In this document: piece after piece, positions 1 to 64,000 of the stretch | Layout of the letters: the number at the start of each line of letters is the position of its first letter | Position numbering within the stretch: the first letter of the stretch is position 1 | Assembly (NCBI GenBank): GCA_037178625.1 | Contig: CM074132.1 | Span: 1,426,001 to 1,490,000 of the forward strand | Source: Skeletonema tropicum | Lineage: Eukaryota > Bacillariophyta > Thalassiosirophyceae > Thalassiosirales > Thalassiosiraceae | Reading direction: 5' to 3' | Length of the DNA stretch: 64,000 nucleotides | Made by a program: the position numbers and the translations under genes | The notes under the pieces: generated by a model | What the model was told of the DNA's origin: nothing | The model's database searches: none | What the model saw: the letters and a program-made list of their open reading frames with translations, nothing else

Positions 1-217
1 TTCCCTACAGGTTTTTGTCACACCGCTTTCCTAAAATGCGAACTCTGGATTAGAACCCAACGACTGCAAGCAGCCTCAAAATTGCCTTTTTTGAGCCCCT
101 TCTCCTGAATTTGCGACCAGGGATCAAACCTCAACTTCAACTTCCCTACAGGTTTTTGTCACACCGCTTTCCTAAAATGCGAACTCTGGATTAGAACCCA
201 ACGACTGCAAGCAGCCT
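1..217. repeat. Two tandem copies of a 141-bp unit
   Basis: The block beginning TTCCCTACAGGTTTTTGTC at 1 recurs at 142 and stays the same through GCAGCCT. The first copy is followed by about 64 bp that lead into the second, and the second copy stops at 217, where the TIR element at 220 begins. The left copy may extend beyond the window. No coding potential is evident. Confidence 0.85.
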
Positions 218-219
218 TA

Positions 220-651
220 GGGTGTCCACACAAAACGTGAATTTCACGTTTCACGTTGTGAATTTCACTTCGCACATTTCACGTAAAAAACGTGAAATTT
301 GCCAGTTTTCACGTTGTGTCCACACAACAAATTTCACGGTAAATTTCACAGTAAATTTCACATTTGCGTGTAGTTTTGTTTGGGTCAGGAGCCCCCTTGC
401 CCCCGCTTGTCCCCGTGGAAGTGCCTTGAGGAGTGAGTTCGCGCCAAAAGATTAGTTATGGGGGCAACGCCCTCTTGCCCCCTCCTCTCCCAAACGTGAA
501 ATTTGACTGTGAAAACGTGAAATTTAAAATTCACAAGTTGGATGAGATTGGCCTCAACTCGTGAATTTCACTTTTCACGTTTTCACACAAAGTGTGAATT
601 TTGACCTCCAAAACGTGAAAAGTAAGTGTGAAATTTGGTGTGTGGACACCC
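220..651. mobile_element. MITE-like element with TIRs GGGTGTCCACAC
   Basis: The element starts GGGTGTCCACAC and ends with the exact reverse complement, GTGTGGACACCC. It is flanked by TA on both sides (218-219 and 652-653), as a Tc1/mariner-type insertion would leave. The 432-bp interior is unusual: it is largely built from dispersed copies in both orientations of a GTGAAATTT / AAAACGTGA motif, so much of it could self-pair. It has no transposase gene and interrupts the second 141-bp tandem unit. A Tc1/mariner origin is inferred only from the TA flanks. Confidence 0.7.
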
Positions 652-706
652 TAAAGGAGGAGGAGGATAACTTCTTGTATTGCTTTGAGACATCCATTGC
701 AATCAT

Positions 707-790
707 TACAAAAGCATTACATCCATTACATTTCATTACAATCTCATTACAGACTCATTACAGGCTCATTACATTTCATCACATTCCTTG
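707..790. repeat. Degenerate CATTACA short tandem repeat
   Basis: CATTACA-like units recur about every 10-12 bp (CATTACATTTCATTACAATC and variants), then fade into CATCACATTCC. This is simple-sequence DNA with no sign of coding. Confidence 0.75.
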
Positions 791-1324
791 CAATCCATGA
801 CAGTGTAATTTTTGGCGAGGAACTCAACGCTTGATTTGAGATGCGTTTCTCAATTACGAGAAAGCATATTCATTAATGGGATTCCGTCATAAATGAATAT
901 CCTGAATCTTCCAGAAAAACAGATTCTATCCGTCCATCCGGGGGCGGGGAAGTGCCATTTTTCGTTTTAAAAATAAATGACCTTAAAATGAAAGCGGTCC
1001 AGGGGGGGACACCCCCCCTAACAACCCCCCGACCAAAGGTTAATGTGGGAAAGGCAAGAGAATGCATCTTCCCTTGCTCTTGCTTTCTACTATTGACCTT
1101 TCCACAGCAGCCCACTTTCTTCTCTCATCCACTTTTTCCCTGATTCTGTGCCTACCATTCCTATTATTGGCAGTTCAGGTTCAGATATGCACATGATATG
1201 ACTTCGGTCCACTAGCGTGCGTCAATACTTGGTACAGCAAGCAACCATCACCTATTTTATTGTAAGTGGCTGCGACCTTTGGAGCTGCATGACTAAGTTC
1301 GACAACAAAGAAGGCTGCACCTCA
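791..1324. other. Host flank without a supported gene
   Basis: Short open frames exist here on both strands but show no recognisable domain or splice structure. A G-rich/C-rich tract sits at 1000-1035. About 29 bp near 1150-1185 recur in inverted orientation near 29142-29172, on the far side of COP-A, so both flanks probably belong to one host intergenic region. Confidence 0.5.
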
Positions 1325-1329
1325 AAACT

Positions 1330-1789
1330 TGTTGAAGTATGCATTTTCGTACGGGATATTTTAGATATTAAATAGAGAAAGGGATCTCTATTTCGGGATA
1401 GGTGTCTCAATCTTTTTTGGATGAGAACTTCAAGATTGGACACGTCGACTTTTCGACAACCGTCAACAACGCGCTTCTTTGATCATGGCGCTCACATTTC
1501 GAAGATTAAAATAAAACAATAAACACCGTGTAGTAAGTAGACGCCGATGGCGGATCTTTCTCTCAGTAATACTTCGGGAATCGAGTAGGAATAGATGTGC
1601 CGTAGTGCACCAGTTTCCGGCTAGTTGAAGCTCTAAGAATCTTATCCCCAGCTACGTTTCTTCTCCCTCTTCCTCCGCCAGATCGGGTGTAACCTCTCGC
1701 CACCGGCCACGTTCACTTCTTCAGGACCGTATGATATTGGGTTGACGCATCGTTTGTATGGCATTCGACAGATTACCGCTACCGCTAGA
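1330..1789 (+). repeat. 5' LTR of COP-A
   Basis: The LTR starts TGTTGAAG and ends CGCTAGA, and the 3' copy has the same ends. The borders are fixed by the AAACT duplication. Ending in GA rather than CA is atypical. Homology with COP-B continues past the LTR end (CTCGTTGCTCAGACGACTGG and on), but that is shared leader, not LTR. Confidence 0.93.
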
Positions 1790-1958
1790 GATTAACAGTC
1801 TCGTTGCTCAGACGACTGGCTTCAGATTTACCGAATTAAGAATCTGTCATCCGTACGACTGTTCTAGCAATTAGAGATCACCCAACTCTCCCTGATATAA
1901 GTGGACTTCGCTCTTTCTACATTGCGCCCTTCCGTTCAAACCAAGTGGGTACCCGTGA

Positions 1959-2262
1959 TACCTGATCAAAGACAGGACAACATCTTTGTCTGACGCCGAT
2001 ATCAACATGCAAGAGGAATTTTCTTCCCGTGGCGATATTAATGCCGATGGTGTTTTTGTAGACGCTTCCTTAGAGACCAGCGATGGTAGTCGGGATGCTA
2101 ATATGGAATCTGATGTTCTTCGCAGAGGAAGATGGCGGAGACCCTTATCCTATTTAAAAGGGATATTCAGTAGCAATCCTGTCCCTACTGAAAGGATTGT
2201 TTCTATGGTTATGACGGATCATATTCTACAGCGAGAGTATGATAGCGGATTGACTATCGACC
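1959..2262 (+). pseudogene. COP-A gag remnant (N-terminal side of the COP-B insertion)
   Basis: An open frame runs from 1959 to the COP-B insertion at 2262 and resumes in the same frame at 16999 (…GLTID then RCVTY…), leading straight into protease. Compared with the roughly 680-aa Gag of COP-B it is very short. The leader keeps COP-B's ATCAAA but lacks the following ATGG start, so a deletion probably removed most of gag with its start codon. No zinc knuckle is visible. CGACC at 2258-2262 is the COP-B target duplication. Confidence 0.7.
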
Positions 2263-2747
2263 TATTGAACTATGTTTTGGAACGCTGCCTTTCCATCATC
2301 ATTATCGGGAATATTGGATTTAGGAATTATGTGAACATGGATTTACGTTATTTTGATTCGTCACGGAATCGGACATCTGCTTGTTCTTTTGGCGGGATAA
2401 GATTTTATCTCATCAAGAGTTAAAGATCGACCATGACACGTCGATGCCTCACAGTTGAAGAATAGAAAATAAACAATAAACACCGTGTAGTAAGTAGACG
2501 CCTATGGCGGATCTTTCTCTCAGTAATACTTCGGGAATCGAGTAGGAAGAGATGTGCCGTAGTGCACCAGTTTCCAGCTAGTTGAAGCTCTAAGAATCTT
2601 ATCCCCAGCAACGTTGTCTCTCCCTCTTCCGACGCCTGATTGGGTGAAACCTCTCGCCACCGGCCACGTTCACTTCTTCCGGACCGTTCTGATCTCAGGG
2701 CTGCACGCAGCTTGTATGGCATTCGACAGATTACCGCTACCGCTAGA
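2263..2747 (+). repeat. 5' LTR of COP-B
   Basis: The LTR starts TATTGAACTATG and ends CGCTAGA. From about 2470 onward it is closely similar to the COP-A LTR. Its first 200 bp are diverged, recognisable only as TATTGAACTATG against TGTTGAAGTATG. The 3' copy (15235-15241 plus 16516-16993) differs at about three sites. Confidence 0.92.
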
Positions 2748-2929
2748 GATTTCCATGTCTCGTTGCTCAGACGACTGGCTTCAGATTTACCGAATTAAGA
2801 ATCTGTCATCCGTACGACTGTTCTAGCAATAAGAGATCACCCAACTCTCCCTGATATAAGTGGACTTCGCTCTTTCTACATTGCGCCCTTCCGTTCATAC
2901 CAAGTGGGTACCCGTGATAGCCAATCAAA

Positions 2930-2933
2930 ATGG
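2930..2933 (+). CDS. Start codon of COP-B gag, cut off by HLE-1
   Basis: ATG at 2930 plus one base lie directly before HLE-1. Removing HLE-1 (2934-6862) joins ATGG to TAATAAAC and opens a frame running into the gag sequence at 6863. This proves the insertion point and shows that the gag start was separated from its body. Confidence 0.85.
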
Positions 2934-3453
2934 TCGGCCCTCGGGGCCCCCGTTCATGGAGTGCAGAGCAGCGTAATAGGGGGCCGCAGGTGCCCTTCTA
3001 TTACAGGTGGGAAAATTCATTATTTTTCACCCCCATTATTCTACAGAGTTATAGGTAGGAATCAGTACATGTGTTTTTTAGTGAGAAGGTTTACTTTAGG
3101 GACACGTAGAGTCCTCGGTAGAGACTACCGGCGTAGGATCTGTATGTGTTCCTATGTAGAAAGCAAGAAGTACCTGTTGAAAGCGAGAAATTGACTGTAC
3201 TAGATGCGCTTTTTGAGCATCTATATCGGTCTGTACGAGAAAGAAATACAGGTTTTACACGGGCGTTAGTCGATTTAGTTTTTGTCTTTCTTCGTCGCGA
3301 GAAAATGTCTTTTTGTAAAACTGTGCTTGATATATCGAATCGTGCGCTTGCAGATGTTTTACTGATCACCAGATGCAGACGCTTAATTGAGTTGTTGTAT
3401 TCTTTGTGGTGAGAAAGTGTCTGTTTTGTAAAACTGTGCAGTGATCAATTTTA

Positions 3454-4061
3454 CTAATCACCAGATGAAGATCCTGCGAAGTAATCACTTGGGATTTCAT
3501 GATCCTTCTTCGCTTCTTTCCACTTCTTGTTCGGGTTATGATGTCAGTAATCCTGGTTGTCAGGTCTGTCCTGTCTTTGATGAAATCGCCCTTGATTGCT
3601 GCTGCGTATGATGTTTTTGTGATTTCCTCTAACTTTCTCTTGCTATACCTCGTCTTCGACTCTTCTGCCTTCCCCTCCAAGTATTTCACCCAATTTGCTC
3701 GCTTCTTGTACGATTCGCAGAACTGGCCATTTTGCTTTCTCTTGCAATTTTTTAATCGGTTCGTTGAAATGTTGCTTCCGGTCCAGTATATGGCACTGTC
3801 CGACGGGTATGCTTGATCTTTGGAGCCAAGTGTTTTGCCTCTGCTGGTAGCCACGTACATTGTTCCAAGAAACTTGCTAATCTCCCACAACTCATCTGCT
3901 GGATCTATTATCATGCGGTTCCAGCGGTCTCCTTTGTCGAATCCAGCTTCGAGTCCTTGACAGCGGTGGATGGTGATGGCGTAGGCAATTTGCAATGGCA
4001 TGAATAATGCGGTGCAGCATCCCCTGTTGCAAATCTGCTCGTAGGGTGGGATTGGCACGTG
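3454..4061 (-). pseudogene. PIF1 helicase last exon in HLE-1 (frameshifted)
   Basis: The exon starts after an AG acceptor at 4062 and carries helicase motif V (AITIHRCQGLEAGF) and motif VI (YVATSRGKTLG). Near 3536 a 4-bp loss relative to the other copies (CGGGTTATGATG instead of CGGGTTGGTTATGATG) shifts the frame close to the C terminus, after the helicase motifs. The normal stop triplet at 3454-3456 overlaps the 27-bp palindrome. Confidence 0.85.
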
Positions 4062-4175
4062 CTGTGCGCAATAAGTTGGGGTAGGATGCATTTGTATCAG
4101 TATGAAATGAGTTAGTAGTGTTTTCGCAGAGAGTGGCAATTGTCTTGTGTCTTTCGTGTGTCAACTTTTACTCAC

Positions 4176-4533
4176 CGTTGGGTTGTTCTTGTCCCATGGG
4201 TCCTCGCCTGGTGGTGGTTTGTATGTAGGGAAATCCACAACAATGTACTTCGGTAGGCTAACCTCACCTTTACCGTTTGGTCCAACGGAGCGATCCTTAT
4301 CGTAAACGATCTCGACTACTACCCCAATAGCTGAGACGTACAATCCTGAGTTGGGATCGATGTTGGCTGACTCCAAGCAAACATGTGCACCTACGCACAC
4401 ATCAAAGGTGTAGAATAGCCTCCTGCCGTAAAAGTGCAACTGGTATGCTGTGTTATTGCCCGCCATCCTGCTGCTGAATTGACACCTGAGCCTAGCTATT
4501 GGTACTTTCAGTCGTTCGTGTGTTTTGATCAGC
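4176..4533 (-). pseudogene. PIF1 helicase exon 4, 3' fragment in HLE-1
   Basis: This matches the last part of exon 4 of HLE-5 and ends at the same donor (CCAACG then GTGAGT). Its 5' edge is fused directly to the end of the upstream intron (CTGCCTACGTAGACATG). A deletion with short microhomology therefore removed exon 3, most of exon 4 and all the Walker motifs. Confidence 0.85.
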
Positions 4534-4658
4534 ATGTCTACGTAGGCAGTTGCATTTGTTTATTAGGTAAAATTGTTCAGTGATCGATTATACTAAAATG
4601 ATTCAATAAGCAAGCGATACTTAGTGCGGCAGTGCACATGCACACAAAATAAACTCAC

Positions 4659-4823
4659 ATGATAGTTGAATCAGGAGAGGCCTTCTCTCCGACAGGTACC
4701 GGTTTAGACTTTTTCGTGACAGCACCTTTCTCGGACAAATCCGGTTCATCATCATCTTGAACAGGCTGATCACGGGAGCCCGAATGAGTTTTGTCTTCAA
4801 GTACAAGTTTCCCGTTCTCATCA
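4659..4823 (-). CDS. Rep/helicase exon 2 in HLE-1
   Basis: This 165-bp exon sits between an acceptor ending CACACCAG and a GTGAGT donor. It encodes a Lys/Glu/Asp-rich linker that joins exon 1 in phase through a TGT codon. The following intron (from 4658) contains one copy of the dispersed palindrome near 4567-4595. Confidence 0.75.
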
Positions 4824-4950
4824 CTGGTGTGAAGTTGAAGGTTGAAAAAAAAACTTGTAAGTAAAAAGGAAAGACAGAATTTGTAAAACGGTACAATGAA
4901 CAAAAATACCAAAATCATTGAACCACACGAAGGTTAACCTTCTCTCTTAC

Positions 4951-5435
4951 CAAAAATGCTCACAATTTGAAGTGTACGGCGCTTGGCTTGTACCTCCTTT
5001 CTGAGCAATAGCGGCAAACATTAAGAAGTTGACCGCTGCAGACACCAGATCATCTTTGTCAGTAGAATCAGTCTTACCAACTGGGACATTCGGGTAATGT
5101 TCAGACAGTTCATTCAGGATGTACTTGATTGACCCGACTTCAAAGACGGAAAGAGCAGAAAAGAGCAGTTGTTCCTTCTCCAACTTGGCAACGTCAAACC
5201 CATCGCCTAATGCAACAGACGCTAGCAGCAAGAAGATACGATCGTCGGTACGCACCAAACGCCAATTGATGTCTGTTACGCTCAATGCAATGACAGGAGC
5301 CGACGGTTTAGCGGCAGTCTTGACCCCTGACGAAGTAAGACGTGCATCGACATTGCTCCGATTCCGCACGGCACGGAAGCCCTTACCATTACTACCAACG
5401 GTGGATATAACTGGATTTGTGTTGCCAAACTTCAT
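4951..5435 (-). CDS. Rep/helicase exon 1 in HLE-1
   Basis: The exon starts at ATG 5435 and ends at a GTAAGAG donor. It encodes the same roughly 161-residue N-terminal domain as HLE-5 and HLE-6 and is almost identical to them. I recognise no catalytic motif. Exon 2 (4659-4823, acidic/basic linker) also survives. As part of a truncated gene it may yield only a short protein. Confidence 0.75.
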
Positions 5436-6241
5436 TATTTATTCGGACAATGTAGAAATGTGATGATGTAAATGATGCAATGCATAATTTATGAGAGCTG
5501 TTGAACGGCTCGACAACGTACAAACTGCCTACATAACCGCCGCCAACGCACCAGCGCAATAATCAGCAGAGAACAATGCAATCAATAACCAACCACGTCA
5601 TGAAGTAAACGAGTTCCTTCGTAAGCTACGTCGGCAACACAAGATCTTGTGGTTCAACACATCGACAACACGTCGACAAAAAGATTCAGCTCAACACAAG
5701 ACGTCGACGTGGAGTTAAGAACTGACGTATTGATCAGTACGTGGCCAAAGATCGGCAGTTATTCAAATGCAAACACGTCGGCAACCAACGTCGGCGTCTA
5801 TTTAGACTTGCATCAATAGACGACTCGGCAGATAATGTAATTGAGCCAATGTCGACCTGAGTACTTGCTGCATGAACTTAAATACTTTTTTGTTCATTGG
5901 ATTTTGCCAACACCTGACTTCTGGTACTTTGTGACGTAAGACGATTGGAATCAAGTGTACTAATTCCTTAAGTAACGAAGTTTACCACGTCACTCAGAGA
6001 AAAAATTAAGAAAATAGAGGGTGACGGGGATGCACACCGGAAAGAACGAAGAAGCTCATCGACAATCTGACTTAATTAGCCTGGAAAAGTCCTTTTTAGC
6101 ACAAATCAAGCGATTTTTAGATCTAAATCATAAGATATAGCATCTAAATGACAATCAAAATGGGCATTTCAGCGGGGATGGGAGGGGGGAAAATCCCAAC
6201 ACTTCAAGTTGAAGTTCCGGAAGTAATTCAGAGCAAAGCAC
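5436..6241 (-). promoter_or_regulatory. HLE-1 copy of the divergent promoter region
   Basis: This corresponds to the space between gene X and Rep/helicase in HLE-5. It is rich in CGTCGAC/CACGTCG-type sites (for example CAACACGTCGAC near 5680). A block read toward the gene X side (GTGACGTAAGACGATTGG near 5931) survives even though gene X is gone. Promoter function is inferred from position only. Confidence 0.45.
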
Positions 6242-6578
6242 GTAGCTACGCTACTTTGGATCTCCCCGATGGAAAAGATATGCCTTGTACGCTGGCCCAC
6301 GCCCACGAAACGCCAACAAAACTTACGACCGTTAGAACAATGACAGCTACCACGCCTTTTCTCATTCTTGAGACCTTTTGATTCAAATTTTTTGTGGCCT
6401 GTCTCCATGCAATTAGAACCGCTGATGAAGGTGGCTAAGCTCCACCGAAACTCGTAATTAATGAATCATAAAGAGTTCGGTTATATTGCTTACTACCATC
6501 ATCTGGAAAAACTCCTAGCTTGTAATAAGGACTTCGTGGCTTATTGCATTCAAGACATTTCTTTTCACATTGATAAAG
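6242..6578 (-). other. Block foreign to the HLE family in HLE-1 (possible captured sequence)
   Basis: Flanking sequence on both sides matches other HLE copies, but this 337-bp stretch matches nothing else in the window. On the minus strand one frame reads CEKKCLECNKP… to a stop near 6436. Another starts with ATG at 6408 and contains CHCSNGRKFC. Cys/His spacing suggests small zinc-binding pieces, but I cannot name a family. Helitrons are known to capture gene pieces, which is the likely origin. Confidence 0.55.
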
Positions 6579-6862
6579 ATTGACAACGTCATTGCAGAGC
6601 AACTTTATAGCCGTATTCTATTGTAAAGAGACTAATTGGTAAAATTGTGCACAGCACAATTATACCAATTAAGGCCAACGTCATTGCAGAGCAACTTTAT
6701 AGCCGAATTCCGTTGTATAAAGACTACTGACAAGCCACACAGCAAATGGCCAACAGCAAGATGACGACACAATACTTTACAGGCCCCGAGGGCCCGCGCT
6801 GAACCCGCCACATACACCGCTGCACGCCACCACTATTGCACCATTCTGCGCGCCCCTGTTTA
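6579..6862 (-). repeat. HLE-1 5' terminal and subterminal repeats
   Basis: On the minus strand this contains the 5' tip, the GGCCCTCGGGGCC element, and two copies of a roughly 37-bp repeat containing GGCTATAAAGTTGCTCTGC. A palindrome (GGTAAAATTG … CAATTATACC) lies between them at about 6638-6666. The layout is the same in HLE-5 and HLE-6. Confidence 0.85.
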
Positions 6863-7462
6863 TAATAAACACAACAAATAGGAGGGTTCCTGATCGTGAG
6901 GTCAAACATATCCTCTCGAGGATCTTCTTTGATGACCAAGAGGCCGAAGACGCTTTTAAGGCTGCGGGCATCAAGACGCGTTATGATTTAAATGATGCGA
7001 TTAAGGATGATGAAACCCTCAAGAAGATGAGGTGGAAAGACCCAGATACGCAATTGGTGGAGATGATGGACCAAACTCAGATGGATGAACTGAAACTCAT
7101 TCCTAGTTTCCTCAACTGGCTACAGAACACCCATGGGACACTACCGATGTACCCTATAGATATCTGCCATGAGAAGCTCAGAAACTGTTTTGATATGTTC
7201 CTAAATATGTCGCCGGCGGAGAGACAGACGACAGACCCTAATGGTGAAGTGGCATATGATCCAATTATTGCGGCAGAGTCTGAAAAGAGGAAGGGACTTA
7301 ATCTTGCGTCTAACGACGGGAACAACGGATTGACTACTCCTGCCAATTGCCGCTCCGCTGCTGCCAAGGCATTACTTGCATTTGAAAAGAAGATCAAACC
7401 CAATGAAGAATCCTGGGCCAAATTCCAGAATGCATCGGAATGGACGAGATGGAAGATCAAGC
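6863..7462 (+). CDS. COP-B Gag, N-terminal part
   Basis: About 200 codons continue from the ATG at 2930 and stop at the COP-C insertion. The frame resumes in phase at 13096 once COP-C and one CAAGC copy are removed. Gag would form the virus-like particle that packages element RNA. The sequence is charged and helical (QTQMDELKLIPSFLNWL…), like diatom copia Gag, without a zinc knuckle in this part. The frame also reads on for 88 codons into the COP-C LTR, which is fortuitous. Confidence 0.82.
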
Positions 7463-7824
7463 TGACGAACGGGAGCTTGGACAAGGCTTGGATATGGATT
7501 CTAGTATTTGCTGGTACGGCATTGAGATATGTATCTTTGAGGGTAGGTACGACACGTATGAGGGGCAGAGAAGTTCTCGGCACTTCCGAAGAGGTTTTAG
7601 GCAGCAAAAGATATCAGAGAGAGGCATTTTGGAGGGAAAACTCCAACAATGACGATCGTATCCAAGATAAGGATGTTTCTTGGATGATTGTTTTCCATGA
7701 TAAGGAAAGCTTACAATTCGAATTCTAAAGTAAACGCAAGTTAACAAACGACCAAGTGTGGTAACGCATGAATTAGCTCCTAGCAAGGGCTTTAGCTGGG
7801 GTCAGGGTTTGACACCATCTGTCA
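7463..7824 (+). repeat. 5' LTR of COP-C
   Basis: Canonical TG…CA ends, 362 bp, apparently identical to the 3' copy. It contains an open frame (…DKAWIWILVFAGTALRYV…) that extends both COP-B Gag here and the COP-C frame at the other end. The following bases GATTAACAGTC are shared with COP-A and probably belong to the primer-binding region, though I cannot assign a tRNA. Confidence 0.95.
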
Positions 7825-8299
7825 GATTAACAGTCGTCGGATTCTACTTTTATTCCATTACGGAATCGAGTGAGCCGACTGCTGCCTTCGCACCTACGAC
7901 ATCCCTACTCCCATCGATTTGAGGACCCCGTGTGTGTGACTCCGCGTTGCACCCTGTAAGCGATCTATTGGACAAAGTGAGTACATGACCGTGGCAAAGC
8001 GGTGAAGTGTGTAAATCAGCTCAAGACTATCTCAATTACTACCGAAGAGCTTCGGTGAGATTTGTTCGGAAATTCCCCAACCTGACTCCGTGTTGGAAAT
8101 AAGGAATAAAGATTCCTGTACTCTTCATTAGCGAGGAGAGGCAGAATCGGCAGCGTGAACTGCGGGTGACTCCGTGTTGCCCTAAGCACATCAGCAAGTG
8201 CAACCCTGTAATTTCCTAATAGTGTATTGAACGGTTGATAAATACTTATTGGGCATATCAAAAATTTATTACAGTTTGATTTCGGCGCAGTTTTGAATC
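7825..8299 (+). other. COP-C 5' untranslated leader
   Basis: The 475-bp leader between LTR and ATG 8300 holds a partly repeated stretch with GTGACTCCGTGTTGC-type sequence (near 7936, 8081-8095 and 8165-8179). I see no gene. It may carry packaging and primer signals, which is inference from position. Confidence 0.5.
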
Positions 8300-11200
8300 A
8301 TGAAGAAGGCCACTTTTGAAGAGATACTCAAGTACATCCTCCGAGGTGAGCTAGACGATGATGGGTTTGTAGAAGACGTCATCGCTGATCGTAGCATGAA
8401 TACGTTCAGGGATTTTCTAGAAAGTATCGATGATTTAAACGAGGTGAATAGTTTGAAGAACCGGAGTGGGGAGAAGATTGATGAAGACAGAGCGGGAATC
8501 CTTTACAGGGCCGCTGAATATTTTGTGAAGCATTGCCCATACGGTTGGGAATATTATCTGGACGATGAATTTGATTTCCCATGGATGAAATTGGATGAAG
8601 CACCTCCTCATGACAACTACAAGGACAATATTTCAACACCTAACCTTGCATCGGACTGCAGCAACAACCGATTTCCTACGGCAGAAAAGTCCACCTTCTC
8701 AACAACTACAACAAACCGCAACTTCGCCTTTATTGATGCACGTTCCAACTACGACAACATGAACTGTTTGTTGTTTTCCTCCGCTTCTAACATCACTGCT
8801 GTGCCCCGCCTGACAGTAGCAAAGCAAGCGTTTGAAGCGCAATCAAAACTGTTCGATAGAGGGATTCCATCCGTAGTTTCTCCAGCGAGCCTGATGGCCG
8901 CGAAGCGTTTCTTTGACGAGCAATCAAAGCTCTTCGACAGAGGCAATCCATCCACAGACTTGATTTCGACTGGGTTGAGCGAGGCTGGTTTGGTTCATGA
9001 GGAGGCTCAATGCATCTTCAACTGTCGTTGCGGACAAATTCGATTTTGGGTTCGCAAGCATCTGGGAGGTTATCCCTATCTGTGTCAAGATTTAGAGGGC
9101 TATCCCTTACTATCTACCAGCTGCTCCCATCCCACTACGATCAGACTTAAGGTGACGCATCTTGATCTTGGTACTATAGAGGGTACTGGTGAACAATGTG
9201 AATCTGTTGCTACTCCTGACGGAGATCTTTGCATCCATCGTTGGCAACGACCGCATTGTACATTTAATTATGGGCCTGCTTGCAAGTGGTACAGCGACGT
9301 CAACTTCCTTCCAACAGCAATTGATATTCGTCAGCCTCTACGTTTCCCATTTGGTGATAACAACGATAGACACAATGATGTTGGTTTTGCAACTAATGAA
9401 ATGTTTGAGCACAAGACTGTTCATGAGGTTGGGGAGTGTGTGTACATGACTGCTGTCAGTTCTTATGTACTTATTTCTTCTATCAATGTGCAATACTTGA
9501 AGAGAGCTGGTAATACTGATGGGGGATGTTTCATTGTGATGATTACTGATGGGGGAAGATTGATCGGATGGAATATCGCTGACTACATATCTTACAGCAG
9601 CAACGTCAGTGGAAGTTTGGAGACGGATGATTTAGTTGGGAAGAAACATGGGGAGCTAGGACGAGAAGAGGGGGAACTTCGACATAATGCCATCGATAAC
9701 GTTGGATACGTTGATGATACTGGTCGGGAGGTGACCTTGATTGATCGTTACGACGCATGTGCGCCTGTTTCCATCGAAGACGGTGATTATCTTGCTTCGC
9801 AAGTGGCATGGCACTCAGAGTTTGATGGCTGCTCTATTCAAGACATTGAGGTGGTGCCTACTTTTATGCACGCATGTGGAGAGGACCTCGTGTTGTCATC
9901 ATTAACGGTTGACAAGGTGATGATGCGGAAGAGTGATAATGATGACAGGAGTATCTTTCGATTGGCTGTTGCAACATTTGGACAGGATTACTGCTCCTCG
10001 GCGCTTGGATTTCGAAAGGGCTATTGCTCCGCAGTGATTGGATTTGGAAAGTACTCTTTGCAGCCACGTAATTTTGGAACCAGTGCGACGTTCATTGAGT
10101 TTATTGAAGATCTTGGACGACTTGTGACGGACGTCGATCCCACTGCTGGAGCCGCATATATGCAGGTCATGCCTCGCATCAACATACATTACTCCAACTG
10201 TGTTGCCCGTAATGATGGGGGAGAGATGATGCGGAGACTGTTTGACTCATTTGGCGCGGACATCATGCATGAAAGCCAACACGACAAGACTTCTGGTTGT
10301 GATGGGACTCTGATTGTCAAACTACTTTCACGATGGGGAGCTGCATCTGGTAATATTACGGTACCTTGGATGGGTTCGATGGGACGCAACGATTCTGACT
10401 ACTCAACGTTGAAGTTTATTAGATTATGGGATAGTAAGATACTATTGGAGGAGGTATTGGCCAAGGAAAAGTTATTGAGAAAGAAAATCGTTGGAGATAT
10501 CACGTACGATAAGCACTCTTGGGGAGTAGATTTCACGCCGACCGAGATGATGATAAAGCGTATGGTCAACGACAATTATAGAAATATTGTGGGAACCGCT
10601 GTAATGACGTTGTCCAGCTTCCGTGCACAACCAAGGAAAGGTCATCTCGATAGGATCAAGAGAGTCTATGGGTATCTCTGCAAGATGAGGAATGGAGACA
10701 TTCGGTACAAGACTGATATGCCTGTTATCTCAGGTTTCGATTTCCTCAAAAGGGATTGGCCCAGTACGCCCTATGCCAGAACTCGCGAGGAGTACTCCAA
10801 GAATCCTCCACCAGCTTGTGGGAAGCCTGTCTTGATGACTAGTTTTGTGGATGCCAACCTAATGCATGATATTCGCAGTGGAAAATCTGTCACAGGCGCA
10901 CTTCACTTCCTCAATAAGACTCCTTTTGATTGGTTTTCGAAGAAGCAGAATACTGTCGAAACAGCTACGTACAGATCCGAGAACAACGCAGCGGGAACAG
11001 CTATCAGGCAAATCAGGGCTAACAAGACCCTCCTTCAGTTCCTCGGAGTACCTTTGCATGGAACCCCGATTCTACTATTGGGTGACAATGAGTCTTTAGT
11101 GTCAAGTGGAGTTAATCCTGACTTCAAGAATCGCAAGAGGCATTTGGTATTATCATACTATTACATCCGTGAGAATGTAGCAGTTGGTTGCATCAGGTTT

Positions 11201-12994
11201 GCGAATTTTGGGTCATCTATCTTGGGATCCATTGCGAAGTTAGTTCAAATCATTGAGGATTCTCAAAGCGGGCTCAAGGCGAAAGTTGGAGATCTTCTTG
11301 GACATCAGGTACCTCGGAACTATCAACGAGACGAAGGTATTGATCGAGACAATGGGGAGATCAAATGGCAGGATACGAAGAATCTGAAATGTAACAACTT
11401 GGAGACATTTGCTGAAGAGAGAAATTCATTCTACAACATTGCACTCGACGGATACAAGAAGGCTACACTCCACAAACTCAAGTTGGATGCGTTGAGAAGT
11501 TCGTCTCTGGATTATTATTGGAATCATTGGATTGAATTACCTTGTGGTGATGGTGACATCGACAACGAAGAACTACGATACGTCAACAACAATAGTCTTA
11601 ATGAGGTTTGTATGGGAGCGTTGACGTTGAATGTGGAAAACGATGGACAACTCCAAAGTGATTGGATGATTGGCCGATTAAAGTCAAAGCTAATTGGTAT
11701 TGGCGGCGCGAGAGTTCAGGAGCTTGCTGAGCGGGATGATTTTCACAACTCGAATGGACCGCGATTGAATGAAAGATATGCCAAGGACGTGACAACCGCT
11801 TCTTTGAGGAGAATCAGTGTTTGGTATGAGTATGATCCTACGCAGACGTACAACAGCGCGACACGACTGTTACTATGGGGGACAATACACTCAAGCTCTG
11901 TAGGATACACACGTGGAGATACACGCAGCAACGTTGTTGTCAGGGAACCTGGGGGAAGATACTTGAGGAACATCGTTACGTACAACGGCAATGAATTTGA
12001 GAGAGATCACAATCCCTGCTGCGTTGCTATGATGACGAGACACATTGCGGATAGCGGCTTTATCCCTGGTAGAATGAGCGGCCCAAATCACCAGCTTACA
12101 AACTTCTTTTATGATGATGCATTGCAGACGGAGAACGTTGTTCTTGAGAAGGAAATGATCGCACTCATCCATTCTGTCAGGACCGATCTAGAAAAGGCAA
12201 TGACCCAACTCATGTCTCAGCAGGACGGAGCGTCATATCAGTGCCAATCGGAAAACATTGGATACGCTGAGTCAGCTGAAACTGGAAGCAACTGTTCCAT
12301 GGGCTCAAGACACAGAGTTGATCGCCTATCGCAACTGATTAGTTTGAGAACACGCAATTGCAGCAAGACATCATTGATTGCAGACGGATATGATAACCTC
12401 CAGAGTGGAAGCTCAGAGTTGATTGTAGGACACGTGACAATGACGGAATGTGTTATTCTTGGACTACTGCAACAAGACACGCCAATCTTGCCCAGCAATA
12501 TTGAGTCACTCGTGGCTAGTAAGATACAGCCCAGTTTTGGGACCAGCGTAAGACACTCCATACTGACCTACCGCATTCGTGAGATTGCTACAGCTACATC
12601 TGAATGTATGAGAGTGACATTCATCAGGAGGGAATTTTATCCATATGATTACAAGGCGATCTATCTTGGAAAGGGAACGCGATGGATTATTGGAGATGTA
12701 ATAGCAAGGACGTCGAATCATAGGGGGATGACGAACGGGAGCTTGGACAAGGCTTGGATATGGATTCTAGTATTTGCTGGTACGGCATTGAGATATGTAT
12801 CTTTGAGGGTAGGTACGACACGTATGAGGGGCAGAGAAGTTCTCGGCACTTCCGAAGAGGTTTTAGGCAGCAAAAGATATCAGAGAGAGGCATTTTGGAG
12901 GGAAAACTCCAACAATGACGATCGTATCCAAGATAAGGATGTTTCTTGGATGATTGTTTTCCATGATAAGGAAAGCTTACAATTCGAATTCTAA
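8300..12994 (+). CDS. COP-C 1564-aa polyprotein with RNase H-like segments
   Basis: One uninterrupted frame runs from ATG 8300 through the purine tract and ends inside the 3' LTR. The first 700 or so residues match nothing I know. They include an internal duplication (AKQAFEAQSKLFDRG and AKRFFDEQSKLFDRG). From about residue 760 it aligns with the copia RT thumb/RNase H of COP-A (TLSSFRAQPRKGHLDRIKR, then VDANLMHDIRSGKSVTGALHFLN and ETATYRSENNAAGTAI). A second, weaker RNase H C-terminal-like copy lies near residues 1390-1470 (TPILPSNIESLVAS against TPILLLGDNESLVSS). RT motif YVDD in a proper palm is absent. Retention of such a long frame is notable; function is unknown. Confidence 0.75.
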   Translation: MKKATFEEILKYILRGELDDDGFVEDVIADRSMNTFRDFLESIDDLNEVNSLKNRSGEKIDEDRAGILYRAAEYFVKHCPYGWEYYLDDEFDFPWMKLDEAPPHDNYKDNISTPNLASDCSNNRFPTAEKSTFSTTTTNRNFAFIDARSNYDNMNCLLFSSASNITAVPRLTVAKQAFEAQSKLFDRGIPSVVSPASLMAAKRFFDEQSKLFDRGNPSTDLISTGLSEAGLVHEEAQCIFNCRCGQIRFWVRKHLGGYPYLCQDLEGYPLLSTSCSHPTTIRLKVTHLDLGTIEGTGEQCESVATPDGDLCIHRWQRPHCTFNYGPACKWYSDVNFLPTAIDIRQPLRFPFGDNNDRHNDVGFATNEMFEHKTVHEVGECVYMTAVSSYVLISSINVQYLKRAGNTDGGCFIVMITDGGRLIGWNIADYISYSSNVSGSLETDDLVGKKHGELGREEGELRHNAIDNVGYVDDTGREVTLIDRYDACAPVSIEDGDYLASQVAWHSEFDGCSIQDIEVVPTFMHACGEDLVLSSLTVDKVMMRKSDNDDRSIFRLAVATFGQDYCSSALGFRKGYCSAVIGFGKYSLQPRNFGTSATFIEFIEDLGRLVTDVDPTAGAAYMQVMPRINIHYSNCVARNDGGEMMRRLFDSFGADIMHESQHDKTSGCDGTLIVKLLSRWGAASGNITVPWMGSMGRNDSDYSTLKFIRLWDSKILLEEVLAKEKLLRKKIVGDITYDKHSWGVDFTPTEMMIKRMVNDNYRNIVGTAVMTLSSFRAQPRKGHLDRIKRVYGYLCKMRNGDIRYKTDMPVISGFDFLKRDWPSTPYARTREEYSKNPPPACGKPVLMTSFVDANLMHDIRSGKSVTGALHFLNKTPFDWFSKKQNTVETATYRSENNAAGTAIRQIRANKTLLQFLGVPLHGTPILLLGDNESLVSSGVNPDFKNRKRHLVLSYYYIRENVAVGCIRFANFGSSILGSIAKLVQIIEDSQSGLKAKVGDLLGHQVPRNYQRDEGIDRDNGEIKWQDTKNLKCNNLETFAEERNSFYNIALDGYKKATLHKLKLDALRSSSLDYYWNHWIELPCGDGDIDNEELRYVNNNSLNEVCMGALTLNVENDGQLQSDWMIGRLKSKLIGIGGARVQELAERDDFHNSNGPRLNERYAKDVTTASLRRISVWYEYDPTQTYNSATRLLLWGTIHSSSVGYTRGDTRSNVVVREPGGRYLRNIVTYNGNEFERDHNPCCVAMMTRHIADSGFIPGRMSGPNHQLTNFFYDDALQTENVVLEKEMIALIHSVRTDLEKAMTQLMSQQDGASYQCQSENIGYAESAETGSNCSMGSRHRVDRLSQLISLRTRNCSKTSLIADGYDNLQSGSSELIVGHVTMTECVILGLLQQDTPILPSNIESLVASKIQPSFGTSVRHSILTYRIREIATATSECMRVTFIRREFYPYDYKAIYLGKGTRWIIGDVIARTSNHRGMTNGSLDKAWIWILVFAGTALRYVSLRVGTTRMRGREVLGTSEEVLGSKRYQREAFWRENSNNDDRIQDKDVSWMIVFHDKESLQFEF

Positions 12995-13090
12995 AGTAAA
13001 CGCAAGTTAACAAACGACCAAGTGTGGTAACGCATGAATTAGCTCCTAGCAAGGGCTTTAGCTGGGGTCAGGGTTTGACACCATCTGTCA
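12729..13090 (+). repeat. 3' LTR of COP-C
   Basis: Same 362 bp as 7463-7824, preceded by the purine tract and followed by CAAGC. The giant frame ends at 12994 within it. Confidence 0.95.
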
Positions 13091-13095
13091 CAAGC

Positions 13096-14531
13096 ATATG
13101 GGGGTCCTTACCCTCAATGACATGATCGACATTACAACCAATAACTATTCTGTGCCCGTGGATGGAACGGATGATCCTGATGAAGTCAAGCTTTACCAGA
13201 AGAAGAACAACCTGCTCTTCATGGCACTGCAAGAATCCGTAGAGACGAATGAAGGTCTCACTATCATCAAGAGACACAGCAAGGAGATGGATGGAGTAGC
13301 TGTTTGGAGAGATTTGTCGAGTCATTATGATGATAACATCGCAGCCATCACCAGGACGAAGTATTTACTCGGGCTTATTTGCACCAGCAAGATTCCTGCC
13401 AACCACAAGGGACTTGCCGCAGCAATTGATTCTTTCAGACGATGGGTAATTGAACACAATTATTTCTGCAAGTCTAATCAGAATATCTCGGAAGATCAAG
13501 AACTTATTTATTTCGAGAGATACATCGATAGTATCAAGGAACTTCGCGATACCAAGAAGTTAATGGACGTACAGGAGGATACTGCCATCGGGAGTCAAGT
13601 TGTTGTTCGTTCTGCCTCAGCGAAGATTGATTTTTATTATCGCCAAGCCCAAGAATTGGATGCGGAATTCAAAACGTCCGTGGTCAACTCGAGGAGGAAG
13701 ATTAATGCCAGTATGATTAACGGAGGTTTCGTTGCCGATGAGGGTCTTTTGTGGGACATGGACGTTTATAGTACTGATATCAATGTGAATTCTTCCACTC
13801 TTGAGCCGGAAGGGTATGATGCCGTCGATGCAATAGATGAGGCCTATCGTTTTATCAATGTTGGAGAAGTTCGCCGACATGGTCAAATGCCTAAGAAGAA
13901 TTGGGACAAGTTATCTCGTGAGGTGAAGCGTATGTGGCTTAAGATTCCAATCGATGATCGTGAGGATATTCTCACAAGTCTTCTTCCAGGACCTCCACCT
14001 TCTAACACGGAAGAACATCGTCTTCCAGGAACTGGAGTTTCCAGCAGAAACGCTCGTGCGACGAATGTAGCTGAATCAGGTGATGTTTCTGGCGATACCA
14101 ATACGAGTGAGCGTTCAGTCAATATGGGATACATCCAAGCCATGCGTGCACGTTCTACCGCCGCTCGGGAAAATCAAGACACCGCACCTTGTATTCCAAG
14201 GGATCCGTTCGTACCCGCGAGACTTATGTCACGTCAGAACAAGTCTCCGAACCAATTAATTCCCATCAAGCGAGGAGAATCTGGTCAGCAGAGAAATGTA
14301 TCTGTCGCAACCACTCTTCAGCATGCTGGATTTCCAGATGTAGCATTGGATCCACCAAATAATCCTTCCACGAATACATCGGCAGAAGAACGCAGTGTGA
14401 ACATGATGCTTACTGTTAACGTCAGCAACCTGAATCGAATTGAGGACAAGAACGATATTGATGATTCGGGCCTTTTTCGTGCACTTGTGGATGGAGGAGC
14501 AAACTCAGGATTGGGTAATCCAAAGTATTAG
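13096..14531 (+). CDS. COP-B Gag C-terminal part and start of protease
   Basis: The frame continues Gag in phase after COP-C. Restored Gag is about 679 codons. Residues such as SKEMDGVAVWRDLSSHYDD resemble the UBN2-like middle part of copia Gag. The C-terminal third is Ser/Thr/Asn/Pro-rich and disordered. It ends just after LVDGGANSGL, which has the DGGA aspartic-protease active site. The stop TAG at 14529-14531 falls within the protease, and the remaining protease homology is in the +1 frame. Confidence 0.82.
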
Positions 14532-15120
14532 ACGTCTATGGTACGCTGACCCAGCTAGATTTATCAATGTCACTGGTATTGGTGGAAATAAGATCTGTCA
14601 GCTTCAGATTGCATCGTTCGCCGCGAAGGCTGAGACGAGCGAGGGAATTCCAGTCATTCTAGTTTTTCATGAATACGGTGAGATCAATGACGGACCTACT
14701 ATTCACTCCAAGATTCAAATGACTTATGCAGGATGTGAAGTTGGAGACCTTCCTCTTGAGATGGGTGGAACTCAAAGGATTGTTACTTCTACGAGAAATG
14801 GAAGTTGCACCATCCCCATTACCTTCAAGGATGGATTACCCTTTATCCACATGACTTATCCTACGGAGGATGATTTGAATGACCTGCCATGGATTGAAAT
14901 GACTCAGTCGACACCTTGGGATCCCAGTGTGTTTGATGGAGGATGTCCCACTGTCGTTTGTAAAGGGGGTCCTAATTTCGTGATGAGAAACCTTAACGAG
15001 ACTGTTTTGCTTGAGGTGAAGATGCGTCGGGAAATGGTATTCAAGGATACTCTTTATGGAGATAGGAACGCTTGGGAACGTAGCGGAAACTCGGTAGAAG
15101 ATTGGGGAGATATTGATTAG
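14532..15120 (+). pseudogene. COP-B protease-like segment in +1 frame
   Basis: The sequence aligns with the COP-A protease region (RFINVTGIGGNKICQLQI against HVNITGVGDLNIPQLKI; FHEYGEINDGPTIHSKIQ against FHEYGELPSGKTIHSKIL) and ends at TAG 15118-15120. The +1 shift after GNPK may be a mutation or programmed frameshifting; no slippery site is obvious. Homology stops near WDPS, and the rest is unmatched. Purine-rich repeats of TTGGGGAGATATTG-type follow to the 3' LTR. Confidence 0.7.
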
Positions 15121-15234
15121 AAATTGGGAAAGAAAATTGGGGAGATATTGGACAGGATAGGAAGTGGGAAAGAAGACGGGGAGAAAGGAGTATTGTTTTT
15201 TGAGGAAATGATGATTATTACGCAGGTTGGGGAG
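15121..15234 (+). other. COP-B 3' untranslated region and polypurine tract
   Basis: The 114 bp between the stop and the 3' LTR are A/G-rich and contain diverged repeats of TTGGGGAGATATTG and GGGAAAGAA. GGTTGGGGAG directly abuts the LTR start TATTGAA and serves as the plus-strand primer site by analogy with COP-A's GATAGGGGAG. Confidence 0.75.
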
Positions 15235-15424
15235 TATTGAATAAACAGGGGCGCGCAGAATGTGGCGAGAGTGGTGGTGTGGTGGTGCCTGTGGCGGGTT
15301 CAGCGCAGGCCCTCGGGGCCTGTCGAGTATTGTGCCATTTTGCAGTCGGCCATTTGCAGTTTGGTTTGTTAGTAGTCTTTTTACAACGGAATTCGGCTAT
15401 AAAGTTGCTCTGCAATGATGTAGG

Positions 15425-15655
15425 TAGTGTTGGTGTAGTTGTTTAAAGAGGGGTTCGATTCCTAGCATAGAATTCTCATATTATTTATTATATTTGTGCC
15501 AACGTGCCAGTGATGACCCCTTGGTGTAGTTGGTTTGAGTGTGCATGTGTGTTTGTGAGGCACCGGGTTCGATCCCCGGGGATGGCAATCTCTTTTCATG
15601 CGTGTGAATTTGTGAGGCACCGGGTTCGATCCCCGGGGATGGCAATCTCTTTTCT
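15425..15655 (+). repeat. tRNA-like Pol III promoter repeats in HLE-2
   Basis: Three B-box-like motifs occur: GGTTCGATTCC near 15454, and GGTTCGATCCC near 15565 and 15623. The last two sit in a perfect T-arm (CCGGG TTCGATC CCCGG). A-box-like TGGTGTAGTTGG sequences lie upstream of the first two, and runs of TTTT follow. The acceptor stem cannot be paired, so these are not intact tRNA genes. They look like a tRNA-derived, SINE-like unit with a partial tandem duplication (GTGAGGCACCGGGTTCGATC occurs twice). Confidence 0.6.
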
Positions 15656-15897
15656 GCAGACTACTTAGTAAGTCTATTCAAGAGGGAAAAGCAAAATCGT
15701 TCACTGCACAATTCACTCAACAATCAAATTTGTAAAAATGTGCACTGCACAATTTTAAAGAAGCGAGCGAAGAGGGTAAGAGGGTAACACACTTAGGGGG
15801 GAAAGTGGAGCAGACGACAATCACACACGTAGTAGTAAATTTGTAAAAATGTGCACCGCACAATTTTAAAAAAGGAAGCGAAAGGCAGAGCAGACGA

Positions 15898-16078
15898 AGA
15901 ACAGGTACAACAAGAGAAAGTTGGAGGAGATCACTAAAACAACGTACGCAACAGCAATGAAGGGAGACTTCATTCGAGATAGGAGGGATCTGACGAACAG
16001 GATTACAAAAATCATCACCAAACCAAACAAAAAGTGGAGGAGGCGAAGAAAGATTATGAGACCCCAAGTGATTATTTC
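15898..16078 (+). pseudogene. Diverged PIF1 helicase C-terminal fragment in HLE-2
   Basis: The fragment aligns with the basic C-terminal tail of the HLE helicases (RKLEEITKTTYATAMKGDFI and NRITKIITKPNKKW). It lacks all helicase motifs. The reading frame is broken at its start, and it is flanked by copies of the short palindrome at about 15736, 15845 and 16109. Confidence 0.75.
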
Positions 16079-16993
16079 TCAGGGTAGGCATCTGCTATGT
16101 GATTAGCAAAATTGTTCACCGCACAGATTTACAAAAAAAAGTCAATTTCTCGCGACGAAGAAATAAGACAACTAAATCGACTAACACCAGTGCAAAACCT
16201 GTATTTCTTTCTCGTACAGACCGATTTAGATGCTCAAAAAGCGGCTTTAGTACAGTCAATTTCTCGCTTTCAACAGGTACTTCTCGCTTTCTACGTAGGA
16301 ACACATACAGATCCTACGCCGGTAGTCTCTACCGAGGACTCTACGTGTCATCCAGGTAAACCTTCTCACTAAAAAGCACATATACTGATTCCTCCCTTAA
16401 ACCCTGTAGAAAATTTTGGCTGAATAATTCTGAATTTCCTACCTGTAATAGAAGGGCACCTGCGGCCCCCTATTACGCTGCTCTGCGCTCCATGAACAGG
16501 GGCCCCGAGGGCCGACTATGTTTTGGAACGCTGCCTTTCCATCATCATTATCGGGAATATTGGATTTAGGAATTATGTGAACATGGATTTACGTTATTTT
16601 GATTCGTCACGGAATCGGACATCTGCTTGTTCTTTTGGCGGGATAAGATTTTATCTCATCAAGAGTTAAAGATCGACCATGACACGTCGATGCCTCACAG
16701 TTGAAGAATAGAAAATAAACAATAAACACCGTGTAGTAAGTAGACGCCGATGGCGGATCTTTCTCTCAGTAATACTTCGGGAATCGAGTAGGAAGAGATG
16801 TGCCGTAGTGCACCAGTTTCCAGCTAGTTGAAGCTCTAAGAATCTTATCCCCAGCAACGTTGTCTCTCCCTCTTCCGACGCCTGATCGGGTGAAACCTCT
16901 CACCACCGGCCACGTTCACTTCTTCCGGACCGTTCTGATCTCAGGGCTGCACGCAGCTTGTATGGCATTCGACAGATTACCGCTACCGCTAGA

Positions 16994-18864
16994 CGACCGA
17001 TGTGTTACCTACCAAGCTTCAGCTGCTTTATCTGCCGAAATAGCGGGCTTAATTGAAGGTGGTGCCAATGGTGGCCTTGCCAATCCGAAGGAGATGAGAT
17101 TGATTTCCTACTGCTACCCGCCGAGGCATGTCAACATCACTGGTGTTGGTGATTTGAATATTCCACAGTTGAAGATTGGAACCTACGCTGCCAAGGTTCA
17201 ATTGAATGATGGAAACTACGTGCTCATGATGTTTCACGAGTATGGGGAGTTACCGAGTGGAAAAACCATCCATTCCAAGATCCTCCAACTTGCCGATAAT
17301 GGATGCGTCATCCATGATAATCCGGAACTTCTAGGGGGTAAGCAATGCCTGACCACACTTGAGGGACACGAAGTACCACTTGATTTTGAGAATGGTTTAC
17401 CATATATCAAGATGCAGTATCCGGATGAGGATGATCTACTCCTCCCTACAGTCAGTATGACTCGTGACATTCCTTGGGATCCATCTCGCTACGACACGAA
17501 CAAGTCCTCCAAGGTACCTTTCGTTGATCCTCAAGAAAGTCCATACCTATCAGTTCCTGTTCATCCCAATGCTAACCAATATGGGGAGTTTATCACAACG
17601 AATTATGGGGAGCAGGAGCTGGGAGACCCTATTGAAGATCTGTTAACTGTGTCTTGCGGTTATGAACGACGAGTTGTTTCCACCGGAGAACTACTACCGA
17701 TGCCAACGGATCCCATTCATTGTGCCTACGAGATGTCCTTCCCAGTTGAAGTGTATTCCAACGTCTATGATTGCTACTCTACACTTGGCAACCTCAACAA
17801 CCAATACGCGCAGCAACGTCTTGATCCTATCCAATACCAAGAGTATCGCAAGTATTTTCTCAACGTACCTGCATCCACCGTCCGCAGTACCTTTGATTCT
17901 ACCACTCAGTACTACCGACACATACCTTCCACGAACAAGTTTATGACATACCGGTCTCCATACCCGGCCCTCAATGTCTTTCGTTGTCATGAGATTGTCT
18001 TTACTGATACTGTCTTCGCCGACGTAACAGCATGGGGAGGTATTAATGCCGCTCAAGTTTTTGCTGGCAAGATGTCCCGGTATATCTCTGTTCACGGATG
18101 CAAGACTGCTGATGGAGATTTTGCTCGTTGTCTTGAGGATGAGATTCGCAAACGCAGTGCGATGGATAAGCTTGGGTCGGATAGGGCTAAGGCAGAAATC
18201 AGCAAGAAAGCGCACGATATTTTACGTACTCTCTTCATTGATGACTGGCAGTCAGAACCATACTTCCATCACCAGAATTTCGCGGAAAGGATGATCCAAG
18301 AGCTCAAGAAATTCGCTAATTGGGTATTGAATTGGTCGGACGCACCTGTCGAGGCTTGGTATGAGGCTTTTGAGTATGTCACGTTCATCATGAACAGGAC
18401 TGCGAAGCAATATCTGAATTGGAGAACTCCTGTCGAGGCTCTTACTGGACAAACTCCGGACATTTCCATGCTCACGCACTTCACCTTCTGGGAACCTGTC
18501 TTCATTGGCAACAGAACTTTCCATCTGAATCTAATGAAATTATTGTTCGCTTCATTGGATACGCCGAGGATGTTGGCCACAGCTGTACCTTCAAGGTCTT
18601 TAACGAGGAAACGCAGGAGATTCTTTACCGATCTAGTCTCAGGAAGGTTAACCCTGACACAGACATTCTCAATGTTCCTCCTTACGACCCCAAGCCAAAA
18701 GATATTGAGGATGAAGGTATTGAGGAGGTAGTGAAGACGAGAGATATGGATGACCCTCAGCTGAAGAGAACCGCAATGTTTTCCCCTGATGAATTGATTG
18801 GCAGAACTTTTCTCATGAAACACAATGTGGATGGCACTCGCAACAGGGCAACCATCATTGATTA
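16994..18864 (+). pseudogene. COP-A protease and integrase (frameshifted)
   Basis: The frame continues from the gag remnant. The protease reads LIEGGANGGLAN: the catalytic Asp of the usual DGGAN is Glu, so it is probably inactive. Integrase follows, with D-containing FTDTVFADVTAWGG, SDRAKAEI and the NFAERMIQELKKF segment consistent with a DDE core. Near 18515 the frame shifts (…FWEPVFIGN, then FPSESNEIIVRFIGY in the +2 frame), which separates the integrase C-terminal domain. The piece ends at the HLE-3 insertion. Confidence 0.85.
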
Positions 18865-19476
18865 TAAACAGGGGCGCGCAGAATGGTGCGATAATGGTGG
18901 CGTGCAGCGGTGTATGTGGCGGGTTCAGCGCGGGCCCTCGGGGCCTGTAAAGTATTGTGTCGTCATCTTGCTGTTGGCCATTTGCTGTGTGGCTTGTCAG
19001 TAGTCTTTATACAACGGAATTCGGCTATAAAGTTGCTCTGCAATGACGTTGGCCTTAATTGGTATAATTGTGCTGTGCACAATTTGGTACTTTGTGACGT
19101 AAGACGATTGGAATCAAGTGTACTAATTCCTTAAGTAACGAAGTTTACCACGTCACTCAGAGAAAAAATTAAGAAAATAGAGGGTGACGGGGATGCACAC
19201 CGGAAAGAACGAAGAAGCTCATCGACAATCTGACTTAATTAGCCTGGAAAAGTCCTTTTTAGCACAAATCAAGCGATTTTTAGATCTAAATCATAAGATA
19301 TAGCATCTAAATGACAATCAAAATGGGCATTTCAGCGGGGATAGGAGGGGGGAAAATCCCAACACTTCAAGTTGAAGTTCCGGAAGTAATTCAGAGCAAA
19401 GCACCGCACCCAACGAATCCGGCCGCACAGATCTCGCACAGATCTCGCATAAAACGCAACAGCGCTCCACCAAATC

Positions 19477-20037
19477 ATGACCGACGAACAACATCCAACT
19501 GAACACGATAACGACGACACCATGAACTCACCTGAAGCTACAGATGCAACTGAATCTGCAGTTGAATCTGCAGCTGAAGCTGTGGACGCAAAAAGCACGT
19601 TAAAGGAGACAACGAGTCCGCCGGACAATCAGATGAACACCCCCGGAAAGAATAACACACCTACCGATCATACTGCCGAGGCTGTCACCAGACCAACCAC
19701 CAACAACGTTATCACCCCTGACAAACCAACAGCAGGTACAGAAACGACTACGCAGCAAGTCGAGGAAGATCGACCTGAGCATTACATCAAAGGCACAAAT
19801 ACGGGCCTGCCAACAAAAATTAGTGCTACGGTTTTCGTTTGCTTCACCCATTTGGATCCAGAAGGCAAATTGGTAGCGGAGAATGTAAATCAAGCGGTAC
19901 CACAGCAAGAGAAGATACTCAGGCTATTGAAACTGGTGGCTACGGGTAAATCCGGCGACAACAAAGAAATGAACGACAGTCAGATACACTTACACTTCAG
20001 CAAGAAAGCAGCGGAGGATGATTCCGCGGAAGATTGC
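19477..20037 (+). CDS. Gene X exon 1 in HLE-3
   Basis: 561 bp (187 codons) from ATG to the GTGAGT donor, with the same borders as in HLE-5 and HLE-4. It encodes a Thr/Glu/Asp-rich, disordered N terminus and a short folded-looking part (ATVFVCFTHLDPEGKLVAEN). The upstream block with GTGACGTAAGACG is retained, so the exon may still be transcribed. Confidence 0.75.
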
Positions 20038-20333
20038 GTGAGTTTACTTTTGTTGAATCTGCGCAACGAACCATTTTGTAAAATTGATCACTGTACAAAT
20101 TTAGGAATGTTGATTCGTTGATCGATTGCGATGTTGCACAGAACGAATTTGTAAATTTGATCACTGTACAATTTTGGTAATATTGATTCGTCGATCGATT
20201 GCTGCAGCCAAACTACATCATGCTACTTGATTTGTATAATTGCTCACTGTGCGATTATACGAATATTGATTTATAGATCCGTTGCTGAACTCACAACTAA
20301 CACTTGATTGATGCTACTCCACATTAATAACAG

Positions 20334-20642
20334 GAGAAGACAGAACCAGTCAATGCAACTCATATGTCATTGATTGCATCCAGTGAAGAAGCGAGGACTA
20401 GTGTGGCTTACGGATTGCCATTCACGTATGTTCCAGAGCTATCACACTTAATCGACGTACTCAACGGAGATGATGGTAGTGGCACAGATGAAACGAAAAG
20501 AGAAATATCAGAGGCATTAACTGCTAATGTGACAACAGTCGAAGGTCAACGAAAGCTTTTGAGCACTGCAAGAAAGCACCATTGGCTAGATGAAAGTCAA
20601 AATGAAGTCAAGGTGGCAGTCCAAGACGGTATCGAGGGATGA
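20334..20642 (+). pseudogene. Gene X exon 2, truncated and joined to helicase sequence
   Basis: The exon starts after the ATAACAG acceptor and follows gene X for about 102 codons to …VQDGIEG. It then meets helicase exon 4 at GGATCGCTCC and stops at TGA 20640. The intron before it (20038-20333) carries three copies of the dispersed palindrome. The product would be a roughly 290-aa truncated gene X protein. Confidence 0.8.
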
Positions 20643-20760
20643 TCGCTCCGTTGGACCAAACGGTAAAGGTGAGGTTAGCCTACCGATGTACATTGTTGTG
20701 GATTTCCCTACATACAAACCACCACCAGGCGAGGACCCATGGGACAAGAACAACCCAACG
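20643..20760 (+). pseudogene. Helicase exon 4 end in HLE-3
   Basis: Only the last 118 bp of exon 4 are present, up to the donor CCAACG|GTGAGT. They contain no helicase motif. It is the downstream side of the gene X/helicase deletion joint. Confidence 0.8.
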
Positions 20761-20874
20761 GTGAGTAAAAGTTGACACACGAAAGACACAAGACAATTGC
20801 CACTCTCTGCGAAAACACTACTAACTCATTTCATACTGATACAAATGCATCCTACCCCAACTTATTGCGCACAG

Positions 20875-21486
20875 CACGTGCCAATCCCACCCTACGAGCA
20901 GATTTGCAACAGGGGATGCTGCACCGCATTATTCATGCCATTGCAAATTGCCTACGCCATCACCATCCACCGCTGTCAAGGACTCGAAGCTGGATTCGAC
21001 AAAGGAGACCGCTGGAACCGCATGATAATATATCCAGCAGATGAGTTGTGGGAGATTAGCAAGTTTCTTGGAACAATGTACGTGGCTACCAGCAGAGGCA
21101 AAACACTTGGCTCCAAAGATCAAGCATACCCGTCGGACAGTGCCATATACTGGACCCGAAGCAACATTTCAACGAACCGATTAAAAAATTGCAAGAGAAA
21201 GCAAAATGGCCAGTTCTGCGAATCGTACAAGAAGCGAGCAAATTGGGTGAAATACTTGGAGGGGAAGGCAGAAGAGTCGAAGACGAGGTATAGCAAGAGA
21301 AAGTTGGAAGAAATCACAGAAACATCGTACGCAGCAGCAATCAAGGGCAATTTCATCAAAGACAGGACAGACCTGACAACCAGGATTACCAACATCATAA
21401 CCAACCCGAACAAGAAGTGGAAAGAAGCGAAGAAGGATCATGAAATCCCAAGTGATTACTTCGCAGGATCTTCATCTGGTGATTAG
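20875..21486 (+). CDS. Helicase exon 5 in HLE-3
   Basis: The frame is complete from the acceptor (GCGCACAG) to TAG 21484-21486. It has motif V and motif VI and a long basic C-terminal tail rich in Lys/Arg. Without exons 1-4 it cannot be a helicase. The TAG overlaps the first base of the 27-bp palindrome (21486-21512). Confidence 0.8.
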   Translation, partial: HVPIPPYEQICNRGCCTALFMPLQIAYAITIHRCQGLEAGFDKGDRWNRMIIYPADELWEISKFLGTMYVATSRGKTLGSKDQAYPSDSAIYWTRSNISTNRLKNCKRKQNGQFCESYKKRANWVKYLEGKAEESKTRYSKRKLEEITETSYAAAIKGNFIKDRTDLTTRITNIITNPNKKWKEAKKDHEIPSDYFAGSSSGD

Positions 21487-22006
21487 TAAAATTGATCACT
21501 GCACAGTTTTACAAAACAGACACTTTCTCACCACAAAGAATACAACAACTCAATTAAGCGTCTGCATCTGGTGATCAGTAAAACATCTGCAAGCGCACGA
21601 TTCGATATATCAAGCACAGTTTTACAAAAAGACATTTTCTCGCGACGAAGAAAGACAAAAACTAAATCGACTAACGCCCGTGTAAAACCTGTATTTCTTT
21701 CTCGTACAGACCGATTTAGATGCTCAAAAAGCGGCTTTAGTACAGTCAATTTCTCGCTTTCAACAGGTACTTCTTGCTTTCTACATAGGAACACATACAG
21801 ATCCTACGCCGGTAGTCTCTACTGAGGACTCTACGTGTCCCTAAAGTAAACCTTCTCACTAAAAAACACATGTACTGATTCCTACCTATAACTCTGTAGA
21901 ATAATGGGGGTGAAAAATAATGAATTTTCCCACCTGTAATAGAAGGGCACCTGCGGCCCCCTATTACGCTGCTCTGCACTCCATGAACGGGGGCCCCGAG
22001 GGCCGA

Positions 22007-23797
22007 TGAAGAAATTGACTTGGACGAATACGAGGAAGCGAGGAACGAGTTCAACCGCAACCTAGAGAAGCAGGGACCTAGACACAAGTTCAAGGTCAAA
22101 GTCGGAGGTACTGAGCTTGAGGAATTTGTGGAATGGAATGACATGTGTGAGTTCATTGAGGAGCAAATCCAGCATGAGGATAAGTCATGGAACTTCAGGA
22201 GGATCATTGGTCACAAGAGGGCTACCAAACGGGGAGAAATACCTCAAGTACTCATTCTATGGGAATCTGGGGAGATCACGTACGAGCCTATCACCGTCAT
22301 CTACGATACAAACAACTTTCTTGTTGCTGAGTATGCGAGGGATAATGATCTATTGGATGAATGGCAAAAGCAGTGCCCAAGGTTGAAATTGAAGAAGCTT
22401 GCGAACAACTCTAAGAAACTGATGCGTATGGTGAATGAGGCGAAACGCAAGAGCTTCAAGAATACTCCGATCTACATGTTTGGAGTGAAAGTTCCTAGGA
22501 ATCACGAGCAGGCAGTGCAATTTGACGAAGAGAATGGTGATACCCTTTGGCAAGATGCCGAGAAGAAGGAAGTTGAGCAGATGTTTGAGTACAATGTTTT
22601 TGATGATCGAGGCCATCGCAATAATACTCGAGAACCACCAGGCTACAAGAAGATTCGGCTTCATATTGTGTATGCTTGTAAGCATGATGGAAGGAGGAAA
22701 GCTAGGATTGTCGCAGGTGGACATCTTACTGATGCACCATTGGAGAGTGTATACTCTGGAGTGGTTTCCCTTCGTGGTATTAGGCTCATTGTTTTCCTTT
22801 CTGAGCTCAACGATCTGGAGGTTTACCAGACGGATATTGGAAATGCATTTCTCGAAGCCAAGACTACCGAGAAGGTCTTCGTCATTGCTGGTGGGGAATT
22901 TGGGGAGCTGAAGGATCATATCTTCATCATCGTCGGTTCACTTTACGGACTCAAAACTAGTGCTAAGAGATTTCACGAAGTCCTCAGTGACGTATTGCGA
23001 GAAATGGGATTCACTCCATGCCCTGCTGAACCAGATATTTGGATGAGAGCGATGAATAGTGATGGCACGGTAATGTCTCAACAGGAATTGAAGGAAGAAG
23101 ATCCTGCTTTCATCTATGATGGGGTCACAGTTCCTATCTTTGAGGGATACTATGAGTACATTGCCACATATGTGGATGATCTCACTATTGGTTCAAAAGA
23201 TCCCAATGCAATCATCAAATACTTGACGGATGTTGCAAAGTTCAAGTTGAAGGGAACTGAACCGATCAAATACCTCTTGGGATGCGACTATTGGAGAGAA
23301 GATGATGGTACTCTTTGTTCAGCTCCCAAGAAGTACATTGAGAAGATGAAGGAGACTTACGTCAGACTGTTTGGAGAAGAACCACGCTTCAAGAAATCAC
23401 CGATGGAACCCAATGCCCATCCTGAGTTAGATACTTCTGAGTTCTGTGATGATGAAGAGACTAGGATATATCAGTCGCTGATTGGTGCAGTACAATGGGC
23501 AGTATCTCTGGGGAGAATTGACATCACAGTTCACGTGATGACGCTTGGTAGTTTTAGAATTCAGCCTAGGAAGGGACATCTAGAGATGGTCAAAGGATTG
23601 TATGGTTACCTCAGCAAAATGAGTGATGCTACTATTCGGTATAGAACCGACATGCCAGATCTACGTGATATGGAGTTTGAGGAATACGATTGGTCACGTA
23701 CACCATATGCTGGATCCAAGGAAGAATATCCTAAGAATTTACCTTCGGCGAGAGGCAATCCAGTGCAATCGTTATCCTATGTGGATGCCAACCTCTA
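22007..23797 (+). CDS. COP-A reverse transcriptase (middle of Pol)
   Basis: The frame continues the integrase C-terminal/linker region and then RT. It contains the fingers/palm sequence LHIVYACKHDGRRKARIVAGG, the palm QTDIGNAFLEA (first catalytic Asp) and the YVDDLTIGS box with both catalytic Asp residues. The thumb/connection segment follows (YQSLIGAVQWAVSLGRIDI). It ends at VDANLY, where HLE-4 interrupts RNase H. This segment has no stops and its active-site residues are intact, so RT itself was probably competent until interruption. Confidence 0.9.
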
Positions 23798-24392
23798 TAA
23801 ACAGGGGTGCGCAGAATGTGGCGAGAGTGGTGGCGTGGTGGTGCCTGTGGCGGGTTCAGCGCAGGCCCTCGGGGCCTGTCGAGTATTGTGTCATTTTGTA
23901 GTTGGCCATTGCACTTTGGTTTGTTAGTAGTCTTTTTACAACGGAATTCGGCTATAAAGTTGCTCTGCAATGACGTTGGCCTTAATTGGTATAATTGTGC
24001 TGTGCACAATTTGGTACTTTGTGACGTAAGACGATTGGAATCAAGTGTACTAATTCCTTAAGTAACGAAGTTTACCACGTCACTCAGAGAAAAAATTAAG
24101 AAAATAGAGGGTGACGGGGATGCACACCGGAAAGAACGAAGAAGCTCATCGACAATCTGACTTAATTAGCCTGGAAAAGTCCTTTTTAGCACAAAACAAG
24201 CGATTTTTAGATCTAAATCATAAGATATAGCATCTAAATGACAATCAAAATGGGCATTTCAGCGGGGATAGGAGGGGGGAAAATCCCAACACTTCAAGTT
24301 GAAGTTCCGGAAGTAATTCAGAGCAAAGCACCGCACCCAACGAATCCGGCCGCACAGATCTCGCATAAAACGCAACAGCGCTCCACCAAATC

Positions 24393-24953
24393 ATGACCGA
24401 CGAACAACATCCAACTGAACACGATAACGACGACACCATGAACTCACCTGAAGCTACAGATGCAACTGAATCTGCTGTTGAATCTGCAGCTGAAGCTGTG
24501 GACGCAAAAAGCACGTTAAAGGAGACAACGAGTCCGCCAGACAATCAGATGAACACCCCCGGAAAGAATAACACACCTACCGATCATACTGCCGAGGCTG
24601 TCACCAGACCAACCACCAACAACGTTATCACCCCTGACAAACCAACAGCAGGTACAGAAACGACTACGCAGCAAGTCGAGGAAGATCGACCTGAGCATTA
24701 CATCAAAGGCACAAATACGGGCCTGCCAACAAAAATTAGTGCTACGGTTTTCGTTTGCTTCACCCATTTGGATCCAGAAGGCAAATTGGTAGCGGAGAAT
24801 GTAAATCAAGCGGTACCACAGCAAGAGAAGATACTCGGGCTATTGAAACTGGTGGCTACGGGTAAATCCGGCGACAACAAAGAAATGAACGACAGTCAGA
24901 TACACTTACACTTCAGCAAGAAAGCAGCGGAGGATGATTCCGCGGAAGATTGC
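24393..24953 (+). CDS. Gene X exon 1 in HLE-4
   Basis: Same 187-codon exon as in HLE-3, differing by a few substitutions. Exon 2 (25250-25588) reads two codons on from …DGIEG into helicase sequence in an unrelated frame before TGA, because the joint here has GG where HLE-3 has TG. Confidence 0.75.
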
Positions 24954-25249
24954 GTGAGTTTACTTTTGTTGAATCTGCGCAACGAACCATTTTGTAAAAT
25001 TGATCACTGTACAAATTTGGGAATGTTGATTCGTTGATCGATTGCGATGTTGCACAGAACGAATTTGTAAATTTGATCACTGTACAATTTTGGTAATATT
25101 GATTCGTCGATCGATTGCTGCAGCCAAACTACATCATGCTACTTGATTTGTATAATTGCTCACTGTGCGATTAAACGAATATTGATTTATAGATCCGTTG
25201 CTGAACTCACAACTAACACTTGATTGATGCTACTCCACATTAATAACAG

Positions 25250-25588
25250 GAGAAGACAGAACCAGTCAATGCAACTCATATGTCATTGATTGCATCCAGT
25301 GAAGAAGCGAGGACTAGTGTGGCTTACGGATTGCCATTCACGTATGTTCCAGAGCTATCACACTTAATCGACGTACTCAACGGAGATGATGGTAGTGGCA
25401 CAGATGAAACGAAAAGAGAAATATCAGAGGCATTAACTGCTAATGTGACAACAGTCGAAGGTCAACGAAAGCTTTTGAGCACTGCAAGAAAGCACCATTG
25501 GCTAGATGAAAGTCAAAATGAAGTCAAGGTGGCAGTCCAAGACGGTATCGAGGGAGGATCGCTCCGTTGGACCAAACGGAAAAGGTGA
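25250..25588 (+). pseudogene. Truncated gene X exon 2 in HLE-4
   Basis: It follows gene X to VQDGIEG, then reads about 12 unrelated residues (GSLRWTKRKR-type) out of helicase exon 4 in the wrong frame. The deletion joint is the same as in HLE-3, so both copies descend from one deleted founder. Confidence 0.8.
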
Positions 25589-25790
25589 GGTTAGCCTACC
25601 GAAGTACATTGTTGTGGATTTCCCTACATACAAACCACCACCAGGCGAGGACCCATGGGACAAGAACAACCCAACGGTGAGTAAAAGTTGACACACGAAA
25701 GACACAAGACAATTGCCACTCTCTGCGAAAACACTACTAACTCATTTCATACTGATACAAATGCATCCTACCCCAACTTATTGCGCACAG

Positions 25791-26402
25791 CACGTGCCAA
25801 TCCCACCCTACGAGCAGATTTGCAACAGGGGATGCTGCACCGCATTATTCATGCCATTGCAAATTGCCTACGCCATCACCATCCACCGCTGTCAAGGACT
25901 CGAAGCTGGATTCGACAAAGGAGACCGCTGGAACCGCATGATAATAGATCCAGCAGATGAGTTGTGGGAGATTAGCAAGTTTCTTGGAACAATGTACGTG
26001 GCTACCAGCAGAGGCAAAACACTTGGCTCCAAAGATCAAGCATACCCGTCGGACAGTGCCATATACTGGACCGGAAGCAACATTTCAACGAACCGATTAA
26101 AAAATTGCAAGAGAAAGCAAAATGGCCAGTTCTGCGAATCGTACAAGAAGCGAGCAAATTGGGTGAAATACTTGGAGGGGAAGGCAGAAGAGTCGAAGAC
26201 AAGGTATAGCAAGAGAAAGTTGGAAGAAATCACAGAAACATCGTACGCAGCAGCAATCAAGGGCAATTTCATCAAAGACAGGACAGACCTGACAACCAGG
26301 ATTACCAACATCATAACCAACCCGAACAAGAAGTGGAAAGAAGCGAAGAAGGATCATGAAATCCCAAGTGATTACTTCGCAGGATCTTCATCTGATGATT
26401 AG
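25791..26402 (+). CDS. Helicase exon 5 in HLE-4
   Basis: Open from the acceptor to TAG 26400-26402, with helicase motifs V and VI and the basic tail. As in HLE-3 it is only the C-terminal part. The stop overlaps the palindrome. Confidence 0.8.
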   Translation, partial: HVPIPPYEQICNRGCCTALFMPLQIAYAITIHRCQGLEAGFDKGDRWNRMIIDPADELWEISKFLGTMYVATSRGKTLGSKDQAYPSDSAIYWTGSNISTNRLKNCKRKQNGQFCESYKKRANWVKYLEGKAEESKTRYSKRKLEEITETSYAAAIKGNFIKDRTDLTTRITNIITNPNKKWKEAKKDHEIPSDYFAGSSSDD

Positions 26403-26922
26403 TAAAATTGATCACTGCACAGTTTTACAAAACAGACACTTTCTCACCACAAAGAATACAACAACTCAATTAAGCGTCTGCATCTGGTGATCAGTAAAAC
26501 ATCTGCAAGCGCACGATTCGATATATCAAGCACAGTTTTACAAAAAGACATTTTCTCGCGACGAAGAAAGACAAAAACTAAATCGACTAACGCCCGTGTA
26601 AAACCTGTATTTCTTTCTCGTACAGACCGATTTAGATGCTCAAAAAGCGGCTTTAGTACAGTAAATTTCTCGCTTTCAACAGGTACTTCTTGCTTTCTAC
26701 ATAGGAACACATACAGATCCTACGCCGGTAGTCTCTACCGAGGACTCTACGTGTCCCTAAAGTAAACCTTCTCACTAAAAAACACATGTACTGATTCCTA
26801 CCTATAACTCTGTAGAATAATGGGGGTGAAAAATAATGAATTTTCCCACCTGTAATAGAAGGGCACCTGCGGCCCCCTATTACGCTGCTCTGCACTCCAT
26901 GAACGGGGGCCCCGAGGGCCGA

Positions 26923-27391
26923 TCACGATATGCTGAGCGGAAAGGCGGTCACAGCAGTTCTTCACTTTCTCAATCAGACACCCATTGATTGGTTCTCAAA
27001 GAAACAATCCACAGTTGAAACTGCCACCTTTGGTTCTGAGAATGTTGCAGCTAGGACAGCAATTGAACAGTTGAAAGACTTGAAGTATACCCTTCTTTAT
27101 CTTGGGGTACCTATGATTGATCGATCGATCCTTATCGGCGACAATAAGACTGTTGTTGACTCAACTACTCAACCACATTCTAGACTTGCGAAGAGACACT
27201 TGATGTTGTCCTATCACTTTGTTCGAGAGGCAATCGCTACGGGCCACTACGCATTCGTTTGGTTGAATGGTAAGCACAATCCAGCAGACATTTTAAGCAA
27301 GCATTGGGGTATGCAAGCTGTTTGGCAGGTTCTTCAACCTTTACTCTTCTGGCATGGAGATACTTTAGATTGTCCAGAGAAACTGACGTAG
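26923..27391 (+). CDS. COP-A RNase H (C-terminal part of Pol)
   Basis: Continues from VDANLY across HLE-4. It carries typical copia RNase H sequence: SGKAVTAVLHFLNQTPIDWF, ETATFGSENVAARTAIEQ, the acidic ILIGDNKTVVDS, and the near-terminal KHNPADILSKHW. It ends with TAG 27389-27391, about 20 bp before the purine tract GATAGGGGAG and the 3' LTR. The domain looks intact. Confidence 0.92.
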
Positions 27392-27413
27392 AAGATACTC
27401 AATGATAGGGGAG

Positions 27414-27873
27414 TGTTGAAGTATGCATTTTCGTACGGGATATTTTAGATATTAAATAGAGAAAGGGATCTCTATTTCGGGATAGGTGTCTCAATCTTTT
27501 TTGGATGAGAACTTCAAGATTGGACACGTCGACTTTTCGACAACCGTCAACAACGCGCTTCTTTGATCATGGCGCTCACATTTCGAAGATTAAAATAAAA
27601 CAATAAACACCGTGTAGTAAGTAGACGCCGATGGCGGATCTTTCTCTCAGTAATACTTCGGGAATCGAGTAGGAATAGATGTGCCGTAGTGCACCAGTTT
27701 CCGGCTAGTTGAAGCTCTAAGAATCTTATCCCCAGCTATGTTTCTTCTCCCTCTTCCTCCGCCAGATCGGGTGTAACCTCTCGCCACCGGCCACGTTCAC
27801 TTCTTCAGGACCGTATGATATTGGGTTGACGCATCGTTTGTATGGCATTCGACAGATTACCGCTACCGCTAGA
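27414..27873 (+). repeat. 3' LTR of COP-A
   Basis: 460 bp, identical to 1330-1789 apart from one C/T difference (AGCTATGTTTC here). Preceded by GATAGGGGAG and followed by the AAACT duplication. Confidence 0.94.
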
Positions 27874-27878
27874 AAACT

Positions 27879-29394
27879 TCGCCGACGTCGGACACTACTT
27901 ACTACTTCTGGAAAGAAGAGGTCTTGGAGAGCTGTTACAGAAATAGTGTCTATTGCAGGTCGGTGGGACGAGTCATCCGCAGTAGGTTTTATCCATCCCA
28001 ACTTTAACACCCACTACTGATGACTCATCTTTCCTCTCCATAATTGACAACGTCTGTAGTCGGAGGAATGTGTATTTCAAAAATGACTTCTTACCTTTTT
28101 CCACCCAAATTCTTTGCGTGCAGTAATTCGGAATTCATCGAGAACGTCAAGAGTGTCCATTGCAGGTCGGTATGAAGAGTCACGCGCAGTTGGTTTTATT
28201 CGACGCATCGGTTGAGACGCCAAAACTTTAACACCCACTACTGATGACTCATCTTTCTTCTCAACAATGGCCACCCCTTTCGTCTCAAGTCAGTTCTTCT
28301 CCATGGAACACCGTTGGAGCAGGTCAAGAAAATAGCACAGAGAGTAAACAGAAAAGCAGCCTGAGCAGCCTTGAGGAAGCTTGTTGACACAAGTGCAGAT
28401 AAGCTACCTAGATATTCCTTTCTTTTCTAATGCCATCCTTGAAGTGATCACTTGATACTCGAGTGAGTTGTCATTTATGATTGACCAGAGCCCTCTTCTT
28501 CCCTGACAAAATACCGAACCCTTGTTGCACATCAACATCACTTGTATCACCGGGTGATTCTATGTGTCCCAAAGGGGACGAACGTTGAATTCGTTGTGGT
28601 GGAAGCGACTCATGCTTTAATAGGTCCGTCTTCGTCCTTGCCTTGGCCCTTCGGCATTCAACACAAGCCATGATAGATGGAATAGAGAGAATTACTTTAT
28701 CCTTCGTCAAAAGAGACATGCAAGTGGAAATGTTAGAGCATGGTTGAAGTTAATACGAGTCGGTGGCATGAAAAGAGTTGTTCTCACCAATTATTTTTGG
28801 TATTTGTCCGTTCTGTTCACAGCAGAAAATAATTCCCATCATGCTCCGTTCTTTGACATAATCCATAATTTATCATGTCCGTACAGTGGTGACGTTATAC
28901 ATTGCGGATGATGAGAGGGCAGGTGGAGGCGGCCGGCGGTCGGCAGCGTCTTATCATGGTCAATAGGTAACTCAAGCAGTGTTGTCCATGGGTTGAGCGA
29001 GCGAGGTGGTTGCTGTTTTATTTGAGTTTTGATGAATTTGGGGTGACCGTTTGCTTTTTTGAAAGTTGGATTCTCATTCTTGTGTGCAAGAAATCCAGTA
29101 CCCAGACCTTGTGGTTGGTAATAATGGGACTCCGTCCTAATAACTGAACCTGAACTGCCAATAATAGGAATGGATTGGCCTAAAAAATTGTCCCTGCCTG
29201 ACATGAACCTTCTCTCAAAAACAGCTGTTTTTTGCTGAGAAATCAAGTTATCCAGGATTTTTTTTTTGTTAGCACCTGAAGTAAGGCATTTTTTGCAGAT
29301 CCAGGATCTTCCTCTTTGTCGACTGTCATGATGATGATCTCTTCACTTTTGATATCTCTCAAGTTCTCATAATATTCGAACACTAATCTACAAG
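27879..29394. other. Host flank with an imperfect direct duplication, no supported gene
   Basis: A block of about 95-110 bp near 27945-28038 (GTCTATTGCAGGTCGGTG … TGATGACTCATCTTTC) recurs at about 28152-28262 with substitutions. Weak open frames occur at 28471-28719 and 28839-29246 on the minus strand, with no domain I recognise. About 29 bp near 29142-29172 repeat, inverted, the sequence near 1150-1185. Confidence 0.5.
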
Positions 29395-29762
29395 ATGATA
29401 AACGCCAATCATAAGAGAAATTATTCAGCTAGCAGGGCTGCACCATCACTGCACATTGCGTTCGGCAAGCCCCCAACATCCACCAACAACAAGTCACCAG
29501 CAGCCGTTACCCATGAGGCGGCACGAAACAAACACCCACTGCCCTTGGTCCCAACCCTGGAGGATGATACTGCAACACCTTCAGGCTTCAAATTATCACC
29601 TTCGTCACTTTGTTGCAATGCCACCAAAACAACGGTGCTACTTCCTTTATCACAGATGATATACAATTTCTTTGAGTGTGGTCAATGCTGTGAAGAAAAC
29701 TGCCCATTGAGTAAAATGATCAGACACAACGGTAAGGCATCATCATCCAATCGTTGTAGGTA
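29395..29762 (+). CDS. Unrecognised host gene, first part (interrupted by HLE-5)
   Basis: An open frame from ATG 29395 encodes a Ser/Thr/Pro/Asn-rich N terminus and a Cys-rich patch (FFECGQCCEENC). It is cut by HLE-5 within a Tyr codon (AGGTA^TCAT). Removing HLE-5 joins the frame to 41922 (…NRCRY then HNCVDKNVD…), so this is one exon split by a 12-kb insertion. I cannot assign a function. Whether it is the 5' end of the hexapeptide-repeat gene downstream is unresolved. Confidence 0.6.
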
Positions 29763-30294
29763 TAAACAGGGGCGCGCAGAATGGTGCGATAGTAGTGGCG
29801 TGCAGCGGTGTATGTGGCGGGTTCAGCGCGGGCCCTCGGGGCCTGTAAAGTATTGTGTCGTCATCTTGCTCTGTTGGCCATTTGCCGTGTGGCTTGTCAG
29901 TAGTCTTTATACAACGGAATTCGGCTATAAAGTTGCTCTGCAATGACGTTGGCCTTAATTGGTATAATTGTGCTGTGCACAATTTTACCAATTAGTCTCT
30001 TTACAATAGAATACGGCTATAAAGTTGCTCTGCAATGACGTTGTCTTTAATTGTGTTAGAATTGTGAAAATCATCTATCTGTCCATCGGCACTAGTATTT
30101 GTGTAGGGATTTGAGAGAAGATTGCAGTGCGCCTGATCAAATTATATATAATTGTGCTGTGCACACTTATACCAATTAGTACATTGTCCGGCAGTCATTC
30201 GTCGTCTCAACTGTTTGTTTTCGGATCAGCTGTTTAGTTGCGCTTAGTGTTCACTGTTGTGCATCTCTTTCACTTTCAACTCATCCACTCGATT
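29763..30294 (+). repeat. HLE-5 5' terminal region and subterminal repeats
   Basis: It holds the 5' tip, the GC-rich GGCCCTCGGGGCC hairpin (GGCCC/GGGCC arms), and two direct repeats of ATACGGCTATAAAGTTGCTC-type sequence (29917-29951 and 30008-30043). Two palindromes lie at 29961-29989 and about 30146-30173. By analogy these are binding sites for the element's Rep/helicase. No gene is seen before 30295. Confidence 0.85.
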
Positions 30295-30696
30295 CTATCG
30301 TTTCAGTGCGAGTTTTTTATTCCCTCTTTTCCATGTTGGTGCCGGCATGTTATAGTTCACCTCTGTATATAGTATTGAGCCTGGTACCATAGTGTTCGTC
30401 CTGTCTGTCTCAGTTTGTCCCATCATTGCAGCATAATTGGTTCTATGTCTCCCCATATCTTTTATGTAGTCTGTTATGATGGATTCAATTGTGTCCTTCT
30501 CTTGTTCTGTTTGTGCACCTCCCAAGATTCTATCTACTGCTAGTTTCGCTCTCTCTATGCTTCCCTCGCTCAGTTGCAGCAGTCTTGTTGCTATTCCAAT
30601 TCCTCTGTCATTGTTTTGCAGCTTTAGTTGTTGCCGTAAACTTTCGACATCGTTTTTAAACGCGCTGTTTGATAGCTTAGTTGATCGTTCCATCAT
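30295..30696 (-). CDS. HLE-5 small coiled-coil-like protein (133 aa)
   Basis: The frame runs from ATG 30696 or 30693 to TAG 30295. It is Lys/Glu/Gln-rich and predicted by eye to be helical (VESLRQQLKLQNNDRG…QTEQEKDTIESIITDYIKDM), without a known domain. Part of its 3' end survives in HLE-6 (near 60470-60540), so the gene belonged to the common ancestor. A spliced extension is possible. Function unknown. Confidence 0.55.
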   Translation of the reverse strand: MMERSTKLSNSAFKNDVESLRQQLKLQNNDRGIGIATRLLQLSEGSIERAKLAVDRILGGAQTEQEKDTIESIITDYIKDMGRHRTNYAAMMGQTETDRTNTMVPGSILYTEVNYNMPAPTWKRGNKKLALKR

Positions 30697-30940
30697 ATTC
30701 AGTGAGAGTATCGTAGTGAAATAACTTGCCCCAATTTGGTTCTCATCAGTGGTTTCTCAAGCGATTGTGTTTGTGGCTATTTTCTCGTAATTACATATTT
30801 CTTGTGTTCGTCGCCGAACTGATACACATGACCACAGATTCTTTTCTATTACACATAACTAAATACTCCATAACATAGACAGCTTTCAGCTGTCTCTCTC
30901 TAGACATCTCTCTTTGTTTTGTCGATGCTTCATCATTTCA

Positions 30941-31810
30941 ATGGTGTATATTAGATCGAGGGACGTTCGTTCATCTCGTATCGTTGTGAATCGCCCTATA
31001 CCAAGGACTAAGGTCTTGTCCTTGTTTGACAATTACAGTGCATCATTTTGTGAGTTGCATGCTTGTAGTAGTAGCTCTTGCATATCGGTTGATGTGTTGG
31101 ACGAAACCATCGTCTCACAGTTGTTTGGTTCCGATCAACGCTCTCTTGCATCGTTTCGGCTTGTAGGCGGCGTTTTGCTTCGATCGTCTTTGGCTGCTAA
31201 GCTGTTGAGCAAATGTGATGTTCTGTTCGACTTATCAATATGGTATTTTTGGGATTTGGTTGTGATGCAATCAGGGTGGTCGTTATTGGACGTCACAGAG
31301 CTCAACGCTTGTCTCGGCTGCGCCGATGTTCTTTATTTGGGGTTAGTTCGTTTTCTTCCATCCCAGCTGTGCAACCAACGATGTGTTTCAAGCCATTCCC
31401 CATGCACATCTTCTTTGTGCACTATTCGCTGCGAGAGACTGTTCTCTGTCGATGTAGCTTATGGATTGTGCTCCGACATCAGCTTGTTGCTTTCACGGAA
31501 AGCTCTTGTCATGAAATCCGTCGCTGGGCCAGACAATTTCTCTATTAGAGAACTGGGTCAACTCCAGTACCAATTAGATCTCCTGAATCGTATGATTGAA
31601 TGCAGACGTCCCATTTCAGAGACTTTTATGTTTTGCATGGATATCAACGCCCTTTTGGTGTCCAAGCGTGGTTTGTTGGACCGCGATTTTGACGTGTTCA
31701 ATTTGTCTCATATGTCAGAGCTTCTTGCTGACGAAGTCTTCAACAGCGTTCTTCTCAAGGTTTATTGTTTGAATTTCGAGCAGTTATCCGCTGATATTGT
31801 CGTGGACTAG
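30941..31810 (+). CDS. HLE-5 hypothetical protein (about 289 aa)
   Basis: Open from ATG 30941 to TAG 31808-31810. The sequence is Leu/Ser/Cys-rich with basic patches near the N terminus (IRSRDVRSSRIVVNRPIPRT) and helical stretches later. I recognise no family and see no transmembrane protein pattern strong enough to claim. A palindrome copy begins 24 bp after the stop (31834-31860), between this gene and the convergent gene X. Confidence 0.55.
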   Translation: MVYIRSRDVRSSRIVVNRPIPRTKVLSLFDNYSASFCELHACSSSSCISVDVLDETIVSQLFGSDQRSLASFRLVGGVLLRSSLAAKLLSKCDVLFDLSIWYFWDLVVMQSGWSLLDVTELNACLGCADVLYLGLVRFLPSQLCNQRCVSSHSPCTSSLCTIRCERLFSVDVAYGLCSDISLLLSRKALVMKSVAGPDNFSIRELGQLQYQLDLLNRMIECRRPISETFMFCMDINALLVSKRGLLDRDFDVFNLSHMSELLADEVFNSVLLKVYCLNFEQLSADIVVD

Positions 31811-32026
31811 TCTGATGTATCGTGTATCAATTTCTATAATTGTGCATTGCACAGTTTTACTAATTGGGCGAAGTTCTTATGTTATGGTTCTTAGTTTTGT
31901 TACTTTTTATGGTTGACCAATTGTCTCGTGTTTCATCAACCCTTTCCGTCGTTATAGCCTGTTGTTGGTCGTCGGTCAAGCTTTCGTTGTCTCTCCTTGT
32001 TATGCTCCCCATTCCCCTGTTGTTAG

Positions 32027-35000
32027 CTATTCTTCTGTCTCATTTGGTACCATCCACCTGTAATTTGCGTTGTTTGTTGTTCTCTTAGCGCCGTCGACTG
32101 ATGGTTCTCCGTAGATGTAAATTGTGTTGTAAGGATCGACGACAGTGTCACCTTTCTTGCCGCTCACGTTGAACACTCTCTTATATTCCTCTCCGTTTTT
32201 TCTGTGCAAAAAGACGATTGACTTGTTCATTTCCTTCACGATCTGCGTAATAGCTGTCTTCAAAGGTAAGCCAAACAAGTTCTTTGCCCACTTCTCAGCC
32301 ATCTGTTGCTCCTTCGTAGTCAACCCAATACGTTTGTTCGTTTTGTGCTTTTTCTTCCTTCCTCTCCATTTCATGTTACTCCACGCGAGGTTGATGACGT
32401 CAAAGAATCCAGTTTGGTCGTACTGTTTTCCTACCTCATATCCTTCTACTGCTTCGAATGTTGTTTCGGTTCTTGCCACGACATCGTCACTTTCAATCAT
32501 CTCATCTATATCAGCTTCTGCTTCTGGAAGTGTAGGGAACAATTCATCAATGATTGCTTTTGCAATGTTTGTCATTAATCCTTCTCCCAAGATATCTTTA
32601 CCAACTTTATTCTGTGCTGCTTTCACGGCTCTAGCTCTCAATTCATCCTTGCTCTCTCGTCCGTGGAGTTCGTGCTGCGTCGTATTGCCTGACTGTTGCG
32701 ACACGATCGTTTTACTGGCACAATCATTGGTGCGTTGCTTTTTCGAATTTGTCTCCTCTGTATCAGTTGTTGATCCATTTTTGTCTTTACTTTGATGCTT
32801 CTCCGACTTCCTCTTCTTACTCTCCTTTCTTTTGCTTGGCTTTCCCTCCTTGGTAGCAGCAGGTTTCGTTGGAAGTGTGTACGTACGGATGAGCTTGCCC
32901 TTAAGTTGCGCAGTCCCTCTGATCAAGTCGCCCAGCTGCGTTAGCGATAACAACGATCCTGTCATTTGAAAGTCACTCGGTGATTCGATTCTAGATGTGA
33001 CCGTTTCATTCCCAATCTTTAGAACCTTCATCAACTGACTTGATGTTTTCACTGAGTCGCTTGTCGTTTTGAATCGCTTGTCTTTTCCGAAGAAGAGGTC
33101 TTGGAGCTTTCTCGGATTGCCTCTCTCTTTCTCTGCGGATCGAACCACATTCCAACAAAAGATGTGGCAAATGAGCTCTACTAGTGTCATATCACCAGGA
33201 GCTGTTACGATGGTCATCACATCTCTACCCTTAGTCGGTATCTTGCTTTGTCTTTTGGTTGAACTTGCACCTGTCTCATTCGTCACTCTGACCGCCTCAA
33301 TGACGTTACTTGCCAATTGCTCTTTATCGAGACGTGAAGTCTTGTCCTTGTCTTTCTTTCTTACCAAGAATTCTCTGATAGCTTCACCGACCAAATCCTG
33401 GTTGTCTTCTCTCAATAGGTCTTCACTAACTTGGATGTCTTCAGGGGTAGAAGCAATGAGTTGCATGTACTCGTGTAATAGATTCATTGTCACCATGAAG
33501 TTTAGTGCCGCGATATTCACATCTCTCTCTGTGCCTTCATCTTCCTTCAGCGTCTTCAGGACAACTGCGATCTCTTTTGCTGCCATACTAATCAATCCGA
33601 AACTTTTCGCTTGATTTCAATGAATAGATACTTGTTAGTCAAGGTACAACGAGCACAAGTTTACGAATGAAATGATACCAAGCTTGTTCTTACCAATACT
33701 CAATCTCAAATCATTCGCCATATCTTTGGTTTGCGACATGATGCTGAAGGCATTTAAAGTTTGATCAAGCAAGGCATCTGCGTTGAACAGTTTGGCAGAC
33801 TCGACTGTGTAGACCAACGCTGCAGTACTTGTCGCCATGATCCCTTCAACTGACCTGTCCCATAGTTTAGGCGTGTCATTGTATTTTCCATCAGTATCAT
33901 CCTTGGGTATCACAATCGTGTTCACTCCTGATCTTGGCATAATAATTCCGCCTGCCAACATTGCGCTTATCTGCTTTGAGGTAAATAGCTGCATTCCATC
34001 AGTTTCAAGCAATGACTGTACCGCTACCGCGAGTGGGAAAAATCTGGCCATGCTGTGCTCAACAGTCATCGGGTAGTTCCCTGTAGAACCGAAGTTGTCC
34101 ATATTACACTTGACAGGCAATTTGAGTACATCATTTGGTCCTCCACCATCAACTCTGAGCTGCACTTCGTTTTGGCACGTCTCGTATTCACGCATTGGAT
34201 TCTCGTAGTATTGAGTGAGCGGCTCTTCGGTGAAACTTGGGTCATCTTCAAACTCTTCAAGTGTCCTTGCCGTTCGCGCTCTCAGCCCCTTTATGGTCAA
34301 AACTTTACCTTTGCTGACTATCTTACCGTTAGTACCAACTTCCTTCTCAGTCCAATCCTCATGGTCTCTTCTCACAGAATTATGCTTAGTTAAGCCTCTG
34401 TATATATTTAGTACTGTTGATCCAAGCTTCCTTTTGCTCACGTTCTTGCTTTTCTCGGCTAGAAGAGTTTCCGCGAGGTGAGGCGCGGGGAAAGATTCGG
34501 TAGCAGTCCTTGATGCTACTGTAATGTGAGCGTCGAAGGGGTGGCTCAATATTGCATCACTGTCCGATTTTTTCAATTTCTCAAGAGCATTCTCCATGGC
34601 GTCATGTTCGTTATCTTCAATTCCTACGAATGAATTGGTCAAGAACGTCGGATCTCCGGGATTGCTTGGCTTGAAGAAGTAGCCTGACTCTCTCTTCACT
34701 TTGCATCGCAGCAGAGCTGCCAATAATGCTATCAAGCGGTGGTTGCCTTCAACAGCTGTGACATAGAATTTCAATGAAGCAGTGAAGGAAGTGTAGAAAT
34801 GACCAAATCCCTCGATACCATCTTGGACTGCCACATTGACTTCATTTTGACTTTCATCTAGCCAATGGTGCTTTCTTGCAGTGCTCAAAAGCTTTCGTTG
34901 ACCTTCGACTGTTGTCACATTAGCAGTTAATGCCTCTGATATTTCTCTTTTCGTTTCATCTGTGCCACTACCATCATCTCCGTTGAGTACGTCGATTAAG

Positions 35001-35970
35001 TGTGATAGCTCTGGAACATACGTGAATGGCAATCCGTAAGCCACACTAGTCCTCGCTTCTTCACTGGATGCAATCAATGACATATGAGTTGCATTGACTG
35101 GTTCTGTCTTCTCCTGTTATTAATGTGGAGTAGCATCAATCAAGTGTTAGTTGTGAGTTCAGCAACGGATCTATAAATCAATATTCGTATAATCGCACAG
35201 TGAGCAATTATACAAATCAAGTAGCATGATGTAGTTTGGCTGCAGCAATCGATCGACGAATCAATATTACCAAAATTGTACAGTGATCAAATTTACAAAT
35301 TCGTTCTGTGCAACATCGCAATCGATCAACGAATCAACATTTCCAAATTTGTACAGTGATCAATTTTACAAAATGGTTCGTTGCGCAGATTCAACAAAAG
35401 TAAACTCACGCAATCTTCCGCGGAATCATCCTCCGCTGCTTTCTTGCTGAAGTGTAAGTGTATCTGACTGTCGTTCATTTCTTTGTTGTCGCCGGATTTA
35501 CCCGTAGCCACCAGTTTCAATAGCCCGAGTATCTTCTCTTGCTGTGGTACCGCTTGATTTACATTCTCCGCTACCAATTTGCCTTCTTTATCCAAATGGG
35601 TGAAGCAAACGAAAACCGTAGCACTAATTTTTGTTGGCAGGCCCGTATTTGTGCCTTTGATGTAATGCTCAGGTCGATCTTCCTCGACTTGCTGCGTAGT
35701 CGTTTCTGTACCTGCTGTTGGTTTGTCAGGGGTGATAACGTTGTTGGTGGTTGGTCTGGTGACAGCCTCGGCAGTATGATCGGTAGGTGTGTTATTCTTT
35801 CCGGGGGTGTTCATCTGGTTGTCCGGCGGACTCGTTGTCTCCTTTAACGTGCTTTTTGCGTCCACAGCTTCAGCTGCAGATTCAACCGCAGATTCAGTTG
35901 CATCTGTAGCTTCAGGTGAGTTCATGGTGTCGTCGTTATCGTGTTCAGTTGGATGTTGTTTGTCGGTCAT
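32027..35970 (-). CDS. HLE-5 gene X: intact three-exon gene, 1187 aa, function unknown
   Basis: Exons 35970-35410, 35113-33694 and 33609-32027 join in phase (3564 nt, exactly 1188 codons). Introns have GTGAGT and GTAAGA donors and CAG and AAG acceptors. Residues 1-130 are disordered and acidic/Thr-rich. Around residue 310 a VEGNHRLIALLAALL stretch resembles the GxHR box of ParB/DGQHR-type nucleases, but this is weak. The third exon has a nuclear-localisation-like Lys/Arg tract (KPSKRKESKKRKSEK). The gene is divergent from Rep/helicase. Its 5' exons persist in HLE-3 and HLE-4. Being fully open over 1187 codons suggests a role in transposition. Confidence 0.8.
35114..35409 (-). other. Gene X intron 1 with three palindromes
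   Basis: This 296-bp intron (GTGAGT…ATAACAG) contains three 27-30-bp imperfect palindromes at about 35187-35213, 35268-35297 and 35344-35372, each of the GTATAATTG…CAATTATAC type. HLE-3 and HLE-4 keep all three. They occupy nearly a third of the intron. Confidence 0.85.
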
Positions 35971-36836
35971 GATTTGGTGGAGCGCTGTTGCGTTTTATGC
36001 GAGATCTGTGCGGCGGATTCGTTGGGTGCGGTGCTTTGCTCTGAATTACTTCCGGAACTTAAACTTGAAGTGTTGGGATTTTCCCCCCTCCTATCCCCGC
36101 TGAAATGCCCATTTTGATTGTCATTTAGATGCTATATCTTATGATTTAGATCTAAAAATCGCTTGATTTGTGCTAGAAAGGACTTTTCCAGGCTAATTAA
36201 GTCAGATTGTCGATGAGCTTCTTCGTTCTTTCCGGTGTGCATCCCCGTCACCATCTATTTTCTTCATTTTTTCTCTGAGTGACGTGGTAAACTTCGTTAC
36301 TTAAGGAATTAGTACACTTGATTCCAATCGTCTTACGTCACAAAGTACCAGAAGTCAGGTGTTGGCAAAATCCAATGAACAAAAAAGTATTTAAGTTCAT
36401 GCAGCAAGTACTCAGGTCGACATTGGCTCAATTACATTATCTGCCGAGTCGTCTATTGATGCAAGTCTAAATAGACGCCGACGTTGGTTGCCGACGTGTT
36501 TGCATTTGAATAACTGCCGATCTTTGGCCACGTACTGATCAATACGTCAGTTCTTAACTCCACGTCGACGTCTTGTGTTGAGCTGAATCTTTTTGTCGAC
36601 GTGTTGTCGATGTGTTGAACCACAAGATCTTGTGTTGCCGACGTAGCTTACGAAGGAACTCGTTTACTTCATGACGTGGTTGGTTATTGATTGCATTGTT
36701 CTCTGCTGATTATTGCGCTGGTGCGTTGGCGGCGGTTATGTAGGCAGTTTGTACGTTGTCGAGCCGTTCAACAGCTCTCATAAATTATGCATTGCATCAT
36801 TTACATCATCACATTTCTACATTGTCCGAATAAATA
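35971..36836. promoter_or_regulatory. Divergent promoter region of gene X and Rep/helicase
   Basis: The 866 bp between the two divergent start codons have no gene. They are dense in GACGTC, GTCGAC and CACGT-type sites (around 36475-36610), which include the cores of bZIP/bHLH sites. A conserved GTGACGTAAGACG block (near 36332-36345, minus strand) persists in every copy that keeps this region. Promoter function is inferred from position. Confidence 0.6.
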
Positions 36837-39800
36837 ATGAAGTTTGGCAACACAAATCCAGTTATATCCACCGTTGGTAGTAATGGTAAGGGCTTCCGTG
36901 CCGTGCGGAATCGGAGCAATGTCGATGCACGTCTTACTTCGTCAGGGGTCAAGACTGCCGCTAAACCGTCGGCTCCTGTCATTGCATTGAGCGTAACAGA
37001 CATCAATTGGCGTTTGGTGCGTACCGACGATCGTATCTTCTCGCTGCTAGCGTCTGTTGCATTAGGCGATGGGTTTGACGTTGCCAAGTTGGAGAAGGAA
37101 CAACTGCTCTTTTCTGCTCTTTCCGTCTTTGAAGTCGGGTCAATCAAGTACATCCTGAATGAACTGTCTGAACATTACCCGAATGTCCCAGTTGGTAAGA
37201 CTGATTCTACTGACAAAGATGATCTGGTGTCTGCAGCGGTCAACTTCTTAATGTTTGCCGCTATTGCTCAGAAAGGAGGTACAAGCCAAGCGCCGTACAC
37301 TTCAAATTGTGAGCATTTTTGGTAAGAGAGAAGGTTAACCTTCGTGTGGTTCAATGATTTTGGTATTTTTGTTCATTGTACCGTTTTACAAATTCTGTCT
37401 TTCCTTTTTACTTACAAGTTTTTTTTTCAACCTTCAACTTCACACCAGTGATGAGAACGGGAAACTTGTACTTGAAGACAAAACTCATTCGGGCTCCCGT
37501 GATCAACCTGTTCAAGATGATGATGAACCGGATTTGTCCGAGAAAGGTGCTGTCACGAAAAAGTCTAAACCGGTACCTGTCCGAGAGAAGGCCTCTCCTG
37601 ATTCAACTATCATGTGAGTTTATTTTGTGTGCATGTGCACTGCCGCACTAAGTATCGCTTGCTTATTGAATCATTTTAGTATAATCGATCACTGAACAAT
37701 TTTACCTAATAAATAAATGCAACTGCCTTCTACATAGCGAGAATGAGTGGGTTGATTACACCCATTCAGATCTCTCGGATGGATGGAAAAGGAAGAGTAT
37801 CAAGCGTAAGTGCGGCAAATCCCGCGGAACTATTTACCACCATTACCTCTCCCCTGACAACAAAGTTTTCAAGAGGGAGAGGACGCCCGAATGCTGTGCC
37901 AGGAGTGCATGGTGCACCACTGCAATGTGTATTGCCTTGGTACAAATACGAAATGCGAACGTCGTGAGTGTAGGTTTGGGTACGGTACGGAGACAGAGTA
38001 CGGCAAGTGTGATACAGATGGGAAACCACTCAGCAAAGTATCGGTGATAGTAACAGATCAAAAGGGAGTGGAACACTTCCAACTACGCCGTACAAAGTCG
38101 CGAAAGTCATGTCAGCACAGTAGGACACTGTTGCAAACCTGGAGGGCAAACATAGATATCCAGCTACTGGTTTATAGGTCACATCCAGACAAACCCGATG
38201 TCAGCGAGATTGAGAACGTTTGCAAATATGTCGTAGCATACGCCAGCAAGAAGAACCACACGTCCAAGAAGGAGAAAGAAGCAGTGCAGAACATTGTGCA
38301 AAGGTAAGTGTGCTCTGAAGATGAAAGTTGTCTCTCACACTGAATTCAGTGCAGTTGTGTATTCCGCCATCTTCTTTGGTAAAACTGTGCGGTGCACAAT
38401 TTTGCAAATTGAAACAAAATCTTACGCTGGGTAACCTCACTGTATTCCGCCATCGACTTTGGTAAAACTGTGCAGTGCACAATTTTGCAAATTGAAACAA
38501 TCGAACACTGTTAACCCCACTGCTAACACAACCTACCGCCACTATTAATTCTCACCTCCCAGCAAAAGCTCCGAGGATATAAGTGGTGTCCAAACATTGG
38601 TGAAAATGTCACTGAACTGGATGACAAGCAAAAGGCTCATCAGCATACAAGAGGCGGTGCACGAGATTGATAGGCTGAGTTTAACACTCTGTTCAGATGT
38701 GATCACTTACGTGTCGGTTCAGAATTGTCTGAAGCTACGAAAATCATCCGACCCTAAGCCAAACGACTTGGTCTATAGCTATGCAAGCAGGGAGGAAAAG
38801 TACAGCAAACTGACCTTGGATCAGTACTTTTACAAGGAGTGGTGTAGGAAAAAGTTCATGATAGACCCTGACAGCAATAGACGCATGAACAGGATACTCA
38901 TCGCCAAAGGACTCAATTGCAGACCACGTTACCCGGTGGACTACGATTATGCAAGAGGAATGTTGTTACTTCACAAGCCATGGAGCTTCGACAAACCACT
39001 TAATTTACGCGACAGACAGAGAACAATCAATACATTCAAGTTGATGCTGCAGAAAAGACAGGTCCCTACAAGTGTTTGGACCGAATACCAGAGAGCTGTT
39101 AGATACGCGCAAGAAAAAAGGATCGAATGTGTGGCAAGAAAAGGGACAATTCAAGCAGATGTCAACATTGACGAGCTCGACGATGACGAGGTAGATCAAC
39201 ACCTGAATCATTTGCACTCGACCCAACTCTCTGATAGGAAAGTGGATGAGTTACTTTTGGGGGGCAAGAAAATCGACGTAGGATTGAATCACGATTGGTC
39301 GAAGAGCTCGTTTGATGGAGAAAGAGACGTAACAATACCAGGGGAGGAGTACACAGTCAAACTCAGAGAGCAACGTGCCAGAGCCATGATGGACGATCAT
39401 TCAGGCGCAACAATACCCACGAAATCTGACGGATCAAGTTACAACATCGAGGAACTGTCCGAGGAACAGGCGATGATCGTACTCGCCACTGTCGATACTG
39501 TGGTGAAATTCCTTGATAATGACGAGGATTACAAGCCGCTACGAGCAACAATTACAGGAATGGGTGGGTGCGGGAAATCGCTGGTAATTAACACCATCAT
39601 TTCCATCATCAGGAAGCTGACCGATTCGAACAAGACAGTCCAGGTTGCTGCTCCTTCAGGCAGCGCAGCGTACAACGTCAAAGGGTGCACGCTGCACTCA
39701 CTTCTGGGAATTAACGTACAGGTACCTTACAAATCATTGGACGCAAAAAGAAGAGAAGAAATGTGCAATAAACTGAAAGAGCTGCTCGTACTGATGGTCG

Positions 39801-41401
39801 ATGAAAGAAGCATGTTGGGCTCACACGTAACATTCGGTGCAGAGGAGCATGTGAGAGATTGCGCATTTAATGGGCACAATAAACGGGAGAGGTGGGGCGG
39901 TGTCCCGGTTGTGTTGTTCTTCGGTGACGACTACCAGCTGCCACCGTCCAACAAGGGGGGAGCAATAAACGGCTACCACGAATACCACAACAACGATAGG
40001 CCAAAAACAATGACAGGAAAGAGTAAAAACAATCAAATATGCGATTACGAGGGTAGCAAAATCTTGACTGAGATGATGACGGATGTGGTCTTCATGTTGA
40101 CGAAGAATTTTAGAGCAAAAGACAAGGAGGATAGCGATCTCATGAACAGGATGAGAGTGGGGAACCAGACTGATGAGGATGCAAAGCGCCTGATCAAACT
40201 ACACATAGACGAACTCGGAAAATATCATCCAAAACTGAGGGAAGAGGTAGAAAATGACCCAAAGACGTTGTGGGTATACGCGAAACGGGACGATATGTCC
40301 CAGAAAAATGTAGACATGCTGATCAAAACACACGAACGACTGAAAGTACCAATAGCTAGGCTCAGGTGTCAATTCAGCAGCAGGATGGCGGGCAATAACA
40401 CAGCATACCAGTCGCACTTTTACGGCAGGAGGCTATTCTACACCTTTGATGTGTGCGTAGGTGCACATGTTTGCTTGGAGTCAGCCAACATCGATCCCAA
40501 CTCAGGATTGTACGTCTCAGCTATTGGGGTAGTTGTCGAGATCGTTTACGATAAGGATCGCTCCGTTGGACCAAACGGTAAAGGTGAGGTTAGCCTACCG
40601 AAGTACATTGTTGTGGATTTCCCTACATACAAACCACCACCAGGCGAGGACCCATGGGACAAGAACAACCCAACGGTGAGTAAAAGTTGACACACGAAAG
40701 ACACAAGACAATTGCCACTCTCTGCGAAAACACTACTAACTCATTTCATACTGATACAAATGCATCCTACCCCAACTTATTGCGCACAGCACGTGCCAAT
40801 CCCACCCTACGAGCAGATTTGCAACAGAGGATGCTGCACCGCATTATTCATGCCATTGCAAATTGCCTACGCCATCACCATCCACCGCTGTCAAGGACTC
40901 GAAGCTGGATTCGACAAAGGAGACCGCTGGAACCGCATGATAATAGATCCAGCAGATGAGTTGTGGGAGATTAGCAAGTTTCTTGGAACAATGTACGTGG
41001 CTACCAGCAGAGGCAAAACACTTGGCTCCAAAGATCAAGCATACCCGTCGGACAGTGCCATATACTGGACCGGAAGCAACATTTCAACGAACCGATTAAA
41101 AAATTGCAAGAGAAAGCAAAATGGCCAGTTCTGCGAATCGTACAAGAAGCGAGCAAATTGGGTGAAATACTTGGAGGGGAAGGCAGAAGAGTCGAAGACA
41201 AGGTATAGCAAGAGAAAGTTGGAAGAAATCACAGAAACATCGTACGCAGCAGCAATCAAGGGCAATTTCATCAAAGACAGGACAGACCTGACAACCAGGA
41301 TTACCAACATCATAACCAACCCGAACAAGAAGTGGAAAGAAGCGAAGAAGGATCATGAAATCCCAAGTGATTACTTCGCAGGATCTTCATCTGGTGATTA
41401 G
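36837..41401 (+). CDS. HLE-5 Rep-C-terminal/PIF1 helicase gene, five exons
   Basis: Exons 36837-37321, 37449-37613, 37738-38303, 38563-40675 and 40790-41401 join in phase at each splice. Exon 1 is an unknown domain and exon 2 a charged linker. Exon 3 opens with an MBD-like segment (DGWKRKSIKRKCGKSRGTIY…YLSPDNKVFK), then a Cys/His/CRFG segment and KYVVAYASK, which match the C-terminal Rep part of Helitron proteins, including a Tyr-x3-Tyr pair. Exon 4 has Walker A (GMGGCGKS), APSGSAAYNVKG, Walker B (LVLMVDERSM), GDDYQLPP and LTKNFR. Exon 5 has motifs V and VI. Total length is 2 nt out of phase because exon 3 changes frame near 37870-37890, and no HUH motif precedes CRFG. An internal deletion is likely. 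Confidence 0.88.
38304..38562 (+). other. Helicase intron 3 with a tandemly duplicated palindrome
   Basis: The intron (GTAAGTG…CTCCCAG) contains two direct copies of a roughly 60-bp unit, each with TATTCCGCCATC, then the palindrome GTAAAACTGTGC…GCACAATTTTGC (about 38379-38405 and 38462-38488), then AAATTGAAACAA. Confidence 0.85.
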
Positions 41402-41921
41402 TAAAATTGATCACTGCACAGTTTTACAAAACAGACACTTTCTCAACACAAAGAATACAACAACTCAATTAAGCGTCTGCATCTGGTGATCAGTAAAACA
41501 TCTGCAAGCGCACGATTCGATATATCAAGCACAGTTTTACAAAAAGACATTTTCTCGTGACGAAGAAAGACAAAAACTAAATCGACTAACGCCCGTGTAA
41601 AACCTGTATTTCTTTCTCGTACAGACCGATTTAGATGCTCAAAAAGCGCATCTAGTACAGTCAATTTCTCGCTTTCAACAGGTACTTCTTGCTTTCTACA
41701 TAGGAACACATACAGATCCTACACCGGTAGTCTCTACCGAGGACTCTACGTGTCCCTAAAGTAAACCTTCTCACTAAAAAACACATGTACTGATTCCTAC
41801 CTATAACTCTGTAGAATAATGGGGGTGAAAAATAATGAATTTTCCCACCTGTAATAGAAGGGCACCTGCGGCCCCCTATTACGCTGCTCTGCACTCCATG
41901 AACGGGGGCCCCGAGGGCCGA
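41401..41921 (+). repeat. HLE-5 3' tail
   Basis: A palindrome starts on the last base of the helicase stop codon (41401-41427). Then follow about 490 bp shared with all HLE copies. A block around 41680-41785 (GGTACTTCT…CTACGTGTC…AAACCTTCTCACTAAA) is conserved even in the divergent HLE-7. The tip is ATGAACGGGGGCCCCGAGG followed by GCCGA, with a GGCCC/GGGCC hairpin. This arrangement fits a Helitron-type terminator. Confidence 0.85.
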
Positions 41922-42766
41922 TCATAATTGTGTAGATAAAAATGTTGATACAATACAAGAATCGGAGGCACGTTGCCATGACTTTTGGATTGAGTCGGAC
42001 CTCTCAATAGAGCAATTGCTGAAATTGAAAGGTGTTAAAGATTATTTGAAGGATCCAATGAGTGAGCAAGGACTTGTCGGCAGGAACATGGGTCGTAAAA
42101 TGAGCCATGCAAAGACTGCCATTGAATCAACTTTGGTTCAAACTGATATGAATTCAATGCGCAAGGAGAGAGTTAACCAAGAAGACGGTGGTACAAAAGT
42201 AGCTCTCAATCGAATAGTACTTAGTTATTCGCAGATTGTTCATGAGAAGCCGCCGCCGAAGAGTCTGAATGAAGTTGAGATTCCAAGGAAGAGAAAGCTG
42301 AGAGAGTCGCCGGAGAGTACGAATGAAACTCTGCTGAGAGAGTCTGTCAGTGTTCCGATATTGTTGTCCTACTATTTTGGACCTTTCCTATTATCTTTGT
42401 TTATGCAAGCAATTGAGATTAAATGCTACTTGAGAAGTCATGACGAAATGATTGTAGTATTGATGAAGATAGTGACATCCCCGCGAGATAGTCACAAGTT
42501 CATCTTTGAAGGTGATAATACTGATCTCGGTAATATCATTAGAGAGTATGGAAAGTATCTTAAGGAGAAGAAGAGGAGACCAGCGGCTGGTTGGCTTAGT
42601 TGGAAACAGAGTATAAAAAAGAAGCTCTCTGTTGTTGTCTGGGCCACAAGATTCATCATTGACTCAATTCTGGCTTGTGGTGCCTTTGGTGTAGCTGATG
42701 CGCTCGTGAATCTACTTTCTATTGAAAGTAATTCCAATCATGATGAATACAGCCGTGAAAAAGATT
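41922..42766 (+). CDS. Unrecognised host gene, continued after HLE-5
   Basis: The frame continues in phase from 29762. It encodes a charged region and two probable hydrophobic segments (PILLSYYFGPFLLSLFMQ and IIDSILACGAFGVADALV). At 42767 a GTGAGT donor pairs with the acceptor at 43003 to give an in-phase 237-bp intron, and exon sequence continues from 43004. No domain recognised. Confidence 0.6.
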
Positions 42767-43003
42767 GTGAGTACCTTTGGATCTTTGCTGCTCTCTCATA
42801 CTTGTCTTCGTTGAAGACACGAGCAATTGTTGTTTACGCTAGAAAGGAGAGTATTGGGAATAAAGCTCCAGCGCTATACACTGATTCAAACATCAGAAAC
42901 AGGTCGGGTATTTATATTTCGACTTTGATGAAAACTCAAATGAGCATCATGAGGCTGTTGTTCTGACATGGGATTTTGGGCACACCGAAATTAAGTAAAG
43001 CAG

Positions 43004-43695
43004 TGGTAGAGATGAATCCATTGTTTAGTGGGATCATAATGAATCGTAATGCAGGCAGTGTCTGCTTCAAAGATGAGGTGACCAACTTTGTGGAGGGCCT
43101 CCTGAAGCGTGTACATTGTATGAAAGGTTTTGATAACAATGTCGGAGCAATCATGGTTGATCTTGTGTTGAATGCGAAATTTGGATCCATCAGACCGATG
43201 CCTTTCTTTTACCTATGCTTTATTGGTTCATATCTGGTGTTTGCGTTGCCACAGCTCAATCATGTCTTCCACAATGCTACGCTGGTTCGGAATACTTCTA
43301 AGAAGGAAGAAAATCAAATGCTCATTGTAGATAGGAGGGGACCCAGAAAGAATCTAGTAAGAGCCCCGGATGGCTTCTCCGATTTTCACTTGGAATCGAG
43401 TGAATTCGCAGTTTATCCTTCTGATGTGAGCATGCTCATCTTTGCAACATGGAATTATCGTCAAAGCATCTCAGTTGCTCCGGTTTCAAATGCTACTGGG
43501 GGTGCATATGCAGCATTCTCTTTCCACTTCGGCGAAGACAAACAATTGATTTCTTGCCAACCCCCAAAATTAAGACCCTACCCAAAAAACAAATGCTTTA
43601 TTATGCTCAATTTTGTGCAGCAAGAGAATTTCGTGCAGCAAGAACAGAAGCACGAAAGCCGGGAGAAGCTTGCCCTGCCGCCGCACGCCAATTAA
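43004..43695 (+). CDS. Unrecognised host gene, next exon
   Basis: Reads MNPLFSGIIMNRNAGSVCF…PFFYLCFIGSYLVFALPQLN…, with one likely transmembrane stretch. The frame ends at TAA 43693-43695, after a short repeated CAGCAAGAGAATTTCGTG-like stretch. A further splice (for example the GTGAGC near 43424) could join it to the hexapeptide-repeat exon at 43697, but I cannot fix the donor. It may therefore be the same gene as the one downstream or a separate one. Confidence 0.5.
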
Positions 43696-43696
43696 T

Positions 43697-43964
43697 GATA
43701 ATGATTGGGTTCTTTGGCAACATCGCTGCAGTGTTGGCTTTCTTTTCCTGTTTGGTCATCCTCGCAAGGTTTTGTGGCTATCTACTGTTCAATGCAATCG
43801 GTAAAGGCCCATCTACAATCAAGCGGAGCTCGGCCACATATGGACTTTGGTACGTCTTTGACAGGCTTTGGTTTGTGTCGCGGATGGGCGCTGCTCTCAT
43901 GTTTCGTGGAACAAAATTCCACACTTGGTTCTACAATGCTTTCGGATGCAGTCTTGGCAAGAAC
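43697..43964 (+). CDS. Hexapeptide-repeat membrane protein (NRPS-terminal-domain type), N-terminal part
   Basis: The frame has a hydrophobic segment (NIAAVLAFFSCLVILARFCG), then MFRGTKFHTWFYNAFGCSLGKN. This is the GTK-W-R-LG-x-IGKN signature that opens left-handed beta-helix units in the terminal domain of Pls/PosA/Gls-type NRPS proteins (TIGR02353-like). It is cut by GYP after GKN, and removing GYP plus one AGAAC joins it in phase to 61746. Biochemical role unclear. Confidence 0.7.
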
Positions 43965-44260
43965 TGTCAGCGGCGGTAGCTGATACGGTGAGTTGAATGA
44001 ATAATTTGGTGTTATGAAAATTATGCTAGTCTGCGTTAAGAGTGATCGATGCAGCTTCCGGAAGAAGATGGCTGAAGGAAGACACGTCATCGATTGATAA
44101 GGGTGACGTAATGAGATCCTGTGGCTCTCATACGTTATCTGTTACTTAACGTGGAAGGAAGGACAGACAATGACTTAGCGAGGCATTGGCGAGCTGGACC
44201 GTGTGCTAGGCTACAGGAAACGGGATTGGTATCTGGCTAATGTAGCCAGTGCCTATGACA
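43965..44260 (-). repeat. GYP 3' LTR
   Basis: 296 bp, TG…CA ends. On the minus strand it is directly preceded by a G-rich purine tract. The single difference from the other LTR is GAGGCATTGG against GAGCCATTGG. Confidence 0.94.
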
Positions 44261-44372
44261 CTCGCCCCCAAGTGTCGGGATCAAAGGGGAGAACACAAGG
44301 AGAAAACCACGTGGGATAAAACTCTTTGAGGAGTGACGGTCGGGGACTTTGTCCACGCACGGTGAGCTCTGG
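44261..44372 (-). other. GYP 3' untranslated end
   Basis: These 112 bp are the part of the GYP 3' UTR beyond HLE-7. The other part is 54595-54701. The GGGGGCGAG purine tract abuts the LTR. No gene. Confidence 0.8.
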
Positions 44373-44768
44373 TCGGCCCTCGGGGCCCCGGGTCGAAACA
44401 AGCGCAGTGAAGTGTCGATAACGGGGCCGGGAGGTGCCCAACCCCTTATGGTCACAAATTCTCCATTTTTTTCCAAACTTTTTTCTACAGGGATCTTGGT
44501 AGGAATCAGTATAGTAGCTGTTTAGTGAGAAGGTTTACCTGGGGGACACGTAGAGGCTCTGTAGACCCATACCGCTGTAGAATTTGTACTTGTTCCTACG
44601 TAGAAAGCGAGAAGTACCTGGCTTAAATGCGCTTTTTACAGAAATTGATTGGCTATATCTGTCGAGGATACCGTCATTCGCAGAAAGAAATGCAGGTATA
44701 TTGTCATTATAGGTGACATGTTTCTTCATCACGAGAAATATTCTCCCTTTGTTGTATCTGTCAATTGA

Positions 44769-44802
44769 AAATAATTTTGTCTTCAAGACAAATTTATTTT
44801 CC
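44769..44802. repeat. HLE-7 palindrome after helicase copy a
   Basis: Imperfect version of the arm AAATAAATTTGTCTT around a 1-nt centre. Perfect 16-bp-arm copies (AAAATAAATTTGTCTT, then G, then its complement) lie at about 48727-48759, and a near-perfect one at 47551-47583. All three lie 30-80 bp past the helicase stop codons, where HLE-1 to HLE-6 have the other palindrome. Confidence 0.85.
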
Positions 44803-44835
44803 ATGCAAGTTGTGAATATGGCATTGTATCGTCCA

Positions 44836-47513
44836 CTAGGAAAAATAATCGCGTGGCAATTGGTATTCTTTCTTCGCTTCTTTCCATTTTTTGTTTGGGT
44901 TGGTTATGATTTCGGTGATGCGGTTCGTCAGGTCCTCTCTATTTTTTATTAAAGTACCACTCACTGCCTTTTGGTAAGTTGTTTTCGTCATTTCATCAAG
45001 CTTTCTTTTGTTGTATCTTGTCTTGGTTTCTTCTGCCTTGCCGTCAAGGTATTTGACCCATTTGTCCCGCTTCTTGAAGAGTTTGCAGAGTTGGCCATCT
45101 TGGTTCGTCTTGCAATTGTGTAACCGTTCTACAGACACGCTCGGCCCTGTCCAATAAATGGCACTATCCGTCGGGTGCATAACATTTTTGGAACCAAGTG
45201 TTTTGCCCCTGCTGGTAGCAACGTATCCTGTCCCAAGGCACTGGCTTCTCTCCCAGAGCTCATCTGACGGATCTATCACCATGCGATTCCATCGATCGTC
45301 CTTGCCGAACCCGGCCTCCATGCCCTGGCAGCGGTGTATTGTGATTGCGAATGCAATTTGCAGGGGCATGAACGTGGCAGTACAGCATCCTTTGTTGCAG
45401 ATGTGAGTGTAGGGTGGTATTGGCACGTGCTGAGTGGAGTGGTGGAGTGGAGTGATTGCAAATTTGTGTAAAGAGGGATGATTGATCAGTGCCATGCTAT
45501 ATTTCGAGTTCAAGAATACATTTCTACTTTCACTCACCGTTGGATTCTTTTTGTCCCAGGGTTCAATGCCTTGCCGCGGTTTGAAGTATGGGAAATCAAC
45601 GACTATATACTTTGGGAGGGATTCAACACCATTTGTGTTTGGTCCTACGGAGTGCTGCTCGTCATAAACGATGTCAATCACCTTCCCAATCGCTCCAACG
45701 TACAGGCCAGAGTTCGGATCAATGTTCGCTGTCTCCAGGCACACGTGCACACCAACGGAAACGTCTAAAGTGTACAACATCTTTTTGCCGAAGAAATGCG
45801 ACTGGTACACAGTGGGATTGCCAACCATGTTGCTCCTGAATTGGCATCTGAGCCGTGCTACCGGTACTGACAGCCGTTTCTGTGTTTTTACGAGCATTTT
45901 GACATTTTGCTTATTCATTTCCTCCCGTTTTGCGTAGGCATGCAATGTTTTTGGATCGTCCTCGATAGTGTCTCTGAACTTGGAGGAATAGTAGCTTAAA
46001 TGCAAGTTGATCAGACGACGTGCGTCCTCCTTTGTTTGATCGCCCACTCTCATTCTGTTCATCAATTCGCAGTCGTCCTTGTCTTGTGTCCGGAAGTTTC
46101 GAGTCAATTTGAACACATTATCTACCATCATGACAGTAAGAATGTAACAACCTTCGTACTCGCATACCTGGTTGTTCTTGCTTCTTGCAGTCATTGATTG
46201 GGGTCTCTGATTACTGTGATACTTGTCATATCCGCTTATGGCTCCATTCTTGTCCGTTGGGGGCAATTGAAAATCGTCACCGAACAACAGTACAACAGGA
46301 ACACCACCCCACAGCTCCGTGTTATTGTGACCGTAAAATGCGCATTCTCGAACGTGCTCTTCAGCTCCATATGTCACGTGTGAGTTCATCATGCTTCTCT
46401 CGTCGACCATCAAGACAAGAAGTTCCTTGAGCTTCTTTTGAAGCTCTTTCTTCCTTTCAGCATTCAAAGATGCCCATGGCACCTGCACGTTAATACCAAG
46501 AAGGGAATGCAGCGTGCAGCCCTTGACATTATAAGCAGCACTGCCTGACGGTGCGGCAACTTGGACTGTGTTGTTCACGTTGGTCATCTCTCTTATGATG
46601 GATATGATAGTGCTTATGACATGTGACTTCCCACATCCGCCCATGCCAGTAATGGTGGCTCGCAGTGGCAAGTAGTCTTCGTCGTTCTCTAGGAACTTGA
46701 CAACTGTATCGACCGTCGCGAGCACTATCATTCGTTGTTCGTCGGATAGGTCGTTGATGTCATACTTTGTACCATCTGATTTTGTGGGAATATCAGTTGG
46801 ATCATTCTCATCATTTAGTACCTTGGTAGCATGATCCCTAATCATGATCGTGTACTCCTCCCCAGGCATTGTTATGTCCCTATCTCCCTGGAAGAAGCTC
46901 GCCGACCAATCGTGGTTCAATCCTATGTCCACTGTCATGTTTTCCGCAAGGATCGGGTTGGTCTTCATGTCAGTTAACTGGCTGGAATGGAAAAAGTTCA
47001 GGAATTGTTCCGCGTCTTCTGGATCGAGATCGTCTATGTTGACATCTGCCTGAATAGTGCCCTGCTTCGCCACTACCTCAATTCTCTTCTCGTGAGCATA
47101 CCTTACAGCTCGCTCATATTCGGTGACAACATTTGTAGGGACAACTCTAGTGTCGAGCATTTTTTTGAAAGTGTCTATTGTCCGTTGTTTGTCTCTGGTA
47201 CATAATGGATTCTTGAAACTCCACGGTTTGTGCATGATTAACATCCCTCGTGCGTAATCGAAGTCGATAGGGTATCGTGGTCTGCAGTTGAGACCTCTTG
47301 GGAGTAGGATCCTGTTACATTCCCGATCGCTATCTGGGTCGATCATGAAGTTTTTCCTGCACCAAACCTTATAGAAATACTCGTCCAATGATAATCTGTT
47401 GTGTTTTTCATCACGTGTTGCGTAGCAATACACTAGATCTTTTGGCTTTGGGTCGGAGGATTTTCGCAGTTTCAGACAGTTTTGTATCGAAACGTAGGTG
47501 ATAACATCCGTTT
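44836..47513 (-). CDS. HLE-7 PIF1 helicase, copy a (long, 5'-truncated)
   Basis: About 58% of exon 4 is similar at protein level to HLE-5, and all SF1B motifs are intact: GMGGCGKSHVI, APSGSAAYNVKG, LVLMVDERSM, GDDFQLPP, LTRNFR, AITIHRCQGMEAGF, YVATSRGKTLG. The intron 45430-45537 is 108 bp, a multiple of three, and has no stop, so retention would add 36 residues and keep the frame open. Upstream of 47513 the homology to exon 4 ends at a duplication border, so exons 1-3 are not attached. ATG 47433 is the first Met in frame. Confidence 0.85.
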
Positions 47514-47617
47514 ATTGATTGTCGTTAATTTGTCATGTTGCCGCGATTGATAATAAATTTGTCTTGAAGACAAATTTATTTTCCATGCAAGTTGTGAATA
47601 TCGCATTGTATCGTCCA

Positions 47618-48663
47618 CTAGGCAAAATAATCGCGTGGCAATTGGTATTCTTTCTTCGTTTCTTTCCATTTTTTGTTTGGGCTGGTTATGATTTCGGTGA
47701 TGCGGTTCGTCAGGTCCTCTCTATTCTTTATTAAAGTACCACTCACTGCCTTTTGATAAGTTGTTTTCGTCATTTCATCAAGCTTTCTTTTGTTGTATCT
47801 TGTCTTGGTTTCTTCTGCCTTGCCGTCAAGGTACTTGACCCATTTGTCCCGCTTCTTGAAGAGTTTGCAGAGTTGGCCATCTTGGTTCGTCTTGCAATTG
47901 TGTAACCGTTCTACAGACACGCTCGGCCCTGTCCAATAAATGGCACTATCCGTCGGGTGCATAACATTTTTGGAACCAAGTGTTTTGCCCCTGCTGGTAG
48001 CAACGTATCCTGTCCCAAGGCACTGGCTTCTCTCCCAGAGCTCATCTGACGGATCTATCACCATGCGATTCCATCGATCGTCCTTGCCGAACCCGGCCTC
48101 CATGCCCTGGCAGCGGTGTATTGTGATTGCGAATGCAATTTGCAGGGGCATGAACGTGGCAGTACAGCATCCCTTGTTGCAGATGTGAGTGTAGGGTGGT
48201 ATTGGCACGTGCTGAGTGGAGTGGTGGAGTGGAGTGATTGCAAATTTGTGTAAAGAGGGATGATTGATCAGTGCCATGCTATATTTCGAATTCAAGAATA
48301 CATTTCTACATTCACTCACCGTTGGATTCTTTTTGTCCCAGGGTTCAATGCCTTGCCGCGGTTTGAAGTATGGGAAATCAACGACTATATACTTTGGGAG
48401 GGATTCAACACCATTTGTGTTTGGTCCTACGGAGTGCTGCTCGTCATAAACGATGTCAATCACCTTCCCAATCGCTCCAACGTACAGGCCAGAGTTCGGA
48501 TCAATGTTCGCTGTCTCCAGGCACACGTGCACACCAACGGAAACGTCTAAAGTGTACAACATCTTTTTGCCGAAGAAATGCAACTGGTACACAGTGGGAT
48601 TGCCAACCATGTTGCTCTTGAATTGGCATCTGAGCCGTGCTACCGGTACTGACAGCCGTTTCT
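47618..48663 (-). pseudogene. HLE-7 helicase, tandem partial copy b
   Basis: It repeats the end of exon 4 (from about SVPVARLRCQF), the intron and exon 5, nearly identical to copy a. It lacks the Walker motifs. The upstream edge at 48663 meets the 3' tail of copy c. It is a product of tandem duplication and probably not functional alone. Confidence 0.85.
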
Positions 48664-48799
48664 GACGAGAAATATTCTCCCTTTGTTGTATCCTTTATTG
48701 ATTGTCGTTAATTTGTCATAATGCTCGATTGAAAATAAATTTGTCTTGAAGACAAATTTATTTTCCATGCAAGTTGTGAATATTGCATTGTATCGTCCA

Positions 48800-49509
48800 C
48801 TAGGCAAAATAATCGCGTGGCAATTGGTATTCTTTCTTCGCTTCTTTCCATTTTTTGTTTGGGTTGGTTATGATTTCGGTGATGCGGTTTGTCAGGTCCT
48901 CTCTATTCTTTATTAAAGTACCACTCACTGCCTTTTGGTAAGTCGTTTTCGTCATTTTGTCGAGCTTTCTCTTGTTGTATCTTGTCTTGGTTTCTTCTGC
49001 CTTGCCGTCAAGGTACTTGACCCATTTGTCCCGCTTCTTGAAGAGTTTGCAGAGTTGGCCATCTTGGTTCGTCTTGCAATTGTGTAACCGTTCTACAGAC
49101 ACGCTCGGCCCTGTCCAATAAATCGCACTATCCGTCGGGTGCATAACATTTTTGGAACCAAGTGTTTTGCCCCTGCTGGTAGCAACGTATCCTGTCCCAA
49201 GGCACTGGCTTCTCTCCCAGAGCTCATCTGACGGATCTATCACCATGCGATTCCATCGATCGTCCTTGCCGAACCCGGCCTCCATGCCCTGGCAGCGGTG
49301 TATTGTGATTGCGAATGCAATTTGCAGGGGCATGAACGTGGCAGTACAGCATCCTTTGTTGCAGATGTGAGTGTAGGGTGGTATTGGCACGTGCTGAGTG
49401 GAGTGGTGGAGTGGAGTGATTACAAATTTGTGTAAAGAGGGATGATTGATCAGTGCCATGCTATATTTCGAATTCAAGAATACATTTCTACATTCACTCA
49501 CCGTTGGAT
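48800..49509 (-). pseudogene. HLE-7 helicase, tandem partial copy c
   Basis: It has only the last 9 bp of exon 4 (AATCCAACG) with the GTGAGT donor, then the intron and exon 5. Immediately upstream an unrelated captured frame ends against this donor. A transcript through both could splice onto helicase exon 5, but the two frames are not in phase. Confidence 0.8.
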
Positions 49510-50283
49510 TCCCTTTTCCGACAGCTCTCCCAACATAGATCCAATAGTTCCAGACGCTTTTGTGTTCTGTGGAATTTCTCCAACTCCAACTGGCCGAGCT
49601 GCATTGCCATTATTGCTACGAAATACACCAGCATCGTCTGCTTCCAAGGGGGCGTTATCAACATTACCAACACCCATATTGGTGCCATCATTATCACGTT
49701 CTCCTGACAGTCTAGCAACCGAAGTAGCATTACGACACGGATAATCCTTCACGGTAGAACCAGAAGACTCATGAAACAGGCGGTCGAGACAGCTGCGCGG
49801 AAGTCTACTGGTAGACGGAGAATCATATAAATGATCGCGAATGGTTTGGCGGCCCACAAGACTGCGATCTTCTGAGCAGCGGCGATATGCGCGAACAGTA
49901 GCAGGTTGTTCCCCAGCATGATACAGCAACGCCGGAAGATTAGTTGGGTCAACTGCTGACTCCTCATCAGAAGGAGTAGACGCTGGTATGTCCGTTTCAG
50001 ACGGATGATGAGTATTCACTGGAGTTGCGGCACTACCATTGCTCTCTTTAGGGCACTGCTGTTCGATGTCATAATTTTTTGATGATTGCTTTAACTTTAA
50101 CAAAGAACTCGCCTGCTCGACAACGTCATAATCATTATTATTATCGCATGATCTCCATGATTTGCATGATGCATCAAATGCTTCTGCCTGCTCAAAGTTA
50201 GTGCATCTAACATGAGCGGGAGAGATGCAATCGCCTTGCCACAGTGAGAACCTCTCTTGAAATACACTTGTCGACCAATGCAA
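49510..50283 (-). CDS. HLE-7 captured frame, Ser/Asn-rich C-terminal part
   Basis: The open frame (about 258 aa) continues from the DDE-like gene in another frame and ends at the helicase donor of copy c. It is low in hydrophobics, Ser/Asn/Asp-rich (…SETDIPASTPSDEESAVD…) and probably disordered. A frame change or intron near 50215-50230 would connect it to the preceding gene. No catalytic domain. Confidence 0.5.
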
Positions 50284-50953
50284 GGAAATCAGCAGTCGTT
50301 TTCTTTTGAGCTAATGGATGTCTTCGGTAGAGAGCTTTGGAGAACCCCCAAGAGTATTCGACACCCTCACCAGCGTATTCAGCATGATACTTTGTTGTAA
50401 TCAAGGCTCTTACTCCCAAAGATTCACAAACATATTCGAGTTGGCTTTGTTCAGACAAAAAATCTGTGCAGTTTGCAAGCAAATGCCGGAGGGAAAGCTC
50501 AGGAACCAAGTTACCCTCATCATCATACTTCATCACTTGGTAGCTGCCCTTTCTGAAGGTTGCTATATCGATCCAGCCACGTTCATACGCAATCTGCAGA
50601 AGTCCCTTACCCTTGCCCTCCCATCCATATATCATTTTGGTGGTAGGTGTTATTTTGATATCGATACTAGACGCTTGCGCCATTTTTGCTAGCTCAGCAT
50701 GTGTCATCTTCCATAACCTTATTTCTCCTTCCTTTTTCCCCCACTCGGTGTCCATCAGCTCCGATATCAGCTCTTTCTTCACCTTATGTCGCTCTTTCCT
50801 CTTGTCTTCTGGTATTTCAACCTCTCGGTCGTGCCGTTGTCTTTCACGTTCCTCTGCTGTCAGCCAAAATGGGCCGACATCTTCACTGGTGAAGTTCATC
50901 GTTTGTTTTGTCGCAACAAGCTTGGAATGGAAACCCAACTCGATACTCGGCAA
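50207..50953 (-). CDS. HLE-7 DDE-transposase-like protein (captured)
   Basis: About 248 aa. The segment GKGKGLLQIAYERGWID…TDFLSEQSQLEYVCESLG…TKYHAEYAGEGVEYSWGFSKALYRR… follows a pattern seen in DDE-superfamily proteins of fungi and algae (DF-x-Q-x-S-x-LE … KYH-x-E-x-x-x-x-E-x-x-WG). The N-terminal catalytic Asp region is not identified, so activity cannot be claimed. The genes before and after overlap in other frames, which suggests small frameshifts or introns. Its presence in a Helitron-like element suggests gene capture. Confidence 0.6.
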   Translation of the reverse strand: MPSIELGFHSKLVATKQTMNFTSEDVGPFWLTAEERERQRHDREVEIPEDKRKERHKVKKELISELMDTEWGKKEGEIRLWKMTHAELAKMAQASSIDIKITPTTKMIYGWEGKGKGLLQIAYERGWIDIATFRKGSYQVMKYDDEGNLVPELSLRHLLANCTDFLSEQSQLEYVCESLGVRALITTKYHAEYAGEGVEYSWGFSKALYRRHPLAQKKTTADFLALVDKCISREVLTVARRLHLSRSC

Positions 50954-51905
50954 GTGCTATTGAATACGCAACCCTGAGGTATAAACATTTATTGCGTAAG
51001 TCAAATAAGGCATGCTTTGTCAATTTACTATCTTCGTGCAAGTCAATGACGCCTGCTTCTTCGTATCCATTTGCTGATTGCCCCACCAGTGTAAGTGATT
51101 CAACCAATTGCACTAGTCCGTTGTACACATCGGCACCTTCTTCAAATCCGAAGAGAGCTGCTGCTTCAGGTGACTGCCATATAATATTCGGAGTCTGGTT
51201 GTTGCTGCTGTTATCGCCGTCTATATCGCCACTGCTGTTGTTATTGTCGTCGTCTTCGTCTTCATCTTCGTCGTCAACTTGATTATTCTCATCCTCTAAT
51301 CTACCCACGTTGGTGACGAATGGCACGAGAGGGCTCTGCTGCTGCTCAACTAGTCGTTGCGAGCGCCTTGTTCTTTTTTGTGGAGTAGGAGTAATTGGTG
51401 CAGCCGCTGATGATTTTGTTGCTTCTTTACGTTTGTTCTCATTATTTTTGTTCTTCTTCTTACCAGCGCATCCATCGTCGGGAAATGATACTTGCTCCGG
51501 CTTGTTGCAAGATCGCTGCCGATTATTAGTTGCACTGTAACTCTGTATATGTTCTATTTCTGTGCACAATAACTCTGCTGCGCGTATTGGTTCGTTGGGC
51601 ACTTTCTCTCCCTTTCCAAAGTAGTAATAGTGCACCATCCGGCGTAATGACGAATTGAATGGACATGATGTTGTGAAATTTTTGTGGTATATCTTGTGTA
51701 CATTGCTGCTGTTGAAAGGTCCGGCTGCCTTGTTCAGACGCTGCACGAGTTTGTTCCGTAAGGTATTGTCTTTATCTACATTCGTATAGTGTCTGTGCAA
51801 TATCTCTACCAACGACTGGTCGCAAATCCACCTGCCGCGATAAGTGTCACTTTTACTGATGAGCCGTGTGAAAAGGTATTCAAAAAGTGTATTACCATCG
51901 TTCAT
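50883..51905 (-). CDS. HLE-7 hypothetical protein upstream of the DDE-like frame
   Basis: About 340 aa from ATG 51905. The first 110 residues look folded (LFEYLFTRLISKSDTYRGRW…). A basic, AT-hook-like stretch follows (QKRTRRSQRL), then a long acidic run (DEDEDEDDDNNN). The end overlaps the DDE-like frame by 71 bp, and a -1 shift joins FPFQ to SKLVATKQTMNF, so the two may be one gene. No known family. Confidence 0.5.
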   Translation of the reverse strand: MNDGNTLFEYLFTRLISKSDTYRGRWICDQSLVEILHRHYTNVDKDNTLRNKLVQRLNKAAGPFNSSNVHKIYHKNFTTSCPFNSSLRRMVHYYYFGKGEKVPNEPIRAAELLCTEIEHIQSYSATNNRQRSCNKPEQVSFPDDGCAGKKKNKNNENKRKEATKSSAAAPITPTPQKRTRRSQRLVEQQQSPLVPFVTNVGRLEDENNQVDDEDEDEDDDNNNSSGDIDGDNSSNNQTPNIIWQSPEAAALFGFEEGADVYNGLVQLVESLTLVGQSANGYEEAGVIDLHEDSKLTKHALFDLRNKCLYLRVAYSIALAEYRVGFPFQACCDKTNDELHQ

Positions 51906-51933
51906 GATTACAATCTTTAGTCAACCTAATTGG

Positions 51934-52221
51934 CTATTTTGGATCTAGACATGCAAGAGAGGTTAATTTATCCTTTTGGTTGAGTAAATATTCAACTTGT
52001 TGTGCGTAGTACGCTCCGGCATTTGGCCATGGTTGGCATCTTTTTGCGCGGAGTGGCTCTTGTTGAGGGGTGAGTTGGGAGAAATCGGCCCAATGGGTTT
52101 TTATAAGACTCACTACGTCATTTGTACCTAACATACGTAGGAATTCGAAACTTGAACGGCTATCCGAAAATCCGTGAAAACAGCTGTATATCATGCTCGT
52201 TCTTGTTGTTGTCGACAACAT
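51934..52221 (-). CDS. Small HLE-7 frame, possibly an exon
   Basis: 95 codons (SRSSFEFLRMLGTNDVVSLI…QVEYLLNQKDKLTSL) immediately upstream of the 340-aa frame. There is no ATG-independent evidence that it is translated, and it could be an exon of the same captured gene. Low support. Confidence 0.3.
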   Translation of the reverse strand: MLSTTTRTSMIYSCFHGFSDSRSSFEFLRMLGTNDVVSLIKTHWADFSQLTPQQEPLRAKRCQPWPNAGAYYAQQVEYLLNQKDKLTSLACLDPK

Positions 52222-52348
52222 CTTTTTTGTTGCCCGCTGTCACACCGCCATTGCTGAAGTAAATGAAAATAGGGATAAGTAAGGATAAGTGATTAGTTTT
52301 TGACATGACGACATTCATATGGGAGAAACAATACCAGTTCAAGTTTAA

Positions 52349-52383
52349 AATAAATTTGCATACATCACAATTTTATTTTTGGC
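52349..52383. repeat. Additional HLE-7-type palindrome
   Basis: AAATAAATTTG and CACAATTTTATTT arms flank CATACAT. This is a diverged relative of the palindrome found after the helicase copies, here between two unrelated frames. Confidence 0.6.
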
Positions 52384-52580
52384 ATGAACTCTATGGAAGG
52401 TTAATACCACACAGCAAAAAGCGACTTAAATGTAGATGAATGAGCGATCCTTCCTATGTTCGTACGATCACTCTACGTAATGTTTTACGCAGTGTTAAGC
52501 GTTTCGCTTATACATGAAATTCTGAATCACATAAGACGCTTCTTCCAATTTCAGCTCATCTTAACAATACACTTTCGGAC

Positions 52581-53096
52581 TTACCCATTAGACAATACGC
52601 TGGAACACTCTGGAGCAGCCAACGACTGCAAGTTATGACTGTTATTTACACAACGGCCATAATTCATTATTCCAGCTTTGCTTTCTGCATCCGATTTGTA
52701 GAACTGAGCCGAGCTTGAACCGTTACAGGTAACGTTGCGATTGGAAATGACATTGTAAGCGATAGATAATTGTTCCTGTCTGGTGCGATATAGATCCATT
52801 ACGCATCCTAGCTCAGACAATACATGTTTTAGTTCACGCATATTGCAAGAGGAAAGAACAAGCCTCAGAAGAGTATGTGGATCAGTAGAGTGTTCGAAGC
52901 ATGGATTGCGCGATGATTGTAATTCTACTATTTCGCGGAAGATATGATCGCCTACACGCACTTTCGGCCATTGGACTTTGTAAATTATTTGACGAATAGA
53001 CAGAAATGAGCATCTAACACCCTTCCGAGCGCTCTTGCTGTTCACGTCGGAAGAGGATGGTTGCTGTTGCTGCGCTTTCTCTCTTGAAGTGTGCAT
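52581..53096 (-). CDS. HLE-7 homologue of Rep/helicase exon 1
   Basis: 171-codon frame from ATG 53096. The middle part (VGDHIFREIVELQ…TLLRLVLSSCNMRELKHVLSELG) aligns with exon 1 of HLE-5 (TDDRIFSLLASVAL…LLFSALSVFEVGSIKYILNELS) at low identity but the same spacing. It is therefore the N-terminal exon of the same gene family, now 5 kb from the helicase exons because of the captured insert. The C-terminal tail reads into likely intron. Confidence 0.55.
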   Translation of the reverse strand: MHTSREKAQQQQPSSSDVNSKSARKGVRCSFLSIRQIIYKVQWPKVRVGDHIFREIVELQSSRNPCFEHSTDPHTLLRLVLSSCNMRELKHVLSELGCVMDLYRTRQEQLSIAYNVISNRNVTCNGSSSAQFYKSDAESKAGIMNYGRCVNNSHNLQSLAAPECSSVLSNG

Positions 53097-54360
53097 ATTT
53101 TATACGGTCAATTTTGTTCGTGGTTTGGTTATGCCGGTCCGTAATGGTCACATATTTAAGATATTGATTTGCGTGCGAGGAATGTCATACGCAAGCCACT
53201 CATTATTATTTATGCACTCTTCTAATTGCATGTGGTGTTCCGTAGCATGATAGTCGATGAGTGGCTGCGCGGAAAAGTCACGGATGGCGACATGTTCTTC
53301 CTGCCAGCAGAGAAGCTGACACGTTGAAGTTAGGAGAGGAACAAGTGACGTCATATATTTGAGAATATGTAAAACGCGATCGGTATAAAGTACTGTCAAA
53401 CGCGATCGGTAAATTATTTCGTCAAAAAGCCAACTCGGTTTTTGCATGATCGATGATCGTGCAGAAAAAGAGAAAAAGATGCCACCACAATGGCCTACAA
53501 TGGCACCCCTAGTATGGCCGCCTATCTCAGTCCATGAGTATATTTCATAAGGTATCGATGGCCCATCCCTTAAACGACATTATGGCGATTTTTTCGCAGC
53601 AGTGTGGCGTTTCGGCTGCTGTAGGGGTGGAGATAATATCATTGCAATCCACTTCATTGAGATTTGAAATGAAAACAACCACCTTCCCTGCACCCATCGA
53701 AGATGATAAACATCTATAGGCACTACCCCTCCGCTACCCATCGCCGATGATAATATGAAGTGAGATTCTGGTTGCTCGGAATGACCATTAAAGCCCCCCC
53801 ACACCTCCAAAATACCAAGGACACAAGATGTGCACAAAATTGCATAAATAATTTGACACTCTAACACAACAATAAGCCTGTAGACGGCGGATCGAGCGGC
53901 TCTAAAGACCGCAACTCATCAACATTATTATATATAAGAAGTGTCGGCTATTTATTGTCCATAATATTGCAATAGGCTGGATAAAAATAGCAACATCATA
54001 GACAGAAATGACATTTATGTAGCATGTATTAGTCATTTATTTATGCGGTGTAGACAGTTGTAATAATAAAACCCTGCGGCTGAATAGTTGCAAAGGGTGT
54101 TGTCTGCGATATAGTTCACTGGATATTACTATTGGTAGGGTTTGTGCAACGTGGTGGCTATGAGAGTAGCGGCTATGATGTTAGATACTGACTGTCGAAC
54201 GAAAAAACATGCATGCATGCAGTTGTGCTCGGAAAGCGCGCTGCACTTTTTTGTTAGCTGCTATCAAAATCTTATGCATCTACGATGCAATTTTGCTTGG
54301 AACGGCTCTAAGTAAGTAAGTGAGTATGTACTATAAAACGTTTCTGTTATAAGAATGTTA
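53097..54360. other. HLE-7 5' half without a supported gene
   Basis: I see only short frames, none with a domain or splice logic. It may correspond to the promoter and 5' genes of HLE-5 in decayed form, but I find no clear similarity. Confidence 0.5.
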
Positions 54361-54594
54361 TTAAACAAGCATTGCAGAGCAACTTTATAGACGGATACAT
54401 TGCAAAAAAAAATCCAACACGAAATCCACAGAATAATTTTGTCATCATGACACATTTATGTTACAACAACAAGCATTGCAGAGCAAATTTATAGACGGGT
54501 ACATTGCACAAAAAAAAAACAGGCCCCGAGGGCCCGCGCCGCACTACACACCATACACAACATGCAGTCACAAATCGCCGCGCGCACCATTTCA
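54361..54594 (-). repeat. HLE-7 5' terminal and subterminal repeats
   Basis: Two copies of a repeat containing GCATTGCAGAGCAACTTTAT (54373-54392) and GCATTGCAGAGCAAATTTAT (54472-54491) match the TTGCTCTGCAATG subterminal repeats of the other HLEs. An imperfect palindrome (ATTTTGTCATCATGACACAT) lies near 54436. The GC-rich inverted repeat is at 54522-54534. Confidence 0.8.
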
Positions 54595-54701
54595 TAAAAA
54601 GACTTGTTGAAAACAAACGTACTTGATACGTGCGGTACACTTGGCCTTGAAGATATATTCCTAATGTGATGTTTAAGTTATATTGTACACGCCCCCCTGC
54701 T

Positions 54702-55370
54702 CTATGATTCTTCATTTCTATCGAAGTAGGGGGTTATTCTCCTAATGTTAATTCGTTCACTGATTGAACCCTTTTGTATCCTGACAGTTCCATTCGTGTA
54801 GACTTCCGTAACAGCATAAGGTCCTTTGTTCCGGTCGTCGGCTTTAGGAAGCCGCTCACCATTAATGTCCTTAATGATGAGACACTTACTACCAATTTTA
54901 TAATCATACGGTAGACGTCTCGAGTTTTCTCGGGCGTTGTCACTGTCCACTTGCATTTGTCGTCGACGGCCGATGTCAGCCCAGTCTGCCACATAAGGGA
55001 TGTCGAATAACATGTCCCTACCGAATATAGCAGCACCAGGTGACGACTTGAGCACTGTGTGATGGGTCGCTCGGATTGCCCACGCTGTGTTGGTGATCCA
55101 ATCGTCTATTTGAGCGTCAGTTACCTCATCGAGGTCATTGAGACCTGAGGTGCGCAACATGCTGTTGACGACACCGTGCACACGCTCTAGAATAGCGTTT
55201 GCTTGAGGGTTTCTGCTGGAGGTCGGCTTTCTACCAATAGTGTAAGTTTTGCATAACTCGGCGAGGTGAAGTTTGAATTCACCTCCATTATCACACGTCA
55301 CGTATCGTGGACGAGGATAACGACTCAACCAGCATTTGTTAAAGAGACGCGATATTAGTTTGCAATGTTT
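54702..55370 (-). pseudogene. GYP integrase, C-terminal half
   Basis: Reads RLFNKCWLSRYPRPRYVTCDNGGEF…NPQANAILERVHGVVNSMLR…, the second Asp and the Glu region of a gypsy-class DDE integrase core (DNGGEF; NPQANAILERVH). Next come TTVLKSSPGAAIFGRDMLFD-type sequence and a basic C-terminal domain ending at TAG 54702. The first catalytic Asp and zinc domain are missing: the sequence joins gag directly near 55370. Not functional as integrase. Confidence 0.85.
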
Positions 55371-56386
55371 CGTTTCGCTGTCCGCTTGGTTTTGGTTTCC
55401 TTGACCATTCTTGCGGTTTCCACGTTGGTTGTTGCGATTGGCTGGAATTCTTACCAGCACCACCACCTCCTCCTCCCCCCCCCTGGGGTTGAGAAGCTTT
55501 CTGCTCGGTGCGCACTTGATCGACAAGGGGCTGAAGTTCATTTGCCAAAAGTTTGACGTCAAAACGTACAGTGTTGTTTGCATTATGCGATTTGAACAGA
55601 GTCTGCACCTTTTTGGGCATGCAGTCGACCAGGATGTCACATAATTCCTTCTGGGTGAAAGGCTTGTTCCCCCATGGGACCTGATCGTTATTGATATACA
55701 TTGGATTATCCTTTGTGCTCGGCAACAAGGGAATGTTACGATTAATATCTTCCAGGAAGCCCACAAAGTCCTTCACTGGGATTTCGCCGTTGGGAGGAAA
55801 AAGAGCATGATTAGTCATCTTTTTCTTTTGGATTTCGGCACGGCCGTAACCCCCCTGATGCACAGCATGGCTGCGAATGGCGTTCATGATGCCCTCAAAG
55901 GAAAGTCCCCGAGGAGCGTCAATCTCATATGTTACTTCTTGCATTTCGTAGCGGAACTTGACGTCTGGATCGTTGAAGGTGACGTCGTCGACCCTGTCAT
56001 CATACATCTCGATGCGACCTACTGGTTCGTCTTTGGTATTGTCCCACTGGAAAGCTACCTTTTTCAATTTGTATGATGTAATTTCATGCGTTGTAGGTTT
56101 AAGTAGGGTAGTTTCCACCATGTCGGTGAAGGTTCCATGGAGATCCCCGATGAAGTTGATGTACATTGTGCGCATCTTTTCTACCCTGTCAAGAATACTG
56201 TCCTTGGTGCTTTCTAGCGCCTCGGATTGTTGTTTGACTTCTTTTTTTGTTTTCTTGATGTCCTCTTCGGAACCACCAAACCTTTTGAGATTTTCGAGCT
56301 TGGCTCTTTGTTTGTTGTAGTGTTGTTGATGCGCGTCCCTGACGCTGACCAAATCTTCAAGCTGCGCAATGAGCTTGGTATCATAA
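55339..56386 (-). CDS. GYP Gag, C-terminal part
   Basis: Continues in frame from 61042 across HLE-6. It is charged and helical (KQRAKLENLKRFGGSEEDIKKT…), followed by capsid-like sequence and a Gly-run linker (about eight Gly) with a basic Arg/Lys/Pro tail. The tail is cut near 55370 by the deletion that brings integrase next to it, so the last few residues come from integrase DNA in another frame. Confidence 0.8.
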
Positions 56387-56906
56387 TCGGCCCTCGGGGC
56401 CCCCGTTCATGGAGTGCAGAGCAGCGTAATAGGGGGCCGCAGGTGCCCTTCTATTACAGGTGGGAAAATTCATTATTTTTCACCCCCATTATTCTACAGA
56501 GTTATAGGTAGGAATCAGTACATGTGTTTTTTAGTGAGAAGGTTTACTTTAGGGACACGTAGAGTCCTCGGTAGAGACTACCGGCGTAGGATCTGTATGT
56601 GTTCCTATGTAGAAAGCAAGAAGTACCTGTTGAAAGCGAGAAATTGACTGTACTAGATGCGCTTTTTGAGCATCTAAATCGGTCTGTACGAGAAAGAAAT
56701 ACAGGTTTTACACGGGCGTTAGTCGATTTAGTTTTTGTCTTTCTTCGTCACGAGAAAATGTCTTTTTGTAAAACTGTGCTTGATATATCGAATCGTGCGC
56801 TTGCAGATGTTTTACTGATCACCAGATGCAGACGCTTAATTGAGTTGTTGTATTCTTTGTGTTGAGAAAGTGTCTGTTTTGTAAAACTGTGCAGTGATCA
56901 ATTTTA

Positions 56907-57524
56907 CTAATCACCAGATGAAGATCCTGCGAAGTAATCACTTGGGATTTCATGATCCTTCTTCGCTTCTTTCCACTTCTTGTTCGGGTTGGTTATGATG
57001 TTGGTAATCCTGGTTGTCAGGTCTGTCCTGTCTTTGATGAAATTGCCCTTGATTGCTGCTGCGTACGATGTTTCTGTGATTTCTTCCAACTTTCTCTTGC
57101 TATACCTTGTCTTCGACTCTTCTGCCTTCCCCTCCAAGTATTTCACCCAATTTGCTCGCTTCTTGTACGATTCGCAGAACTGGCCATTTTGCTTTCTCTT
57201 GCAATTTTTTAATCGGTTCGTTGAAATGTTGCTTCCGGTCCAGTATATGGCACTGTCCGACGGGTATGCTTGATCTTTGGAGCCAAGTGTTTTGCCTCTG
57301 CTGGTAGCCACGTCCACGTACATTGTTCCAAGAAACTTGCTAATCTCCCACAACTCATCTGCTGGATCTATTATCATGCGGTTCCAGCGGTCTCCTTTGT
57401 CGAATCCAGCTTCGAGTCCTTGACAGCGGTGGATGGTGATGGCGTAGGCAATTTGCAATGGCATGAATAATGCGGTGCAGCATCCTCTGTTGCAAATCTG
57501 CTCGTAGGGTGGGATTGGCACGTG
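56907..57524 (-). pseudogene. HLE-6 helicase exon 5 with a 6-bp insertion in motif VI
   Basis: Open to the usual stop. A GTCCAC duplication at about 57313 turns YVATSRGK into YVDVATSRGK, which inserts two residues into helicase motif VI and probably harms ATP hydrolysis. The stop overlaps the palindrome (56881-56907). Confidence 0.85.
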
Positions 57525-57638
57525 CTGTGCGCAATAAGTTGGGGTAGGATGCATTTGTATCAGTATGAAATGAGTTAGTAGTGTTTTCGCAGAGAGTGGC
57601 AATTGTCTTGTGTCTTTCGTGTGTCAACTTTTACTCAC

Positions 57639-58562
57639 CGTTGGGTTGTTCTTGTCCCATGGGTCCTCGCCTGGTGGTGGTTTGTATGTAGGGAAATCCA
57701 CAACAATGTACTTCGGTAGGCTAACCTCACCTTTACCGTTTGGTCCAACGGAGCGATCCTTATCGTAAACGATCTCGACTACTACCCCAATAGCTGAGAC
57801 GTACAATCCTGAGTTGGGATCGATGTTGGCTGACTCCAAGCAAACATGTGCACCTACGCACACATCAAAGGTGTAGAATAGCCTCCTGCCGTAAAAGTGC
57901 GACTGGTATGCTGTGTTATTGCCCGCCATCCTGCTGCTGAATTGACACCTGAGCCTAGCTATTGGTACTTTCAGTCGTTCGTGTGTTTTGATCAGCATGT
58001 CTACATTTTTCTGGGACATATCGTCCCGTTTCGCGTATACCCACAACGTCTTTGGGTCATTTTCTACCTCTTCCCTCAGTTTTGGATGATATTTTCCGAG
58101 TTCGTCTATGTGTAGTTTGATCAGGCGCTTTGCATCCTCATCAGTCTGGTTCCCCACTCTCATCCTGTTCATGAGATCGCTATCCTCCTTGTCTTTTGCT
58201 CTAAAATTCTTCGTCAACATGAAGACCACATCCGTCATCATCTCAGTCAAGATTTTGCTACCCTCGTAATCGCATATTTGATTGTTTTTACTCTTTCCTG
58301 TCATTGTTTTTGGCCTATCGTTGTTGTGGTATTCGTGGTAGCCGTTTATTGCTCCCCCCTTGTTGGACGGTGGCAGCTGGTAGTCGTCACCGAAGAACAA
58401 CACAACCGGGACACCGCCCCACCTCTCCCGTTTATTGTGCCCATTAAATGCGCAATCTCTCACATGCTCCTCTGCACCGAATGTTACGTGTGAGCCCAAC
58501 ATGCTTCTTTCATCGACCATCAGTACGAGCAGCTCTTTCAGTTTATTGCACATTTCTTCAAA
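57639..58562 (-). pseudogene. HLE-6 helicase exon 4, truncated
   Basis: It begins at the Walker B region (CNKLKELLVLMVDERSML) and keeps GDDYQLPP and LTKNFRAKDKED. Walker A and everything back to the MBD segment are deleted. The joint is CAAGAGTTTGAAGAAATG and the frame from exon 3 does not continue. Confidence 0.85.
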
Positions 58563-58700
58563 CTCTTGAAAACTTTGTTGTCAGGGGAGAGGTAATGGTG
58601 GTAAATAGTTCCGCGGGATTTGCCGCCCTTACGCTTGATACTCTTCCTTTTCCATCCATCCGAGAGATCTGAATGGGTGTAATCAACCCACTCATTCTCG
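58563..58700 (-). pseudogene. HLE-6 exon 3 start: MBD-like segment
   Basis: Holds the codons for the MBD-like GWKRKS…/…LSPDNKVFK segment and then stops at the deletion joint. Exon 2 is at 58825-58989 and exon 1 at 59117-59601, all with intact splice sites. The transcript could still give a roughly 265-aa protein with the N-terminal domain, linker and MBD-like part. Confidence 0.75.
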
Positions 58701-58824
58701 CTATGTAGAAGGCAGTTGCATTTGTTTATTAGGTAAAATTGTTCAGTGATCGATTATACTAAAATGATTCAATAAGCAAGCGATACTTAGTGCGGCAGTG
58801 CACATGCACACAAAATAAACTCAC

Positions 58825-58989
58825 ATGATAGTTGAATCAGGAGAGGCCTTCTCTCCGACAGGTACCGGTTTAGACTTTTTCGTGACAGCACCTTTCTCGG
58901 ACAAATCCGGTTCATCATCATCTTGAACAGGTTGATCACGGGAGCCCGAATGAGTTTTGTCTTCAAGTACAAGTTTCCCGTTCTCATCA
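58825..58989 (-). CDS. HLE-6 Rep/helicase exon 2
   Basis: Charged linker exon, 165 bp, acceptor CACACCAG and donor GTGAGT, in phase with exons 1 and 3. Confidence 0.75.
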
Positions 58990-59116
58990 CTGGTGTGAAG
59001 TTGAAGGTTGAAAAAAAAACTTGTAAGTAAAAAGGAAAGACAGAATTTGTAAAACGGTACAATGAACAAAAATACCAAAATCATTGAACCACACGAAGGT
59101 TAACCTTCTCTCTTAC

Positions 59117-59601
59117 CAAAAATGCTCACAATTTGAAGTGTACGGCGCTTGGCTTGTACCTCCTTTCTGAGCAATAGCGGCAAACATTAAGAAGTTGACC
59201 GCTGCAGACACCAGATCATCTTTGTCAGTAGAATCAGTCTTACCAACTGGGACATTCGGGTAATGTTCAGACAGTTCATTCAGGATGTACTTGATTGACC
59301 CGACTTCAAAGACGGAAAGAGCAGAAAAGAGCAGTTGTTCCTTCTCCAACTTGGCAACGTCAAACCCATCGCCTAATGCAACAGACGCTAGCAGCAAGAA
59401 GATACGATCGTCGGTACGCACCAAACGCCAATTGATGTCTGTTACGCTCAATGCAATGACAGGAGCCGACGGTTTAGCGGCAGTCTTGACCCCTGACGAA
59501 GTAAGACGTGCATCGACATTGCTCCGATTCCGCACGGCACGGAAGCCCTTACCATTACTACCAACGGTGGATATAACTGGATTTGTGTTGCCAAACTTCA
59601 T
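59117..59601 (-). CDS. HLE-6 Rep/helicase exon 1
   Basis: Same as exon 1 of HLE-1 and HLE-5 with few changes. Starts ATG 59601 and ends at a GTAAGA donor. N-terminal domain of unknown function. Confidence 0.75.
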
Positions 59602-60455
59602 TATTTATTCGGACAATGTAGAAATGTGATGATGTAAATGATGCAATGCATAATTTATGAGAGCTGTTGAACGGCTCGACAACGTACAAACTGCCTACAT
59701 AACCGCCGCCAACGCACCAGCGCAATAATCAGCAGAGAACAATGCAATCAATAACCAACCACGTCATGAAGTAAACGAGTTCCTTCGTAAGCTACGTCGG
59801 CAACACAAGATCTTGTGGTTCAACACATCGACAACACGTCGACAAAAAGATTCAGCTCAACACAAGACGTCGACGTGGAGTTAAGAACTGACGTATTGAT
59901 CAGTACGTGGCCAAAGATCGGCAGTTATTCAAATGCAAACACGTCGGCAACCAACGTCGGCGTCTATTTAGACTTGCGTCAATAGACGACTCGGCAGATA
60001 ATGTAATTGAGCCAATGTCGACCTGAGTACTTGCTGCATGAACTTAAATACTTTTTTGTTCATTGGATTTTGCCAACACCTGACTTCTGGTACTTTGTGA
60101 CGTAAGACGATTGGAATCAAGTGTACTAATTCCTTAAGTAACGAAGTTTACCACGTCACTCAGAGAAAAAATTAAGAAAATAGAGGGTGACGGGGATGCA
60201 CACCGGAAAGAACGAAGAAGCTCATCGACAATCTGACTTAATTAGCCTGGAAAAGTCCTTTTTAGCACAAATCAAGCGATTTTTGATCTAAATCATAAGA
60301 TATAGCATCTAAATGACAATCAAAATGGGCATTTCAGCGGGGATAGGAGGGGGGAAAATCCCAACACTTCAAGTTGAAGTTCCGGAAGTAATTCAGAGCA
60401 AAGCACCGCACCCAACGAATCCGGCCGCACAGATCTCGCACAGATCTCGCATACA
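59602..60455 (-). promoter_or_regulatory. HLE-6 copy of the divergent promoter region
   Basis: Collinear with 35971-36836 of HLE-5, including the CGTCGAC/CACGT-rich stretch and the GTGACGTAAGACG block. Gene X itself is deleted just past this point. Confidence 0.5.
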
Positions 60456-61041
60456 GAGGTGAACTATAACATGCCGGCACCAACAATAAAAAACTCGCAC
60501 TGAAACGATAGAATCGAGTGGATGAGTTGAAAGTGAAAGAGATGCACAACAGTGAACACTAAGCGCAACTAAACAGCTGATCCGACAACAAACAGTTGAG
60601 ACGACGAATGACTGCCGGACAATGTACTAATTGGTATAAGTGTGCACAGCACAATTATATATAATTTGATCAGGCGCACTGCAATCTTCTCTCACATCCC
60701 TACACAAATACTAGTGCCGATGGACAGATAGATGATTTTCACAATTCTAACACAATTAAAGACAACGTCATTGCAGAGCAACTTTATAGCCGTATTCTAT
60801 TGTAAAGAGACTAATTGGTAAAATTGTGCACAGCACAATTATACCAATTAAGGCCAACGTCATTGCAGAGCAACTTTATAGCCGAATTCCGTTGTATAAA
60901 GACTACTGACAAGCCACACAGCAAATGGCCAACAGCAAGATGACGACACAATACTTTACAGGCCCCGAGGGCCCGCGCTGAACCCGCCACATACACCGCT
61001 GCACGCCACCACTATCGCACCATTCTGCGCGCCCCTGTTTA

Positions 61042-61364
61042 TAGAAAGTCTTGTAGGCGTTGATGCATTCTGCTTGCTTTTGGATGAAGTCGTCGTAGGC
61101 TCTGCTGACGAGCGAGCTGACTTGTTTTTTTACACCTCCTATTTTGATTTCGAACCGGTTGCCGGCAGTCGATGGGCGAGCTTTCTTTGGGTCCCTGGAG
61201 AAACTGAACGTTACACGTTCTTCGTTCAGGAACCAGCCGCGTTCAACTTTAAGTTTTGGATTTGCAGTCTTGTGCTGATTGATTTGAGAGTACGTGTTCG
61301 CCGTGAACCGATCTCCTACCATCCAATTATTGCTGTCGTTGACTACTCTGAGTAATCTCGACAT
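61042..61364 (-). CDS. GYP Gag, N-terminal part
   Basis: ATG 61364 to the HLE-6 insertion. Reads SRLLRVVNDSNNWMVGDRF…, with Lys/Arg-rich stretches and no known motif. It starts 80 bp after the 5' LTR. Beyond the insertion point the frame runs 45 codons into HLE-6, giving the shared YKQGRAEWCD… tail. Confidence 0.8.
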
Positions 61365-61444
61365 CGTCTTCGCTTTATTTTAGAGGAATCTGCTACTTTC
61401 ACTGCCTGTTCCTTGGGAACAGGACCGAGTAATAATATTATTAG
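61365..61444 (-). other. GYP leader with two perfect palindromes
   Basis: On the minus strand, TAATAATATTATTA follows the 5' LTR after one or two bases, and CCTGTTCC-CAA-GGAACAGG lies about 8 bp further. No typical tRNA-primed TGG site is seen here. The hairpins may act in packaging or self-priming, which is inference. Confidence 0.7.
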
Positions 61445-61740
61445 TGTCAGCGGCGGTAGCTGATACGGTGAGTTGAATGAATAATTTGGTGTTATGAAAA
61501 TTATGCTAGTCTGCGTTAAGAGTGATCGATGCAGCTTCCGGAAGAAGATGGCTGAAGGAAGACACGTCATCGATTGATAAGGGTGACGTAATGAGATCCT
61601 GTGGCTCTCATACGTTATCTGTTACTTAACGTGGAAGGAAGGACAGACAATGACTTAGCGAGCCATTGGCGAGCTGGACCGTGTGCTAGGCTACAGGAAA
61701 CGGGATTGGTATCTGGCTAATGTAGCCAGTGCCTATGACA
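61445..61740 (-). repeat. GYP 5' LTR
   Basis: 296 bp, pair of 43965-44260. A frame crossing it into the host exon (from 61659) is fortuitous. Confidence 0.94.
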
Positions 61741-61745
61741 AGAAC

Positions 61746-62783
61746 AACTTTTTTGAGGATGTTGATGTACGCCTGCCATTTATGCTCACAACTGGAAACG
61801 ATGTCGTTGTTGAGGCCGGAGCGAAGCTTGAAACGCTTGTGATAATGAAAAACGGGGACATTGCTGTGGATGAAATAGTTTTGGGAGATAACACGGTGAT
61901 TGGGCCAAATACTCACATTGGACTAGGAGCCAAGATTGGATCTTCTTGTTGGATCAAAAGTCTTTCCCTAGTCCAGCAAGGGCATCAGGTTGCAGATTCA
62001 ACCGTGGTTATGGGGCATGATATAATCAAAACCGAGCTAGAACAAGCGGAGGGCGTTGGTGAATCGGTGGAGAACCAGACACTTGTGTCGTTTGGCTGGC
62101 ACTTACTATTTCTACTGATTAGTTTCATTCCTGCAGTCATGAATATTCTCCTCGTGATTCTGATATCATTCTTGGCTTCTTCCAATGCCAAAGTGTTTTT
62201 GATCATGATGATACTATACCCTGTCTGGATGAGCATCGGCGAAGTCTATATTGCGGTGTTTGTGCGCCTATTAAGATATTTACTGATAGGGAAAAGAGCG
62301 CAATCTGGATGGGAGAGAGTGTATTCAACGTCATTCTTACGGCGCAATACGGCAATGAGCCTGTATCACTCAGCTATCCGGAATTCCGAGGGCACAAGTT
62401 TATCATACCTAATTGCGAGATTTGCTTTTGGAGCTGTGATTGACACCAAGAACTGTTTTTCACCTCTACCCCAAGAGCCAGATCTCACTAGAATCGGTCG
62501 ATGTACATTTGGTGCCAATGGGGTTCAATTGCGAAATACATCATTTCGTTGTGGGGGGATCGTTCGCTATGGAAATGTGAACATTGGGGACCACTCAATG
62601 ATCCTTGACAGAGCAGTGATTTCTCCAGACACATCAATCGAAAAGGAAGTGATGGTGGGACCTATGACTTCGGTTAACGAGGATACCACTCATGATGAAA
62701 GCACTTTATTGCTGGGCACTCCCGCTCTTACCCTTAGTCGCAAGGTGTCAGATGTACAAATGGAGATAACAAATGAACCAACG
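61746..62783 (+). CDS. Hexapeptide-repeat membrane protein, middle exon
   Basis: Joins 43964 in phase (…SLGKN then NFFEDVDVRLP…). Left-handed beta-helix hexapeptides are visible (VVVEAGAKLE…IVLGDNTVIGPNTHIGLGAKIG). Three or more hydrophobic segments follow (LLFLLISFIPAVMNILLVIL; IMMILYPVWMSIGEVYIAVF), then a second beta-helix block (VNIGDHSMILDRAVISPDTS…). This alternation of helices and hexapeptide blocks matches the terminal domain of Pls/PosA/Gls-type NRPS proteins. The donor is ACG|GTAAGA at 62784. Confidence 0.8.
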
Positions 62784-62880
62784 GTAAGAGCCTGTTTCTT
62801 TTTGAGTGCATGGACGGTTGAAATCGAATATCTCACTCTCACAATTCACCATTTGTTCTTCTCTTTCTCCGCATTTATAG

Positions 62881-63654
62881 ACGCATTTGCTTTTGCATCA
62901 GTTCTTGGTGATGTATTTCAAGATTTTAGTGCCCGTCCTAATTTCGATTTCGACTGCTCTTTATACAAATGGTGTCATTTTCGTAATCAGCAAAGAAATG
63001 AGCACGAGTATTGCGGTTGGAATCAGCTTTGGCGTATTTCCTATTTCTATCGTTGCGTTAGTAGTTGTCTTATTGTCCATGTGCCTTCTCTTCAAATGGA
63101 TCGTCATCGGAGACTTCCATAAGCTCAAGTCAAAGGGTTTGCTAGATTGTGATAGTGTGCATGTGCTTAAATGGACCATATTGAATTCATTAGTCCACGG
63201 AGCTTGTCAATTCCCGTTGATGCTGTTGGAAGAATTCTGGTTCACAGCAACGTTTTGGAAGCTGATGGGAGCGAAGATTGGGAAGAATACATTGATTGAT
63301 CCAAATGTACTAATTTTCGAGGCTGATTTATTAGAGATCGGCGACAATTGCAGGATCGAAGAGGAGACAACCTTGCTGTGCCACAAGTTCAATGATGGTG
63401 GACTGAAACTGGGTAATATTGTCATTCCCTCTTCGTGCTCACTTCATGCAAGATCTGTAATTTTCCCTGATGGCAAGATCTCAGATGTTGGCACAACAGT
63501 ACATGCATTGACTCCTGTTAACCCTGGTGAAACTCTCACGGCAGGGCATTGGAAAGGAAGTCCTGCCGAGAGGGTTGAAGTTTGCTATAATGCAGGGATG
63601 ACCATGTCTTCATCTACAAGAAGAGCGACGATTCCAGCGGATGACAATGTGTAA
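62881..63654 (+). CDS. Hexapeptide-repeat membrane protein, last exon
   Basis: The 97-bp intron ends TTTATAG, and the exon continues in phase (PT then HLLLHQFLVMYFKILVPV). It has further transmembrane segments and the final block FWKLMGAKIGKNTLIDPNVL…LEIGDNCRIEEETTLLCHKF, a hallmark of the family. Its HKF-x-D motif lies where family members have a conserved H-x-F-x-D. It ends at TAA 63652. The gene is split by GYP, so the whole protein cannot be made from this allele unless GYP is spliced out. Confidence 0.82.
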   Translation, partial: THLLLHQFLVMYFKILVPVLISISTALYTNGVIFVISKEMSTSIAVGISFGVFPISIVALVVVLLSMCLLFKWIVIGDFHKLKSKGLLDCDSVHVLKWTILNSLVHGACQFPLMLLEEFWFTATFWKLMGAKIGKNTLIDPNVLIFEADLLEIGDNCRIEEETTLLCHKFNDGGLKLGNIVIPSSCSLHARSVIFPDGKISDVGTTVHALTPVNPGETLTAGHWKGSPAERVEVCYNAGMTMSSSTRRATIPADDNV

Positions 63655-63890
63655 TGAGTCGAAGTCGAAGAGTTTGAATGACGGAATAACGTCCACGAAA
63701 CGTTGAGCCAAGTAATGCATGGAGCGGAGACAACTAATGTTAGAGTAAATGCATAATCATAATCGTTAAAGTATTCTTGATAATAGTATAGGTTTCTTTC
63801 ACATGGCAACGATATAGTTGTGATCCCAAATCGTCAGCAAGAATCAAGCCAATCCTCAATCGAATTGCATTTCGGAGGCAACTCAATTTC
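63655..63890. other. Downstream of the host gene, nothing recognised
   Basis: A/T-rich 3' flank. Short frames only, none supported. Confidence 0.5.
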
Positions 63891-64000
63891 ATGGCATATA
63901 AAGCAGGGAGTATCAAGAACTCAGCAGCGATCCCAGAGCACATCAAGATATACATCAACAAGTGCTATGAAGCCGCTGGTAACAGGCAAGGAAAATTAAT
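63891..64000 (+). CDS. Possible start of another gene, cut by the window edge
   Basis: An open frame from ATG 63891 (MAYKAGSIKNSAAIPEHIKI…) runs off the end. 36 codons are too few to identify it. Confidence 0.25.
   Translation, partial: MAYKAGSIKNSAAIPEHIKIYINKCYEAAGNRQGKL

Follow-up and report, generated by a model that had tools for sequence, protein, structure and literature searches.

A many-copy Helitron2-type transposon family in Skeletonema tropicum with a RepHel gene that probably runs against the conventional element direction

The 12.2-kb element at positions 29,763 to 41,921 of the window, by which we mean the whole 64,000-nt stretch of DNA analysed here, is very probably a rolling-circle transposon of the Helitron2 type (HLE2), with a RepHel gene oriented opposite to the usual direction of such elements, as judged by analogy with described elements. 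The family to which it belongs is real and unusual in size and gene content, but it is very probably not a new kind of element. The window holds seven copies:

c1, 2934 to 6862, minus strand: deletion derivative, 3,929 bp
c2, 15242 to 16515, plus strand: 1,274-bp derivative with ends 85% and 90% identical to those of c5
c3, 18865 to 22006, plus strand: derivative with an internal segment inverted; empty site at locus L033
c4, 23798 to 26922, plus strand: structure like that of c3; paralogous empty site between window positions 10863 and 10864
c5, 29763 to 41921, plus strand: non-autonomous deletion derivative of 12,159 bp, one of eight copies with the same deletion
c6, 56387 to 61041, minus strand: deletion derivative, 4,655 bp
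c7, 44373 to 54594, minus strand: member of a divergent family with repeated helicase fragments; empty site at locus L050

An exact match to TAAACAGG occurs six times in the window, against an average of 1.76 expected by chance, and all six are element ends that align with the end at 29763 over 190-300 bp at 84.7-100% identity. The right ends of all seven copies align over 250-300 bp at 74-100%, and these end alignments are far beyond chance. GGGCCGA matches the window 12 times, with 7 of the 12 at element ends. In the direction of the helicase gene, c1 to c6 start with TAAACAGG and finish with GGGCCGA; c7 also has GGGCCGA, but its opposite end begins with TGAAATGG. The initial annotation, which gave all seven copies both ends, was thus right about GGGCCGA and, for six of the seven, about TAAACAGG. 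Copies c7 and c5 are about 70% identical in the helicase region (69% amino acid identity for the helicase), and no Rep match was obtained in the c7 ORFs scanned.

The internal structure of several copies is rearranged. In c7, the C-terminal part of the helicase is present three times in tandem at 44836-49609 with about 98% identity, and an ORF at 50207-50956 (minus strand), without an accepted Pfam match, is possibly part of a nested element; from a motif, we take it to resemble part of a DDE-type transposase. In c3 and c4 (18865-22006 and 23798-26922), the segment equivalent to c5 34807-36350 sits inverted. A piece of about 105 residues of the 493-aa protein described below gave nine matches including c3 and c4, which suggests further copies of that derivative, the inversion itself being established for c3 and c4.

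The 13-bp repeat GGCCCTCGGGGCC is located 2 bp from the helicase-direction 3' end in all seven copies, and inside the helicase-direction 5' end by 68 bp in c1, c3, c5 and c6, by 66 bp in c2 and c4 and by 60 bp in c7. The asymmetric 13-bp inverted repeat proposed earlier is thereby upheld at the 3' end, while its 68-bp spacing at the other end applies to four of the seven copies. Part of the inverted repeat pairing arises because GGCCCTCGGGGCC is itself an imperfect palindrome, with a 5-bp stem and a 3-nt loop. We considered the paired repeat as a mere by-product of this palindrome and rejected the explanation, which is true in part, yet the repeat is kept in 7/7 copies including the approximately 70% identical c7. 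Folding was predicted for five stretches (the two termini of c5 and, from c2, c4 and c7, the Helitron2 3' terminus) and gave a stem of 5-7 bp with a 3-nt loop in all five; the folded ends were no stabler than shuffled sequences (z from 0.21 to -1.23), so that the hairpin is weakly supported. Related short repeats occur at 29901-30066, 38358-38522 and 54355-54516, near the ends and in an intron-like stretch of RepHel, and several of them hold a TTGTGCTGTGCACAA-like palindrome.

When the element is turned over, its reverse complement begins 5'-TC GGCCC TCG GGGCC, where the palindrome is the 13-bp repeat at 2 bp from the 5' end in 7/7 copies. The second palindrome is then located 60-68 bp before the 3' end (66-68 bp in six copies, 60 bp in c7), and c1 to c6 finish with ...CTGTTTA. 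In c5 these features are:

41907 to 41919, minus strand: 5' asymmetric terminal repeat in the Helitron2 orientation, palindrome GGCCC-TCG-GGGCC, 2 bp from the terminal TC
29831 to 29843, minus strand: 3' asymmetric repeat in the Helitron2 orientation, same palindrome, 68 bp from the 3' end ...CTGTTTA

This is the plan described for Helitron2 and Helentron elements, in which one palindromic repeat is found 0-4 bp inside the 5' terminus and a 3' repeat tens of bp inside (PMC3627910, PMC5148889, PMC4067079), for which a RepHel gene on the strand opposite to the conventional direction is also in print (PMC3627910, PMC5148889). The polarity that we assign is suggested by this resemblance. The terminal plan is hence already published, and the departures are a slightly longer 3' spacing, the exact terminal bases and a G accepted at -1; against the 20-60 bp range printed for the 3' repeat in the portions of the papers available, six window copies fall slightly beyond and c7 at the limit. 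The earlier claim that the family fits no standard subgroup therefore does not hold, since the reversed ends and target match the Helitron2/Helentron plan and a reversed RepHel has been reported; the reading as a new combination of features fails because the element had been oriented by its helicase gene.

Insertion is not accompanied by target duplication. No duplication of the flanks was observed in any of the ten copies for which both flanks are in hand, and at three paralogous empty sites the two flanks meet directly, without a gap across the junction: c3 against L033 (92.9% identity over 280 bp), c7 against L050 (97.5% over 237 bp) and c4 against window 10846-11004 (71% over 159 bp). Both results agree with the absence of duplication stated in the initial annotation, where the alignment of filled and empty sites had been put forward as a check. 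At the c4 empty site, the codons around the junction remain in register in a by-eye reading, and the protein encoded there resembles what we take to be a Copia RNase H. A candidate empty site for c2 at 2270-2747 was excluded from the count, as it matches the right flank while no more than about 7 bases agree on the left. The segment 2270-2747 is 99% identical to 16516-16993, beginning exactly at the helicase-direction 3' end of c2.

To define the target, we collected the loci of 30 of the 40 listed matches to the 5' end and of 30 of the 42 listed matches to the 3' end, plus the seven window copies, and merged identical 12-base flanks before counting, which left 31 distinct flanks per side. The end searches scored the best 40 of 207 and of 209 candidates, so that copy numbers are lower bounds. 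In the helicase direction, the base to the left of the element is A in 28/31 flanks and the base to the right is T or C in 30/31, as had been described; an A three bases into the right flank (30/31) had been overlooked. In the Helitron2 direction the target reads TNR^TA, with T at -3 in 30/31 and a purine at -1 in 30/31 of the 5' flanks (A in 22, G in 8), and T at +1 in 28/31 and A at +2 in 22/31 of the 3' flanks. One base at the insertion junction is ambiguous, and an ambiguous junction base was likewise noted by the authors of the FoHeli study (PMC5148889).

Among the closest described elements are FoHeli1 and FoHeli2 of Fusarium oxysporum, in which a hairpin with a 3-nt loop comes after the TC and the 3' repeat is 38-51 bp inside, and whose termini were confirmed by pre-insertion sites (PMC5148889). 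As in these elements, the 5'-TC is followed by a 3-nt-loop hairpin that carries the inverted repeat (12 bp in FoHeli1/2), the repeat forms a hairpin near the 3' end too, and the target is of the TNAT^A type with its long part on the hairpin side. The FoHeli1/2 insertion is given as between TNAT and A, although a figure legend prints TNAT and T (PMC5148889); the target TNR^TA matches this form and not TTTT^T/C. Unlike the family described here, the FoHeli elements are 5-6 kb in size, their 3' repeat is 38-51 bp rather than 60-68 bp inside and they end in ATTTT rather than TTTA, while G at -1 is tolerated here (8/31); in the available text of the same paper, a reversed RepHel is reported for FoHeli4/5 and not for FoHeli1/2 (PMC5148889).

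Other described elements share parts of the pattern. In the mite elements HINE-Mo and Helentron-Mo, the subterminal repeats of 12-15 bp are palindromic too, and they are located 2-4 nt from the 5' terminus and 38-60 bp from the 3' terminus, a layout like that of the present family (PMC4067079). Helentrons differ in their C-terminal endonuclease and RPA, none of which was found here, and in their T-rich or TT target (PMC4067079). The elements in PMC3627910 likewise have asymmetric repeats, a 5'-T and a RepHel opposite to the conventional direction, but their 3' repeat is located 20-30 bp inside and the portion of that paper available makes no mention of a multi-gene cluster. The multi-gene proto-Helentron-Pi of Phytophthora infestans (about 14 kb) is similar in its large size, several extra ORFs including one that runs the other way, insertion at A^T with no duplication and lack of an endonuclease, and differs in its 5'TT...CTAG ends and its SET domain, with no Ulp1 protease mentioned in the available text (PMC4067079). 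Helitron2 is there described as encoding a single ORF, unlike the multi-gene element here (PMC4067079). In a literature search of titles and the beginnings of abstracts, no paper on a Helitron with a Ulp1 protease stood out, which is not proof of absence.

Two other readings of the ends deserve attention. If TAAACAGG were the true 5' end, the family would represent a new Helitron subgroup with a subterminal repeat at the 5' end, a terminal one at the 3' end and an A^T/C target. The RepHel gene runs in that direction and A^T alone resembles the target of canonical Helitrons, but this reading requires the mirror image of the described HLE2 ends, and merely turning the element over yields a TC with a hairpin at 2 bp and the T-N-R-T side beside the hairpin, as in FoHeli1/2; with reversed RepHel genes already described, we regard it as improbable. 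It is more improbable still that this is a canonical Helitron1 element with drifted ends. The TC at one end in the reverse direction and the A/T in the target would fit such an origin; against it, the Helitron1 pattern of 5'-TC, CTRR-3' and a hairpin only near the 3' end was not observed, the 3' end being CTGTTTA without CTRR and the palindromic repeat being present at both ends. A search of the PDB with Rep gave no match at E<=1, which says little on Helitron1 versus Helitron2. Helentrons carry an AP endonuclease fused after the helicase; scans of the helicase ORFs of c5 and c7 gave no endonuclease match at E<=1, and the element ORFs scanned as a whole gave none.

The RepHel strand of c5 contains the following features:

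36834 to 37325, plus strand: first long ORF on this strand, 163 aa, candidate gene
37685 to 37875, plus strand: start of a 965-aa ORF found in the copy on contig C5; the c5 deletion interrupts it at about 37874
37874 to 38307, plus strand: Rep C-terminus, which keeps the Y2 motif (CKYVVAYASKK) but has lost the HUH part
38549 to 41401, plus strand: Pif1-type helicase in two adjoining ORFs of 713 and 236 aa

The helicase matches PIF1 with E=7e-17. The Rep exon of c5 is without its N-terminal part, as the sequence jumps from 37875 into the middle of the exon with a loss of about 7.7 kb. The 12.2-kb copy is not autonomous, since this deletion removed the HUH half of Rep. In a long copy on contig C5 (L069), this exon forms a 480-aa frame that includes a Helitron_like_N domain (PF14214, E 8e-21) and the QIHLH and Y2 motifs. 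Similarly, locus L087 matches Helitron_like_N (PF14214, E=6e-21), and its HUH (QIHLH) and Y2 motifs were read directly. In both loci a helicase frame follows downstream of Rep, and further such Rep frames are found among the genome matches listed. An HUH-Y2 Rep and a Pif1-like SF1 helicase are accordingly present in the long copies although c5 is without the HUH part, and the earlier classification as Helitron-like is upheld. The Helitron_like_N search also returned matches of another sort, with 28 of the 67 genome matches scoring only 25.7-32.9 bits in frames of up to 2,388 aa (e.g. C22:1443527); these matches outside the window probably represent another Helitron lineage in the same genome.

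The distance between the gene for the 493-aa protein and Rep separates two sets of copies. Eight copies have an identical offset of 4,220 bp, and the derivative must therefore itself have multiplied; their left flanks are of seven distinct kinds, with one shared by the copies on C17 and C62, which may stem from a single insertion that was later duplicated. The full length, measured for two of the eight, is 12,159 bp. Seven long copies have offsets of 11,897-11,905 bp, and in several of them one or other gene is interrupted by stops or insertions. The size of the long copies is about 19.8 kb (19.84 kb, a projection of the offsets on contig C5 onto the C10 copy). The segment deleted from c5, as read in the contig C5 copy only (L091), encodes the 965-aa frame, a Ulp1/SENP-like cysteine protease (Peptidase_C48, PF02902, E 5e-10; SENP2 in the PDB, E 9e-13) and a DUF6570 protein (E 2e-18); the 965-aa frame has a weak MBD-like match below the cut-off. 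The dN/dS ratios of Rep and the helicase were unusable due to saturation at silent sites. Four scans of the helicase, Rep and the 493-aa protein against viral contigs confirmed no relative.

A cluster of four genes is oriented opposite to RepHel in c5, so that the copy contains at least four ORFs, in accordance with the initial annotation of a multi-gene element:

30295 to 30756, minus strand: 153 aa, no known domain
32027 to 33616, minus strand: 529 aa, no known domain; matched by 3 database entries, of which P0106 is an identical fragment
33635 to 35116, minus strand: 493 aa, no known domain; matched by 5 database entries, of which P0100 is almost identical
35326 to 35994, minus strand: 222 aa, no known domain

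The 5 and 3 database matches of the 493- and 529-aa proteins were obtained among the best approximately 8,000 candidates, and the relatives of the cluster are few and uncharacterised. Searches of the four proteins against Pfam, PHROGs and NCBIfam and of their relatives against Pfam gave no accepted match, and neither the 493- nor the 529-aa protein matched the PDB. An ROH1-like match of the 153-aa protein (E 0.01) and matches of P0107, a relative of the 529-aa protein, to SUD-C (E 0.0017) and DUF601 (E 0.0027) were rejected as below the curated cut-offs. The structure prediction for the 493-aa protein was poor, with a mean pLDDT of 31.5 (6 sequences), or 46.4 for a part of 213 residues (7 sequences). 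A VEGNHR/IEGNHR stretch in this protein is kept in seven aligned sequences from families A, B and C; a resemblance to ParB/DGQHR proteins is speculative.

Relatives of the cluster are found in diverged families. Family B has all four genes in the same order at 47-63% identity (three loci on C16 and one on C22), while no 153-aa match is listed for family B on C53; its 153-like frame carries stops, and no Rep match is found nearby among those listed. In family C, the 493-like and 222-like proteins are 27-38% and 26-28% identical, respectively, and Rep is 80% identical; a 530-aa ORF (493-like) is found opposite to the Rep strand in 14/16 loci, at a distance of 9.3-9.5 kb in 12 of the 14, and the searches with the 529- and 153-aa proteins list no match at the family C loci. 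By these sequence comparisons, the 493- and 222-like genes, which recur opposite Rep in family C, are far more diverged than Rep, and the 493-aa gene (dN 0.41 and dS 0.71 between families A and B) is constrained but fast-evolving.

The same data bear on whether the genes on the opposite strand were recently captured from the host and do not form a module of the element. In favour of capture, Helitrons do take up genes, the cluster proteins have no recognised domain, and a few of the listed matches are found away from other cluster genes: one to the 153-aa protein at C18:1849258 (50% over 135 residues, one stop), matches of 36 residues on C19 and C61, and matches of 20 residues at C6:3650926 and C6:3788685. 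No isolated, intact, full-length relative is among the matches listed, however; judged from their positions, the other matches are in clusters of three diverged families or resemble fragments of these, and the recurrence of the 493-like gene opposite Rep in family C is not expected of recent capture, which we consider quite unlikely. We infer instead that the opposite-strand cluster is a long-standing accessory module. Elsewhere in the window, a 362-bp direct repeat (7463-7824 and 12729-13090, 100% identical) possibly represents the LTRs of a retrotransposon.

For the transposition of these Helitron2-type elements, we envisage that the HUH/Y2 Rep would nick at the TC/hairpin end, which is the helicase-direction 3' end, that the Pif1 helicase would displace one strand, and that termination would occur beyond the subterminal repeat at the ...TTTA end, which is the helicase-direction 5' end. 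The displaced strand, or its circle, would then be joined into TNR^TA sites. The 12.2-kb and shorter copies may have been moved in trans by the copies of about 19.8 kb, which would supply the Ulp1-like protease, DUF6570, Rep and the helicase. As a guess, the opposite-strand cluster might counter host silencing or serve element-specific DNA handling.

The claimed new subgroup is removed by this analysis, and it points to an annotation trap, as orienting an element by its helicase gene inverts Helitron2 ends. What is unusual is a many-copy family of the Helitron2 type, about 20 kb in size, that carries a SUMO-protease-like gene together with a conserved cluster of orphan genes and has apparently been active recently because its copies are near-identical, and whose derivatives and empty sites make the polarity and the target rule directly testable. 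A layout of two opposed modules was not met in the portions of the Helitron literature compared (PMC3627910, PMC5148889, PMC4067079). It is a speculative idea, and on present evidence an unlikely one, that one conserved module for replication (protease, DUF6570, Rep and helicase) is combined with a rapidly evolving four-gene module that gives the element a life beyond simple transposition. If this were true, the four-gene module could allow, for example, escape from host silencing, extrachromosomal maintenance or cell-to-cell transfer.
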